Of a DNA stretch of 43,946 nucleotides, positions 1 through 43,946 are shown one piece after another. The stretch is from a virus. The translations under genes and the position numbers were made by a program. The notes under the pieces are model-generated. The model did not search any database. It saw only the letters and a list, made by a program, of their open reading frames with translations, and was not told where the DNA came from. The stretch covers positions 1 through 43,946 of IMG/VR virus record IMGVR_UViG_3300022226_000010; one strand, written 5' to 3'. Every line of letters begins with the position of its first letter. Positions within the stretch are counted from its first letter, which is position 1.

Positions 1-423
1 CATTCTACCCCAGCGATCTAACACAAGCACATCCTTGTATTCAAACACCGGGCATTCCTTGTTAGCCACCTCACAGTGGCCGTGGAACGATATTCTACCA
101 TAATAGGCTTCGTTAATCTCTCCACAGAGCGCCTGTAGGGCCGTCAGAGAGGCGTCCGAGAAGTCCCTTAGACCGTGGACCATGATTGCTATGGTTCTAA
201 GGTTATGGCCCTTCTGCGCTGCCGGAACGGCCTCCAGCGGCCTCCCCTCGAATACTCCACCCAGCTTATCAATCAGGAAATGATACCCCACGTCATTCCA
301 GCCGCGTGCCTTGTGCCAATTCCGTATCTCGTCAACGATATGTCGGCCAACAAGCGTCTCGTCGTCGCTGGCGCTGCAATGCAGGAAGACACGCTGCACG
401 GCCCTTTTGGGGCGCTCAAACAT
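1..423 (-). CDS. Endolysin, N-acetylmuramoyl-L-alanine amidase (PGRP/Amidase_2 type), 3' end cut by window edge
   Basis: Reading the minus strand from ATG at 423 gives 141 in-frame codons that run off the left edge. The product resembles T7 lysozyme (about 150 residues), so only some 10 residues should be missing. Visible family signatures are VFLHCSASD near residue 12 (first zinc histidine), GYHFLIDKLGGVFEGRP near residue 44 and HGHCEVANKECP near the C-terminus, which holds the second zinc histidine and the cysteine ligand. Such zinc amidases cut the MurNAc to L-Ala bond of peptidoglycan at lysis. No signal peptide is present, so release should need a holin or other membrane lesion. It overlaps the upstream gene by 8 bases and closes the late operon. 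Confidence 0.9.
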   Translation of the reverse strand, partial: MFERPKRAVQRVFLHCSASDDETLVGRHIVDEIRNWHKARGWNDVGYHFLIDKLGGVFEGRPLEAVPAAQKGHNLRTIAIMVHGLRDFSDASLTALQALCGEINEAYYGRISFHGHCEVANKECPVFEYKDVLVLDRWGRM

Positions 424-577
424 CCTCTTCCTCTTTCAGCTTCTTCGCATACTGCTTGAGGTAGTCGCGGGCCTGATCCAGAGTTTCGTTCTGCTTGCGC
501 GTGGTGTCCCATTGGCCCCGCCCGTCCCCTGCCGGAGCAATGTCGTCCGCGACCTTTTCCACTCTCTCCCATTCCAT
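416..577 (-). CDS. Small charged protein of the lysis cluster, unknown function
   Basis: This 53-residue highly charged product starts MEWERVEKVADD and ends KKLKEEEDV. I chose ATG at 577 because it overlaps the TGA of the upstream gene as TGATG; a TTG at 604 would add nine residues. The last bases overlap the amidase start. The C-terminal half looks helical and lysine/glutamate-rich. There is no membrane segment. Position between a secreted protein and the amidase suggests a lysis-related role, but nothing in the sequence proves it. Confidence 0.6.
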   Translation of the reverse strand: MEWERVEKVADDIAPAGDGRGQWDTTRKQNETLDQARDYLKQYAKKLKEEEDV

Positions 578-849
578 CAGTAAGTCGTCCCTACCAGTTC
601 CCAACCATCGCCAACCATCATAATACAGGCTCTCGGCGGGTCGGGGAATGTCACGACAAGCGTCCAGGCGGTCGTCTTTTTATTGGCGAAGATTTCCATG
701 ATAGCGCCCGAACTGACTGCTGCATCCGCAACCTTTCGTTCGCCATTTCCCTTGTTCACCGCATTGATATCTTTCAAGCTCATGCAGACCATGCCTTGCG
801 CCAATGCCGGAGACGTTACTAACCAAAGCAGGGTTGCAAGGCGGGTCAC
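577..849 (-). CDS. Small exported protein with signal peptide, lysis cluster
   Basis: The 90-residue product starts at GTG 849, which overlaps the TGA of the upstream gene (GTGA), indicating translational coupling. The N-terminus MTRLATLLWLVTSPALAQG is a clear Sec signal peptide with an ALAQ cleavage site, so the mature protein of about 70 residues should be periplasmic. A cysteine follows at about residue 22, but the lipobox is poor (GMVC), so I do not call it an outer-membrane spanin. Given its place between a membrane/coiled-coil protein and the endolysin, a role at the cell envelope during lysis is reasonable but unproven. Confidence 0.65.
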   Translation of the reverse strand: MTRLATLLWLVTSPALAQGMVCMSLKDINAVNKGNGERKVADAAVSSGAIMEIFANKKTTAWTLVVTFPDPPRACIMMVGDGWELVGTTY

Positions 850-1178
850 TTATTGTTGTCGAGCTTGTCGAAGATACGCTCCAGGGCGCGGCCCGTCTCG
901 TTATGACGGCGAAGGGCTTCCAGCGCCCGTTCGCGTTCCTTCTGTTCCGCCGAGTCAAGTCGTTGGATTACGATGCCCTGCTTCTTGTCTATGTCACTGA
1001 TTGTTCTTGTGAGTTCTTCGACGCTTTTCTCGTTTTTTTGCGAGCGTTCTGCAGCCGCGTTTACCACATGCCCGAGGTCATTCCAGGCGATGACACCGGC
1101 AATTCCCAGCCCGACGACAGTCAGGCCGTGGCGGAACCACGCCGGGTGCTTTAATATTTTCTCAGGGTCCATGCGCAT
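846..1178 (-). CDS. Single-pass membrane protein with long coiled coil; holin or inner-membrane spanin candidate
   Basis: The 110-residue protein has a hydrophobic segment at about residues 17-34 (LTVVGLGIAGVIAW) followed by about 75 charged, heptad-like residues (NEKSVEELTRTISDIDKK and onward). Start is ATG 1178 with AGAGGA four bases upstream. One N-terminal membrane anchor plus a coiled coil just upstream of an endolysin fits an i-spanin or an atypical holin. No partner with a convincing lipobox is seen, so the label stays open. This is the first gene after a 94-base gap with an inverted repeat, so it may have its own promoter. Confidence 0.65.
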   Translation of the reverse strand: MRMDPEKILKHPAWFRHGLTVVGLGIAGVIAWNDLGHVVNAAAERSQKNEKSVEELTRTISDIDKKQGIVIQRLDSAEQKERERALEALRRHNETGRALERIFDKLDNNK

Positions 1179-1222
1179 ACTATCCTCTATACTCAGAACT
1201 ACTTCAAATGGGCGGATATATG

Positions 1223-1261
1223 GTTAATATCTGATGAATATATTAACGGCCAACCAAGGCC
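1223..1261. promoter_or_regulatory. Inverted repeats in the gap upstream of the lysis genes
   Basis: The gap 1179-1264 carries a perfect 8-bp inverted repeat, GTTAATAT (1223-1230) and ATATTAAC (1240-1247), spaced by 9 bases, followed directly by GGCC-AACCAA-GGCC (1248-1261). On the minus strand a weak TTGAAG -35-like box and GATAGT -10-like box, 17 bases apart, lie between these repeats and the ATG at 1178. The stretch could be an operator or processing site giving separate control of lysis genes. Confidence 0.4.
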
Positions 1262-1264
1262 CGG

Positions 1265-1570
1265 CTACCCTTCTAATTGATGAACCACATCTAACGGCAC
1301 ATCTTCTGCCATTTCATCAGCCCGTTTAACAACGGCATTTCTAAAGCTCTCTATGGCCGCGACGTTTGCCTTCGCTTCCTGTGCCGCCGCCATGCTCATG
1401 TAAGGTGCCCAGAAGTGTGCACAGCCCCACTCCTGTACGTTCCGGCCCGTGTCCGGCGTTCTGAACCCGAAGAACATATAAAGGGCGCAGCCGTCTTTTT
1501 TCTTTCTAGTTTCCCGACAGGATTTAAAGTTGTTATAAGGACAACCACTCGTATCATCGAACAGCATCAT
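1265..1570 (-). CDS. Cysteine-rich conserved phage protein, probable metal binder
   Basis: 101 residues. The N-terminal half has four spaced cysteines (GCPYNNFKSC, then DGCALYMFFGF and EWGCAHFWAP). This resembles a small phage protein family found near tail genes with a CPYN-type N-terminus and conserved GRD/GRN and CAxxW elements. The C-terminal half is helical (AAAQEAKANVAAIESFRNAV). Two successive ATGs lie at 1570 and 1567; the first overlaps the stop of the fibre gene. Function is unknown; the cysteines suggest a zinc or Fe-S site. Confidence 0.7.
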   Translation of the reverse strand: MMLFDDTSGCPYNNFKSCRETRKKKDGCALYMFFGFRTPDTGRNVQEWGCAHFWAPYMSMAAAQEAKANVAAIESFRNAVVKRADEMAEDVPLDVVHQLEG

Positions 1571-2112
1571 TTCTTCTCTGCAACAATGACATCAACAAAC
1601 TTCAGGTCCATGTTGGGCAGGGTGTGGACATGCCCCGAACCGGACCCGGCGTTAGCAGTGCTTCCGCTGATCGTCGGCGTCCGTGAATCGGTGGATTGCA
1701 CCGTACCTGTGTCTTCGGTTCCGCCTGCGGGGTCGCCAAAAATATCCACCCCCGTCGATATTTGCGACTGGGCTGGCAACGCATTCTTCCAGCCTGTCGC
1801 TGTGTCGTCTGTGACGTAGAGAAAATGGAAATGGCTGGCATTCACCAGCGTCCCAGCGGCGTGCAAGTGTACCGGCATTTCGGTGGCTGTCAGAGTGTGG
1901 GCAGAGGCCGTCTTGGCGGCACCGAACAGAGTATTGAAGGCATCCGATCCCCCAACGCCCACGGCACCCGTGGTGGAGCGAAGACCGGCGTCTTCGTAGG
2001 TAGCGCCAGTTAATTGGGTCCACCCGAGTGGGGCAACGGACTGGTGGAACACCATTCTCGTTCCCCTGGGGAAACCTTTAGGCTCATTCAAACGTCTGGA
2101 AAAGTTACGCAT
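1567..2112 (-). CDS. Tail fibre / collar-like protein with histidine-rich C-terminus
   Basis: 181 residues. The layout is typical of short tail-fibre tips: an N-terminal MVFHQSVAPLGWTQ element, a low-complexity Gly/Thr middle, and repeated HxH pairs (HLHAAG, HFHFL, GHVHTLP) that in gp12/gp37-like fibres bind metal along the fibre axis. It ends NMDLKFVDVIVAEK, the usual C-terminus of this group. It should be a trimeric receptor-contact or fibre-tip protein. It overlaps its upstream neighbour as TGATG at 2112, so it is co-translated with the fibre-associated 120-residue protein. Confidence 0.85.
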   Translation of the reverse strand: MRNFSRRLNEPKGFPRGTRMVFHQSVAPLGWTQLTGATYEDAGLRSTTGAVGVGGSDAFNTLFGAAKTASAHTLTATEMPVHLHAAGTLVNASHFHFLYVTDDTATGWKNALPAQSQISTGVDIFGDPAGGTEDTGTVQSTDSRTPTISGSTANAGSGSGHVHTLPNMDLKFVDVIVAEKK

Positions 2113-2474
2113 TATGTGGCCCTGTTAACCCAACCCGCCAAATGGAAAATGCCCGAGGCCGTGGCGAATGCCCGGATAATAGATGTCGTCGCCGTGAAAC
2201 TGACGCCGGGCACCAGATAATTAAGCCCGTCCATTTCAGCCAAATCCACAATAACATGATCCGCCGTCCCGGTGCCGCCTAGTTCAATCGTTAACCGCGA
2301 GGGACTCGTTGCCGTGCCTGCGTTCATCGCATACAGGTAGACTTCCTCAATGCCGTTGGTCGTGGTCGCCTGCACCGTATGAACGGTCGTGCCCGGTGAG
2401 GTCAGGTTGTTAACCTCGACCATGCGGCCATTCGTGGACCCGCTAAGTATCTGCTTTGAATACGTTAAGGCCAT
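2112..2474 (-). CDS. Small fibre-associated structural protein
   Basis: 120 residues, starting MALTYSKQILSGSTNGRMVEV, rich in Thr, Gly and Val with alternating hydrophobic positions (VHTVQATTTNGIEEVYLYAMNA), so mostly beta. No cysteine or membrane segment. Its ATG at 2474 shares a base with the TAA of the interrupted upstream gene (TAATG). Position between tail-fibre genes suggests a virion component; I do not recognise a named family. Confidence 0.75.
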   Translation of the reverse strand: MALTYSKQILSGSTNGRMVEVNNLTSPGTTVHTVQATTTNGIEEVYLYAMNAGTATSPSRLTIELGGTGTADHVIVDLAEMDGLNYLVPGVSFTATTSIIRAFATASGIFHLAGWVNRAT

Positions 2475-2732
2475 TAGCTAAACATCCTGTTCATTATGAC
2501 GATCCCCTCCTGTCCGGGGTCCGTGGTCAAAATCAACGCGCCGAAAGCAGCAGATACGTTCGAGTCCACGCCCTCGACGCCGGTCTTTAGCGGATCGCCC
2601 AACTTACTGACGTGCTTTGCCCATTCCACCTTGTTATCGGCGGTCTTGGTGCCGTCATCCGGTTTTCATTCACGGGGGCGGGGAGGTGTTGTAACCACTA
2701 ATGGTTACAGACGAATAGGGGTTATCAGCCAT
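2474..2732 (-). pseudogene. Interrupted phage structural gene (20 + 61 codons separated by 13 bases); possible bypass
   Basis: From ATG 2732, preceded by a strong AGGGGG ribosome site, the frame reads MADNPYSSVTISGYNTSPPP and stops at TGA 2672-2670. A second frame starting at GAT 2659 reads DDGTKTADNKVEWAKHVSKL and continues to MNRMFS with TAA at 2476-2474. Phage proteins of this type usually read ...GYN..PPPDDGT...N.V.WAKH in one piece, so the two parts belong together. They are separated by exactly 13 bases (2672-2660). The last codon before the stop and the last three bases of the gap are both CCG. One 13-base event restores an 81-residue protein; no single-base change does. Either an inactivated gene, an assembly error, or a translational bypass. 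Confidence 0.7.
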
Positions 2733-2784
2733 TTAACCCCCCTCCCCGCACCCGCAATGTGCTCCTTCTAATAAGGTGTTTCAT

Positions 2785-2826
2785 CTAATTGTGTCCTACA
2801 TAGATGTGATATGGATTATCAGCCAT
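2785..2826 (-). CDS. 13-codon mini-ORF repeating the start of the interrupted gene
   Basis: ATG at 2826 (AGG seven bases upstream) encodes MADNPYHIYVGHN then TAG. Its first six residues and most of the DNA match the start of the interrupted gene at 2732. It looks like a duplicated gene start that was cut off, or a leader peptide. Otherwise 2733-2862 holds no gene I can support. Confidence 0.35.
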   Translation of the reverse strand: MADNPYHIYVGHN

Positions 2827-2862
2827 TGCTCAACCTATCATATTGTCTTGTTAATGTTCCAA

Positions 2863-5800
2863 TCAGCGCGTGCGTTCTTTAACTCTCTTCTCCACCTGCT
2901 TCTTAAATAGATCAGGGTTTTCGGCAAATAGTCTTACGCGGGCCAATTGACGCCAACGCCGCACGGTTTCCTTAATGAAATCCTCTTGCGCCGTTCTGCC
3001 GCCCGGCTGTGATCCCAGCGCGTCCCACCCCTCGCTGGTAACTGCCGCATCCAGGATGCGCTTGGCGGGCTTCCCTGCGGCCTCCACATAGCTCCAATAT
3101 TGCTGTGGGGTTAGTTCTATGCCGCTGATTTTACGGGGCGGCATGGTAAGTTCCAGCTTTAACCGCACAACTTCGTTGGCTAGCTTATCCTTGGATGCCT
3201 TGTTGGTGTAGATGGGCGAGATAATGTCAGGCCCGAGCCCCCCGGTTAATGATATGGGCGAGCCCCATACATTCCGCCTTGCGGGCAAGTCTTCACTATA
3301 CCCCGGTAGGCGGGATTTAATCTTATCCTGGAATGAGCGCACATCCCGAAGAATGGGGTCTTCCGTCCGCGCCAACTGTGCAACGCCGGTCGGGATCAAC
3401 GTGCCGGATAGATTCTGTAGATACCTCTCCCCATACCTGTCTGGATCATGTAACGCTTGGATGGTTTCGGAAATTGATTTGAGATACGTCTTGGAAATCA
3501 CATTCTTGGCAACAGCCATAGATATCATGCCCGCCAATTCGTCCTGCTCACCTTTCTCAAGGTGGCCGGAAATCTCCGCGTAATCCGCAGCCACCCCGAA
3601 TAGAATGCCAAGCGGCTCAAGCCGAGCGTAGGAAAAATACTTGTCGCCTATTTTCAGGCTGTATGGTTGCCACCCGGTATTGAATAAGGCCTGCCTAAGT
3701 TCCGGGTCTTTCGGCCCACCGCCGGTAATCTTACCCTCGGCAGCATAGCTTGCGACAACTGCGCTTACGCCCGTACCTATGGTCATGCGGGCCAAGGCCA
3801 AATCCCTGGCCGCGCCGCCCTTTTTAATATCCGCACGGAAATTACGTGATAGGGGGGCCAGTACCGATCTTCCCGCCGCAAACTTGAGAATGTTAAGCGG
3901 TGTCCTCAGAAACGGCACCAGCAGACGGGCGGGCGCGGCAACCAATGGGTTGTCACTGTTCCTGATTCCCTGAATTTTCTGCCCGACATCCCCGAGTGGG
4001 TTGGTGAATGTCTGGTAGCGGGCGGTGTCCAGCGCGGCCAGTTTAATCTTTTCGGGCGGGTTGGTGATGACTTCATTAATATGTTTAGCCAGATCATTCC
4101 CGCGCAATCCCCTTTCCAGCCCGGTACGCATGGCGAGAGAGCGCAATTCCATCCTGAAGCCGATGGTCTTGAAGAATTCATCTTCCGCCACCAGTGCTCG
4201 ACCGGGCAGGCGGACAACCTTTCCGACAACTCCGGGGATGGCCTTGGGATTGGGTACATCCAGCTTGGAAAAGATATCCGAGGGCTCCTCGGTTATGAAC
4301 GCCTTGGCTCCGGCCCGAAGGCCGTCCTTCATCCCCTCGACCATACCGAAGATACGGGCCTGCGTGTCGCGAAAGGTAACGCCCTTGCCCCCCCTAACCC
4401 CGCGAATCCCCGCCGCAAGTAGATGTTCGGGAATTGTCCAGAGCGCGACTAGACTATTGGATAGTGTATTAACGGCATGAGTCTGTGGACCGGACAATAG
4501 CCCGTTAATCCAAACCTCGAATATCTTGTCCAGCGTGGTAGCCTTACGCACTCCGCGCGTAAACACTGCTACCTGTTCGGGAGTGTCAAGTCTGCTGGCA
4601 AGGTCCGCTATCTTGTCGATACGGTCCCGCCCGCCCTGAGACTCGATAATTTCCCGGAGAACGCGCTCCTTACTCTCCGAGGGAATCTGGAACTGACGTA
4701 ACGCACGACCCGCCTCTGCCGTAAGACCGGCAACCTGTTCTTGAATAGCAACATGACGAGTTAGCGCTTGCTGAAACGATACAACTGCCTCATCCGACCC
4801 TCCCCGCGCCGCCTTGCTTAGATCAACCACTCGCTCCGCTGATTCAGCCAACAAGTTACGAGCAGCCAAGGCCTCTTCGGCATTAAATGCCTGCCCTTTG
4901 CGCCGCTTAAGGAGTGCTGATTCTGTCATCCCCAGATCGGAAGCCAGCAAGCGTGTCTGGTCGGTACTGATGACGCCTCGCCGTGCGGCCTCCATCTTCC
5001 CGGCCTGTTCCTGGGATGCTTCCAAGATAACCTGCTTGGCATCTTCCGGGGAGTTAATCCGGTCGAGGTTTATGTTCCCGGCACGGCGCGGCTCTTTATT
5101 TTCCCTAGCAAGCTTAGCGGTCCCAGCAGGGACTTCCTCCCTCCCCGATCCCACATCGGAAGTGCGTGGAGCCACATCTTCAATCGCCGCCTCGTCTGCC
5201 TGCGCCAGTACATGCTGACGAGCACCCGCCCTAAACCCGCGCATGAGAGCTACGAACGGTTGCAGGGCAACACCCAACCCAGCCCCCTCAAGGGCTAACT
5301 CAAACCGATTCTGCGCTTCCGAATCCTTGGGGTCTGCCGCAAGATATTCTGTTACGGGGTTTTGCAACTCAGGAAACTGTTGGATGAAATTACTGAATCG
5401 TGGTTGTTGTGGGTCGAAGGCCACTTGATCCGCGACAACGGCAGCGATTTCCGTCTCCAGAAATCTACCAACTGCCTTGGCTGCGGGAACGCCCATCTTC
5501 TCGGCAAATCGTGTCGCCGCTTCCGCTACCTGTCCCGTCCGACTCGCAGCTAGAACCGGGATAAACCCGGTCACAAACTGCATGACGCCACGGTTTAGAG
5601 CGCCGCCCAAATCTTTCGGCTTGTCAACCTGAGGAATTTTAATGTCGGACGTTTGCTCAGGGGGGATGTGTTGCCCTGTGCTGAAATCAAAACCACCAAT
5701 GCCTGTTGCTTCAGAAAGCGCCCGCGCGGGTTTGTTAACTACTAAATCCACGATATTCTGCGCCGCTTCGAGTATTCCCCCTGCCTGCTGCTTGAAGTTC

Positions 5801-5976
5801 TCACCCATTTTTTCAAGTAGCGTAGGCTCTTCCTCCTGGAATCCTGCCGCTGACTCTTCTTCTCTAAACTCACTCCCCTCTATCACCGGAACATTCGTGA
5901 TGTCCACGGTAACGCCGGGACCAAACCCAAGCGGCGGTTCCTCTGTCGGTTCCTCTCGGAAGTCCTGTTCAGACAT
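2863..5976 (-). CDS. Large internal virion (DNA-ejection) protein
   Basis: 1037 residues, the largest virion protein besides the repeat protein. The N-terminus is acidic (FREEPTEEPPLGFGPGVTVD). It is followed by helical segments with amphipathic stretches (GALNRGVMQFVTGFIPVLAA at about 125-145; FELALEGAGLGVALQPFVAL at about 225-245) and a C-terminal half with an APARLLVPFLRTPLNILKFA segment. This pattern and its place after two other internal-protein genes match the large internal core/ejection proteins of T7-like and marine podoviruses. These enter the host envelope with the DNA. No lysozyme or peptidase motif is seen, so the cell-wall activity found in T7 gp16 is not evident here. Confidence 0.75.
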   Translation of the reverse strand: MSEQDFREEPTEEPPLGFGPGVTVDITNVPVIEGSEFREEESAAGFQEEEPTLLEKMGENFKQQAGGILEAAQNIVDLVVNKPARALSEATGIGGFDFSTGQHIPPEQTSDIKIPQVDKPKDLGGALNRGVMQFVTGFIPVLAASRTGQVAEAATRFAEKMGVPAAKAVGRFLETEIAAVVADQVAFDPQQPRFSNFIQQFPELQNPVTEYLAADPKDSEAQNRFELALEGAGLGVALQPFVALMRGFRAGARQHVLAQADEAAIEDVAPRTSDVGSGREEVPAGTAKLARENKEPRRAGNINLDRINSPEDAKQVILEASQEQAGKMEAARRGVISTDQTRLLASDLGMTESALLKRRKGQAFNAEEALAARNLLAESAERVVDLSKAARGGSDEAVVSFQQALTRHVAIQEQVAGLTAEAGRALRQFQIPSESKERVLREIIESQGGRDRIDKIADLASRLDTPEQVAVFTRGVRKATTLDKIFEVWINGLLSGPQTHAVNTLSNSLVALWTIPEHLLAAGIRGVRGGKGVTFRDTQARIFGMVEGMKDGLRAGAKAFITEEPSDIFSKLDVPNPKAIPGVVGKVVRLPGRALVAEDEFFKTIGFRMELRSLAMRTGLERGLRGNDLAKHINEVITNPPEKIKLAALDTARYQTFTNPLGDVGQKIQGIRNSDNPLVAAPARLLVPFLRTPLNILKFAAGRSVLAPLSRNFRADIKKGGAARDLALARMTIGTGVSAVVASYAAEGKITGGGPKDPELRQALFNTGWQPYSLKIGDKYFSYARLEPLGILFGVAADYAEISGHLEKGEQDELAGMISMAVAKNVISKTYLKSISETIQALHDPDRYGERYLQNLSGTLIPTGVAQLARTEDPILRDVRSFQDKIKSRLPGYSEDLPARRNVWGSPISLTGGLGPDIISPIYTNKASKDKLANEVVRLKLELTMPPRKISGIELTPQQYWSYVEAAGKPAKRILDAAVTSEGWDALGSQPGGRTAQEDFIKETVRRWRQLARVRLFAENPDLFKKQVEKRVKERTR

Positions 5977-5979
5977 CGG

Positions 5980-6765
5980 TTATCTCTTGGCGGGGCGAGA
6001 AATCACCCGGCCATCCGCCGACTTAAAGAAGTCCCTGCCATCTCGGGTTTCGCTGAAGGTAAATTTAGCGCCCTTATGCGTTACTGTTGTATCCTTCGGG
6101 ACATCCGCTGTTTTTGACACGCTACCGGCAGTAAGGGCGCGGGTCAGTTTGTCAAAAGCATCAAGGCGTTGAATTTCATCCAAGGCATCGCGCTCGCCTT
6201 TCGTTATTGCCTCGCCCTTCCGTATCTTCTCAATAATAGGAATGGAGATGGCGGATAGTGACGGAGCAGGTGGCGGTCTTGTTGCGCCGATGACATTTTT
6301 CTTTTCAGTCTCCGACAACTTGGATAGGTCCACACCCAACGCTCCGGCCTTGCGCTCTATGTCCGGTATGCGGGCCTCTTCCTTAGCCGCCTCAATCTGC
6401 CCCGCCTTTCGCGCCTCAAGGGCGGCGGGGTCCACCGTCCGGGAAATATTCAAGTCAAGACCAATCGCGTCCGGTTGTTTAAATAACCCGCCAATTTGAG
6501 TTGCAAGTCTGGTCGCCACAGCCCTGTCTCTCTTATAGGCCTCGCTGGCACCATACTTATTCGGTTCCGCTTGTGCCAACTGATCCATAAGGCCGATTTG
6601 CTTTAGCAGGTTTCCGTACTGACTCTCATGCCCCTTCAGCCTCTCAGCGGCAGCCTTCTGCTGAAGCTGCTGATCCAGCAGGTCCACGCGCCGGTCGGCG
6701 GTGTCCCGCGTCTGTCGCGCCGCTGCTGCGTCCGCAAAGCCTGCACCCAAGAACGGACTAACCAT
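5980..6765 (-). CDS. Internal virion protein, middle size
   Basis: 261 residues, mostly helical and polar: a glutamine-rich coil near residues 25-45 (RRVDLLDQQLQQKAAAERLK), a region rich in Lys/Glu/Ala, and a beta-like C-terminus (TFSETRDGRDFFKSADGRVI). It lies between two other internal-protein candidates, with TAATG overlap at 6765 and 3 bases to the next gene. By position and composition it matches the second of the three podovirus ejection proteins. No enzymatic motif. Confidence 0.65.
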   Translation of the reverse strand: MVSPFLGAGFADAAAARQTRDTADRRVDLLDQQLQQKAAAERLKGHESQYGNLLKQIGLMDQLAQAEPNKYGASEAYKRDRAVATRLATQIGGLFKQPDAIGLDLNISRTVDPAALEARKAGQIEAAKEEARIPDIERKAGALGVDLSKLSETEKKNVIGATRPPPAPSLSAISIPIIEKIRKGEAITKGERDALDEIQRLDAFDKLTRALTAGSVSKTADVPKDTTVTHKGAKFTFSETRDGRDFFKSADGRVISRPAKR

Positions 6766-7751
6766 TAGAAATCACCTCTTTGATTCTCGAAGTTGGTAAA
6801 GGTTTGTCCACCACCACCCCCGCCAAAGGACTGCGCGAAGTTAAAGCCGCCAATCCCTGCGTCCACCAGACTGTTAGCGCCCAACTCAAGGCTCTTGCCC
6901 CGTGCGAACTGCTGTTTCGCCTTGAACTGCGCTTCCGCAATGGCGAGGTCGGTGCCGATCTTGGTAAAGGCAGCGACTAGCTGGCCTGAATATCCAAGCT
7001 CCGTCAGTTCGCGCTGCGCCCGCTGCGCGGCAACCCCGGCCTCAGCCTGAATGGTCTGTACCTCTTGCGCCAGTACGCTCGCGTCCTGCGCCGTCAGCCC
7101 CGCAGCAAGGCCGATCTGCTGCATCTGCAAGCCCACATTCCCCGCGTCGAACTTCATAATCTCGCCAACTTGTTGGATCAATTGTTGCTGCGCCTGCTGT
7201 TCCTCCAGGAACGATTCCGCCCTCACCCGGTCTTCTTCATTTGCGAAGTCCTGTGCAACGCTGGCAATCTGGGCATTCGCAAAGCTGGCCCCGCCGACAT
7301 TCCTCTGGGCGAAGTTGGACCGCAGATTGCCGCTCGCCTTACTTGCTGCGCTTCTGATGCCCTGCACCCGGCTTTCCGTCAGCCTGCCAAAGCCGGGACG
7401 AAGCTCATCCAGTTGCCCCGTGAGCCTGTTCCTCAAGCCCGCCGTGGTGTCAAAGAATCCCGAAGTGCGTTGCTGGAGAGGATCGAGACTGCCTCTCAAT
7501 GATCCCAGAACATCCCGTATACCACCCAGTTGTGCGCGGTTCGCCTGCAAACTCCCGATAGCGCCCGCTTCTGTCCGGGGAACAAGGCTTGCCGCCGTGC
7601 CCGTGCCTCGCGCCAAAGTACCGCTTCCAAGGTTAAGGGCAAACGTGGGCGTGGTTAATCCGGTCGGGCGCGGGGCGTCAATCGTCTGGTCTTTACCAAA
7701 CGCTCCACCTATTCCAACGGCACCCTTTACGACATCTTTTACAAAGGACAT
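6765..7751 (-). CDS. Internal virion protein with glutamine-rich coiled coil
   Basis: 328 residues. The N-terminal part is glycine/threonine rich (FVKDVVKGAVGIGGAFGKD), the centre is a long helix with Gln/Glu runs (FLEEQQAQQQLIQQVGEIMK, about residues 180-200), and the C-terminus has GGGGGGQTFTNFENQRGDF. Similar proteins lie after the nozzle gene in podoviruses and act as ejection proteins. Start ATG 7751 shares a base with the stop of the upstream gene (TAATG). Confidence 0.65.
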   Translation of the reverse strand: MSFVKDVVKGAVGIGGAFGKDQTIDAPRPTGLTTPTFALNLGSGTLARGTGTAASLVPRTEAGAIGSLQANRAQLGGIRDVLGSLRGSLDPLQQRTSGFFDTTAGLRNRLTGQLDELRPGFGRLTESRVQGIRSAASKASGNLRSNFAQRNVGGASFANAQIASVAQDFANEEDRVRAESFLEEQQAQQQLIQQVGEIMKFDAGNVGLQMQQIGLAAGLTAQDASVLAQEVQTIQAEAGVAAQRAQRELTELGYSGQLVAAFTKIGTDLAIAEAQFKAKQQFARGKSLELGANSLVDAGIGGFNFAQSFGGGGGGQTFTNFENQRGDF

Positions 7752-8515
7752 TAATGACCTACCGTCTGGTACAGGGTTGCATGAACGCCATCGCTAAAAT
7801 AATCCCGCAACTTTCCGACCTTCCTGACAACGCCGTATTTCCCGAGATGATTGAAATACTTTTCGTCCTTGGCTTCCGCCGTCACCCAGCCCATGTGGTT
7901 CTTCTTCAACTCGATAAAGAACGCCAATCCGATCTCCAGCCGGTCCCGCGCCGACGCATCGGGGAACCAGACAGCGTGAGGATACGCGATTTTGCCACGA
8001 TATTCCAATGTGGCCACGCCCAAGGGTATCTCCCCGTACACCGCATGTTTTCCCATCATGGCGACAACCTCGCCACCGGCCTCCATTATCGGAGTGATTA
8101 TATCCATCAGCCATGCGTTAAACGTCAGCGCGTCCATGTCTTCCGGCAGATTCTCCACGTCATTGAAGGCACCCCGCTTGTACGCCGCCCAGACATACTT
8201 GATATGGTCCGTCTCGAACGCTGCAAACCGTGCCGACTTCCGCCGTAACGCCGTACTCCGCTTTAGACTATTGGTCTTTCGCGGTGCCGAATTCGAGGCC
8301 GACTTCTTCGATGACGAACGGGTCCGGGGCGACGACTTCGATTTCGACTTGGAAGAAACTGGAGTGACCGGCAGCAGACCAATCTTGCTTAAAGATTCTT
8401 CCACTAAATCCAACGTTGTAGACGGTTGTTCCGTCGTTGTAGTACGAATCTGAGTTGTAGAATCCAATGCCCTCTTCCTCTGCGCCTGGGATTTTCTTCG
8501 AGATTTCCTGGTCAT
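7751..8515 (-). CDS. GNAT-like phage protein with uncertain start
   Basis: The conserved part is the last 160 residues, from about position 8240 (FETDHIKYVWAAYKRGAF) through VAMMGKHAVYGEIPLG to MGWVTAEAKDEKYFNHLGKY and HATLYQTVGH. It resembles the GNAT-fold proteins next to internal-protein genes in T7-like phages. The start is a puzzle. After the nozzle gene stops at 8268 there is no ATG, GTG or TTG in this frame until 8137. The frame stays open upstream to ATG 8515 (GGAAGAG just before it), overlapping the nozzle gene by 248 bases and encoding a Ser/Lys/Arg-rich leader that looks like out-of-frame translation. The true start may be non-standard. Confidence 0.6.
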   Translation of the reverse strand: MTRKSRRKSQAQRKRALDSTTQIRTTTTEQPSTTLDLVEESLSKIGLLPVTPVSSKSKSKSSPRTRSSSKKSASNSAPRKTNSLKRSTALRRKSARFAAFETDHIKYVWAAYKRGAFNDVENLPEDMDALTFNAWLMDIITPIMEAGGEVVAMMGKHAVYGEIPLGVATLEYRGKIAYPHAVWFPDASARDRLEIGLAFFIELKKNHMGWVTAEAKDEKYFNHLGKYGVVRKVGKLRDYFSDGVHATLYQTVGH

Positions 8516-9845
8516 AAACACTCTTCCCGCCATACAGAATGCGGATCGTGACGGTCTGCGCGAACTGCTTCCGGTAGGTTATCCATCCCCTGATATCGAA
8601 TACGTCCGTGTCGGGTATCTGTATTAACCCCGAGCGTCTTATGACCGTGATATTGTCGGTCCCGCCATCCAGACTGCCGACGCCCTCCATCAGGTAGATA
8701 TTCCCCAACTCATCCCCGAGATAAACCACATCCGTATTGTCCAGCGGGTTGATAAGCTGCATCACCGTCTGCGGAGAGAAATTCATCGGATGCGCGGTGG
8801 TCCATTTTGACCACGGACTCAACCCCTGACTCGTGGGATCGTTCAGCGTTTTCTTGTGCAGCACCCAGACCGCCGACTGGTTGTTCGGAAAGCAGTAAAC
8901 GTCCTGCCCCCTGCGGTCATACTCAATCGTCCATCCCGTCACCTTGTCGATCAGGGGCGATATCTCGGCGGAAACGTCGTTGCTCTCCACGTCACCGAAG
9001 TTGATGGTGCCCGAGAGGCTTTCGATCCTCCCCGCCAGCCCCATGATAACGTCATTACCAATATTCTTGATGGCCTCCGTTCCCACCACGGCGGAACCAA
9101 CATGAAACTCCTGCATGGTGAAATCGGTGGCGTCATTCCCGGCTAACCTGAACAGTCTTCCACGCTCCGTCGATACCAGAAAGGCACCGAATGCAGCCTC
9201 CAGCCCATTGATGGGCCTGAGATCGGGCATGGGGAGAAACCATGCGGCATCGAATCCCAATGCAGAGGCCGGGCGGTCGCCCGCCGAAAGGTCTTCCGCG
9301 TTCTGAATGGCCGACCCCAGAATGACATGCGGGGTCGCCGTTCCTGACGTGACGTTCGCGTATATCGCCCGCTCGTTGTAAACGCGGCAGTACTTGGCAA
9401 AAAAATTGCCCCCGAGATTGTGGGCCAGATCGCTGAAAGTGGTGCCGTCCCACTTCTTCACCGTCTCAAGCCCCGAAAGGTCGGTGATGATTACGAAATC
9501 ACTAAGGGTGAAGTTATGTTCCCTCGGACCTCGCAGCTTTGCACCCGAAGCGGCGGTTCCTACAGAGACGAATGTCTGATCCCCGTCCCATGTGTAAACG
9601 GTATCGCCTGCCTGCACTAATGTAGATACCGACATATCGGGATTGATTAGCTGGGCAAAGCCGTTAATGCTCGCTGCATTGGGCGCGGTGGCGACAAGAT
9701 CGAACGCATTCCTTCGGGCCAGCGCCCGGTACTGGGGGTCGAGGTCGAAGTTGACCGACCCCGAAACGCATTCGTTCGGGTCAACGTCAGCGGTTCTACG
9801 TCGGGCGTTTATGCCCCCGCCAAACGTGATGACAGTTTCTGCCAT
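8268..9845 (-). CDS. Tail nozzle / tubular protein B-like beta-propeller
   Basis: 525 residues starting MAETVITFGGGINARRRTAD, the typical beginning of podovirus tail tubular or stabilisation proteins (MA..V..F.GG...R). Repeated short beta-strand units (TWDGDQTF, KKWDGTTF, YLGDELGNIYLMEG) point to a propeller. The C-terminus ends FVIEEVGLEFGTAKDQ, the usual last strand. It should form the distal nozzle of the short tail, next to the connector gene just upstream. Start ATG 9845 overlaps the stop of that gene (TAATG). Confidence 0.8.
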   Translation of the reverse strand: MAETVITFGGGINARRRTADVDPNECVSGSVNFDLDPQYRALARRNAFDLVATAPNAASINGFAQLINPDMSVSTLVQAGDTVYTWDGDQTFVSVGTAASGAKLRGPREHNFTLSDFVIITDLSGLETVKKWDGTTFSDLAHNLGGNFFAKYCRVYNERAIYANVTSGTATPHVILGSAIQNAEDLSAGDRPASALGFDAAWFLPMPDLRPINGLEAAFGAFLVSTERGRLFRLAGNDATDFTMQEFHVGSAVVGTEAIKNIGNDVIMGLAGRIESLSGTINFGDVESNDVSAEISPLIDKVTGWTIEYDRRGQDVYCFPNNQSAVWVLHKKTLNDPTSQGLSPWSKWTTAHPMNFSPQTVMQLINPLDNTDVVYLGDELGNIYLMEGVGSLDGGTDNITVIRRSGLIQIPDTDVFDIRGWITYRKQFAQTVTIRILYGGKSVYDQEISKKIPGAEEEGIGFYNSDSYYNDGTTVYNVGFSGRIFKQDWSAAGHSSFFQVEIEVVAPDPFVIEEVGLEFGTAKDQ

Positions 9846-10576
9846 TAACGCTTACCATAGCGTTTGCGGCGTTGTGTTCGCGCCATGTAATCCAGCGACC
9901 TTGCGAGACTGGAACGGAACATGCTCTGATCGAACTCCTTCTTGAAGACCCGGTTCCATGCCTCGGATACAACGGGCACCATCGCCGCCGTGACCGTATC
10001 GGCCATCGGCATTGTCTCGGTCGCCATCGTGGAAGTCAGGACAAGCTGTTTCTCATACAGCATGTTCCACGTTTGACCCGCCTGTTCCGTGGTGGGCTCC
10101 CTGTCCAGCCTCAAAGCCCCATCAACGGGGCTGATCGCCCAAAAACTCGGGTCGCCCGTGAAGTCGGTGGCCATCACCTGATCCCGCAACATGCGGGCGT
10201 AGCCTCCGGGGTATTCATAGGCCAGCAGCCCGGACGTGGCCCCCCTCATAACTCTGTCCCGGTAATCCTCCCCAGCTACACGCTCAAAGTCATTGGGGAA
10301 CGAATACTCCCGCTGGCCCGTCGCAAGCGTAAAGGTCGCGCTGGAAGCCTCGTTGGGAAATAGCCCCATCGCGTAGATTTCATGCAAGCCTTCCTGCCAA
10401 AGCTGAACGGCGAGGTCTATTTCCGTCTGCCTGCCCGAATCCGTGAATGCACCAGTCGCCACACCGCCAGTCGCCGTCGAGGCAATCGTGGAGGTGACAA
10501 GTTCGCCCGCATCGCCCTGGATTACCCTGACGCGCTTGAGCGTTTCATTGACTGCTTGCAGAAATGTAACGGCCAT
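9845..10576 (-). CDS. Head-to-tail connector (tail tubular protein A / gp11-like adaptor)
   Basis: 243 residues starting MAVTFLQAVNETLKRVRVIQ, a standard opening for podovirus tail adaptors. The body has ATFTLATGQREYSFPNDFER (about residues 85-105), the recurrent LxTGQxxYxLPxDFxR element, and ends in a basic tail (TQRRKRYGKR). It should bind under the portal and hold the nozzle. I chose ATG 10576, ten bases past the tailspike stop; an upstream ATG-like start at 10627 would overlap the tailspike and adds an unlikely leader. Confidence 0.8.
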   Translation of the reverse strand: MAVTFLQAVNETLKRVRVIQGDAGELVTSTIASTATGGVATGAFTDSGRQTEIDLAVQLWQEGLHEIYAMGLFPNEASSATFTLATGQREYSFPNDFERVAGEDYRDRVMRGATSGLLAYEYPGGYARMLRDQVMATDFTGDPSFWAISPVDGALRLDREPTTEQAGQTWNMLYEKQLVLTSTMATETMPMADTVTAAMVPVVSEAWNRVFKKEFDQSMFRSSLARSLDYMARTQRRKRYGKR

Positions 10577-10586
10577 TCGTTTATCC

Positions 10587-12827
10587 TCACAAATTCGCCA
10601 TTGCGGTAAATACCGCTTCCGTATCATGGAAATCCCATGTCACCGTATTGTCGGTAATTCCCGTGCCCGTCCCCGTAGGTCCGCCCGACCCGGCGGAAGT
10701 CCCGGCGACGGTGCATTTGTAGATCCGGTTAGGAGTGTCGTTTTCCACCCAATCGCCGATTTCATACGCTGTTGTTGGTGCCCAAGCCGTAGCCATAGCC
10801 CCGGCAGTCGTGCAAATCCATCCAATCGGATTTCCGACAGATGGCGCAATATTATCGAAGGTGTCTCCCACGATATAGTCCCCCCATGTCGGAGCTTGAT
10901 CCAAGAATGAACGAATGGGCCGCATCTGGTTCACGGTGGCACTCACAAACCCACCGCTTCCAAAATTGCGAGGAATCTCGCCACCCAAGCACATCTTTAC
11001 ATGGCTTATGCGGAACTCGACCGGAGCAGTAATCGTGTCGGAACCCGTTGGGCGAAAAATGCTTGTACCCGTCCCCTCCGTTATGGCCGTCTGCGCTGTT
11101 GAGTACCATGTATCTTTATCGACAGAAGTAACGATTGAACGGTAGCCCGCTTCATTATGCCATCCCGGAGTAGCCGTGCCATCGAAGCGAAAAAGTTGAT
11201 TTGCTCCTTCTTGGTGAATATATCGCCACCGAATCCCGAAACCTATTTGCGCGCCAAAACCATCCGCGTCATTCAAATAACTGGATGGTAGCGAAAAGTT
11301 AAATGTCGGATAAGGAAAGTTGGTTCGCGCACGAACAGCAAATACGCGACCCTCAAATTCATCGTTTACAAGACCTATCTCGTAAATAACGGTGCCGTTG
11401 ATTTCGTCAATATAGAATTGCGCGAAATCACAAGCCAACATGTTTGTCACTTTAGGAGTACCCACCAATCCGCAAAGCCACCCGTCTTTGCTTGCCGATG
11501 CCTCGACCAGCGGCATTTCAGTATCGCGCAAATGAATGGCTTGCATAATAGAACCGATACCATCCAGCCTAACGCGCCCAACATGCTGATCGGTTACAAC
11601 AATTTCGCCAGCAGCAAAGTTCACATGATTCTTTATCTCGACCGACCACGAACTATTTACGGTCCCGGAGGTGTTGTATTCGATAAGATCGCTTGAAAGA
11701 ATGCTTGTGGAGTCCTGATTGCCCCGGACACCATCCAGCGTCACCTTGCAAACATTGCAAACAGACAGCTTCATGCCGTTATCGAAAAGGCCCCATGCCC
11801 CCCTTACTATCGTGTGGCGAGTGCCGTTAGAATTGATGCCGTCATCGTGATAAATATTATAGGTTGGGGATGTCCCGCTCTGTTCGTAATGCAGACCGTT
11901 TATATAATTCCAGCCTTCCCCATCAAATCTGATAAGTGAGTTCTTCGCCACGGAAATCCCGCCGCCCTCGATAACTATATTATCAATGATAATTTCGCGA
12001 AATGCTTTGAAATCAAACAATTCTGTCCAAGGCGACGTGTCATTCCAGCCGCCGTTAAAAACATGAATGTTCTGAAAATACATTCCGGTGCCGATGACAC
12101 CATCACCAGTGCCTGCATTGGTATAGCCTAGAAACCCACCAATATCGTCTAGAAGCAAAACACCCAGCCACGATGAAGACGATCCGAAATAGATGGTGTG
12201 AACTCCGGTTATATTTGTGCAGTGATAGCAAAGACCGGAAAAGCCACGAAATCCTATATTCATACTCACCCATTGATGAGCATCATTACCACCAATGCCG
12301 TTGCCAAACTGAAAGCAATGCTGGTTGGCTGTGCCCGGATTTTTAGACCGAAACCCAATATCTCTCCAAACGCAATCATAGGCATTGTTAATATGAGCTG
12401 TTGAATCTCCCGGATTTGTAAACAGCCACAGCACATCACCAGCCGTAGTGCTGTCCAGCATGATTGTAGAGCCGCCATTAGCAATCGTTGGGGACATTGC
12501 ATGACCTTCACCAAACACGCTGATAGTGCCCTCAGATGTCAGCCCAACCCCGGCCACAGGAACAACGCGGTAAACTCCCCTCGGAAAATGAAGGATGCGC
12601 GTACCGCCATCTGCCTCGGCAACGTCGATTGCCGCCTGAATAGCTGCCCTATCGTCCGTGGTGCTATCGCCCACAGCGCCATAATCCTTGACATTGATAA
12701 AGCTATTTCCACGCGCTCGGCTCAGCGATGCCCTGTAATCCCCGTCACCCGAAAGCGGGATAGGAATATCCGCACCCGAAATATTCTTGGTCGCGGGAAG
12801 TGCTGGTAAATTAGGAATTGTCGTCAT
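10587..12827 (-). CDS. Tailspike, pectate-lyase-type beta-helix depolymerase with C-terminal carbohydrate-binding module
   Basis: 746 residues. Residues 45-85 (NVKDYGAVGDSTTDDRAAIQ and HFPRGVYRV) are the signature opening of the Pectate_lyase_3 right-handed beta-helix found in phage spikes. The middle has many short Gly/Asn-rich turns. Residues about 695-730 (WAPTTAYEIGDWVENDTPNR, IYKC) match CBM5/12-like carbohydrate-binding modules. The likely job is cutting or gripping host capsule or O-polysaccharide at the tail. Catalytic residues cannot be assigned by eye. The DNA of 11.2-12.4 kb is visibly richer in A+T than its neighbours, a sign that the receptor domain was exchanged. It sits unusually before, not after, the tube genes. 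Confidence 0.85.
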   Translation of the reverse strand: MTTIPNLPALPATKNISGADIPIPLSGDGDYRASLSRARGNSFINVKDYGAVGDSTTDDRAAIQAAIDVAEADGGTRILHFPRGVYRVVPVAGVGLTSEGTISVFGEGHAMSPTIANGGSTIMLDSTTAGDVLWLFTNPGDSTAHINNAYDCVWRDIGFRSKNPGTANQHCFQFGNGIGGNDAHQWVSMNIGFRGFSGLCYHCTNITGVHTIYFGSSSSWLGVLLLDDIGGFLGYTNAGTGDGVIGTGMYFQNIHVFNGGWNDTSPWTELFDFKAFREIIIDNIVIEGGGISVAKNSLIRFDGEGWNYINGLHYEQSGTSPTYNIYHDDGINSNGTRHTIVRGAWGLFDNGMKLSVCNVCKVTLDGVRGNQDSTSILSSDLIEYNTSGTVNSSWSVEIKNHVNFAAGEIVVTDQHVGRVRLDGIGSIMQAIHLRDTEMPLVEASASKDGWLCGLVGTPKVTNMLACDFAQFYIDEINGTVIYEIGLVNDEFEGRVFAVRARTNFPYPTFNFSLPSSYLNDADGFGAQIGFGIRWRYIHQEGANQLFRFDGTATPGWHNEAGYRSIVTSVDKDTWYSTAQTAITEGTGTSIFRPTGSDTITAPVEFRISHVKMCLGGEIPRNFGSGGFVSATVNQMRPIRSFLDQAPTWGDYIVGDTFDNIAPSVGNPIGWICTTAGAMATAWAPTTAYEIGDWVENDTPNRIYKCTVAGTSAGSGGPTGTGTGITDNTVTWDFHDTEAVFTAMANL

Positions 12828-12844
12828 AGCTGCATTCTATCCTT

Positions 12845-15800
12845 TTATTTCCTACGCTTCCAAGTGCCCCGACGACGACGCCAGCGCCCCAGCTTATCGC
12901 CCAGGCCCAAACCGCCATGTCCGGTGAAAGCCTGCACAAACTGCTGATATAGGCTCTGTATCGTCGCCACAGCCGTACTCGTAGCGGTAAGAACCACATC
13001 GGTAAGCGGAACAACAAGTTCACGAACAAGCGTTGCCACCCCTGTAGCGGTTGCCGCCAGTGTTTTAAATAACAAGGCAACTCTTGCCAGAGTCGCGGAC
13101 GCTGTAGATGTTGCGACTAAAGCTATGCTCGTAAAAGCCCTGCTGAGAAGCAATGTCGCAGCGCCCGTCGCCGTCACTGCGAGAGTGCGGAATGCCGTAA
13201 CTAACCGTTGAATGGTGGCTACACCTGTGGCCGTAGCTGCAAGGGTAATCTCCGTCAATGCGGAGATAAGTAGCTCGATAAGAGTGGCTATGCCCGTGGC
13301 TGTAGCCGAGAACAGCCGCACGTAAGTGGCGCGACGGAATAACGTGGCTATACCCGTGCTAACCGCGATGAAGACTTTACGGAAAAGAGCCCGCCGGGCA
13401 AGGGTGGCAACGCCCGTGGCTGTCGCCGCAAGAGTGCGGAGATATACAGGGATGCCCTGAACAAGAGTAGCGATGCCCGTCGCCGCTGCCGCGAGCGTCT
13501 TGAAAAAACCTCTCAACAAGAATGCTCTGGACGGGCCTATCTGTTCATAAGCCCCGCCATTGATAAGCTCCCAGTCGCCCTTCTGGAAATTGTCTTCCCC
13601 GCCAATAAGCCCGTAATGCCCTGAACCCACTTGTGTTGTCAGGAAAACCGCGTGTGGGCTGTTCTTCTCTGTCGCGATAACAGTCGCAATGGCGGAGAAA
13701 ACACGGGCGCTGAACGGGAAGGCATTCGTTATTGTCACCACGCCTGTTGCGACTGCTGATACAATGCGAGGCGCAATCCGTTGACGCGCCAGCGTTGCCA
13801 CACCAGTTGCGGTAGCCGCAAGCGTGACGAGCGTAGCCGCCAAATCCTCGGCAATAAGCGTTACTAACCCTGTCGCCGCTGCCGGTAGCGTAACCGTACT
13901 GAAATTCTTCAGGGCAGTAGCTACGCCCGTGGCCGTTGCCGATACGGTGCGGAAGAACAAACCCAGCTTGTTTAATGTGGCAACGGCAGCAGCAGTCGCA
14001 GCAAGGGTTATCTGCGTAGCGCCCAGTTGATCTGCGATCATCGTGGCGGTAGCGGTAACGGTAGCCGCAAAAGCGCGGAAAGCCCGCCAACGACGCGCCA
14101 AGGTAGCCGTTACTGCGGTTGTCGCGGAAAGAACCACTTGCGTGAATGCTTGGCTAAAAGCCAACACGGCAGCGCCCGTGGCCGTCGTGGATAACGTCCG
14201 AAGGGCAAGCCATCTCTTGTTTACGGTCGCCGTCACTGTCGCAGTAGCGGACATAACACGACGAAACAGCCCTTGTATTAACAGTGTAGCGGAGCCCGTG
14301 GCAGTCACGGCCAGCGTTCGTCCTGCACGCAAACGCCTTTCAAGAACAGCAACCACTGTGGCCGTAGCCGCCAAGGTGATTTCCGTTAATGCCGAGATTA
14401 ATTGCTCTATTAATGTCGCGATGCCTGTGGCCGCAGCAGAAATTATGCGAGAAAACGCCGCCCGCTTGATTATCGTGGCAACGCCCGTCGAAACAGCAGA
14501 CAAAGCGCGGGAAACAGAGGCCAGCCGCAACAAGGTCGCTGTGCCTGTTGCTGTCGCCCCCAGAACGCGATTAACAAATTTCTGAAACGCTAGAACGGCG
14601 GCACCGATTGCCGTAGCGGCAAACCGTATATCTTGCCGAATGTTTAATGTCGTGACAATTCTAGAGCCACCGGCCGCCGTGGCTGGTCCTGTCGTGTCGG
14701 AGGTGCCGACACCTTCCGCCCAGTCATTAGCCGTGCCGTCATTTGTATGTGCGTTGGCTTCGTCTTTATTAAAAACGTAAGCAGCAGCGCCGCCCGAATC
14801 TATGTCGCCATCGTCCGGCAAAACAACGGCCTTGCCATCAGATGTCCGAACCAACTCAATAGTAGATGAATTGCTCCAGTCAATCTTGCGCTCCCATAAA
14901 GCAAGCTGGGATAACCCACCATCAAGATTGCTTGCACCAGTTGTCCAGTTTTGCCCTATGGCGCTGCCGACATCCTGATTGCGGAAAATACCATCAAGGA
15001 CAAAAGTCGTTGCAACTGTGCTGTCCTGCACCCCGTCTATATAATTATCATAATCGTCTGTCGCAGCAGTATTTACCCACCCGCAAACATGGTGCCATAC
15101 GTCTTCTGTCGGTACGGCATTGTTTGCAGATATCCACCGATACACAACTCCACCAGCAGCATTCTGGAATAAAAAATCAACCCTGTCAGTTGTTTGCAAA
15201 ACCATCGCCTTGCGGCTTGAGCTTAAAATCGTTGGGGTGCCTGTTGTGTCTCGCCTGATCCAGAATGACCAACTTAGTTCTTTGCCGTCAGTAAGCCCGG
15301 CATTGCTCCCAGAATCATCAAAGCCACTACCGGCAGCACCATCGAAATCCACAGCGGGAGCGGTGCCCTCCGATGCAGGCTTCAGCGTCCTGAAAAACAA
15401 TGCGGCGCGGTTCAGCGTTGCCGTAACAGCAGCCGTCGCCGCCAAGGTAAGCTCCGTCAGGGTCGCCCCGAGGTCTTCTATCAGCGTGGCAACACCAGTC
15501 GCCGCCGCGGAAAGAGTACGATTAACGAGTGCCGCCGCCGTATTAAGGGTCGCCGCTCCGGTTGCTGTCGCCGCATTGGTGATGCTGGAAAAAGCTTGCG
15601 AGAAAGCCAGCGTTGCCGCCCCGGTCGCCGTCGCCGCCAATGTTCTGAATAAAGAGGCCCGTCTCGCCAAAGTCGCCGCTACCGTAGCCGTTGCCGCGAG
15701 AGTTTCCTCGGTAGGGCCACCAGCCGCAGAAGCAATCGCAAACTGAATACCGGCAAGGCCGTCAGTCACCGCTGACGTGACAGTACACGTTCCGGTCGCG

Positions 15801-16393
15801 CCGCTCGTTACATCCTTGGTGGCCCACATGCCGGACGCATCGGAAGCGCCACTACCCGACTGTTGGCTGTCTCCGAGCGTCCAGCCCGTGCCGCTTACAG
15901 TAAAGGCATGGCCGTCCCCACCGTCGAACGCCCCCACCGTAAAAGCAAGGCGATCATTGGCGGCAACGGTAAACCCGGTTACGGCGTGGCTGGTGCCAAC
16001 TGCGTTATATTCCGTACCGGGGCCGTTGGCATCCATGGGAGTCGTGTCGTCGTTCCCCTGGATATGGATATACCAGCCGTATAGTTCGTTGGTTGTGTCA
16101 CAGGTAACGCCCTGCGTCGCCCCCTCGGTGCCGTCCGCAATGCGCCAGTATACGGCCATCGCGACATCGGTGGTATTGTCGCCTATCTGGAATTCGCGGG
16201 TCCAGCCGGTAACGGCATTCCACTCACCGGCAAGGGGGTTTGCGTCATCACTGCCGACAATAATCAACAACAGATCGCCGTTGTCGATGGTGGCGTCCGT
16301 CGGCTTGGTCAGCGTGATAAGGGACTCGACGTTGCCACCACTGTCGTTGACGGTCCAGGCGGCACCAGAGGCGGCAATGAAGGGAACAGCCAT
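12845..16393 (-). CDS. Giant repeat protein with about 25 copies of a 20-residue ATATGVATL unit and a LamG-like insert
   Basis: 1182 residues. Residues 1-226 form a beta-rich N-terminal domain (VESLITLTKPTDATIDNGDL). Residues 229-337 hold the first repeats of the type TLAATATGVATLARR. Residues about 345-575 are a concanavalin/LamG-like domain (LSWSFWIRRD, DVWHHVCGWV, NYIDGVQDS). Repeats resume at about 588 and run to 1150, broken near 930-985 by an aromatic insert (GSGHYGLIGGEDNFQKGDWE). The C-terminus is strongly basic (GRWRRRRGTWKRRK). The repeat is Ala/Thr-rich with a leucine and often an Arg pair, so a long filament or solenoid is plausible. Location next to the tailspike suggests a virion fibre or host-contact protein. 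No known family assigned. Confidence 0.8.
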   Translation of the reverse strand: MAVPFIAASGAAWTVNDSGGNVESLITLTKPTDATIDNGDLLLIIVGSDDANPLAGEWNAVTGWTREFQIGDNTTDVAMAVYWRIADGTEGATQGVTCDTTNELYGWYIHIQGNDDTTPMDANGPGTEYNAVGTSHAVTGFTVAANDRLAFTVGAFDGGDGHAFTVSGTGWTLGDSQQSGSGASDASGMWATKDVTSGATGTCTVTSAVTDGLAGIQFAIASAAGGPTEETLAATATVAATLARRASLFRTLAATATGAATLAFSQAFSSITNAATATGAATLNTAAALVNRTLSAAATGVATLIEDLGATLTELTLAATAAVTATLNRAALFFRTLKPASEGTAPAVDFDGAAGSGFDDSGSNAGLTDGKELSWSFWIRRDTTGTPTILSSSRKAMVLQTTDRVDFLFQNAAGGVVYRWISANNAVPTEDVWHHVCGWVNTAATDDYDNYIDGVQDSTVATTFVLDGIFRNQDVGSAIGQNWTTGASNLDGGLSQLALWERKIDWSNSSTIELVRTSDGKAVVLPDDGDIDSGGAAAYVFNKDEANAHTNDGTANDWAEGVGTSDTTGPATAAGGSRIVTTLNIRQDIRFAATAIGAAVLAFQKFVNRVLGATATGTATLLRLASVSRALSAVSTGVATIIKRAAFSRIISAAATGIATLIEQLISALTEITLAATATVVAVLERRLRAGRTLAVTATGSATLLIQGLFRRVMSATATVTATVNKRWLALRTLSTTATGAAVLAFSQAFTQVVLSATTAVTATLARRWRAFRAFAATVTATATMIADQLGATQITLAATAAAVATLNKLGLFFRTVSATATGVATALKNFSTVTLPAAATGLVTLIAEDLAATLVTLAATATGVATLARQRIAPRIVSAVATGVVTITNAFPFSARVFSAIATVIATEKNSPHAVFLTTQVGSGHYGLIGGEDNFQKGDWELINGGAYEQIGPSRAFLLRGFFKTLAAAATGIATLVQGIPVYLRTLAATATGVATLARRALFRKVFIAVSTGIATLFRRATYVRLFSATATGIATLIELLISALTEITLAATATGVATIQRLVTAFRTLAVTATGAATLLLSRAFTSIALVATSTASATLARVALLFKTLAATATGVATLVRELVVPLTDVVLTATSTAVATIQSLYQQFVQAFTGHGGLGLGDKLGRWRRRRGTWKRRK

Positions 16394-16441
16394 TAGCCAT
16401 CCCCCTCTATGCTATGGCAGAAAGTTAATAGGGCATACACA

Positions 16442-16822
16442 TTAGGTTTGCTGCAACCGGAACGTATACCTGATCTGGTCGTCGGTCGCCGCTGCAACGG
16501 TGGTATGTGTACCGCGAATGAGCATCTTGGATGCCGTTCCGGTCGAATCCCAAAACAAGGCCGCTTCCTCGACACTGAAGCCGGAACCCCGGTTGATCGT
16601 TACCGTGCCGATCCACTCGGCAGTATCGGAAGCGCCCGCCTGCTCTCCAGTGGATGTCGCGATAACCGTGCCCTCGGTCGCCCGGTTCTCAAGATCGAGA
16701 TCGGACGCCGCCTCGGTGGTCGTGCCGGAACCGAAGCCAATCGCCCATACGGTAGCGGTGGTCCCGGCAACCAGCAGGTCCGTTAAGAAGAACGCCCCAG
16801 ATGTTGTAAACACCGCTGCCAT
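16442..16822 (-). CDS. Small beta-rich structural protein
   Basis: 126 residues with alternating polar and hydrophobic stretches (TVWAIGFGSGTTTEAASDLD, ALFWDSTGTASKMLIRGTH), typical of phage decoration or tail-tip proteins that precede repeat fibres. The ATG at 16822 has GGAGG about ten bases upstream, and that site lies within the upstream 57-codon gene. Function unknown. Confidence 0.7.
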   Translation of the reverse strand: MAAVFTTSGAFFLTDLLVAGTTATVWAIGFGSGTTTEAASDLDLENRATEGTVIATSTGEQAGASDTAEWIGTVTINRGSGFSVEEAALFWDSTGTASKMLIRGTHTTVAAATDDQIRYTFRLQQT

Positions 16823-16956
16823 GTCAACTTTCCTCCAAAGAACAATTTAATTGCGTGCCACTTGTTGATGGGGATTTCTTCCCACGTATCGGACCCGCGT
16901 CGTTTGTGCTGCACTCGCGTAAGTTTTCCTACAAACTTACTTTTCGCACGGATCAT
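16783..16956 (-). CDS. Small basic protein (57 residues), unknown function
   Basis: ATG at 16956 overlaps the TGA of the upstream gene as ATGA. The N-terminal 45 residues (MIRAKSKFVGKLTRVQHKRR, DTWEEIPINKWHAIKLF) look like a genuine protein. The frame then runs 40 bases into the next gene before TAA at 16783. Because its mRNA supplies the GGAGG site of the following gene, the two are likely coupled. No function recognised. Confidence 0.6.
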   Translation of the reverse strand: MIRAKSKFVGKLTRVQHKRRGSDTWEEIPINKWHAIKLFFGGKLTWQRCLQHLGRSS

Positions 16957-17363
16957 AACACACCAGCCGCCTTCAGTTCACTTCGCAACTCTTCCTCGCC
17001 CTTCTGAAAGGCGTTGACGCCATGTTCCTTGGCAAGCTGTTGAAGTTGCCGGAAATTGGGTTCCGCTTTCTTCGCGTAGGACTGCCAGTCAACATGCGGT
17101 TCATCCGCCGACCGGGACGCCTTCACAAGAAACTCGGGGCGCTTCGGCTGTTGCTGGAAGATACCCGCCGACTCCGCTGCGAGCATGGCAGGCAGAACTT
17201 CGGGTTTTGTCCCGTCCGTCTTGATTTCCACATCAAAAGCATACGCCAGATCGCGTAGCTGCTGAAGCCGCAGGCCGTTGAGTACGCTAGCCGTGTATAT
17301 CGGCTGACCCGGCAACTGCGGCGGAGCTACCGTTCGCTCTGGGAACACGTCGCTGAACTGCAT
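16953..17363 (-). CDS. Small protein with SAP/HeH-like helical motif
   Basis: 136 residues. The segment LNGLRLQQLRDLAYAFDVEI and following KPEVLPAMLA resembles the LxxLxxLAxxxGI...KxEL...L pattern of SAP or HeH motifs common in head-proximal phage proteins. A second similar helical pair (LQQLAKEHGVNAFQKGEEEL) sits at the C-terminus. The ATG at 17363 follows AAGGAAAAG and lies 77 bases inside the end of the DUF115-like gene. Confidence 0.65.
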   Translation of the reverse strand: MQFSDVFPERTVAPPQLPGQPIYTASVLNGLRLQQLRDLAYAFDVEIKTDGTKPEVLPAMLAAESAGIFQQQPKRPEFLVKASRSADEPHVDWQSYAKKAEPNFRQLQQLAKEHGVNAFQKGEEELRSELKAAGVL

Positions 17364-18132
17364 CTTTCTTTTCCTTCGGGCTAGAGTCTTCGGGTTCGTA
17401 TTCCGCTACAACCTCGCCGGATTCCTCGGTGACAACCTCTTTCTTGGTTGCCTTCTCGGGCGGTGTCGTGCCGAGCGTCGTCGGGTCGTACTTGGACCCA
17501 TCGGGCAGGTTGATGATCGGCTGTTCCGAGTATCCGTAAATACCCTTACCAACCTCAACCGCGTCAAACAGGCTGGTTGCTTCAGGCAGGACAATCGACA
17601 TGCCGGAAGCAGACGCAAGCGCCATCCATGCTTCTGTGCAGCCTCTCCCGCCCTCCGCGTAATTGCGGTTTGGATAGGTGAAGTCGCAACCGTACATCTT
17701 CAGGGTTTTGACGCCCTTCCAGATTGCATACGCAACCGCCATCGCCACGCCGTTGTTGAAATACGGCTTGCCGAAGATCGGCATACTCAGCGCCGTAACC
17801 TCGTCAATCGGATAATCGTAACTGTTGGGAACGACGCCCCGCGTTGCATTGGTCGTCAGAACCGGCGTGCCGTATGACCGCAAGGCCGCAAACAAACCCG
17901 GCTTGAAGTCTTCCTGCTCTGCAAGATTGTCCATCCAGATAACCACATCATGACGGATAACATTCGCCGCCATGTTGATCGCCCATACCTCGTCGCAATG
18001 GCTGGGCTGGTATTCCTGGGTAAGCGTTTCCGTGAGATAGCTGGTAATCGACGGCCCCATACCAATCAAGGCCACCGTCCCGCCGCCGCGCTCCACCTTG
18101 GGGTGGTGCTTTAGTAGTCTTTTTTTAGCCAT
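17287..18132 (-). CDS. DUF115/MptE-like protein, glycosyltransferase-type fold, in capsid-tail operon
   Basis: 281 residues. The N-terminus has VALIGMGPSITSYLTETL (about residues 20-37), the GxGPS loop of DUF115/Maf and related sialyltransferase-like folds. It is followed by DEVWAINMAA, DVVIWMDN and NNGVAMAVAYAIWKGVKTLK with MYGCDFTYP (about 127-155), the second conserved block of the family. The last 70 residues are charged and disordered. DUF115 proteins occur in flagellin-glycosylating Maf proteins and in many phages near capsid genes. With a nonulosonic-acid gene set in the same phage, transfer of such a sugar is a reasonable but unproven idea. It is the first gene after a strong terminator. 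Confidence 0.6.
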   Translation of the reverse strand: MAKKRLLKHHPKVERGGGTVALIGMGPSITSYLTETLTQEYQPSHCDEVWAINMAANVIRHDVVIWMDNLAEQEDFKPGLFAALRSYGTPVLTTNATRGVVPNSYDYPIDEVTALSMPIFGKPYFNNGVAMAVAYAIWKGVKTLKMYGCDFTYPNRNYAEGGRGCTEAWMALASASGMSIVLPEATSLFDAVEVGKGIYGYSEQPIINLPDGSKYDPTTLGTTPPEKATKKEVVTEESGEVVAEYEPEDSSPKEKKDAVQRRVPRANGSSAAVAGSADIHG

Positions 18133-18141
18133 TCAATCCTC

Positions 18142-18177
18142 AAAAAAACGGCGGGGACCAGGGAGCCAGCCCCCGCC
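18142..18177 (-). terminator. Rho-independent terminator downstream of the capsid genes
   Basis: On the minus strand a 7-bp perfect stem (GGCGGGG 18177-18171 with CCCCGCC 18156-18150) encloses a 14-base loop and is followed by G and seven T (18148-18142). It lies 15 bases after the small capsid-associated gene and 10 bases before the DUF115-like ATG. It should reduce transcription of tail genes relative to capsid genes. Confidence 0.85.
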
Positions 18178-18191
18178 AAGTTTACGGCGGG

Positions 18192-18572
18192 CTATGCAGA
18201 GCCGGTGGCCGTTGCCACCGTGGCACCCGTATTCTCTTCCAGGCTCCAAACACCGTTGAACTGCCGCAAACGAACAATGTCCGTCGCAGCGGCGAAAATC
18301 AGCATTCCGGTAGAAGTCCCGGTTAGCACCAAACTCGCGGTGCCGGTGGCCGTCGCCTGGACGATCAACGTGCGATTTTCATAATTGCTGTCAGTCGCCA
18401 GAAGATAACGGTTCACACCAACCGTTGCCGCCGTTGACATGCCCAGATTATGAACATCATACGTCGGGTCCAGCGATTGAAGCGCCGTGGCCGTGTTCCC
18501 GGTATAACTTTTTACCGAGCGCGGCTGACCTTCCGAAACCTGAGTACCTGCGCCTACTACTGTTACAGTCAT
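18192..18572 (-). CDS. Capsid-associated beta-rich small protein (decoration/stabilisation candidate)
   Basis: 126 residues from ATG 18572, chosen because GGAGG lies about 8 bases upstream; a longer frame to 18620 would overlap the capsid gene. The product is Thr/Val/Gly-rich (VTVVGAGTQVSEGQPRSVKS, SLVLTGTSTGMLIFAAATDI). Directly after the major capsid gene and before the terminator it is probably made in large amounts, as expected for a decoration protein. No family named with certainty. Confidence 0.7.
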   Translation of the reverse strand: MTVTVVGAGTQVSEGQPRSVKSYTGNTATALQSLDPTYDVHNLGMSTAATVGVNRYLLATDSNYENRTLIVQATATGTASLVLTGTSTGMLIFAAATDIVRLRQFNGVWSLEENTGATVATATGSA

Positions 18573-18574
18573 GA

Positions 18575-19654
18575 TTATGCCTCCAACTTGCTTGCAGTAT
18601 GGCGGATGACCCGGACCCAAGCGCTGTTGAGAATCAACCCGGTGTGCCAGGACTTCCAGCCCATCGTGCTGATTTCGTTGAACGGATCGGCGGAACCGGC
18701 TGAACCCTTGGAATGATTAATCATCATCACGCCAGGAAGACGGTCGCCCGCCTGATAGATTTCCTTGGTGTGGTTCATCCCAAAGCCGAGACTGCCAACC
18801 GCTTCCTGACCGAGAATGACGGTGTTGTAAACGTCATACTGGGTCGCGGACCCGGTTGTCCGGCCCGCAGCGGTCGAAGTGCCGGTGATGGACTGCCCTG
18901 CGGTCGAGTCGATGCTTGCCTCGGTGGTGGAGACGAAGCGGACGTTACCAACCGCACCAAACTCGCCGTTGGCGATAGAGGTCTGCCCGGCATACTGCTC
19001 AACAGGCTGGAAGCCCGTCAAAAGCCGGATATCCTCTTCCACATCGACGTGACAGATACCCCAGTAGGCGGGCCTGATCGGCGTGGTGTTGGTATTCGCA
19101 GAGCCGGTTGTCATCGGCGTGAACATCATCGCGATATTGCGATTCAGCGCATTACCGGCCACGGTGATGTCGGACCGCGTGATCCCCGCCCCGGCAATTC
19201 CGGTCGCCGTGGTCGCGGCCCCGCCGAAGATAGCGGTGGCGTTGTCTTCCATGACGTTGCGTTGCAGGCGGTTCAGCGATTGACCGGCGTTAATGCCGAG
19301 AACTTCAGCGAGCTTGTTTGTCTGGCCGTTGAAGTTAACGAGGTCAACTTCTTCGTTCAGATAAATGAACACACCGAATTTCTGGACGGTCGCGGTCAGA
19401 TCGGTAACGGTCGGCTGTGTGCCTTGCCGTGTCGGGAAGTTAAGCGATCCCGTCAATTCCGCGAGAGGCGTTGTCGTCGGGGTCAGGTTCTCGATCCGTC
19501 GCCACTTGGCTGTAAATGTTCCCTGATGTTCCGCTATCGTCGCCGGAACCGAACCGACGAAATGCGGGCACCGTGCCTTCGCGTTGCGAAGCAAGGTCAT
19601 CTGGAATTTAACATCTACCGGACCAGCAATCTCCGTTGTCGTGGTAATCGGCAT
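18575..19654 (-). CDS. Major capsid protein, N4-gp56-like family
   Basis: 359 residues. The N-terminus MPITTTTEIAGPVDVKFQMT and the segments KWRRIENLTP, KFGVFIYLNEEVDLVNFN, RPAYWGICHVDVEEDIRLLT and YDVYNTVILGQEAVGSLGFG are characteristic of N4-gp56 type capsid proteins, an HK97-fold group found in many podoviruses. The C-terminal MGWKSWHTGLILNSAWVRVI is also typical. It follows the scaffold gene by 15 bases and precedes the decoration candidate by 2. High expression is implied by the terminator after the next gene. Confidence 0.9.
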   Translation of the reverse strand: MPITTTTEIAGPVDVKFQMTLLRNAKARCPHFVGSVPATIAEHQGTFTAKWRRIENLTPTTTPLAELTGSLNFPTRQGTQPTVTDLTATVQKFGVFIYLNEEVDLVNFNGQTNKLAEVLGINAGQSLNRLQRNVMEDNATAIFGGAATTATGIAGAGITRSDITVAGNALNRNIAMMFTPMTTGSANTNTTPIRPAYWGICHVDVEEDIRLLTGFQPVEQYAGQTSIANGEFGAVGNVRFVSTTEASIDSTAGQSITGTSTAAGRTTGSATQYDVYNTVILGQEAVGSLGFGMNHTKEIYQAGDRLPGVMMINHSKGSAGSADPFNEISTMGWKSWHTGLILNSAWVRVIRHTASKLEA

Positions 19655-19669
19655 AAGAGTTCTCCGGGG

Positions 19670-20272
19670 TTACGGTGCCTTGGCTATCTCTTCCTCAAGG
19701 AAGTTCTGCCATTCGGCATCGGACATTTTGGCCATTTTCGCGACACTCGGCCCCGTTTCGTCTTGTACCGATGAACCGGGACTGCTGTCTTGAACCGCAG
19801 CCTTCGCTGCCTCGATGTCATCGCGGTCCCCGGTCTGCAAAGGAATATCCTTTATTTCTTCGGCAAGAGCGGTTTTCGCCTGATTCAAAGCAGCTTCCCA
19901 TGCTCTGGGATTCTGGGCCTTGGTCTGGAAAGCCTTGTCAAACTCGGGATTGTCGAAGGCATAAGCGACAAGCATTCGTCGCGTTAAGGTCTTCGGCAAA
20001 GCCTTGAATGAATCGTCCGCCCCGATTGTCTCCACCGCGTCATTAACGTCCTTCTCGAAGGACTCCTTCTGACGGGTTGCCATCTCGGCTTCCGCAAAGC
20101 GGATCACCGGGTCAAGCCTGGATAGATCGGTCTGTGGAGTCACGGCTTTCGGCTTGGTGCCTTCCTCATATTGCTCTAACAGCGATGTGAGGTCCGAGTC
20201 CCCGGAAGTGTCTGACTCTTGATGCTCTAAAGCACCTTCGCCAGCGTTCGCCAGTTCGGTATCAGGTTCCAT
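19670..20272 (-). CDS. Scaffolding protein
   Basis: 200 residues, acidic and predicted helical, with no cysteine. The N-terminus is disordered (EPDTELANAGEGALEHQESD), the middle is helical (PVIRFAEAEMATRQKESFEK), and the C-terminus SDAEWQNFLEEEIAKAP resembles the short amphipathic helix with which scaffolds bind capsid. It lies directly upstream of the capsid gene, the standard place. It should guide procapsid assembly and leave before packaging. Confidence 0.8.
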   Translation of the reverse strand: MEPDTELANAGEGALEHQESDTSGDSDLTSLLEQYEEGTKPKAVTPQTDLSRLDPVIRFAEAEMATRQKESFEKDVNDAVETIGADDSFKALPKTLTRRMLVAYAFDNPEFDKAFQTKAQNPRAWEAALNQAKTALAEEIKDIPLQTGDRDDIEAAKAAVQDSSPGSSVQDETGPSVAKMAKMSDAEWQNFLEEEIAKAP

Positions 20273-20279
20273 GCTTCAA

Positions 20280-20306
20280 GAAGTAAACGAAATAAAAATT
20301 TACTTC
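20280..20306. promoter_or_regulatory. AT-rich perfect hairpin between small gene and scaffold
   Basis: GAAGTAAA (20280-20287) pairs with TTTACTTC (20299-20306) around an 11-base A/T loop. It covers the only gap between portal-side genes and the scaffold. It has no T-tract, so it is more likely an RNA processing or stability element than a terminator. Confidence 0.45.
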
Positions 20307-20538
20307 AAATCGTCGAATCTCCGACAGGAGACTTCAGCAGAAAATCTATAATCCTCCGCTCACCTTCAATAACGCCGCTCAAATAGACGTAGCGGCTGGT
20401 TTGCTCATCCAAAGGCTTGCTCTGGTTGTAGCTGGGCAAGGATGTCCTCGGTAGCGCCCTCAACATCTCCGGGAACGCCGGGTTCTGCCGAAGGTTGGCC
20501 AGCACCGCCCTGTGTGCCGCCGATAAATCTGCTGGCAT
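20305..20538 (-). CDS. Small protein overlapping the portal 3' end
   Basis: 77 residues from ATG 20538, preceded by GGAGG with 8-base spacing. The first 134 bases overlap the portal gene in another frame; the unique part encodes SRYVYLSGVIEGERRIIDFL and ends KSPVGDSTI. The good ribosome site, the non-overlapping conserved-looking tail and the place between portal and scaffold support it as real. Function unknown. Confidence 0.65.
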   Translation of the reverse strand: MPADLSAAHRAVLANLRQNPAFPEMLRALPRTSLPSYNQSKPLDEQTSRYVYLSGVIEGERRIIDFLLKSPVGDSTI

Positions 20539-22291
20539 TCTGAATGCCTCCAAGTTTGTACGCCTCTTCCGCTATTTCCTCGAAAGATACCTCGAACGGC
20601 TTGCCCATCTGCGCCGCCTGTGCCGCCATCTGAATGACGAACTGCGAGGCCGACAGGAAGTTGCCCGCCCGCTCCCTTTCGTTCAACACGCCAGCGGAAC
20701 CGTGGACGTTGAAGATAATATTGTCCGGCAGATCGGCGGCGGTCAGGTTAACCCAGCCCTCAATACCGCCTGCATTCACGGAAATCGCCTGCTTGCTTTT
20801 CATCACGCTTTTGATGATCTCCCATTCCATGTAAAGAATGGTGGTCAGCGGGCCTTGCTCCACGGCAGTTACGAAATCGTCCGTCCGGGCGATACCCCGA
20901 GAGGCTTCCAGTTCCACGCCTCCCGTCGTGGTGTGGGATTTAACCGGCGCACCGCGTCTCGCGTCATTCGCGCCCGTCACGTCTTCATACAACTTCAACA
21001 TCATCGCCAGGGCACCCGACGCCTCCGCCATGTTGCCGATATCCAGCGTTTCCACCGCATTCGGGCTATCGGCGGGAATCATGGCTCCGGGGAACAGTTC
21101 CGGGCCTCCCGTCGCGGCGAAATTGGGGTCGTGCCGGTCGTAGGTAGCGGCAGGCTGGCTTGCGAACCGGCTTGCGGCGAGAAGATCGTTCATGATCGCC
21201 GTGCCCGCTTCCTGCAACGGCTGGCCCTTCATCAAGGGCGATGCCCCGTAAGGCGAATCCACCTTGTCCCGCATATAGTTACCAACAACGTAGGAACGGA
21301 ACGGCACGGGATTCTCGCGCATCCTGATAACCCGCACCAATCCTTGCCCTACCGCGATGGTAATCAGGAAGTTCGGGAGGTAAATACTGCCGCTGCTCTT
21401 GGGAATGACGAAATCGCCCTCGCCCTCGATCAACCGGACCATCCGGTTCGCGCTCTCGGGGATCATGTCGTTGATCTGCTTGGGCATCCAGCCGCGCTCT
21501 TTCCCGCCGCGCTTCGCCGCAAGCAAGAGGCTGTCAAGCCGCTGCCACGACGCCCTCAGCGTAAGCGGGGCGATCATAACGCCCTCATGGGCACCTGTCG
21601 GGTTGATTTCCAGATAGGTATCCCGGATCGAACACGGGATAACGGCCGGACCCTCCATGCCGTCGTTCTTGTTGCCCCGGAAGTCCATCGTGAACTTGGA
21701 CGTTTTGACCGGGCGGACACGAACGACGCCCGTTCCGTACTTAATCATCTCCGCGTCGAACAGGTCCATCTGCGTTCTGAAATCATATTGACGGTGATAA
21801 TGGTCCATCGTCACCTTGCTCAGGACGTTCGCCGTCTCCTGGTCCAGATCGACTTGCTGCGCCAGCCCTTTAGCCGAAAGCCCCCCAGGAAGCTCGACAT
21901 CCTCGGCGTCCGTGAAGCCGCCCCCGGTCAGAAGCGCGGATTTCTCGCGTTGAGTCTGCCATCGCTTCGCATATGCGTCATTCAGGTCTGCGGAGACGGA
22001 AAACCATTCCGTTCCACGGGGAAACTTCAGACGCCGCGTATCCGCACCGATGACCTCCAGCGCGTTGAATTGCAAGGGGAGTTCCGTATCCGGATACCAG
22101 TCCTTCGCCGTACCGGACCGGATATCGCGGGTCACGGGCGTCATAGATATCTGGCGGTCGATTTCGCCCCACAACTCTTCAAGGCTCTTGCGCTTCGTTT
22201 TCCGCCGCTCAAACTCCGCGTTAACGTAATCGCCGAGCGTGGCCAGATCGTTCTTGTTAAACCTGCGCTTTTCCTCGACCTTTTCGGGCAT
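20405..22291 (-). CDS. Portal protein (head-tail connector, podovirus type)
   Basis: 628 residues between terminase and scaffold genes. Typical portal features are the N-terminal helical region (DLATLGDYVNAEFERRKTKR), DWYPDTELPLQFNALEVIGA, the central DSPYGASPLMKGQPLQEAGT near residue 360, and the helical VTGANDARRGAPVKSHTTTG GVELEAS segment (about 455-482). It forms the dodecameric DNA channel on which terminase and the tail adaptor dock. The last 50 residues (QGGAGQPSAEPGVPGDVEGA) are low complexity and overlap the next gene. Start ATG 22291 shares a base with the upstream TGA. Confidence 0.9.
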   Translation of the reverse strand: MPEKVEEKRRFNKNDLATLGDYVNAEFERRKTKRKSLEELWGEIDRQISMTPVTRDIRSGTAKDWYPDTELPLQFNALEVIGADTRRLKFPRGTEWFSVSADLNDAYAKRWQTQREKSALLTGGGFTDAEDVELPGGLSAKGLAQQVDLDQETANVLSKVTMDHYHRQYDFRTQMDLFDAEMIKYGTGVVRVRPVKTSKFTMDFRGNKNDGMEGPAVIPCSIRDTYLEINPTGAHEGVMIAPLTLRASWQRLDSLLLAAKRGGKERGWMPKQINDMIPESANRMVRLIEGEGDFVIPKSSGSIYLPNFLITIAVGQGLVRVIRMRENPVPFRSYVVGNYMRDKVDSPYGASPLMKGQPLQEAGTAIMNDLLAASRFASQPAATYDRHDPNFAATGGPELFPGAMIPADSPNAVETLDIGNMAEASGALAMMLKLYEDVTGANDARRGAPVKSHTTTGGVELEASRGIARTDDFVTAVEQGPLTTILYMEWEIIKSVMKSKQAISVNAGGIEGWVNLTAADLPDNIIFNVHGSAGVLNERERAGNFLSASQFVIQMAAQAAQMGKPFEVSFEEIAEEAYKLGGIQNASRFIGGTQGGAGQPSAEPGVPGDVEGATEDILAQLQPEQAFG

Positions 22292-22563
22292 CAGATCAGA
22301 CCTTTCTCATCCAGGAGTTCCATCAAGCCCGAAGCGTCATTGATTAATACCTGCCGGACATCTTCCAACGACGTGTCTTCCTTAAACTCAATGTCGCGCG
22401 CCTTGTCGCGATATCCCCAAAGGCCGACGATATTCCCGTCAGCGTTGGTTCCGTGTGCAAGATAGATTATTCCGAAATCTCCTTCCACTCGCTCCATTCG
22501 CAGGCGGTCCGTGATGATATTCCGGGCGATCCTCTCCAGACGGGCGAGGCTTATGTCCTCCAT
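22291..22563 (-). CDS. Small conserved-looking protein between terminase and portal
   Basis: 90 residues, MEDISLARLERIARNIITDR at the start, FGIIYLAHGTNADGNIVGLW in the middle and an acidic C-terminus. Overlaps the terminase end by 13 bases and the portal start by one (TGATG). No known domain; its constant coupling to both suggests a packaging or assembly accessory. Confidence 0.7.
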   Translation of the reverse strand: MEDISLARLERIARNIITDRLRMERVEGDFGIIYLAHGTNADGNIVGLWGYRDKARDIEFKEDTSLEDVRQVLINDASGLMELLDEKGLI

Positions 22564-24002
22564 GCCCTGCCCCCCACGATTGGCCGCGCCGGTTTTCTGG
22601 TCGCCACCGCGCCATGCGATTTCGTCGCGGCGTACCGCCGCATCACGAACGCATACCGGGTTGCGCTCATGATATCATCATACGAATCCACCACCTTGCC
22701 GTCGTCCCTGTGATAAAGCCGCTTTTCCTCAAACCAGTCACTCAGGGTGGAAAATACCTTGAACTTGCCCACCCGCATCCATTCGTACATCTCGATCAGC
22801 CCGGCCTCCCGGCTGTTCTGACGTTCGTCCTTATAATGCGCGTGTTCCTTCAACATGGTGCAGCCGTGGTCCCGGAACTGATCCTTCAGAGCCACCCCGG
22901 TTCCCTTGTCTCTCTGCAACCCGTCATGCGGCCACGATACGGGTATCCATGCGCCGTGCTTCTTCAGCGCCGCCGCGTGGTAAACCGATGTTTCGTTGGA
23001 CCTTTTATAACAGTCGTAAACATAAAAGGTGTCTTCGTCGCGGTCCCAGGCGCAAAACGCCGTCGCGTGCGGATGGTCGATGCCGAAATCAATCCCGTTA
23101 ATCCGTGCGAAATGATCGGGTATCTGGAAGGGCGGGCAGGAGATGTCTTCATCCTTGACCGGGAAGATCGCGCCCGACCCCAGAAGGGGCGTTCCTGACG
23201 CACGTGTGTCCCGTTCGTGAGACGGGTAGGTGGCCATTAATTCGTTGCGGGCCTTCTCGTCCAGATGCGGCGCATCGTCCCAGCCGACGTTTTTGATCCA
23301 TATGCTCGCGCCGATCTCGGGATTCAGGAAGTGGCGCACGACTTCAGACGGGCCTTTTAAGGGCGTAAAGGTCAACAGAACGCAGCCCCGCTTGTCGAGA
23401 ATACGGGTCAGCCCTTCCGTGTAAATGTCCATCGTCGGTTCTTCATCGAACCACACGAAATGACACGCGCGGCCCTGCCATTCCTTTCTTTGCTGCTCAT
23501 ACGTCTTCAGGGTGATGGAGGATGCCCCGCCTGTCTTGTGCTGGACGCGGATCGTATCCACAACGTCCGAGACGCCGGCCTGACGCTTCTTCCAGTCGAT
23601 GATGTATTCCTTGGGTATCCAGCCGGTGCCCTCTTCCCCGACCACCCCTAATAGAGACTCTTGAATGATGTCTCGCGAGGCCGTCCACGATTCAGATCCA
23701 CACCAGATCGTTGTCGGTTCCTCGAACCTCCGGCCTTCCCACCAACTCGGATACAGTCCCGTGGCGTGGCAAGCGACTTCCGCAGCCGCAGTTTGCGTCT
23801 TGCCCACCCTGTTCGCGGCCATCAGCAGGCGCTCGGTCTTCTCCCCGCCCGCGTTGTGAACCTCGATCTGCCACAAATACGGCCCGATATTGTCCGGGCC
23901 GAACGCCTTCGCATGGTCGTAGGGCTGCTTGTACTGGAAGAAAAGCATTTGGTTTGCTTTTTTGGCTTCCAGGTTAGCCAAGACGGTTTGGATTTCGCTC
24001 AT
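22551..24002 (-). CDS. Terminase large subunit (ATPase and nuclease)
   Basis: 483 residues. Walker A AANRVGKT at 62-69, Walker B FVWFDEE at 182-188 with catalytic glutamate, coupling motif LLTFTP near 209-214, and the RNase H-like nuclease opening INGIDFGIDHPHATAF at 301-316. A late acidic block DSYDDIMSATRYAF near 442-455 supplies further nuclease residues. It cuts and pumps DNA into the procapsid through the portal. The gene starts at ATG 24002 with ATGA overlap to the epimerase, so it is translated as part of the sugar operon. Its small subunit lies 8.4 kb upstream, which is unusual. Confidence 0.95.
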   Translation of the reverse strand: MSEIQTVLANLEAKKANQMLFFQYKQPYDHAKAFGPDNIGPYLWQIEVHNAGGEKTERLLMAANRVGKTQTAAAEVACHATGLYPSWWEGRRFEEPTTIWCGSESWTASRDIIQESLLGVVGEEGTGWIPKEYIIDWKKRQAGVSDVVDTIRVQHKTGGASSITLKTYEQQRKEWQGRACHFVWFDEEPTMDIYTEGLTRILDKRGCVLLTFTPLKGPSEVVRHFLNPEIGASIWIKNVGWDDAPHLDEKARNELMATYPSHERDTRASGTPLLGSGAIFPVKDEDISCPPFQIPDHFARINGIDFGIDHPHATAFCAWDRDEDTFYVYDCYKRSNETSVYHAAALKKHGAWIPVSWPHDGLQRDKGTGVALKDQFRDHGCTMLKEHAHYKDERQNSREAGLIEMYEWMRVGKFKVFSTLSDWFEEKRLYHRDDGKVVDSYDDIMSATRYAFVMRRYAATKSHGAVATRKPARPIVGGRAWRT

Positions 24003-24979
24003 GCGGCCTTGATCTTGTCCAGGTTGGAATACCAGTCCATGTATTCCGTCATGCCGCGCTCGATGTCGTATTGAGGTTTATATCCCACTTTATCGCGGAT
24101 ATGGCGGCAGGACATTGTACCACGTTCCGGCTTTTCCGGGTCTTTCTCCGCATACAGAACCTTCGTCGGGAACCGTTTCATGACGATATCCGCGAGTTTA
24201 TTGAGGCTTGTCGCGTTCTCTCCCGTGAGATTGAACGTCTCGAACATACCCGGTTCCCATTCCTGGTTTTCAACCGCGCACCGGAGTCCCATCACCAGAT
24301 CGGCGATGTAGGTGAAGTCGTGTTCTTCGGTTCCATCGCCGTGGATCGTAATCGGCTCGCCCCGCATGGCTTTTTCAATAAATACCTGCGTCACCCTCCC
24401 CGATACGCACCTTGGACCGTAGAGCGCCTGCGGGCGGATAATCGTCAAGGGCAGGCCATACGTCTGATTGTAGGCAATCGCCATTCTCTCCCCGGCGAGC
24501 TTGAGATTACCGTAGATGCCTTCAGGGGTGAGTTCTTCCTTCTCGTTGATGACGGGCTGGGAGAAATCCCCGTAAACCGTCGAGGACGAGAAATACATCA
24601 ACCCACATCCTAATGCGCGGGCAACGTCGAGGCTGTTCTCCAGCGTCCTAAGGGAATGATCGAAGGTGGTGTGCGGGTCTTTGTTTGCCACGGTGATATG
24701 GGCAATCGCCGCCGTATGGATAATCAGATCGGGCTGAAAGTGCGCGAGGGTGCGGGACAGCAGATCGTAATCCCGTGCATCCGCGCGGATCAGGGGAATC
24801 CCGGCAATATCGAGCAGCGCCAGCCGTTCCTCGGCAAAGGCCTTGTGGGCGTCGTTTTCGAGAACCATCAGGTTATTCACCATCAGGCTGTCAACGGCGG
24901 CAACGGTATGGTTTCTGTTCTTCAGGTGAAGGGCGAGATGGTGGCCGATGAAGCCGCAGCCAACGAGGGCGATTTTCAT
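23999..24979 (-). CDS. NAD-dependent nucleotide-sugar epimerase/dehydratase (extended SDR)
   Basis: 326 residues. N-terminal NAD motif ALVGCGFIGHHLA (residues 4-16), catalytic SSSTVYGD near 131-138 and YGNLK (Y156, K160), then TIRPQALYGPR-like substrate-loop sequence near 190. It acts on an NDP-sugar, as 4-epimerase or possibly dehydratase; the exact reaction cannot be read from sequence. It is coupled by ATGA overlaps to the aminotransferase upstream and the terminase downstream. Likely an enzyme of the phage glycan set rather than of virion assembly. Confidence 0.85.
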   Translation of the reverse strand: MKIALVGCGFIGHHLALHLKNRNHTVAAVDSLMVNNLMVLENDAHKAFAEERLALLDIAGIPLIRADARDYDLLSRTLAHFQPDLIIHTAAIAHITVANKDPHTTFDHSLRTLENSLDVARALGCGLMYFSSSTVYGDFSQPVINEKEELTPEGIYGNLKLAGERMAIAYNQTYGLPLTIIRPQALYGPRCVSGRVTQVFIEKAMRGEPITIHGDGTEEHDFTYIADLVMGLRCAVENQEWEPGMFETFNLTGENATSLNKLADIVMKRFPTKVLYAEKDPEKPERGTMSCRHIRDKVGYKPQYDIERGMTEYMDWYSNLDKIKAA

Positions 24980-26061
24980 AGAACTTCCTTAAAAGTTTGC
25001 GCCATATACTTGATGGCCTTTTCAGTGAGATGCGGTCCGACCGAGAAACATAGATTCTGGCTGGATATCTCTTCCGCGTTCGGGAACTGCCCGATCTGGT
25101 GGTGTTGCGCGTAAACCTGTGTATGCGGCACCGGCTGCGCGTAATAAACGCTGGTTTCCACATTTTTCCTCTTCATTTCCGCCTTTACACGGTCCCTGTC
25201 AGGGCCGACGAAGACCGAAAGAGCATAATGCCCGCTGTTCATCTGCTCGAACGCAGAAAGTTCCTTCGACAGCAGATTGTAGTTGTTTTTTCTCGCATTC
25301 ATGATGCTGGGCAGCTTTTTCATCTGTGAAACGCCCAGCGCACCCTGCATTTCCGTCATCCGGTAGTTCAATCCTAGCATAATCCAGTCCCGCGCGGCCA
25401 CAATCAGCCCGGTCGGGCTTTCATGCCGTTGCCCGAAATGCCGTCTGGCGCGGATATTCTCGGCTATCGCGGGGTGGCGGGTCAGCAGCATACCCCCTTC
25501 CCCGGTGGTGATGTGTTTTGCAGGGTAAAACGAGAACGTCCCGGCATGACCCCACAGGCCCACATGGGTGCCCTCTATGAAGCTCCCGAGAGCCAGGGCG
25601 CAGTCTTCCACCACGAACAGGTCGTGTTGCCGCGATATCGCCATGATTTCCGGCATATCGCAGGGCTTTCCAAGGTAATGAACCACAAAAATAGCCCCGG
25701 TGCGGGGCGTTATGGCGTTTTTGATGGCTTCCGGCGTTATATTGCCTGTTTCCCGGTCGCAATCGACAAAAACGGGGATTCCCCCGACCAGGGAGACGGC
25801 CATTGCGGTAGCCGGATGGGTTAAAGCGGGAACGATCACCTCGAAGCCGGGTTTTAACCCGCAGAGTGCGGCCAGATGTAGAGCACCCATGCAAGAAGTG
25901 GTAGCCAAAGCCATTCCACCGCCGCAAAAATCGCTAAAAGATTGCTCGAAGGCGCGGACATTTCCCGCATTAGTGAGTTGAGAATTTCGTAAGGAACACG
26001 AAACAGATAAAATATCATCATCGTCTATTTGCGGCACCGCGAACCGCACTCTCATACCCAT
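24976..26061 (-). CDS. DegT/DnrJ/EryC1-type PLP-dependent sugar aminotransferase
   Basis: 361 residues. VEDCALALGS (150-159) is the aspartate motif that contacts the PLP ring nitrogen, and TFSFYPAKHITTGEGGMLL (175-193) contains the PLP lysine K182. The family normally has His after VEDCA; here it is Leu, which may alter specificity. These enzymes put an amino group on keto-sugars such as NDP-4-keto-6-deoxy-hexoses (PseC, LegC, perosamine synthase). Two in-frame ATGs exist at 26061 and 26055; the second overlaps the upstream stop exactly as ATGA. Confidence 0.9.
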   Translation of the reverse strand: MGMRVRFAVPQIDDDDILSVSCSLRNSQLTNAGNVRAFEQSFSDFCGGGMALATTSCMGALHLAALCGLKPGFEVIVPALTHPATAMAVSLVGGIPVFVDCDRETGNITPEAIKNAITPRTGAIFVVHYLGKPCDMPEIMAISRQHDLFVVEDCALALGSFIEGTHVGLWGHAGTFSFYPAKHITTGEGGMLLTRHPAIAENIRARRHFGQRHESPTGLIVAARDWIMLGLNYRMTEMQGALGVSQMKKLPSIMNARKNNYNLLSKELSAFEQMNSGHYALSVFVGPDRDRVKAEMKRKNVETSVYYAQPVPHTQVYAQHHQIGQFPNAEEISSQNLCFSVGPHLTEKAIKYMAQTFKEVL

Positions 26062-26870
26062 TTTGCTTCTTCCTGCATTTGTCTCCGCCCCTCATCGATC
26101 ATCAGGGCGACAACGGTGGAGTAAATCCCGCTATTGTGATTTTCCTTCTTCTCCAGCATCTCCACGAAATCGAATATACACGCCTGCTTGTCTGTGGGTT
26201 CGTGATTTACCACAGTAATTCCGCCTTTTGTGCCGTGTATCGTGATTCTGTGGTTGTGCTTGTCCACTCCGGTGCCGCCATCCACGGTAAAGTTGCAGAT
26301 TCCGCCATTATCCAACTTACATAGGGCGGAAACCGTGTCAGGACCGGGAAACCCCGGCGCGGAGAGGTTCACGCCCGCCACCATGCTCGGCTCGATCTCC
26401 ATTCCCGTAAGCCAGACAACCAGATCAACCATGTGAATCATGCCGCCCATGACCAGACTGTAGTCAGGATTGCGATTTCTCCACGATTCGTACAGTTTAT
26501 GTGTCCGTCCCCAGTTATATGAGGCTTCTATTCTGTAGATTTCGCCAAAATCCTTTATTTTTTCCTTCAAATCAACGAATAACGGCTGATATCGAAGCGG
26601 AAAGTTCTGCCAGATGCACTTTTCGTCCGCCAAACCCATGATTTCCATCATATCGGCGCGATTTGTCGCCAAGGGCTTCTCGCAAAACACATGCGCGCCC
26701 GATTGCAGGGCTTCTATGACGTATTCCGCGTGGGTATCGTCGGGAGACGCGATGGAAACGATGTCGGGGCGTACATCGACAATCTTCACGCCGCACTCTC
26801 GGTAGGCCGCGACATGCTCACGGCCCATGTTGCCCTCGGCACCGATTACTTTCGCAGTAAGTCGAGACAT
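26052..26870 (-). CDS. Gfo/Idh/MocA oxidoreductase with shortened Rossmann domain
   Basis: 272 residues. CEKPLATN at 63-70 is the family's EKP motif, and GGMIHMVDLVVWLTG near 141-155 contains the catalytic-region histidine. The N-terminal Rossmann part is short: after GAEGNMGREHVAAYRECGVK comes DIVSIASPDDTH almost at once. About 30 residues (second strand and helix) usual in the family are missing, which could affect cofactor binding. Relatives reduce or oxidise sugars in nonulosonic-acid and amino-sugar pathways. It overlaps the cytidylyltransferase by 25 bases. Confidence 0.8.
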   Translation of the reverse strand: MSRLTAKVIGAEGNMGREHVAAYRECGVKIVDVRPDIVSIASPDDTHAEYVIEALQSGAHVFCEKPLATNRADMMEIMGLADEKCIWQNFPLRYQPLFVDLKEKIKDFGEIYRIEASYNWGRTHKLYESWRNRNPDYSLVMGGMIHMVDLVVWLTGMEIEPSMVAGVNLSAPGFPGPDTVSALCKLDNGGICNFTVDGGTGVDKHNHRITIHGTKGGITVVNHEPTDKQACIFDFVEMLEKKENHNSGIYSTVVALMIDEGRRQMQEEAKWV

Positions 26871-27445
26871 TCAGCCGCCGTGTATTCGGTGTGGGGTTTG
26901 GTCATGCGGGAGACGATCAGGCGGGCGCGTTCGAGGTCTGCGGGGGTATCGACGGTCAGACGGTCACGATGGTGGAACCAAAGGCCAAGATGTTCCCTCT
27001 CATCACCTTGCATGGATGGTTCCGCCCGTAGAAAGGCCTCTGTATCAAAGCCTTCTGCCTGATTTCCGTGCGCATGGCCGTTATATTGAAAATACACAAA
27101 ATCCTGAAGGCCATTCGCAGCCTTGTCTACCGATTCAGCATCAATAAACGGGCTATCCGCGCACACCCGCACGAAACCGTCACAGGGGTATTCAGCGAGA
27201 ACCTTGACGAAGCGGGCGGCGGGTTCCTCGGGGCCATCAACCCAATATCGCTCCGAACCGTCCTTTTTTTGCGCTTTGTCATATTTCGGGCCGTTCCAAG
27301 CCACGATTACCTTGTCAATATTCCTGGCTAAATCACATCGAGACAGAACCATTCCCAATAACGTACTATCGCCGATCTTCTCCAGCACCTTCCCCGGCAG
27401 ACGGGTGGAGCCCATGCGGGCCTGGATGATGCAGTTAATTTTCAT
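26846..27445 (-). CDS. Sugar cytidylyltransferase, SpsF/NeuA-like
   Basis: 199 residues. The opening IIQARMGSTRLPGKVLEKIG is the signature of SpsF and CMP-nonulosonate synthetases; VRVCADSPFIDAESVD near 92-107 is the second conserved segment (the D of the metal site). The usual reaction is CTP plus a sugar acid to CMP-sugar and pyrophosphate. With a NeuB-like synthase two genes upstream this points to activation of a nonulosonic acid. It is shorter than bacterial NeuA (about 220-240). Confidence 0.85.
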   Translation of the reverse strand: MKINCIIQARMGSTRLPGKVLEKIGDSTLLGMVLSRCDLARNIDKVIVAWNGPKYDKAQKKDGSERYWVDGPEEPAARFVKVLAEYPCDGFVRVCADSPFIDAESVDKAANGLQDFVYFQYNGHAHGNQAEGFDTEAFLRAEPSMQGDEREHLGLWFHHRDRLTVDTPADLERARLIVSRMTKPHTEYTAAECLDLLRK

Positions 27446-27914
27446 GGAAAACCTCTTCCCGCTTGATTTCCTTCATTCCAAGCCTTTCATAAAGTTTTCT
27501 TGCAGGCACATTGTCCGTGTATGTCCCGGCTGTGATTGTTCCCCCTACATGCCTGATAAGGCGCTCCGCCAACCCCAATCCAGCGGCGGCGGGGTGAACG
27601 CCGATCAGTTCAATCGTGCCGTCATTTCTTATGATCGCGAATGCAGCCGGATATTTCCCGAGAGCATATGCGTATTTTCCCTTTATCCATTTCTTTGTTT
27701 CGGCATACGCATCGATCCTGGTATCGCGCCACAATCGGCCACTAAAATCCACCGAGCCGATACAGTCAGACACATAGCAAGCATCTACCCAGCGCACATG
27801 CTTGTCAGGAATACGAATTACCCTGCCACGATATGTTATCCGAGTGCCCATATGCCGCCAGCTAAGGGGGCCGGGGTCCAGATAGTCAAGAACCACGCAT
27901 TTCGGCAACGGCAT
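27435..27914 (-). CDS. GNAT-family N-acetyltransferase
   Basis: 159 residues. ELIGVHPAAAGLGLAERLIR (about 101-120) is the beta4/acetyl-CoA loop (V..xxGxGL), and TDNVPARKLYERLGMKEIKR (133-152) is the C-terminal GNAT helix. In nonulosonic-acid pathways such enzymes (for example PseH) acetylate the amino group made by the aminotransferase. That is the likely role here by context. It overlaps the NeuB-like gene by 29 bases and the cytidylyltransferase by 11. Confidence 0.8.
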   Translation of the reverse strand: MPLPKCVVLDYLDPGPLSWRHMGTRITYRGRVIRIPDKHVRWVDACYVSDCIGSVDFSGRLWRDTRIDAYAETKKWIKGKYAYALGKYPAAFAIIRNDGTIELIGVHPAAAGLGLAERLIRHVGGTITAGTYTDNVPARKLYERLGMKEIKREEVFHEN

Positions 27915-28590
27915 CTCTGAACTCGCATATCAGTTTCAATTCATCGGTTGTCAGGTTTACGGGGCCGTCCGGGCCTTCTTTATCCCCGAAATGGACCTCG
28001 ACAAACTCAACGCCTCTCGCAATGGCGTCGATTGCGGGCCAGGGGGTGCCGGAGTGGTCGGAGAGGCCGTCATACGATGCACCCCATTCGGCCCTGTTCA
28101 GGGGTGTCGGGTATTCAGATACACAGTAGAGCGCGTAATGTTCTTGTTCGGGGTATTCGTGTCTGCCTAGCAAATCAAAGCCGTTGGAGATGATAAACGG
28201 CCCCGGCACCTGATCGTAGGGGTAGGTCTTTGCCGCCCTGCTCGCCACCTTGTAGTATTTAGGTTCGAGTTTCTTCAGCCATTCGATGCCGGTGGGTTGA
28301 AAGACGGAGGCGAGGAAGTCGATTTCTTTGTTGCCGCAATAGTTTTTAACCGTTTCCCACTCCCAGAATTGCATTGCCGAATTATTCCAGCGCGGGACAC
28401 GATTTTCATCACCTTCAATTGGGCAAAACAGAGGTTCGTCACGAATAAACATCTGAAACTTGACGGCATCCGCGCCAGCGCGCTTGGCCCAATCAACAAG
28501 CTTGCACGCTAATCGAAAGTCGCCCTTGGGCGGCAAGGTATCTTGCCCAATATGCCCCGTTCCGGCTTCGGCAATAATATATGCGCTCAT
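27886..28590 (-). CDS. NeuB-like nonulosonic acid synthase lacking the SAF domain
   Basis: 234 residues from ATG 28590, which overlaps the methyltransferase stop as ATGA (a longer frame to 28653 exists). MSAYIIAEAGTGHIG, AGADAVKFQMF, PKYYKVASRAAK, GLSDHSGTPW and FVEVHFGD are the ordered NeuB barrel motifs, including both metal-binding histidines. These enzymes condense phosphoenolpyruvate with an amino-hexose to give a nine-carbon acid. Bacterial NeuB is about 340 residues with a C-terminal antifreeze-like SAF domain; this protein ends after the barrel. EKHF is EVHF here. It may be a stripped-down synthase. Confidence 0.8.
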   Translation of the reverse strand: MSAYIIAEAGTGHIGQDTLPPKGDFRLACKLVDWAKRAGADAVKFQMFIRDEPLFCPIEGDENRVPRWNNSAMQFWEWETVKNYCGNKEIDFLASVFQPTGIEWLKKLEPKYYKVASRAAKTYPYDQVPGPFIISNGFDLLGRHEYPEQEHYALYCVSEYPTPLNRAEWGASYDGLSDHSGTPWPAIDAIARGVEFVEVHFGDKEGPDGPVNLTTDELKLICEFRDAVAEMRGS

Positions 28591-29417
28591 GGGAACATCT
28601 CCTGCCAGGATTTGAAGAATTGCAGGACTTCTTCGGGGTTGTCGTGCCAGCAATCTTCCGGCTTGGTTTCGCTGCTCCCCAATGCGTGCATTATCAGCCA
28701 GTCGCTATCCTTGTATTGATTGGCTGCGACATTTTTAAAGCCCGCCTTCAAAGCGGCGTGCCCGAGGCTATTAACCGAAAACCGGAAACAATGCAGGTCA
28801 GGAGGGTTCTTTCCTACATAAGAAGACAGCGGTTTCTTGAACGGCACCAGAATCCTCGATCCCGTCGCCACGACAAGATGACCGTCAGGCTTCAGGAATG
28901 ATTTCGCGCGTTTCAGGAAGTCGATGCAGTCGCCGCAGTTCTCCAGCGTCCAGAGGACGGTTACGATGTCGAACTTCTCTGATAATTGCTTCTGCGCCTG
29001 TTCAAGCGTTCCTGGATAACAATTGAAGAACTTTCTGACCTGTTCGGCGTTAGATTCACAGGGCTCAATACCCCACATGCTTGATCCGCAACCAAGTCCC
29101 TCCACAATTTCCAGAAACGCACCCTCACCGGCCCCGATATCCAGAACCGACTTGCCTTCAAGGCCGATATTCTGGTCGATCCACTCGGCTACATAGGTGA
29201 GCCTCGCCTTCACCATCGGCCATGCGGAGGTATATCCTTCCCCCCATACATCATCCCATGCCTTCGCGATAGCCTCGGGGGAGCGTCTGTAGGGGACATA
29301 TACGAAGCCGCAATTTCCACATACGGCGGCACCGGGCACCATGTCGAGATATTGGGGGTTATCCTCTTCGCAGAGGTCGCAGTTGTGTTTTACTGCGGTG
29401 GGGTCCTGAGTTGCCAT
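28587..29417 (-). CDS. SAM-dependent methyltransferase with N-terminal zinc-ribbon, sugar-modifying type
   Basis: 276 residues. An N-terminal four-cysteine ribbon (CDLCEED, CGNCGFVYV, residues 13-40) precedes the Rossmann motif I SVLDIGAGEGAFLEIVEG at about 89-106. LWTLENCGDCIDFLKRAK and PDGHLVVATGS follow as motifs post-III. The N-terminal ribbon plus class I fold is the layout of NDP-sugar C-methyltransferases and related enzymes in surface-glycan clusters. The acceptor is unknown. It overlaps the amidotransferase by 28 bases. Confidence 0.8.
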   Translation of the reverse strand: MATQDPTAVKHNCDLCEEDNPQYLDMVPGAAVCGNCGFVYVPYRRSPEAIAKAWDDVWGEGYTSAWPMVKARLTYVAEWIDQNIGLEGKSVLDIGAGEGAFLEIVEGLGCGSSMWGIEPCESNAEQVRKFFNCYPGTLEQAQKQLSEKFDIVTVLWTLENCGDCIDFLKRAKSFLKPDGHLVVATGSRILVPFKKPLSSYVGKNPPDLHCFRFSVNSLGHAALKAGFKNVAANQYKDSDWLIMHALGSSETKPEDCWHDNPEEVLQFFKSWQEMFP

Positions 29418-30520
29418 ATGCCGTCCGTCCTTTCCCAGATTTCCGGGTTTCTGTGTTGTTCAACGATGTTCTCGAATTCCCTGTGGTCCATGTCCATGTA
29501 TTTCAGGACATCCGGCAGATACGATTGCGGGAACTCCCCATCGTATTTACGGGCGAGTTCCAATCCCTGCTCACGGGTCATGTGGCCCCTTTGAATGAGC
29601 CTTGAGGCCATCCGGGTTGCCCTGCCGAAGCCGAACTTGATGTGCATCATGTAGAAGTCGAGGTCGTCTATCTTATCGTCTATCGAATCGAAGCCCTCGA
29701 ACGAACCGTCCGATTTGCCCCACCAGTAATTATCGGCGTGGTAATTGACGTTCGTTCCGTTCTGGGCCTGCCCGAAATCCATCTTCTCTTTGCAAAGTTG
29801 GGCATTCTCGTAAATGTCCCACGGGAAGTACCATGAGAAATACACGGCCTCGATTCCGTCGACGTTATCGGGGTAGATGTACGGGAACATATGTGCTTCG
29901 GTCAGTCCATCCGTCGCCCAGTTTCGGGCGTCGTCGCCAACCTGATTTTCAAGTACTTCGTCAAGATCGCGCCGCCGACGGTGGTCTTCAGAAAGAACCA
30001 GACCGCCATATTCGGACTCACCATGCTCAGCATAGACGACAAGCGGAACGCCAAGGTCCACAGCCGTTCGGATCGGCACCGCGTTAACGCCAGCGTCGTA
30101 ATGCTGCTTAGGATGGCCACGCTCAATAAAGAAACGACGAGCCAGCTTTCGTGAGACATGTTGGTTTACTCCCCAATAGAGAATGTCGAACCCGTGGTCC
30201 CGGACGGAAGTCCAGTTATGTTGGCCCACTTCCGTCCATAGAAGCTGCCCGTAGGTGACGAGAAGCGGGTTGTAGCCCATGTTTTTCAGGTTGAGTGCGA
30301 TGGCGGCTGAGTCCTTCCCGCCGCTGAACGGGACCACCATGTCGTAGGCTGGGTGCTTCTTGTGTTTCTCCACCAGCGCGGCGAATTGGCCTGCACGGTC
30401 GTCGTAATCAATCGCCTTCCGTTCCTCCGCCCAGAGGCAGGCGTTGCACACGTCGCCGGTGAAGACGATCCGGGGCCGGGAGGACGGCATGAGGCATTTG
30501 GAGCAATACTGGATTTTCAT
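29390..30520 (-). CDS. PP-loop N-acetyl-sugar amidotransferase (WbpG/PseA-like)
   Basis: 376 residues. The PP-loop SGGKDSAAIALNLKNMGY begins at residue 66; an N-terminal cysteine set (YCSKCLMP at 5-12 and CNAC at 25-28) is typical of the family. Further conserved parts are PLLVTYGQ, HWG-like GVNQHVSRK and the DFG/KYDGEFP segment near the C-terminus. WbpG with HisH2 and HisF2 converts an N-acetyl to an acetamidino group on UDP-mannuronate derivatives; PseA makes acetamidino pseudaminic acid. The nearby HisF-like gene supports the same chemistry. No glutaminase partner is in the window. Confidence 0.85.
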   Translation of the reverse strand: MKIQYCSKCLMPSSRPRIVFTGDVCNACLWAEERKAIDYDDRAGQFAALVEKHKKHPAYDMVVPFSGGKDSAAIALNLKNMGYNPLLVTYGQLLWTEVGQHNWTSVRDHGFDILYWGVNQHVSRKLARRFFIERGHPKQHYDAGVNAVPIRTAVDLGVPLVVYAEHGESEYGGLVLSEDHRRRRDLDEVLENQVGDDARNWATDGLTEAHMFPYIYPDNVDGIEAVYFSWYFPWDIYENAQLCKEKMDFGQAQNGTNVNYHADNYWWGKSDGSFEGFDSIDDKIDDLDFYMMHIKFGFGRATRMASRLIQRGHMTREQGLELARKYDGEFPQSYLPDVLKYMDMDHREFENIVEQHRNPEIWERTDGIWQLRTPPQ

Positions 30521-30609
30521 GGAAGGAAAAGCTCCGCGTTAAACACCCAAAAAACCAGAAACACAGCCGCGACAAACAAAATAAAAATCAGATGATGCCT
30601 TGGATTCAT
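30517..30609 (-). CDS. 30-residue single-pass membrane microprotein
   Basis: ATG 30609 overlaps the HisF-like stop as ATGA, and its own TGA at 30519-30517 overlaps the amidotransferase ATG as ATGA. The product starts MNPRHHLIFILFVAAVFLVF, one hydrophobic helix with a short basic start and an acidic end (FNAELFLP). Exact coupling on both sides and a pure membrane sequence argue for real translation. It could anchor the adjacent enzymes to the membrane; that is inference. Confidence 0.6.
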   Translation of the reverse strand: MNPRHHLIFILFVAAVFLVFWVFNAELFLP

Positions 30610-31334
30610 AATCTCACCACATGTCCGTTTTCATGAAGATATGTCTTGGCGGCATTCAGGGAGGTTTTCGTGAAGTGGTGAATAACGGACGTGGAGCAGG
30701 CATCGGCCCCCGCGTCGAAGCCCTCGGCCATATGCCTCCAGCCGCCACAGCCCCCGGAGATAATCACGGGGATTTTCACGCTGGCGACGATATCCTGGAG
30801 AAGCTCCAGGTTATATCCCCGCAAGGACCCGTCGCGGGTCATATCCATTAGATAGATTTCCCCCGCCCCATGTTCCTCGGCTTCCTGCGCCCATTCGATA
30901 GCCGTATGATCGGTACAGGTACGGCCCTGATCGATGTGGACAATACCGTTCTTCACGTCTATCGAGACGACAACCGATTGGGAACCGAATTTCTCGGCAA
31001 GCTCTGAAATGAATTCTGGTCTGCGGAAGGCTTCTGAATTGATGACGACCTTATCCGCCCCTAGATTCCGCATGAGGTGTTGAGCATCTTCCAAAGTCCT
31101 AACCCAACCACCAACAGCACAAGGCAGAAAGCACTGATCGCCAAAAGCAAGTACGCGATCATAAAAATCCCGTCTTGCTGTTTTTCGTCTGGTAACATCG
31201 AGAATAACCAATTCATCCGCCAACTCCATATCCACAAAGTTCATCGTGTAGAGCCGGTCCGGGTTAAAGTTCTTGGTCCGGTACAGCGACCCCCCGTTCA
31301 GCGTCAGGGTTACGATGACTCTTTTGGTGAGCAT
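30606..31334 (-). CDS. HisF-like protein of the HisF2/WbuZ group (ammonia-channel partner of sugar amidotransferase)
   Basis: 242 residues, aligned by eye with HisF from residue 1. MLTKRVIVTLTLNGG has threonine where HisF has the catalytic Asp11. The second acid (SIDVKNG, D126, HisF Asp130) and the phosphate-binding MTRDGSLRG and SGGCGGWRH loops remain. Loss of Asp11 is expected when the protein serves sugar amidotransfer rather than histidine biosynthesis. The amidotransferase gene lies 86 bases downstream. HisF normally takes ammonia from HisH; no HisH is present. Confidence 0.85.
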   Translation of the reverse strand: MLTKRVIVTLTLNGGSLYRTKNFNPDRLYTMNFVDMELADELVILDVTRRKTARRDFYDRVLAFGDQCFLPCAVGGWVRTLEDAQHLMRNLGADKVVINSEAFRRPEFISELAEKFGSQSVVVSIDVKNGIVHIDQGRTCTDHTAIEWAQEAEEHGAGEIYLMDMTRDGSLRGYNLELLQDIVASVKIPVIISGGCGGWRHMAEGFDAGADACSTSVIHHFTKTSLNAAKTYLHENGHVVRL

Positions 31335-31588
31335 CGGTTACCGTCAGAATCATAAAAGAAGACACGTTTCGCGGATTCCTTCCTTACAAAAGCCTCGGCA
31401 AGCTCAAGAGAAGCGAAGCTATCGTAGCTCCAGGTCACCCACTTACCGTCAATAAAGCAGTCAACATCGAACGTTCTGCCACCACGGCGTTCCTCGTCGG
31501 TCGCCCAGCCATTCGCGCCTATAACGCCTTGGTACTCACCCTTCGGCTTCGCGCCCTCGACTATCCTCCACACCCTTGTCTCCGTCAT
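31310..31588 (-). CDS. Small hypothetical protein upstream of the sugar genes
   Basis: 92 residues, MTETRVWRIVEGAKPKGEYQ, with a two-strand look (FDVDCFIDGKWVTWSYDSFA) and a helix (SLELAEAFVRKESAKRVFFY). It overlaps neighbours on both sides (53 and 25 bases). No known family; probably a small phage accessory protein. Confidence 0.55.
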   Translation of the reverse strand: MTETRVWRIVEGAKPKGEYQGVIGANGWATDEERRGGRTFDVDCFIDGKWVTWSYDSFASLELAEAFVRKESAKRVFFYDSDGNRCSPKESS

Positions 31589-31706
31589 CTTCTCTCCGCC
31601 TCCGCCGCCATTCCTTCATATACTCGCGCATATAAGCGTTATACGCAGCGCGGTTGTTCCTGCGCCACCGCTTTACACGCTCATTGTTAGTTACGTCTGC
31701 CACCAT
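31536..31706 (-). CDS. Small arginine-rich protein
   Basis: 56 residues from ATG 31706, with a basic helical core (NNERVKRWRRNNRAAYNAYM, REYMKEWRRRRRE) and an acidic tail. The repeat of aromatic and arginine residues suggests nucleic-acid binding. A longer frame to 31802 overlaps the next gene and looks spurious. Confidence 0.5.
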   Translation of the reverse strand: MVADVTNNERVKRWRRNNRAAYNAYMREYMKEWRRRRREDDGDKGVEDSRGREAEG

Positions 31707-31713
31707 CGTCAAC

Positions 31714-31833
31714 TCATTTCTTCGATTTAGATAACGCAATCGCCACCGCCTGCTTCTGAGGCCTCCCCGACTTTTTAAGCTCCCGGATATTCCGAGAAAC
31801 AACCTTCCGCGATTTACCCTTCTTCAACGGCAT
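31714..31833 (-). CDS. Conserved phage microprotein, DUF6496-like (39 residues)
   Basis: ATG 31833 shares a base with the upstream TGA. The product MPLKKGKSRKVVSRNIRELK continues with KSGRPQKQAVAIALSKSKK, closely matching a widespread small phage/bacterial family (MPLKKGxSxKxIxxNIxEL...GRPQKQAVAIAL). Function is unknown in the family. The strong match to a familiar pattern makes this a confident call despite its size. Confidence 0.85.
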   Translation of the reverse strand: MPLKKGKSRKVVSRNIRELKKSGRPQKQAVAIALSKSKK

Positions 31834-32039
31834 CACACACCCCCGCGTAATTTGTTAAACCACCAAGAAATCCAGCCAACCGTCCTGCGGAGCCCCCGCA
31901 GAGTCAACTCATACCCGTATACAGGACGTGACGCCTTATACCGAACCATAGCCTCACCGCAATTCGGACAAAAACGCGCACTCGAACAACCCTGCTTCCA
32001 GACATGAGCACAATTACAGCAAATCATCTCCCATTCCAT
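31833..32039 (-). CDS. Zinc-ribbon small protein
   Basis: 68 residues from ATG 32039 with GGAGG ten bases upstream. ICCNCAHVWKQGCSSARFCPN CGEAM supplies a CxxC...CxxC zinc ribbon. The C-terminus has an aromatic segment (TVGWISWWFNKLRGGV). The start shares a base with the TAA of the upstream gene. Possibly a nucleic-acid or protein adaptor. Confidence 0.7.
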   Translation of the reverse strand: MEWEMICCNCAHVWKQGCSSARFCPNCGEAMVRYKASRPVYGYELTLRGLRRTVGWISWWFNKLRGGV

Positions 32040-32227
32040 TAATTCACCACCTCCAATTGTAATTCCCCCCAAAAATACCGAATCCCAACCTTTTGTCTCC
32101 GCCCCGTGAGCGAGGAGCATTTAACCGCAGAAATCCGCCACTCAACTTTTCCGCCCCGGCCCACATAACACCAACCATAACGTGTAAAACATACCAGAAT
32201 ACCGCTTTCAGGGCATAAATACACCAT
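32039..32227 (-). CDS. Small hypothetical protein, first of the leftward accessory set
   Basis: 62 residues from ATG 32227 with GAGG seven bases upstream; TAATG overlap with the zinc-ribbon gene. Rich in aromatic residues and cysteines (MVYLCPESGILVCFTRYGWC). An alternative frame 32044-32271 exists but lacks this coupling. No family recognised. Confidence 0.45.
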   Translation of the reverse strand: MVYLCPESGILVCFTRYGWCYVGRGGKVEWRISAVKCSSLTGRRQKVGIRYFWGELQLEVVN

Positions 32228-32280
32228 AACATACCTCGGTTAATACAAGGTAATCGAGGCCGCAACACCACGAAATATAG

Positions 32281-32404
32281 CGTGTTAGTACACGGTATTG
32301 CGGGAATTTAGAGAGGGGGGATAAAGTTTACGCCACGAAGCCGTAGGGGGGTGCCCAGGGGTTCCTGACACGTCACGGCGAGCGCATATTTTCCATAATA
32401 TGCG
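32281..32404. promoter_or_regulatory. Non-coding gap between terminase small subunit and accessory genes, with two inverted repeats
   Basis: The 212-base gap 32228-32439 has no gene I can support. It carries CGTGT-TAGT-ACACG at 32281-32294 and a longer perfect repeat CGCATATT (32383-32390) with AATATGCG (32397-32404), loop TTCCAT. On the minus strand a TATATT box lies just downstream of the first repeat. A promoter with an operator for the sugar/terminase operon is plausible. The -35 is weak. Confidence 0.45.
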
Positions 32405-32439
32405 TTATGCGACAACCTACGCCATATGATTTCAATGAC

Positions 32440-32922
32440 TTAGTGGAATGTGTCCTTGGCGCTAAACTGGTCACGCAGCGCCTGGAGCGCCTTGTCGTCC
32501 AGAATGCCCTCAAGTTTTCCGATCAACACATCGCTATTGGCTATCTGCCGCACGTCTACGATATCTGACAATGCTCCTACGGATTGTCCTATTAACCGCT
32601 GAAAGCTTGCAAGTGCAGTGTAGTTGGCGGCGTCACGGGCTTCCTGTGCGTCGTCTATGAGGGATTGTACATATCGGCCGTGCGTTACGATATCCGCCTT
32701 GTTGGCGCTATCTAGCAGTGCTCTAAGCTTGGTTATAACTCGGGGGCGGCGTTCTATCTCACATGCCCTTGAACTGGCGTCTTCCGCCTTCAAGCGTGGT
32801 TTGTTCGCGGCTTGTCGATATGATTCAGCCTTGTTGAAACCACGTGCTCGAATAGCACAATATTTGCGCTCAAGCGGTGTTAGAACCTCGGATACATGTA
32901 CTTTGGCTAGTTTATCACTCAT
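32440..32922 (-). CDS. Terminase small subunit
   Basis: 160 residues. VLTPLERKYCAIRARGFNKA and ESYRQAANKP form the N-terminal helix-turn-helix of small terminases; ASSRACEIERRPRVITKLRA is the usual second block (xAxxxxxxPxVxxRIxEL). The rest is helical oligomerisation region. It recognises the packaging site and recruits the large subunit. The large subunit is separated by about 8.4 kb with 15 genes, whereas they are normally adjacent. Confidence 0.8.
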   Translation of the reverse strand: MSDKLAKVHVSEVLTPLERKYCAIRARGFNKAESYRQAANKPRLKAEDASSRACEIERRPRVITKLRALLDSANKADIVTHGRYVQSLIDDAQEARDAANYTALASFQRLIGQSVGALSDIVDVRQIANSDVLIGKLEGILDDKALQALRDQFSAKDTFH

Positions 32923-32953
32923 GCCTTAATCTAGCATGAACTGGCGATTGCCT

Positions 32954-33118
32954 TCAACGGCTACGGCGTGTTTCCTGTAGCGCTCGCATGATCGCACGGC
33001 GCACCATTTCAGATTTGCTTGGCAAGTCATCTTCATTCTTACGCAATGCGTCAACGGCCCTAAGCCATTCATCCGTAACGCGTATTTGAATATACCTGCT
33101 TTTCGTGTCCTGTTCCAT
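32954..33118 (-). CDS. Ribbon-helix-helix (Arc/CopG-like) DNA-binding regulator
   Basis: 54 residues. RYIQIRVTDEWLRAVDALRK is a beta-strand followed by helix A, and LPSKSEMVRRAIMRALQETR is the turn and helix B of a ribbon-helix-helix dimer. It is the first gene of the leftward operon and starts seven bases after a putative -10 box, so its mRNA may be nearly leaderless. Direct repeats overlapping the promoter are good operator candidates, implying autoregulation of the packaging/sugar operon and possibly of the rightward genes. Confidence 0.8.
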   Translation of the reverse strand: MEQDTKSRYIQIRVTDEWLRAVDALRKNEDDLPSKSEMVRRAIMRALQETRRSR

Positions 33119-33125
33119 ACCCTCG

Positions 33126-33154
33126 TAAATATTTTATTTTCGATTAAATGTCAA
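33126..33154 (-). promoter_or_regulatory. Sigma70-like leftward promoter
   Basis: On the minus strand TTGACA (33154-33149) and TATTTA (33131-33126) are 17 bases apart. The -35 lies inside the left 18-bp repeat, so a protein on that repeat would block it. Transcription would start close to the regulator ATG at 33118. Confidence 0.65.
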
Positions 33155-33241
33155 CAATGTCATTAACGCCATGATTCCATTGAAAATAAATCGTGTGCAA
33201 TTCTGCACCTATCCTATAGACATATGTCAATAATGTCATTA
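33148..33241. repeat. Two 18-bp direct repeats in the divergent control region
   Basis: ATGTCAACAATGTCATTA (33148-33165) and ATGTCAATAATGTCATTA (33224-33241) differ at one base and lie 76 bp apart. Each holds two TGTCA half-sites 9 bp apart. They flank a palindrome at 33195-33208. Two-site layout suits cooperative ribbon-helix-helix binding and looping. Confidence 0.75.
33195..33208. promoter_or_regulatory. Palindromic operator candidate
   Basis: GTGCA-ATTC-TGCAC sits midway between the two 18-bp repeats, just before a TATAGA (33215-33220) that could be the -10 of the rightward early promoter. No good -35 is seen, so an activator may be needed. The rest of 33242-33370 is untranslated leader. 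Confidence 0.45.
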
Positions 33242-33370
33242 CATTCTATGTACCATCTTGGAAGTTACCGCAACGAAGCGAGCGCGCCAGGACCGGACCC
33301 GAACAGGGCGGTAAGCACGGCAACAAGCAAAACAGTGCTCGAATGAGTCCACCTAGAACGGAGTAAGATT

Positions 33371-33556
33371 ATGGCCTTATGGAAAGCCTTGACAATTACT
33401 GACAATTTCTGCGCCGAAGCCGGCAGAGTAGAAGGCGAGATAGAACACGCCTTAAAAGCTGATAACTTCTCTTGCGAAGCGGAACGTGAAGAAATGGAAC
33501 GCCGATTACGCCAAATCAAAGCAGCATGGAAAGCGTTCCAAGACGCGGCTGGTTAA
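33371..33556 (+). CDS. First rightward early gene, small helical protein
   Basis: 61 residues, mostly charged helix (GRVEGEIEHALKADNFSCEA, EREEMERRLRQIKAAWKAFQ). GGAG lies 9 bases before ATG 33371. Being first after the divergent control region it is probably expressed at once after infection. No family recognised. Confidence 0.7.
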   Translation: MALWKALTITDNFCAEAGRVEGEIEHALKADNFSCEAEREEMERRLRQIKAAWKAFQDAAG

Positions 33557-33557
33557 A

Positions 33558-33698
33558 ATGAAACCTCAATCAATCGAAATATTCTTTGTTGGCGCTACAT
33601 GCGGCGCATTCATTGCCGCAATGATCGCTTTCGCGTTCTGCACACTCTCCCCGCTTCGGCGGGCTCTTTCGAGCACTGTTTCATCACTGCGTAAATGA
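33558..33698 (+). CDS. Small membrane protein reading through a hairpin
   Basis: 46 residues from ATG 33558, one base after the upstream TAA. Residues 5-29 (SIEIFFVGATCGAFIAAMIA, FAFC) form a membrane helix. The C-terminal 18 residues are encoded by the UUCG hairpin and the AATGAG motif, where the other cassettes have a stop before the hairpin. The original stop was probably lost. A longer frame from 33486 is unlikely. Confidence 0.5.
   Translation: MKPQSIEIFFVGATCGAFIAAMIAFAFCTLSPLRRALSSTVSSLRK
33650..33670 (+). terminator. UUCG hairpin of the early cassettes, copy 1
   Basis: CCCGC-TTCG-GCGGG (33650-33663) followed by CTCTTTC. The same hairpin recurs at 33932. The T-run is poor, so termination may be partial. 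Confidence 0.6.
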
Positions 33699-33723
33699 GC
33701 CCACCTGAATAGGAGTTAAGACA

Positions 33724-33924
33724 ATGTTTGAGGTTAAGCAATATATCGAAGACCGCAAAGACTACATCGGCCGCGCCGTAACTTATCGCGGTATGCCCGC
33801 TAAGATCGTAGTCGACGAAACCGGCCAGCCGTCAGTCGCGCCGCTTGATCCTGAATATGGTCTAGTGCCCTATTCATGGGCAAGCATTTATCGTTACTGC
33901 GATCTATACGGCGGTAAATTCTAA
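33724..33924 (+). CDS. Small early protein
   Basis: 66 residues, MFEVKQYIEDRKDYIGRAVT, ending IYRYCDLYGGKF. Mixed alpha/beta with a possible small beta-barrel (RAVTYRGMPAKIVVDETG). AGGAG lies 10 bases before the ATG. It is framed by an AATGAG motif upstream and a UUCG terminator downstream, so it is a single-gene unit. Confidence 0.7.
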   Translation: MFEVKQYIEDRKDYIGRAVTYRGMPAKIVVDETGQPSVAPLDPEYGLVPYSWASIYRYCDLYGGKF

Positions 33925-33931
33925 CACTCCG

Positions 33932-33952
33932 CCCGCTTCGGCGGGTTCTTTT
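33932..33952 (+). terminator. Rho-independent terminator with UUCG loop, copy 2
   Basis: CCCGC-TTCG-GCGGG (33932-33945) followed by TTCTTTT. It lies eight bases after a TAA stop. Confidence 0.8.
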
Positions 33953-34001
33953 ACGCAGTGATAGCAGCCCTTTAATGAGACAACCAGATAGGGAAAAGAC
34001 A

Positions 34002-34187
34002 ATGAACGACATAGACCACTTAGCACGCGAAGCCCGTTGGCCTTACCGCGTGGTTGTTAAAATGGACGGCGAAATAATGGGAAGCGACAGTGGCATCCCC
34101 TGCCGTTCCCTGGTAGACGCGGAAGCACTGGCAGCAAAATATGAACGGCGCGGCCCGCGCATTACGGCACAAATACTACCAGCCTAA
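34002..34187 (+). CDS. Small early protein
   Basis: 61 residues from ATG 34002 (AGGGAAAAG upstream), MNDIDHLAREARWPYRVVVK, then DGEIMGSDSGIPCRSLVDAE. The start of the longer frame at 33975 lies within the AATGAG motif. Looks like a small single-domain protein with two strands and a helix; no family. Confidence 0.65.
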   Translation: MNDIDHLAREARWPYRVVVKMDGEIMGSDSGIPCRSLVDAEALAAKYERRGPRITAQILPA

Positions 34188-34264
34188 CACTCCCCAAACT
34201 TGGTCGTCTTTTTCAAGGGCTGCTAGCTGTTTGAATGAGACACCTGTAACTTAGGAGTAACCCC

Positions 34265-34465
34265 ATGCAAACCACGGTATTTAAACTCGAAATCACGTTA
34301 GGAAACGACGCGATGCAAACCCCGATTGACGTTGGAACGGCCTTAAAAGCTGTCGGCAATAGGATTCAAAGCGCGATAGATAATGAGCCTATGAACCAAT
34401 ACATATTTGATGCCAACGGAAATTGTGTCGGCACCTGTAAAACCACGAAACGACGCGAGCGCTAA
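34265..34465 (+). CDS. Small conserved-looking early phage protein
   Basis: 66 residues. FKLEITLGNDAMQTPIDVGT, ALKAVGNRIQ and IFDANGNCVGTC are familiar from small phage proteins of unknown function that carry a DxNGNxVG C-terminus. AGGAG lies eight bases before the ATG. A hairpin CCAA-AC-TTGG with TCGTCTTTTT precedes this unit (34194-34213). Confidence 0.75.
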   Translation: MQTTVFKLEITLGNDAMQTPIDVGTALKAVGNRIQSAIDNEPMNQYIFDANGNCVGTCKTTKRRER

Positions 34466-34523
34466 CACTCCCTCTAACTCCGGTGTCTTTTTCAAGCAGC
34501 TTAACCCTAGAAGGAGTGGAGAT

Positions 34524-34712
34524 ATGGATACATTCACCAATCGAGATTGCCCATACGCAGTTTATGATGCCCATAACGTAAAGCTTGGCAATATCACCGC
34601 CGCTGGTATTGCTAGGGCAACCGGGCGGAGCGTCTGGAACGTCAACAGCGTTATCCGCACTGGATACGGCTACATCGAAATGAACGGCTACTACTTCAAA
34701 CAAGAGCGGTGA
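34524..34712 (+). CDS. Small early protein, possible DNA-binding
   Basis: 62 residues from ATG 34524 (GGAG just upstream). DTFTNRDCPYAVYDAHNVKL, GNITAAGIARATGRSVWNVN: the second part resembles a helix-turn-helix (AAGIARATGRSVWNVNSVIR). Ends in aromatic YGYIEMNGYYFKQER. DNA binding is possible, not shown. Stop TGA starts the next intergenic stem-loop unit. Confidence 0.65.
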   Translation: MDTFTNRDCPYAVYDAHNVKLGNITAAGIARATGRSVWNVNSVIRTGYGYIEMNGYYFKQER

Positions 34713-34720
34713 CCACACCA

Positions 34721-34742
34721 GCACACATCTAAGGCGGTGTGC
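34721..34742 (+). promoter_or_regulatory. Intergenic stem-loop with TAAGGCG loop, copy 1
   Basis: GCACAC (34721-34726) pairs with GTGTGC (34737-34742) around ATCTAAGGCG. Flanks TGACCACA before and TGTGTTCATT after are shared with copy 2 at 35190, while the stem bases differ. Confidence 0.6.
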
Positions 34743-34779
34743 GTCTGTGTGTTCATTCTAACCTTAAGGAGTATGACCG

Positions 34780-35181
34780 ATGCAAACATATCAACAGTTT
34801 ATCGCCGCAGAATCTCTTTCAATGGCCGCTCGTCAAGTCCGGCATAACCCGAATATGCCCGATAGCGAGAATTTAACCAACTGGGCATGCGACATCACCG
34901 TAAAAAATGGCGACGTTTGGACTGTCCCCTTTTCTATGGGCTCCGGCCACAACGGAAAAGCCCCAGACCTTGCCGACGTACTTAATTGCTTGGCAAGCGA
35001 CGCCGCCGGATACGAAAACGCCCAGGACTTCGAAGAATGGGCGTCTGAATACGGATACGATGCCGACTCACGAAAAGCCGAAACAATCTACAATAATGTT
35101 AATGATTTAATCGGCGAAATGCAAGCTTTCTTAGGAAAGGAGACATACGAAGAATTGCTATACAACACCGAGGAAGCGTGA
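34780..35181 (+). CDS. Conserved phage protein of unknown function
   Basis: 133 residues. MPDSENLTNWACDITVKNGD, FSMGSGHNGKAPDLADVLNC and LASDAAGYENAQDFEEWASE with YGYDADSRKAE are instantly familiar from a widespread small phage family in Gram-negative phages. No function is known. AAGGAG lies 8 bases before ATG. It is the longest gene of the early cassette run. Confidence 0.85.
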   Translation: MQTYQQFIAAESLSMAARQVRHNPNMPDSENLTNWACDITVKNGDVWTVPFSMGSGHNGKAPDLADVLNCLASDAAGYENAQDFEEWASEYGYDADSRKAETIYNNVNDLIGEMQAFLGKETYEELLYNTEEA

Positions 35182-35189
35182 CCACAACC

Positions 35190-35211
35190 CAGCCGGTTAA
35201 GGCGCCGGCTG
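35190..35211 (+). promoter_or_regulatory. Intergenic stem-loop with TAAGGCG loop, copy 2
   Basis: CAGCCGG (35190-35196) pairs with CCGGCTG (35205-35211) around TTAAGGCG. Compared with copy 1 every stem pair differs but pairing is kept, and the loop and flanks are the same: covariation supporting a real RNA element. Confidence 0.65.
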
Positions 35212-35241
35212 TACTGTGTTCATTTAACTGGAGGATGGATT

Positions 35242-35547
35242 ATGCATACACCTGGACCTTGGCACGAAGATGGTCTGTCAATTATCGCAGACTACACAGC
35301 CGAAAACGGCAACCGCCATCATTGCCATGTGGCAGATGTGACCAATCGCAATGAAATCAACCGCGCGCCGTCAATGGAAGAATACGCTAACGCCCGCCTC
35401 ATAGCAGCCGCACCGGATTTGCTGAATGAATTGAAGGCTGGGATTGAGCTTGAAGCCGGTGATTTGGTCGGCGCTGAATTCAAAAAGGCCCGCAATGCTT
35501 GGCTAAGATCAGCCCGCGCAGCCATCGAAAAGGCTACGAAACCATGA
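35242..35547 (+). CDS. Conserved phage protein, HTPGPW family
   Basis: 101 residues. MHTPGPWHEDG at the start and YANARLIAAAPDLLNELKAG in the middle are the hallmarks of a very common phage family of unknown function. GGAGG lies 12 bases before the ATG. The end overlaps the next tiny gene as ATGA. Confidence 0.85.
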   Translation: MHTPGPWHEDGLSIIADYTAENGNRHHCHVADVTNRNEINRAPSMEEYANARLIAAAPDLLNELKAGIELEAGDLVGAEFKKARNAWLRSARAAIEKATKP

Positions 35548-35657
35548 AAACCATATTTATCGCCGCCGTCCTGATTGCCCTAATCGGCGCTGGATTCGGC
35601 GGAGCTACCTGGTACGTTTTCAGCGTAACCATGAACCAAATCGCATATCAACGGTGA
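35544..35657 (+). CDS. 37-residue membrane microprotein
   Basis: ATG 35544 overlaps the upstream TGA. MKTIFIAAVLIALIGAGFGG continues ATWYVFSVTMNQIAYQR: one membrane helix with a basic start. Coupled translation and a hairpin straight after the stop support it. Role unknown; a signal-anchor or superinfection-type membrane peptide is possible. Confidence 0.6.
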   Translation: MKTIFIAAVLIALIGAGFGGATWYVFSVTMNQIAYQR

Positions 35658-35666
35658 AAGGTGCAA

Positions 35667-35724
35667 GGCCCGGCTTCGGTCGGGCCACCACTCCAACGCA
35701 TTTTAGAGCGCTCCAACGCCTTTT
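35667..35724 (+). terminator. UUCG hairpin and tandem repeat at the convergent junction
   Basis: GGCCCGGC-TTCG-GTCGGGCC (35667-35686) is an 8-bp stem with one GU pair, ten bases after the stop. It is followed by two 14-base direct repeats, CTCCAACGCATTTT (35691) and CTCCAACGCCTTTT (35711), whose T-runs could help termination. Nothing else is seen to 35789. Confidence 0.65.
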
Positions 35725-35789
35725 GGGTATCATTCCCCCACCTCATGCGCTAAACGCGCTCTAGCCCCCCTCAAAATGGATTTAAACGG

Positions 35790-35981
35790 CTATTCGTCCA
35801 GCCGTCTCGCCTCCGCCTCCATAATCTCAACTTCCCGGCAGAATTTCGCGAGCGCTACGACGCCTGAGACAATCAGCGCCAGCGCCAGCAGGTCCACCGC
35901 TATAATTCCCAGCCACGAATAAACCCCGAAGAATATGACGAATGTTGCGGCGGCGATGGTGATTGCGAGGATGAATATCAT
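35790..35981 (-). CDS. Two-helix membrane protein
   Basis: 63 residues. Residues 2-46 are almost fully hydrophobic (MIFILAITIAAATFVIFFGV, YSWLGIIAVDLLALALIVSG), likely two membrane helices with a charged C-terminal tail. Start overlaps the stop of the next gene upstream (ATGA). Holin-like in size but far from the endolysin. Confidence 0.65.
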   Translation of the reverse strand: MIFILAITIAAATFVIFFGVYSWLGIIAVDLLALALIVSGVVALAKFCREVEIMEAEARRLDE

Positions 35982-36337
35982 CTCACGATCCTCAGTTGTG
36001 GAAGCTGTGCCCGTATGCTGTCAGGGACTAGCCTCGGATCGGCGTCTAGCTTGTCCTGCCAGTATTTTACATGCTCTTCGCTCATTTTCTGACCGGCTTC
36101 GTATTCGTCCGCCCAGCACTCTGCCCTTAACCATGTGCCCGGCATTTTAATGTATTTCCGTTCCGTCGCGGTTGCCTCCAGATGAGCGGCGTACCGTTGG
36201 CGGCCGTCAATCAATTCATCGAGCGTTGCGATTTTCAGCGCCGCGGCGAATGCTTTCTTTGCATCGCCCCTGCCCTCCTTGCGGGGATAGCCCTTGTCTT
36301 CGCCTTCCCCGTAGTACCAGAGATCGAAGTCAGTCAT
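35978..36337 (-). CDS. Replication-initiator-like helical domain protein
   Basis: 119 residues from ATG 36337. YPRKEGRGDAKKAFAAALKI, LDELIDGRQRYAAH and IKMPGTWLRAECWADEY match the C-terminal domain of phage replication initiators (xYPRKxGKxxAxxAxxKA ... xPxTWLNxERWxDE). Here it stands alone without the N-terminal winged helix. It could act at the phage origin or recruit the host helicase. Its gene overlaps the upstream one by 8 bases. Confidence 0.7.
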   Translation of the reverse strand: MTDFDLWYYGEGEDKGYPRKEGRGDAKKAFAAALKIATLDELIDGRQRYAAHLEATATERKYIKMPGTWLRAECWADEYEAGQKMSEEHVKYWQDKLDADPRLVPDSIRAQLPQLRIVR

Positions 36338-36551
36338 GAGCTTTCTCGTCAGCCTTGCGCACAAGCCGCGTAAGTTTTCCGCCCGAATGGTCAACAATCA
36401 CCAGAGAGTTGCCTGTTTCCTCGCGATCCATAATCAGCGCGACAAACTTCTTCGCGTCGTGCTCATACTGGAATGCTGCGACCAACTCTCCATCCGGCAA
36501 ATGCTGCCAACACCTGTGAACCGTCGCGCCGTTCGTGAATTCAATCTTCAT
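36330..36551 (-). CDS. Small hypothetical protein
   Basis: 73 residues, MKIEFTNGATVHRCWQHLPD, then FQYEHDAKKFVALIMDREET and SLVIVDHSGGKLTRLVRK. Two beta hairpins around a helix. No family. First gene after the structured 540-base region, reading away from it. Confidence 0.65.
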   Translation of the reverse strand: MKIEFTNGATVHRCWQHLPDGELVAAFQYEHDAKKFVALIMDREETGNSLVIVDHSGGKLTRLVRKADEKAHD

Positions 36552-36590
36552 ATCGTCTCTCCATAGGTTACCACTTTCCCCCTTGGCACT

Positions 36591-37019
36591 CCGCAGAGCG
36601 GGCTTTTCAGCCGGGGTACTAGTTTGCGCCTCTGATCTCCCTTGAGACCTTTCCCCGCTTCACTTGTTTAACGTCGCATCCGCATCAACTGGTGGCGCTA
36701 CCGCCAGTGATCTTGTCACGACGATAGCAAAATATCCTTAGGCTGTGCCAAGGTTCCCGTTGTCGAGGCTGCGGCAGAGCGGGATTTGATAGAAATTTGG
36801 GCGACGTGATTATAGAGGTACGCCACAGCCTCTTTATGTGGATACTCAGCGAAGCATGGGCCGGACGCTACTCCGGCTATGCCTGGTCCCTGATTGCACC
36901 ATCTAGGCGGCCTCATCTTCCCAACCGCCGATCTATTGGCGCGTGTCTGCGACTTTCCACGCCGCCATGCTTCGCTGAATGTCCAAACGCACTGCGCCCC
37001 GCACGGATTACCGGCGGGG
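36591..37019. ncRNA. Structured region with several inverted repeats; RNA gene candidate
   Basis: Perfect or near-perfect hairpins crowd 36552-37091: CCGC-AGA-GCGG with GCTTTT (36591-36606); ACTGGTGG with CCGCCAGT (36688-36708); CCACA with TGTGG (36823-36841). A 14-bp perfect long-range pair, TCAGCGAAGCATGG (36846-36859) with CCATGCTTCGCTGA (36965-36978), encloses GCCGGA/TCCGGC (36860-36877). Last is CCCCGC-A-CGG with CCG-GCGGGG (36997-37019). The density suggests a folded RNA of about 200 bases (36823-37019). Strand and role unknown. Confidence 0.4.
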
Positions 37020-37057
37020 TTGATGTTTGTGTTATGTGGGTGTATATATTTTGTCAT
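36716..37057 (-). CDS. Doubtful ORF across the structured region
   Basis: An open frame of 113 residues, MTKYIHPHNTNINPAGNPCG to ILLSS, with cysteines and WRRGKSQTRANRSAVGKMRP in the middle. It has no clear ribosome site, and the FSEAWR and PCFAEY segments are made by the 14-bp inverted repeat. It might be a divergent small gene or only chance over an RNA element. Confidence 0.3.
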   Translation of the reverse strand: MTKYIHPHNTNINPAGNPCGAQCVWTFSEAWRRGKSQTRANRSAVGKMRPPRWCNQGPGIAGVASGPCFAEYPHKEAVAYLYNHVAQISIKSRSAAASTTGTLAQPKDILLSS

Positions 37058-37084
37058 ATCGATTCAGCACCGATAAGTTACCCC

Positions 37085-37118
37085 AGGGCGGTTAAGTGGT
37101 CAAACACTTTTCCGCCCT
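37085..37118. promoter_or_regulatory. Two-part hairpin at the end of the leftward regulatory block
   Basis: AGGGCGG (37085-37091) pairs with CCGCCCT (37112-37118) and inside it AAGTG (37094-37098) with CACTT (37105-37109). It covers the stop codon of the neighbouring minus-strand gene. On the plus strand it is followed by TTCTCTGTTCT. It could end transcription or protect the 3' end. Confidence 0.5.
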
Positions 37119-37445
37119 TTCTCTGTTCTCCGCTTCCATTGCGCGCAGGGCTGCTATTACAAGGGCGAGGGCTGGGGTTGCTGCCGCTCCATATCTTTCC
37201 AGGTCAAGCGCTAAAGAATCCACGCACGCCTCCCCGCTGGCTTCAAAGCCACTGACTTGCCAGCGCCACCCCTCCGGTACCAGCGTAAGGGCTGCGTCTA
37301 TGCTGGTGGTGTAGTGGGGCCATTGAGCACCGTTCGGGCCGGGCACAAGTTTCACTGACCCGCCCATGCTTAGAGCAATATTAGCATCCAACTCCCGGCT
37401 ACCGCTCTCCGCTGCCTCTAATCGCTCGATCAGGTCTTTCATCAC
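37092..37445 (-). CDS. Phage-ABA-sandwich-like protein
   Basis: 117 residues. MMKDLIERLEAAESGSRELD, YTTSIDAALTLVPEGWRWQV and ATPALALVIAALRAMEAENR are typical of a common phage family (IxxRLExAxxxxRELDxxI ... SxDAAxxLVPEGW ... PALALCxAALxA). Its biochemical function is unknown. ATG overlaps the upstream stop by 4 bases. Confidence 0.8.
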   Translation of the reverse strand: MMKDLIERLEAAESGSRELDANIALSMGGSVKLVPGPNGAQWPHYTTSIDAALTLVPEGWRWQVSGFEASGEACVDSLALDLERYGAAATPALALVIAALRAMEAENRERAEKCLTT

Positions 37446-37954
37446 ATCACCCGATATTTGACAGTCTCGACGGGCCGCGCGCAGCGATAGGGCGGGCCAC
37501 CGTAGAGATTGGCGTATTTCTGGTAGAGGTTCTCGACGCGCTGTATTTCTTTCTCTACCTGCGTTAATGCGCGCTCTTTCGCGCTGTTTTTATTGGCCAT
37601 TCGGTGCTGGCGTATCGACGCACATTCCCGACTGCACGTTTTGCGATTGCGGAATGTGCCTAGCCCCTCGTTAGCCCTTGGGTAATAAGTCCGAGAGCAT
37701 TCGGAGCAGCGTTTCTTGTCCTTGGCCGATATGGACGATTTATAACAAGCAAATCCACAGAAGCGATTGTGCTGCGGAATCTTTTTGCCGCAGCCCTCCG
37801 CCTCGCATACCTTGGTCTTTGAAAGCCGCATGGCTTGGCTTTTCTTACGTACCGACTCTCTGGATCGGCCCAGCCGTTCAGCTATTTCCGAGAGTGACCA
37901 TTGGCCCCACATTTGCTCTAACTGCGAAGTTTCTGCATTTGTCCAGTGTGTCAT
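37442..37954 (-). CDS. GcrA-like helix-turn-helix protein with zinc-binding cysteines
   Basis: 170 residues. WTNAETSQLEQMWGQWSLSE, IAERLGRSRESVRKKSQAMR resemble the N-terminal DNA-binding helices of GcrA and Myb/SANT-like phage regulators (WT.E....L..LW..G.S..xIA..LG.xTR..V..K). Two cysteine clusters follow: CEAEGCGKKI..FCGFACYK (about 50-72) and CSECSRTYYP..CSRECAS (about 82-112). It probably binds DNA and zinc. GcrA is a sigma70 cofactor for methylated promoters in alphaproteobacteria; a related role for the phage is inference. Confidence 0.65.
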   Translation of the reverse strand: MTHWTNAETSQLEQMWGQWSLSEIAERLGRSRESVRKKSQAMRLSKTKVCEAEGCGKKIPQHNRFCGFACYKSSISAKDKKRCSECSRTYYPRANEGLGTFRNRKTCSRECASIRQHRMANKNSAKERALTQVEKEIQRVENLYQKYANLYGGPPYRCARPVETVKYRVM

Positions 37955-38130
37955 GCCGCCGCGTCCTGCCGGTTATAAGCGGCGCGGGTAATACGGTTAT
38001 GTTCCTGTATGAGCTTGGCCAGCGGCGTTTTAAGGCCTGGGTGTGGGGTTTGGCGGCAGAAACGGCGACAGGCTATCGCAAGTGCGCGGATTTCTTCGTC
38101 GGTAAGACCGTCAAGCAACAGATCGTCCAT
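37951..38130 (-). CDS. Small helical hypothetical protein
   Basis: 59 residues from ATG 38130 with GGAGGA 8 bases upstream. MDDLLLDGLTDEEIRALAIA, CRRFCRQTPHPGL, then a basic helix. Overlaps the GcrA-like gene by ATGA. Function unknown. Confidence 0.6.
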   Translation of the reverse strand: MDDLLLDGLTDEEIRALAIACRRFCRQTPHPGLKTPLAKLIQEHNRITRAAYNRQDAAA

Positions 38131-38132
38131 AA

Positions 38133-38441
38133 CTATCCTCCAATGAGTTTGAGAAAATCTCTTGCGTCCATTACCACTACCCAAGGTCGGTGGCTGGCCC
38201 TGTGACAGACTATCGGCACTCGATCACCCGCGTCTGCTTTTGCCTGATCCATCGACGGATACAGGCTGAATCTTTCGGTGCGCTTTACTTCGATATGAAA
38301 AGGAAGATTGCTCACCACGTCTGGGGAATCGCCGCCGCCTGAGAACTGCTGGCCCCGGCGCGCTTCATAACCGTGCTCACGCAGAAACGCGGCAAATTCA
38401 CGCTCGCCACGATTGCCTTTTTGGCGGCTGTTTATTGTCAT
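38133..38441 (-). CDS. PDDEXK nuclease, Holliday-junction-resolvase-like
   Basis: 102 residues. KGNRGEREFAAFLREHGYEA is the N-terminal helix with the first glutamate, GGGDSPDVVSNLPFHIEVKR holds the D and ExK of a PDDEXK core, and VPIVCHRASHRPWVVVMDAR is the last strand. Size and layout match phage Hjc-like/VRR-type nucleases that resolve branched DNA before packaging. It goes functionally with the Rad52-like protein in the right arm. Confidence 0.8.
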   Translation of the reverse strand: MTINSRQKGNRGEREFAAFLREHGYEARRGQQFSGGGDSPDVVSNLPFHIEVKRTERFSLYPSMDQAKADAGDRVPIVCHRASHRPWVVVMDARDFLKLIGG

Positions 38442-38593
38442 TTCGCATCCACCGCGTTTAGTTGGCGGTAGAGGCGGTCATATTCGACAATCGTTTCTGC
38501 CCAGCGTTCGTTTTTCGTGTCGTAATAATGCGCAACCATGCCTTCAAGCCGCCACAACCGGAACATCAGCCATTTGCGGCGGAGCCAAGTCAT
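38438..38593 (-). CDS. Small hypothetical protein (51 residues)
   Basis: ATG 38593 overlaps the Cro-like stop, and its own stop overlaps the nuclease ATG as ATGA. MTWLRRKWLMFRLWRLEGMV then AHYYDTKNERWAETIVEYDR. Tight coupling on both sides supports it. Aromatic and basic N-terminus; function unknown. Confidence 0.65.
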   Translation of the reverse strand: MTWLRRKWLMFRLWRLEGMVAHYYDTKNERWAETIVEYDRLYRQLNAVDAK

Positions 38594-38781
38594 GCCGGCG
38601 GGTGTTCCTTCATCCACTCGTAAACGCGGTCGATGGTCTGGACTTTGAAGTTCCGGCCACCCCGCAATCGCGTCACGAATGACGGGTCATTCACCGCCTG
38701 CATCCCGAGCACGGTAGGCCGAATCCCGGACTGTAAGAGGTAGGTTTCCACCGCCTCTTTGAATTGCTTTTCGATATCCAT
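38590..38781 (-). CDS. Cro-like helix-turn-helix regulator
   Basis: 63 residues. LLQSGIRPTVLGMQAVNDPS, FVTRLRGGRNFKVQTIDRVY, EWMKEHPPA: the pattern xGxxPTxxGxxAxxDPxFVxxLRxGRxxxxxTxDRVxxFM is a familiar compact Cro/XRE-type repressor of phages and prophages. It faces the ParB-like gene across a 103-base control region, so it likely represses its own and the rightward promoter. Confidence 0.8.
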   Translation of the reverse strand: MDIEKQFKEAVETYLLQSGIRPTVLGMQAVNDPSFVTRLRGGRNFKVQTIDRVYEWMKEHPPA

Positions 38782-38829
38782 GTTGAAATCCTATAGCAAC
38801 ATTGTTTCGCCAGCAAGCAATTAATGCAC

Positions 38830-38858
38830 TTGACCGCTTAGCCATCAGGCTATAGCAT
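38830..38858 (+). promoter_or_regulatory. Putative rightward promoter for the ParB-like operon
   Basis: TTGACC (38830-38835) and TAGCAT (38853-38858) are spaced by 17. Two CTATAGCA copies (38791 and 38850) flank the region and may be operator half-sites for the Cro-like protein. GAAGGA lies 10 bases before the ParB-like ATG. Confidence 0.45.
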
Positions 38859-38884
38859 TAGCGTATCAATAGAAGGATTGAGTT

Positions 38885-39880
38885 ATGAAAGTTCAACTGA
38901 AAGACATCAAGGCCAATCCGTTCCGGGATATCGGGCGGTATCCGATCAATGAGAAAAAGATCGAAACTCTCCGCCGATCAATTCAGAAAACGGGCTTTTG
39001 GGATAACTGCGTTGCCCGCAAAGTAAACGGTCACGTCGAACTGGCTTATGGCCATCACCGGCTGGTTGCTCTGCGTGAGGAATTTCCCCCCGATCATGAG
39101 GTCAACATGATCCCCCGCGATCTGGATGACGCGGACATGATCCGGGTAATGGCGAATGAAAATCAAGAAGAATGGGGACACAATGCGTCGGTGACGATGG
39201 AAACAATCCGCGCTGTAGTCAACGCAATTGCAGACGGGAAAATAACAATGCCCCGCGCAAATCCGGGCAAGGTTCGCCGTATACGGATAGCACCATCGTT
39301 TTGTATTGAGGATCCACAACGCAAATCATTTCCTCCGACAGCTTACACATCGAAAGATATTCAGGAGTTTTTGGGTTGGTCGGAAACCAACGTCAATTCC
39401 GCACTCAAAATGCTAGAGACGGTTGAACTTGGACTGGCGGAAGACGAAACCTTTGCGGGCATTCCGTTGACAACAGCCTATGAAGTTGCGTCCCGCGGCG
39501 TTAAAGCTGCCACCAAACTCAAAAATACTCCGCTTGCCAAGAAGATCATTAAAGATGTGACGGACAAGTCCCGCGCCGGGATTGGGGCTAAGGCTTTACG
39601 GGATGAAGCAGATAAGATGATTGCGGAGTCCAAGGACGCACCGCCTCCCGATGTTTCTAAGTTCACCCAAAAATTGACCAGCCAACTGTACGCTCAGTTT
39701 AAACCCGACAACAAGTTATGCGCTCAGTTGTCGAGCCTGCTGGATCATGTTGACCAGTTGGATGATCAAGACCACGAAAGCATTGTTGTTTCGCTCGAAA
39801 AGCTAGCCAGCGAGGCCGCAAGCTGGGCAAAGCAATTCAGGGGCGCTCGCACAACCATTAATATAGAGGTAGAGCTATGA
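38885..39880 (+). CDS. ParB/Srx-fold DNA-binding protein
   Basis: 331 residues. The N-terminal 110 residues are a ParB-like CTPase/nuclease domain: IKANPFRDIGRYPINEKKIE, LRRSIQKTGFWDNCVAR, then VELAYGHHRLVALREEF as the box II arginine motif, and MANENQEEWG. A helix-turn-helix follows (YTSKDIQEFLGWSETNVNSA). The C-terminus is coiled. Phage proteins of this type regulate transcription or act in plasmid-like partition. No ParA is seen, so regulation is more likely. Confidence 0.8.
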   Translation: MKVQLKDIKANPFRDIGRYPINEKKIETLRRSIQKTGFWDNCVARKVNGHVELAYGHHRLVALREEFPPDHEVNMIPRDLDDADMIRVMANENQEEWGHNASVTMETIRAVVNAIADGKITMPRANPGKVRRIRIAPSFCIEDPQRKSFPPTAYTSKDIQEFLGWSETNVNSALKMLETVELGLAEDETFAGIPLTTAYEVASRGVKAATKLKNTPLAKKIIKDVTDKSRAGIGAKALRDEADKMIAESKDAPPPDVSKFTQKLTSQLYAQFKPDNKLCAQLSSLLDHVDQLDDQDHESIVVSLEKLASEAASWAKQFRGARTTINIEVEL

Positions 39881-40407
39881 AAAAACGCATGACATACAAC
39901 CGACGCTTAGCCCATGCGACCCGCGATCTGTTTGAAGATAGTTCATACTTAACCCCGGACGATATTCACCGAGGTATGTACGGCCACAAATGCCCGAGTA
40001 AAAGCATTTACAAGGACATCAAGCGGCGACTGACCACAATTAAAAGGATGCTTAATCGCGAGTACGATATGGCTACGTTTTTGGTTAATGCCGTCCCGCC
40101 GAATGAAATTACATCTTCGACGGCAGCAAAATCCTATGTGCCGGGGAAGGGCAAAGCAAACACGGCGGAGGCGATTGGCGTTGTGAACGGTGTCGGCTCA
40201 AAACTGATCTATCTTGCCGAAAAAGAAATCATCCTGGCCCGCATGGGCGGCGGCATGAAACATAATATTTCGGATATTATGATTGCCGCAGCGGCTCACC
40301 AAATTTCGACAAAAAAGTGTCAAGCCGTCGTGGCTCGTGGCATGAAGGCCGCTACAGTTCCCGCGTCAGTTGAGTGGGCGCGGCTGGAAGATAAACGGTC
40401 ACGATAA
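39877..40407 (+). CDS. Hypothetical protein coupled to ParB-like gene
   Basis: 176 residues, MKKRMTYNRRLAHATRDLFE, basic and helical, with DDIHRGMYGHKCPSKSIYKD, IKRRLTTIKRMLNREY that resembles a winged-helix DNA-binding core. ATG overlaps the ParB-like stop (ATGA). Likely a DNA-binding partner; no family recognised. Confidence 0.65.
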   Translation: MKKRMTYNRRLAHATRDLFEDSSYLTPDDIHRGMYGHKCPSKSIYKDIKRRLTTIKRMLNREYDMATFLVNAVPPNEITSSTAAKSYVPGKGKANTAEAIGVVNGVGSKLIYLAEKEIILARMGGGMKHNISDIMIAAAAHQISTKKCQAVVARGMKAATVPASVEWARLEDKRSR

Positions 40408-40571
40408 TGGAAACTTGCTCTTACTGCGGCACCGAACTGGAACCCGTCCCGTGCGAAGGCCATGGTTATTACGAATTTGCCTGTCCTGAATGCGGCGCGG
40501 CGTTCGGATCGGACTATACGGGAGCCGCATGGGAATGGCACGGGCCAATGGAACAGGAGAGCGCACAATGA
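40407..40571 (+). CDS. Zinc-ribbon protein (54 residues)
   Basis: ATG 40407 shares a base with the upstream TAA. METCSYCGTELEPVPCEGHG, YYEFACPECGAAFGSDYTG: two CxxC knuckles, a complete zinc ribbon. Ends overlapping the next gene (ATGA). Possibly a transcription or replication adaptor. Confidence 0.75.
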   Translation: METCSYCGTELEPVPCEGHGYYEFACPECGAAFGSDYTGAAWEWHGPMEQESAQ

Positions 40572-40762
40572 GCGTAGCCGTATGCAAACGCTGCGACCTT
40601 TACGTTGACACGGATTACGACGTGGAAGGCGAATTTATCGACACGCATTACCTGTGCCGGAATTGTGTCGAGGAATTGAGCGAGTTGGAGGCAGAAGCCC
40701 GGATCGCAGAAGGGCACCCGTGGCAGCATTTCTACAACGAATTATGGAAGATGAGCGAATGA
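40568..40762 (+). CDS. Second zinc-knuckle protein
   Basis: 64 residues. VCKRCDLYVDTDYDVEGEFI then HYLCRNCVEELSELEAEARI: CxxC pairs 20 residues apart, then an acidic helix. ATGA overlaps on both ends. Tandem zinc proteins suggest a small nucleic-acid-binding pair. Confidence 0.75.
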   Translation: MSVAVCKRCDLYVDTDYDVEGEFIDTHYLCRNCVEELSELEAEARIAEGHPWQHFYNELWKMSE

Positions 40763-40953
40763 CGTTTGAACAATTCCACAACGCGCTGCGGATACTGCGC
40801 TCGATTGACCGGCACGAAATTCCGCTGATCTTGAACGAACACGATTGGCAAGACTTTCGGAACAAACCGCATGAATGGTTCATACAAGCAGCGGACAATA
40901 AAGCCCGCGCAGTATGGACTGTGATTGAGGCGCGCATGGGAGACACAAAATGA
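40759..40953 (+). CDS. Small conserved-looking phage protein
   Basis: 64 residues. MTFEQFHNALRILRSIDRHE and KPHEWFIQAADNKARAVWTV resemble a small phage protein family with FxxALRxLxxIxxHE. Alternative upstream starts within the zinc gene are unlikely. Coupled by ATGA at both ends. Function unknown. Confidence 0.75.
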   Translation: MTFEQFHNALRILRSIDRHEIPLILNEHDWQDFRNKPHEWFIQAADNKARAVWTVIEARMGDTK

Positions 40954-41225
40954 CCGACTTACGCGAAGCCCTGATTGAGCGCGCTTGGGACGCGATGGAC
41001 AACCGCAACGATGTTGATGTTGGGCTGGTTGACCTTGCCGAAGCCGCCGTAGACGCCCTTGGTGTGGTGGAGTTGGCGGAGAAAGCTGAAGCCCTGATTG
41101 GCGCGCTATCAATCGGACCGCTGGCAGCAGCAGCAAAATACGGGCCGGACTTTGATCTTGAACAGCACATTATAGACACCGCCGATCATGTTATCGTCGC
41201 CCTCTCTCGCGTAAGGGGTGAGTGA
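40950..41225 (+). CDS. Small helical acidic protein
   Basis: 91 residues, LREALIERAWDAMDNRNDVD, LVDLAEAAVDALGVVELAEK. Helix-rich, with a hydrophobic Ala/Leu core and LEQHIIDTADHVIVALSRVR at the end. Coupled to the upstream gene by ATGA. No family recognised. Confidence 0.7.
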   Translation: MTDLREALIERAWDAMDNRNDVDVGLVDLAEAAVDALGVVELAEKAEALIGALSIGPLAAAAKYGPDFDLEQHIIDTADHVIVALSRVRGE

Positions 41226-41226
41226 T

Positions 41227-41469
41227 ATGGCTTTGCACAACGACATGACAGCCGAAGAGCTCGCCGAATGGGGCCGCAGGGAAAACAAGCTGCGGCAAGA
41301 CGAAATGGCCAATGTTACCTCGGCAGACGACTTGAGTAGAATTCAAAAAGCATGTGCCGGTCGTCGCAAGACCCTAGGGTTGTCTGCCGGGCAAGCGGCA
41401 TGGTGGGTTACCGTTGGGCAACGGCTGGATCGTGGCGACAGCCTTTCCTACGCAATGCGGAGGCGCTGA
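41227..41469 (+). CDS. Small hypothetical protein
   Basis: 80 residues from ATG 41227, one base after the upstream stop, with AAGGGG before it. ALHNDMTAEELAEWGRRENK and SAGQAAWWVTVGQRLDRGDS. The C-terminus is amphipathic and basic. Function unknown. Confidence 0.65.
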   Translation: MALHNDMTAEELAEWGRRENKLRQDEMANVTSADDLSRIQKACAGRRKTLGLSAGQAAWWVTVGQRLDRGDSLSYAMRRR

Positions 41470-41470
41470 A

Positions 41471-41539
41471 ATGACCCGCATCCCGGCATTCATCATCCTG
41501 GTTACTCTCATGTATTTTCTTGGAAGGATTGCGTTATGA
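41471..41539 (+). CDS. 22-codon membrane peptide ORF
   Basis: ATG 41471 is one base after the upstream stop; TGA 41537-41539 overlaps the next ATG. MTRIPAFIILVTLMYFLGRI is a short membrane helix. The GGAAGG ribosome site of the next gene lies within it. It may be a true microprotein or only a spacer that couples translation. Confidence 0.4.
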   Translation: MTRIPAFIILVTLMYFLGRIAL

Positions 41540-41736
41540 CCCGCGCCCTACCCGCCAGCGAAGCCGACAAGGCCCGCGCCATATCCCGGCAGTACGCCCT
41601 CACTCTGGCAATCACCGGAAACCTGAACCACCTGCGAGAATACAGAGAAATGGCCGAAATGCTGACGGAAGACGCGCGCCGGGAACTGAGGCACATTCAG
41701 AAGATGGTTAACGAAATGTTGGAGGTGGGGGAATGA
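41536..41736 (+). CDS. Small basic helical protein
   Basis: 66 residues, LPASEADKARAISRQYALTL then NLNHLREYREMAEMLTEDAR. Mostly helix, likely a coil. GGAAGG lies 11 bases upstream of ATG; ends overlapping the next gene (ATGA). No family. Confidence 0.65.
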   Translation: MTRALPASEADKARAISRQYALTLAITGNLNHLREYREMAEMLTEDARRELRHIQKMVNEMLEVGE

Positions 41737-41975
41737 AAAAGCCGATTGTAGCCGTCCTGAATGACCGTTGGAGAGTGATAGATGACCCCGTGCAATGGAT
41801 TTTAGAGTATCGCGCAGGCGCTGTACGCCCCGGACGCACCGGATACACCGGCAGGCGCTTCTGCGGCTCGCGCCGTGCTCTATTGTGGTCCGTGGACGAA
41901 TTGTGTGGGGAAGTGGACCCGGCAGAGTACGCATCACTTATGGAATTACCCGAACGACACGTGGATTGGGATTGA
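41733..41975 (+). CDS. Small hypothetical protein
   Basis: 80 residues. NDRWRVIDDPVQWILEYRAG, then arginine/glycine-rich RPGRTGYTGRRFCGSRRALL, and LMELPERHVDWD at the end. The WILEYRxG...GWxGRxFCxxRxAL pattern is seen in small phage proteins of unknown function next to recombinases. One-base gap to the Rad52-like gene. Confidence 0.7.
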   Translation: MKKPIVAVLNDRWRVIDDPVQWILEYRAGAVRPGRTGYTGRRFCGSRRALLWSVDELCGEVDPAEYASLMELPERHVDWD

Positions 41976-41976
41976 A

Positions 41977-42699
41977 ATGAGTCTATTCAGCGAACAGCAG
42001 ATTGTCGAACTCAATACGGATTTGGACGCCAAGCACGTAACCAAGCGGGCTAAGGGCAAGGTCAACCTGTCCTACGTCGAAGGCTGGCATGTCATCGCCG
42101 AAGCCAATCGCATCTTCGGATTCGGGGAATGGGACCGCGAAACGCTGGATCTGGAAATGCTGGGCGACCCGACCGAAAACGCGCGGGGTAATGCCGTTGT
42201 GTCCTATATGGCACGTTGCCGGATCACGGTACGCGGCGAAGGCGGCGCGGTTGTCAGGGAAGGCTGCGGCTTCGGTAACGGCTTTGCGAAAGACGCCGGA
42301 GAGGCACACGAAAGCGCAATCAAGGAAGCTGAAACGGACGCGATGAAACGCGCGCTCATGACGTTCGGCTGGCCGTTCGGGCTGGCGCTGTACGACAAGA
42401 CGCAAGAACACGTCGCCAATCTGAAATATAAACCGCAGCCTCCAGCCGGCTCGTTCAATGCCGACGCGAATGAAGATTTCCCCTCGCAAGAACTGTCCCC
42501 GGTCGGCGAAGACGGCGTGGTTGATTGGGACGGTTGGGACAAATACATGCGCCAGCTAGTCTCGGAAGCCCCCAACAAGGGCATTCTGACGGCGCTGTGG
42601 AAAGATAACGCCGCTCATCTTCATTTGTACGAAAAGAGTTTCAAAACATCATATGAAGCCCTGAAATCACAATTCAGTATGCGAAAGGAAATGCTATAA
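41977..42699 (+). CDS. Rad52/Rad22-like single-strand annealing protein
   Basis: 240 residues from ATG 41977. YVEGWHVIAEANRIFGFGEW (about 35-54) and VVREGCGFGNGFAKDAGEAH, ESAIKEAETDAMKRALMTFG (about 88-127) are the two signatures of Rad52-type phage annealing proteins (W..I..AN..FG....W; G.G......A...A.K.A.TDA.KRAL..FG). It anneals complementary strands in phage recombination and repair. It is directly followed by the SSB-like gene, a frequent pairing. Confidence 0.92.
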   Translation: MSLFSEQQIVELNTDLDAKHVTKRAKGKVNLSYVEGWHVIAEANRIFGFGEWDRETLDLEMLGDPTENARGNAVVSYMARCRITVRGEGGAVVREGCGFGNGFAKDAGEAHESAIKEAETDAMKRALMTFGWPFGLALYDKTQEHVANLKYKPQPPAGSFNADANEDFPSQELSPVGEDGVVDWDGWDKYMRQLVSEAPNKGILTALWKDNAAHLHLYEKSFKTSYEALKSQFSMRKEML

Positions 42700-42969
42700 A
42701 TGGCCGATCTACGCCCAAAATTCACACCCAAACCCGGCAACGGCAGCTTGTTCAAGAACAAGTTCAAAAAGCAGGACAACCATCCTGACTATACGGGTAA
42801 CTGCACGCTGCTGGATGGCCGACCCGCAGATTTGGCCGCATGGATCAAGGAAGACAAGAACGGCAACAAGTTCATGTCGATCAAGATCAGCGAGCAGCGG
42901 GAGTCCTACGAAGACGCCGCGCAGCCCGTGAACCCGCAAGCGCCGCTTGACGACGAAGTGCCTTGGTAA
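42700..42969 (+). CDS. SSB-like protein with acidic C-terminal tip
   Basis: 89 residues. YTGNCTLLDGRPADLAAWIK, EDKNGNKFMSIKISEQ resembles the strand pattern of small phage ssDNA-binding or related OB-type proteins. The end PLDDEVPW mimics the DDDIPF tip with which bacterial SSB docks its partners, here with Trp last. Next to the annealing protein it probably coats ssDNA. It begins immediately at the Rad52-like stop. Confidence 0.65.
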   Translation: MADLRPKFTPKPGNGSLFKNKFKKQDNHPDYTGNCTLLDGRPADLAAWIKEDKNGNKFMSIKISEQRESYEDAAQPVNPQAPLDDEVPW

Positions 42970-43301
42970 TGGTCACAACCCAACAGATCGAAAAGGCTTT
43001 CGACTGGCTCCAGCATAACGAGGTAGCCGCTGCCGAGGCTCGCGCTCAAAGGGTATGGGCCGCAGAATATCGTAAGAGCCTGAAAGCCATACTTATGAAC
43101 GAGTCTAACGCCAAGAGCGCAGCGGATCGTGAGGCATGGGCTTACGCTCACCCCAAATACCTTGAGCACTTGAATGTGTTGAAAGCCGCCGTGCTTGCCG
43201 ACGAAACATACAAGGCGCGTATCGGTAGGCTGCATTTGTTAACCGACTTCTGGAGGTCCGTGGAGAGCAGCCGCCGAGCACAAGGAGCCGTCAGCCGATG
43301 A
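42969..43301 (+). CDS. Conserved-type phage recombination-region protein
   Basis: 110 residues from ATG 42969 (TAATG overlap with the upstream stop; a TTG six bases earlier is less likely). IEKAFDWLQHNEVAAAEARA, QRVWAAEYRKSLKAILMNES, then AYAHPKYLEHLNVLKAAVLA. All helix. Similar helical proteins are frequent next to Rad52-like and SSB-like genes in phages of alphaproteobacteria. Function unknown. Confidence 0.7.
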   Translation: MVTTQQIEKAFDWLQHNEVAAAEARAQRVWAAEYRKSLKAILMNESNAKSAADREAWAYAHPKYLEHLNVLKAAVLADETYKARIGRLHLLTDFWRSVESSRRAQGAVSR

Positions 43302-43582
43302 TGATTCCCAAGCAAAACCGCATCCGGGACAAACGGTATCTAACATACAGGGGGGACTTGCCCTGCCGTGCCTGCGGTGCCGATGACGAAACCGTTGTGG
43401 CCGCGCATGTATCGGTCGGTCGCTCCAGCATGTCCATGAAGGCCTCTGACGCCCTCACAGTGCCCTTGTGCTATCGGTGCCACATGGATCAGGAAGCCAA
43501 CCCAGGCCCTCTCTGGTGGCTTGAGAACGTCTTCAAGCGGCAACTTGAACAGGAATACGAGGCTTGGAAGCATGGTCGATAA
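43298..43582 (+). CDS. HNH-like / DUF968-type zinc nuclease domain protein
   Basis: 94 residues. RYLTYRGDLPCRACGADDET, VVAAHVSVGRSSMSMKASDA, LTVPLCYRCHMDQE: a CxxC, a central AAH, and CxxCHxDQE, the layout of small HNH-like proteins that act on recombination intermediates (DUF968/Ref type). Overlaps the upstream gene by ATGA. Likely a structure- or ssDNA-associated nuclease. Confidence 0.75.
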   Translation: MMIPKQNRIRDKRYLTYRGDLPCRACGADDETVVAAHVSVGRSSMSMKASDALTVPLCYRCHMDQEANPGPLWWLENVFKRQLEQEYEAWKHGR

Positions 43583-43814
43583 ACAAACAATGCAGAACAT
43601 CACGGAAGCGTCGGCGGCGAAATGGCGTCGTCTGCACGAGCTGGAGGCTGAGGTGGCGCGGCTGCGGGAGGCGCTGACCTTCATCAAGGGGTTGAAGCCA
43701 GGACCCGTGGCCGAAGGGTTTAAAACCGGCCCACAGGCACTATTGAATGCCGCTCAACGTGAAGCCCGCGCAGCCCTACAGGAGCGACTTGGCGATGGCA
43801 AAACAAAGCCCTAA
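43572..43814 (+). CDS. Small coiled-coil protein
   Basis: 80 residues from ATG 43572, 11 bases inside the HNH-like gene. WRRLHELEAEVARLREALTF is a clear leucine-zipper-like coil; the C-terminus is Ala-rich helix. No family; probably an oligomeric accessory protein. Confidence 0.6.
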   Translation: MVDKQTMQNITEASAAKWRRLHELEAEVARLREALTFIKGLKPGPVAEGFKTGPQALLNAAQREARAALQERLGDGKTKP

Positions 43815-43946
43815 AGCAACCACTGAAAGCCTAAGACCAATCATCGAGGATATGGCGATGGATGAGAAGATTGTAGAGGCGGTGGCGCGGGCTATTGCTG
43901 GCCCCTCATTTGATGATCCAAACGTGCAATGCGAGGAAGGTCAATA
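43795..43946 (+). CDS. Partial small protein at the right window edge
   Basis: An open frame from ATG 43795 (20 bases inside the previous gene) runs off the end: MAKQSPKATTESLRPIIEDM, then DEKIVEAVARAIAGPSFDDP. ATGs at 43852 and 43858, with GAGG just upstream, could be the true start. VEAVARAIA is typical of small phage accessory proteins. Only about 50 codons are visible. Confidence 0.45.
   Translation, partial: MAKQSPKATTESLRPIIEDMAMDEKIVEAVARAIAGPSFDDPNVQCEEGQ

Follow-up and report, generated by a model that had tools for sequence, protein, structure and literature searches.

Introduction

In Bacillus subtilis, the sps genes form a legionaminic acid pathway (SpsM-C-D-G-E-F; PMC7439481). 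Acetamidino modification of sugars is carried out by the WbuX/WbuZ/WbuY set (WbpG/HisF2/HisH2), for which the LpNASAT structure 8WEX is available (PMC10607449), and in Campylobacter the gene maf4 accompanies CMP-nonulosonate genes (PMC9298399). Among phages, the prophage genes epaA and epaB epimerise pseudaminic acid (PMC12053666), and mycobacteriophage virions are glycosylated by phage genes, with the glycans reported at protein C-termini (Freeman et al. 2023, cited by PMC11256854 and PMC12619734).

Here we describe a nonulosonate gene island in a viral sequence of 43,946 nt (IMG/VR record IMGVR_UViG_3300022226_000010), which is referred to as the window. Like the sps genes, the island brings DegT, GNAT, NeuB/SpsE and SpsF types together in one set, but it is phage-borne, has neither a dehydratase (SpsM) nor a hydrolase (SpsG), adds WbuX, HisF, methyltransferase and SDR genes, and encodes a NeuB without the C-terminal region. 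As in the WbuX/WbuZ/WbuY set, the phage WbuX has a PP-loop, four cysteines and a HisF-like partner, whereas HisH/WbuY was not found in nine related records and the phage WbuX represents a distant clade. A gene elsewhere in the window may resemble the Maf and CstII transferases in its predicted fold, and is likewise a companion of CMP-nonulosonate genes; unlike them, its product has no Pfam match and no conserved catalytic histidine, and it adjoins a phage capsid gene. As in the glycosylated mycobacteriophages, phage genes would serve the glycosylation of virion proteins, but dedicated donor-sugar synthesis is encoded here in addition and the sugar class differs. Whereas epaA and epaB, also phage-borne nonulosonate enzymes, modify a sugar of the host capsule in lysogens, the island comprises a synthase and activation steps and stands beside packaging genes.

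Results

Nine sugar enzyme genes and the gene of a 30-aa membrane peptide overlap in a single leftward operon (23,999-31,334), which runs into terL at one end and has terS upstream (Table 1). All nine open reading frames that an earlier note on this DNA had claimed were present at their place and strand, overlapping head to tail, mostly by 3-29 nt. The TerL assignment is certain, with 42-49% identity to the proteins of Rhizobium, Vibrio and P22-group phages; the putative TerS call rests on a weak PHROG match plus homologues in the equivalent position of two relatives. The phage encodes a pectate-lyase-fold tailspike, and neither RNA genes (including tRNAs) nor an integrase were found in the window. 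A chimeric contig was ruled out: an independent contig (L002) is 100% identical over half of the sequence, and the island site is shared with at least six further phages.

Table 1. Positions of the sugar island, its flanking genes and the capsid-adjacent genes in the window.
Feature	Position	Strand	Basis
Large Thr/Ala-repeat virion-type protein, possible further glycan acceptor	12845..16393	-	22 TAT motifs
CstII/Maf/MptE-fold protein, putative nonulosonate transferase	17287..18132	-	predicted fold
Small Thr-rich beta protein, putative glycan acceptor	18192..18572	-	17.5% Thr; between transferase-fold and MCP genes
Major capsid protein (MCP)	18575..19654	-	phrog_1357 E 5.5e-46
Portal / head-tail connector	20405..22291	-	phrog_332 E 2.3e-14
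Large terminase subunit (TerL), P22-like	22551..24002	-	PF03237 E 4.6e-27
Extended SDR, epimerase type (NAD epimerase)	23999..24979	-	PF01370 149 bits; motif SSSTVYG, not dehydratase TDE/TDK
DegT sugar aminotransferase	24976..26061	-	PF01041 315 bits; nearest equivalog model PseC 237 bits, below cut-off 423
Gfo/Idh/MocA oxidoreductase (GFO_IDH_MocA)	26052..26870	-	PF02894, PF01408
SpsF/NeuA-type cytidylyltransferase (CTP_transf_3)	26846..27445	-	PF02348 70 bits; predicted CMP-nonulosonate synthetase
GNAT N-acetyltransferase	27435..27914	-	PF00583/PF08445
NeuB-type nonulosonate synthase, catalytic domain only	27886..28590	-	PF03102 76.2 bits, cut-off 22.1
SAM methyltransferase (Methyltransf_23)	28587..29417	-	PF13489 67 bits
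N-acetyl sugar amidotransferase (WbuX/PseA/WbpG type)	29390..30520	-	TIGR03573 254 bits, cut-off 203.2; PDB 8wex E 6.8e-60
30-aa single-span membrane peptide MNPRHHLIFILFVAAVFLVFWVFNAELFLP	30517..30609	-	sequence; ATGA overlaps on both sides
HisF/WbuZ-like protein, acetamidino type	30606..31334	-	PF00977 168 bits; best NCBIfam model WbuZ
Small terminase subunit (TerS, putative), upstream border of island	32440..32922	-	phrog_51 E 5e-4, weak; positional homologues in L003, L086

Family matches in Pfam and NCBIfam bore out the enzyme identities proposed in the earlier note. The HisF-like protein scored below the equivalog cut-offs (191 vs 299.7 bits for WbuZ; 166 vs 310 for AglZ/HisF2). In WbuX, the PP-loop SGGKDS (residues 66-71) and Cys 6, 9, 25 and 28 are invariant across four phages; the [GN] position of the WbuX motif holds D in the window phage. 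NeuB, originally listed from a TTG at 28,653, likely starts at the ATG at 28,590, in which case the protein has 234 aa and its gene overlaps that of the methyltransferase by 4 nt. Its structure-database matches were SpsE (1vli, E 7e-29) and PseI (8h2c, E 2.7e-27). It fell far under the equivalog cut-offs for N-acetylneuraminate synthase (93.9 vs 399.7 bits) and pseudaminate synthase (58.2 vs 340.3), gave no match to the C-terminal SAF domain, and stops at the end of the NeuB model (237/241). A methyltransferase gene was found in every nonulosonate cassette examined closely. Variable among relatives are the Gfo/Idh/MocA gene, missing from L003 and L086, and the position of the membrane peptide, with a longer membrane-type ORF in L086 and none in L003.

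Synthesis of a CMP-activated nonulosonate donor by the phage is well supported. Because NeuB is far below both equivalog cut-offs and without the SAF region, the product is placed in the nonulosonate class rather than identified as one sugar; in this respect the pathway reading of the earlier note stays at class level, while its enzyme set, its variable contents at a constant site and its missing steps all held. The missing steps were a 4,6-dehydratase (PseB/LegB) and a UDP-sugar hydrolase (PseG/NeuC). The SDR carries the motif SSSTVYG and scored far below cut-off with TIGR01181 and LegB, and the dehydratase motif is absent in the window phage and its relatives. In nine related records there was no match to the hydrolase models TIGR03590 and PF02350, nor to PF00117 for the HisH/WbuY glutaminase.

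Related phages have a constant terS-terL insertion site with varying gene contents, as had been anticipated. Nonulosonate cassettes occupy it in six or more distinct phages besides this one (TerL 50-62% identical). At this site L174 has the full set of nine enzymes in a changed order, and one further relative, complete and circular, has other sugar genes there. Within the ingroup, the island enzymes are mostly 40-67% and TerL 58-65% identical; the enzymes are about as diverged as the structural genes and have been co-inherited with them. Since the phage WbuX proteins form one clade (support 100/99) and share no more than about 33% identity with their bacterial relatives, recent acquisition from bacteria is not supported. 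When 50,697 public phage records were searched with the amidotransferase, none matched, so isolates almost entirely lack the trait.

The likely end user of the sugar, which the earlier note missed, is the transferase-fold gene beside the MCP gene. Its product had no Pfam family match, even at E 10, for which reason a sequence-based family assignment to GT42, Maf or MptE was dropped in favour of assignment by fold; the domain also has no conserved His column like the catalytic histidine of GT42. By its predicted fold, the protein is tentatively placed in the superfamily of CstII sialyltransferase, Maf and MptE. The top match in the PDB fold search was CstII (1ro8/1ro7; E 1.1e-5, probability 1.00, TM 0.38-0.45), with Maf (5mu5) at E 0.008 only, and six CstII chains ranked first in the profile-to-PDB sequence search (E 0.12-0.19). 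The neighbouring small Thr-rich protein has a beta-rich model that weakly matches the folds of tailspikes and capsid spikes, and its Thr-rich C-terminus is conserved in most homologues in the alignment. Among related records, 9/9 that carry NeuB (from 7 distinct phages) have the transferase-fold gene, compared with 0/4 that lack NeuB; strict dependence on NeuB is excluded by distant homologues in four NeuB-less phage records (L100, L101, L102 and L106). In L008, cytidylyltransferase, NeuB, methyltransferase, Thr-rich protein, transferase and TerL genes form one run, and L104 has the same gene order.

In unrelated phages, corresponding positions hold more complete pathways (PseB, NeuC), which the earlier note had likewise missed. 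L275 encodes NeuB, an SDR, NeuC (241 bits, cut-off 236), a PseF-like protein, a methyltransferase and TerL, then MCP, a Thr-rich protein and a transferase homologue (E 1.5e-65). In L113, MCP, a small protein and a transferase homologue (E 2e-8) are followed by WbuX-HisF-PseB-SpsF-GNAT-NeuB-methyltransferase, and in L138 the run NeuB-PseB-DegT-GNAT-cytidylyltransferase-methyltransferase-WbuX lies between TerS and TerL. PseB-like genes were detected in L138, L186 and L113. No transferase-fold homologue was found in L138, L186 or L139; L186, the sister of L138, has glycosyltransferase-family genes after MCP instead, and similar ORFs occur in L138. Leaving aside five that had been picked because they matched, 22 of 68 viral records with NeuB contained the homologue vs 0 of 27 TerL-related control records, which are shorter and all belong to a single TerL group (length-corrected chance of zero about 0.02).

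Discussion

On balance, we lean towards the reading that, late in infection, the phage produces an acetamidino-type nonulosonate in CMP-activated form and links it to its own particle. Among the three roles offered in the earlier note, decoration of the virion is favoured over masking of host receptors and replacement of host surface sugar because the transferase-fold gene and its Thr-rich partner near the MCP gene co-occur with the cassette. The location of the island among genes for packaging and the head is consistent with virion assembly, and it is probably expressed late. The host would supply an amino-sugar precursor to be trimmed by the DegT aminotransferase, the SDR epimerase and the GNAT; NeuB would condense the product with PEP, the SpsF-type enzyme would use CTP to form the CMP-nonulosonate, the WbuX/HisF pair would convert an N-acetyl group to the acetamidino form, and the methyltransferase may cap the sugar. 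The CstII/Maf-fold protein (17,287-18,132) would then move the sugar onto threonines of a virion surface protein, and position and composition suggest the small Thr-rich protein (18,192-18,572) as the most likely acceptor. Any benefit might lie in particle shielding, surface charge or adhesion. The absence of the hydrolase, dehydratase and glutaminase from the window phage counts against virion decoration. So do several features of the transferase-fold protein: it has neither a Pfam family nor a GT42-like conserved histidine, its TM-scores reach only about 0.4-0.5, MptE fits its fold nearly as well as CstII, and distant homologues are present in the four NeuB-less phage records.

The main rival, which we consider unlikely, is that the sugar goes to the host surface (O-antigen, capsule or flagellin) via host transferases and masks receptors or blocks superinfection, as in prophage lysogenic conversion. 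Phage-borne enzymes acting on host nonulosonates are known, namely the epaA/epaB epimerases of Acinetobacter prophages (PMC12053666) and phage O-acetyltransferases (PMC6586298); with its pectate-lyase-fold tailspike the phage probably binds surface polysaccharide, and a relative (G005) carries an integrase. However, there is no gtr-type glucosyltransferase-flippase set among the annotated genes of the window, the cassette lies within the packaging/head operon and is probably late, and its tightly linked partners are the capsid-adjacent transferase-fold gene and the Thr-rich protein.

Less probable still is a function of the transferase-fold protein that has nothing to do with the cassette, as a pyrophosphokinase of the MptE type or some other enzyme, the co-occurrence reflecting shared ancestry only. 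The fold match to the pyrophosphokinase MptE (8sd5, E 1.3e-4) is almost equal to that to CstII, a weak PF01973 match (E 0.024) was obtained for one distant homologue, and homologues occur in NeuB-less phages, but the co-occurrence recurs in unrelated phages (22/68 vs 0/27 records). We know of no transfer of a CMP-nonulosonate to DNA. That the pathway makes a nucleotide-linked sugar for phage DNA hypermodification is very improbable: virus-encoded glycosyltransferases that glycosylate DNA are known (cited in PMC12619734), but no base-hypermodification enzyme was recognised among the genes examined, the operon sits with head genes, and NeuB and the cytidylyltransferase would yield a CMP-nonulosonate.

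In keeping with virion decoration, this virus and several other groups may coat their own particles with sugar. More tentatively, several unrelated tailed-phage lineages could have assembled a 'self-sialylation' system from a CMP-nonulosonate pathway before terL, a new CstII/Maf-fold transferase family beside MCP and a Thr-rich virion acceptor. Searches of a largely open-access literature turned up no phage that applies a nonulosonate pathway to its own virion.

Animal viruses obtain sialic acids via the host glycosylation machinery; the phages described here appear to carry genes for making the donor as well as for transferring it. If true, this would add a sugar class to phage particles and give a reason why nonulosonate genes occur in viral metagenomes. 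Glycoengineering would gain a new family of transferases and perhaps also a compact acetamidino-sugar pathway, and the role of virion glycans in shielding, charge, adhesion or stability would become testable.

The earlier note had placed a nonulosonic/acetamidino-sugar gene set between the small and large terminase genes, and this was borne out in the IMG/VR virus record (43,946 bases), where the genes form one leftward overlapping chain, in the order HisF-like, 30-aa membrane peptide, N-acetyl sugar amidotransferase (WbuX), methyltransferase, NeuB, GNAT, cytidylyltransferase, Gfo/Idh, DegT, SDR epimerase and terL. Beyond terL, the same strand carries genes for the portal, a scaffold-like protein, the major capsid protein (MCP), internal virion proteins and a pectate-lyase-fold tailspike. 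Judged by its TerL sequence, which is 42-49% identical to those of isolated phages, the phage is a P22-like virus. Its NeuB belongs to an unusual subfamily; the product can be given only as a putative nonulosonate.

Coordinates of features in the window and in the viral records compared with it
Record	Feature	Position	Strand	Remark
Window	Small terminase-like gene	32,440-32,922		Upstream border of cassette
Window	terL	22,551-24,002	Leftward	Last gene of overlapping chain
Window	Thr-rich protein	18,192-18,572		
Window	Transferase-fold gene	17,287-18,132		Just past major capsid gene
Window	1,182-aa repeat protein	12,845-16,393		22 TAT motifs (Thr/Ala repeats)
L174	terL	10370-11856		Split over two neighbouring ORFs, through a frameshift or an error of assembly
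L274 (MW202713.1)	Sugar genes	777-7998		Between TerS-like gene and TerL
L275 (G057)	Nonulosonate genes	92-4548		Directly before TerL
L138	Sugar genes	3595-10930		Around TerS and before TerL
L186	Sugar genes	3005-11123		Around TerS and before TerL
L100, L101, L102, L106	Distant transferase-fold homologue	About 9,940-11,330 in each		Among virion genes; NeuB absent

An independent contig (L002) is identical to the window over half of the cassette, and the set lies before terL in four further distinct phages, L003/L004, L006/L086, L082/L095 and L174 (TerL 62%, 60%, 58% and 54% identical to that of the window, respectively); parts of it are visible in L005 and L099. All nine enzymes are kept in L174, with a changed order and HNH-type genes in between, and Gfo/Idh is absent from L003 and L086, the latter having a GT-D glycosyltransferase at that place. 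Since the enzymes show about the same protein identities among the relatives as TerL, portal and MCP do, with L174 standing apart in nearly all of these proteins, the cassette has for the most part been passed down together with the phages; it is real and old. The phage WbuX proteins form one clade (support 100/99), bacterial proteins being at most about 33% identical; WbuX had no match among 50,697 isolate records, and the NeuB search gave only one, a weak prophage record.

More distant relatives carry sugar genes of differing content either in the TerS-TerL interval or immediately ahead of TerL. In L008 and L104 the genes at this place encode a CMP-sialate-synthetase-like protein, a long NeuB, a methyltransferase, a Thr-rich protein and the transferase-fold protein, and in L017, L018 and L029 they are glycosyltransferase-like. 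The complete circular public podovirus genome MW202713.1 has TerS-like, heptosyltransferase-type, methyltransferase and DegT aminotransferase genes before TerL, and its sugar-transfer and DegT genes thus extend the island beyond nonulosonates. The check proposed in the earlier note, whether the insertion site is constant while its contents vary, thus came out positive.

In a PDB search with the predicted structure of the transferase-fold protein (core pLDDT above 90), the top match was the CstII sialyltransferase of Campylobacter (E 1.1e-5), ahead of MptE (1.3e-4) and a weak match to the Maf glycosyltransferase 5mu5; TM-scores were modest, partly because 55 tail residues are disordered. Independently, a sequence profile against the PDB placed six CstII chains on top, each weak (E 0.12-0.19). 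The protein had no match in Pfam, no conserved histidine was found in its family, and on these available tests it falls outside GT42. The gene is the likely missing end user of the cassette. It occurs in 9/9 related records with NeuB (seven distinct phages), several of which contributed to the profile used, and in 0/4 without NeuB, three of them short partial records. In L101 the domain is fused to a methyltransferase, and in Microcystis phage PP496355 the match lies in a gene named methyltransferase.

Similar sets recur in other phage groups. L275, whose TerL belongs to phrog_2, encodes NeuB, a UDP-sulfoquinovose-synthase-like SDR, NeuC (241 bits, above its curated cut-off), a PseF-like cytidylyltransferase and a methyltransferase, by sequence a nearly complete nonulosonate pathway, and has MCP, Thr-rich protein and transferase homologue (E 1.5e-65) as consecutive genes. 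In L113 (capsid family PF19821), MCP, a small protein and the homologue are followed by WbuX-HisF-PseB-SpsF-GNAT-NeuB-methyltransferase. L138 and L186, with TerL differing from that of the window, encode NeuB, PseB, DegT, GNAT, cytidylyltransferase, methyltransferase and WbuX; L186 also has two GT1-type glycosyltransferase genes after MCP. The homologue was present in 27/73 NeuB-bearing viral records sampled, or 22/68 after removal of five picked for having it, versus 0/27 TerL-related records (Fisher 0.0003), an imperfect control of shorter contigs from one TerL group, for which the length-corrected chance of zero is about 0.02.

In the proposed mechanism, a host precursor would be aminated by DegT, epimerised by the SDR and N-acylated by GNAT, condensed with PEP by NeuB and activated to the CMP form by the SpsF-type enzyme. 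WbuX and HisF would form the acetamidino group with ammonia supplied by the cell, as proposed because HisH was looked for and not found; methylation and transfer onto Thr of a virion protein by the CstII/Maf-fold protein would follow. By analogy, the absence of PseG need not be fatal, since B. subtilis without spsG still puts legionaminate on its spores, in reduced amounts (PMC7439481). The acceptor is the weakest step. In the phage family of the window, the transferase-fold gene is paired with the small beta-rich, Thr-rich protein, whose ATxATAT-like C-terminal end is kept in most homologues. The repeat protein, of a Thr/Ala composition unusual for a phage virion-type protein, is a second candidate.

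Virion glycosylation by phage enzymes is already known in mycobacteriophages (PMC11256854, PMC12619734), as is modification of host nonulosonates by enzymes of Acinetobacter prophages (PMC12053666). In the literature searched, no phage pathway was described that makes a nonulosonate donor and is accompanied by a transferase-fold gene next to the capsid gene. The system would be a form of virion glycosylation, with a real chance of being a distinct and repeatedly evolved one.
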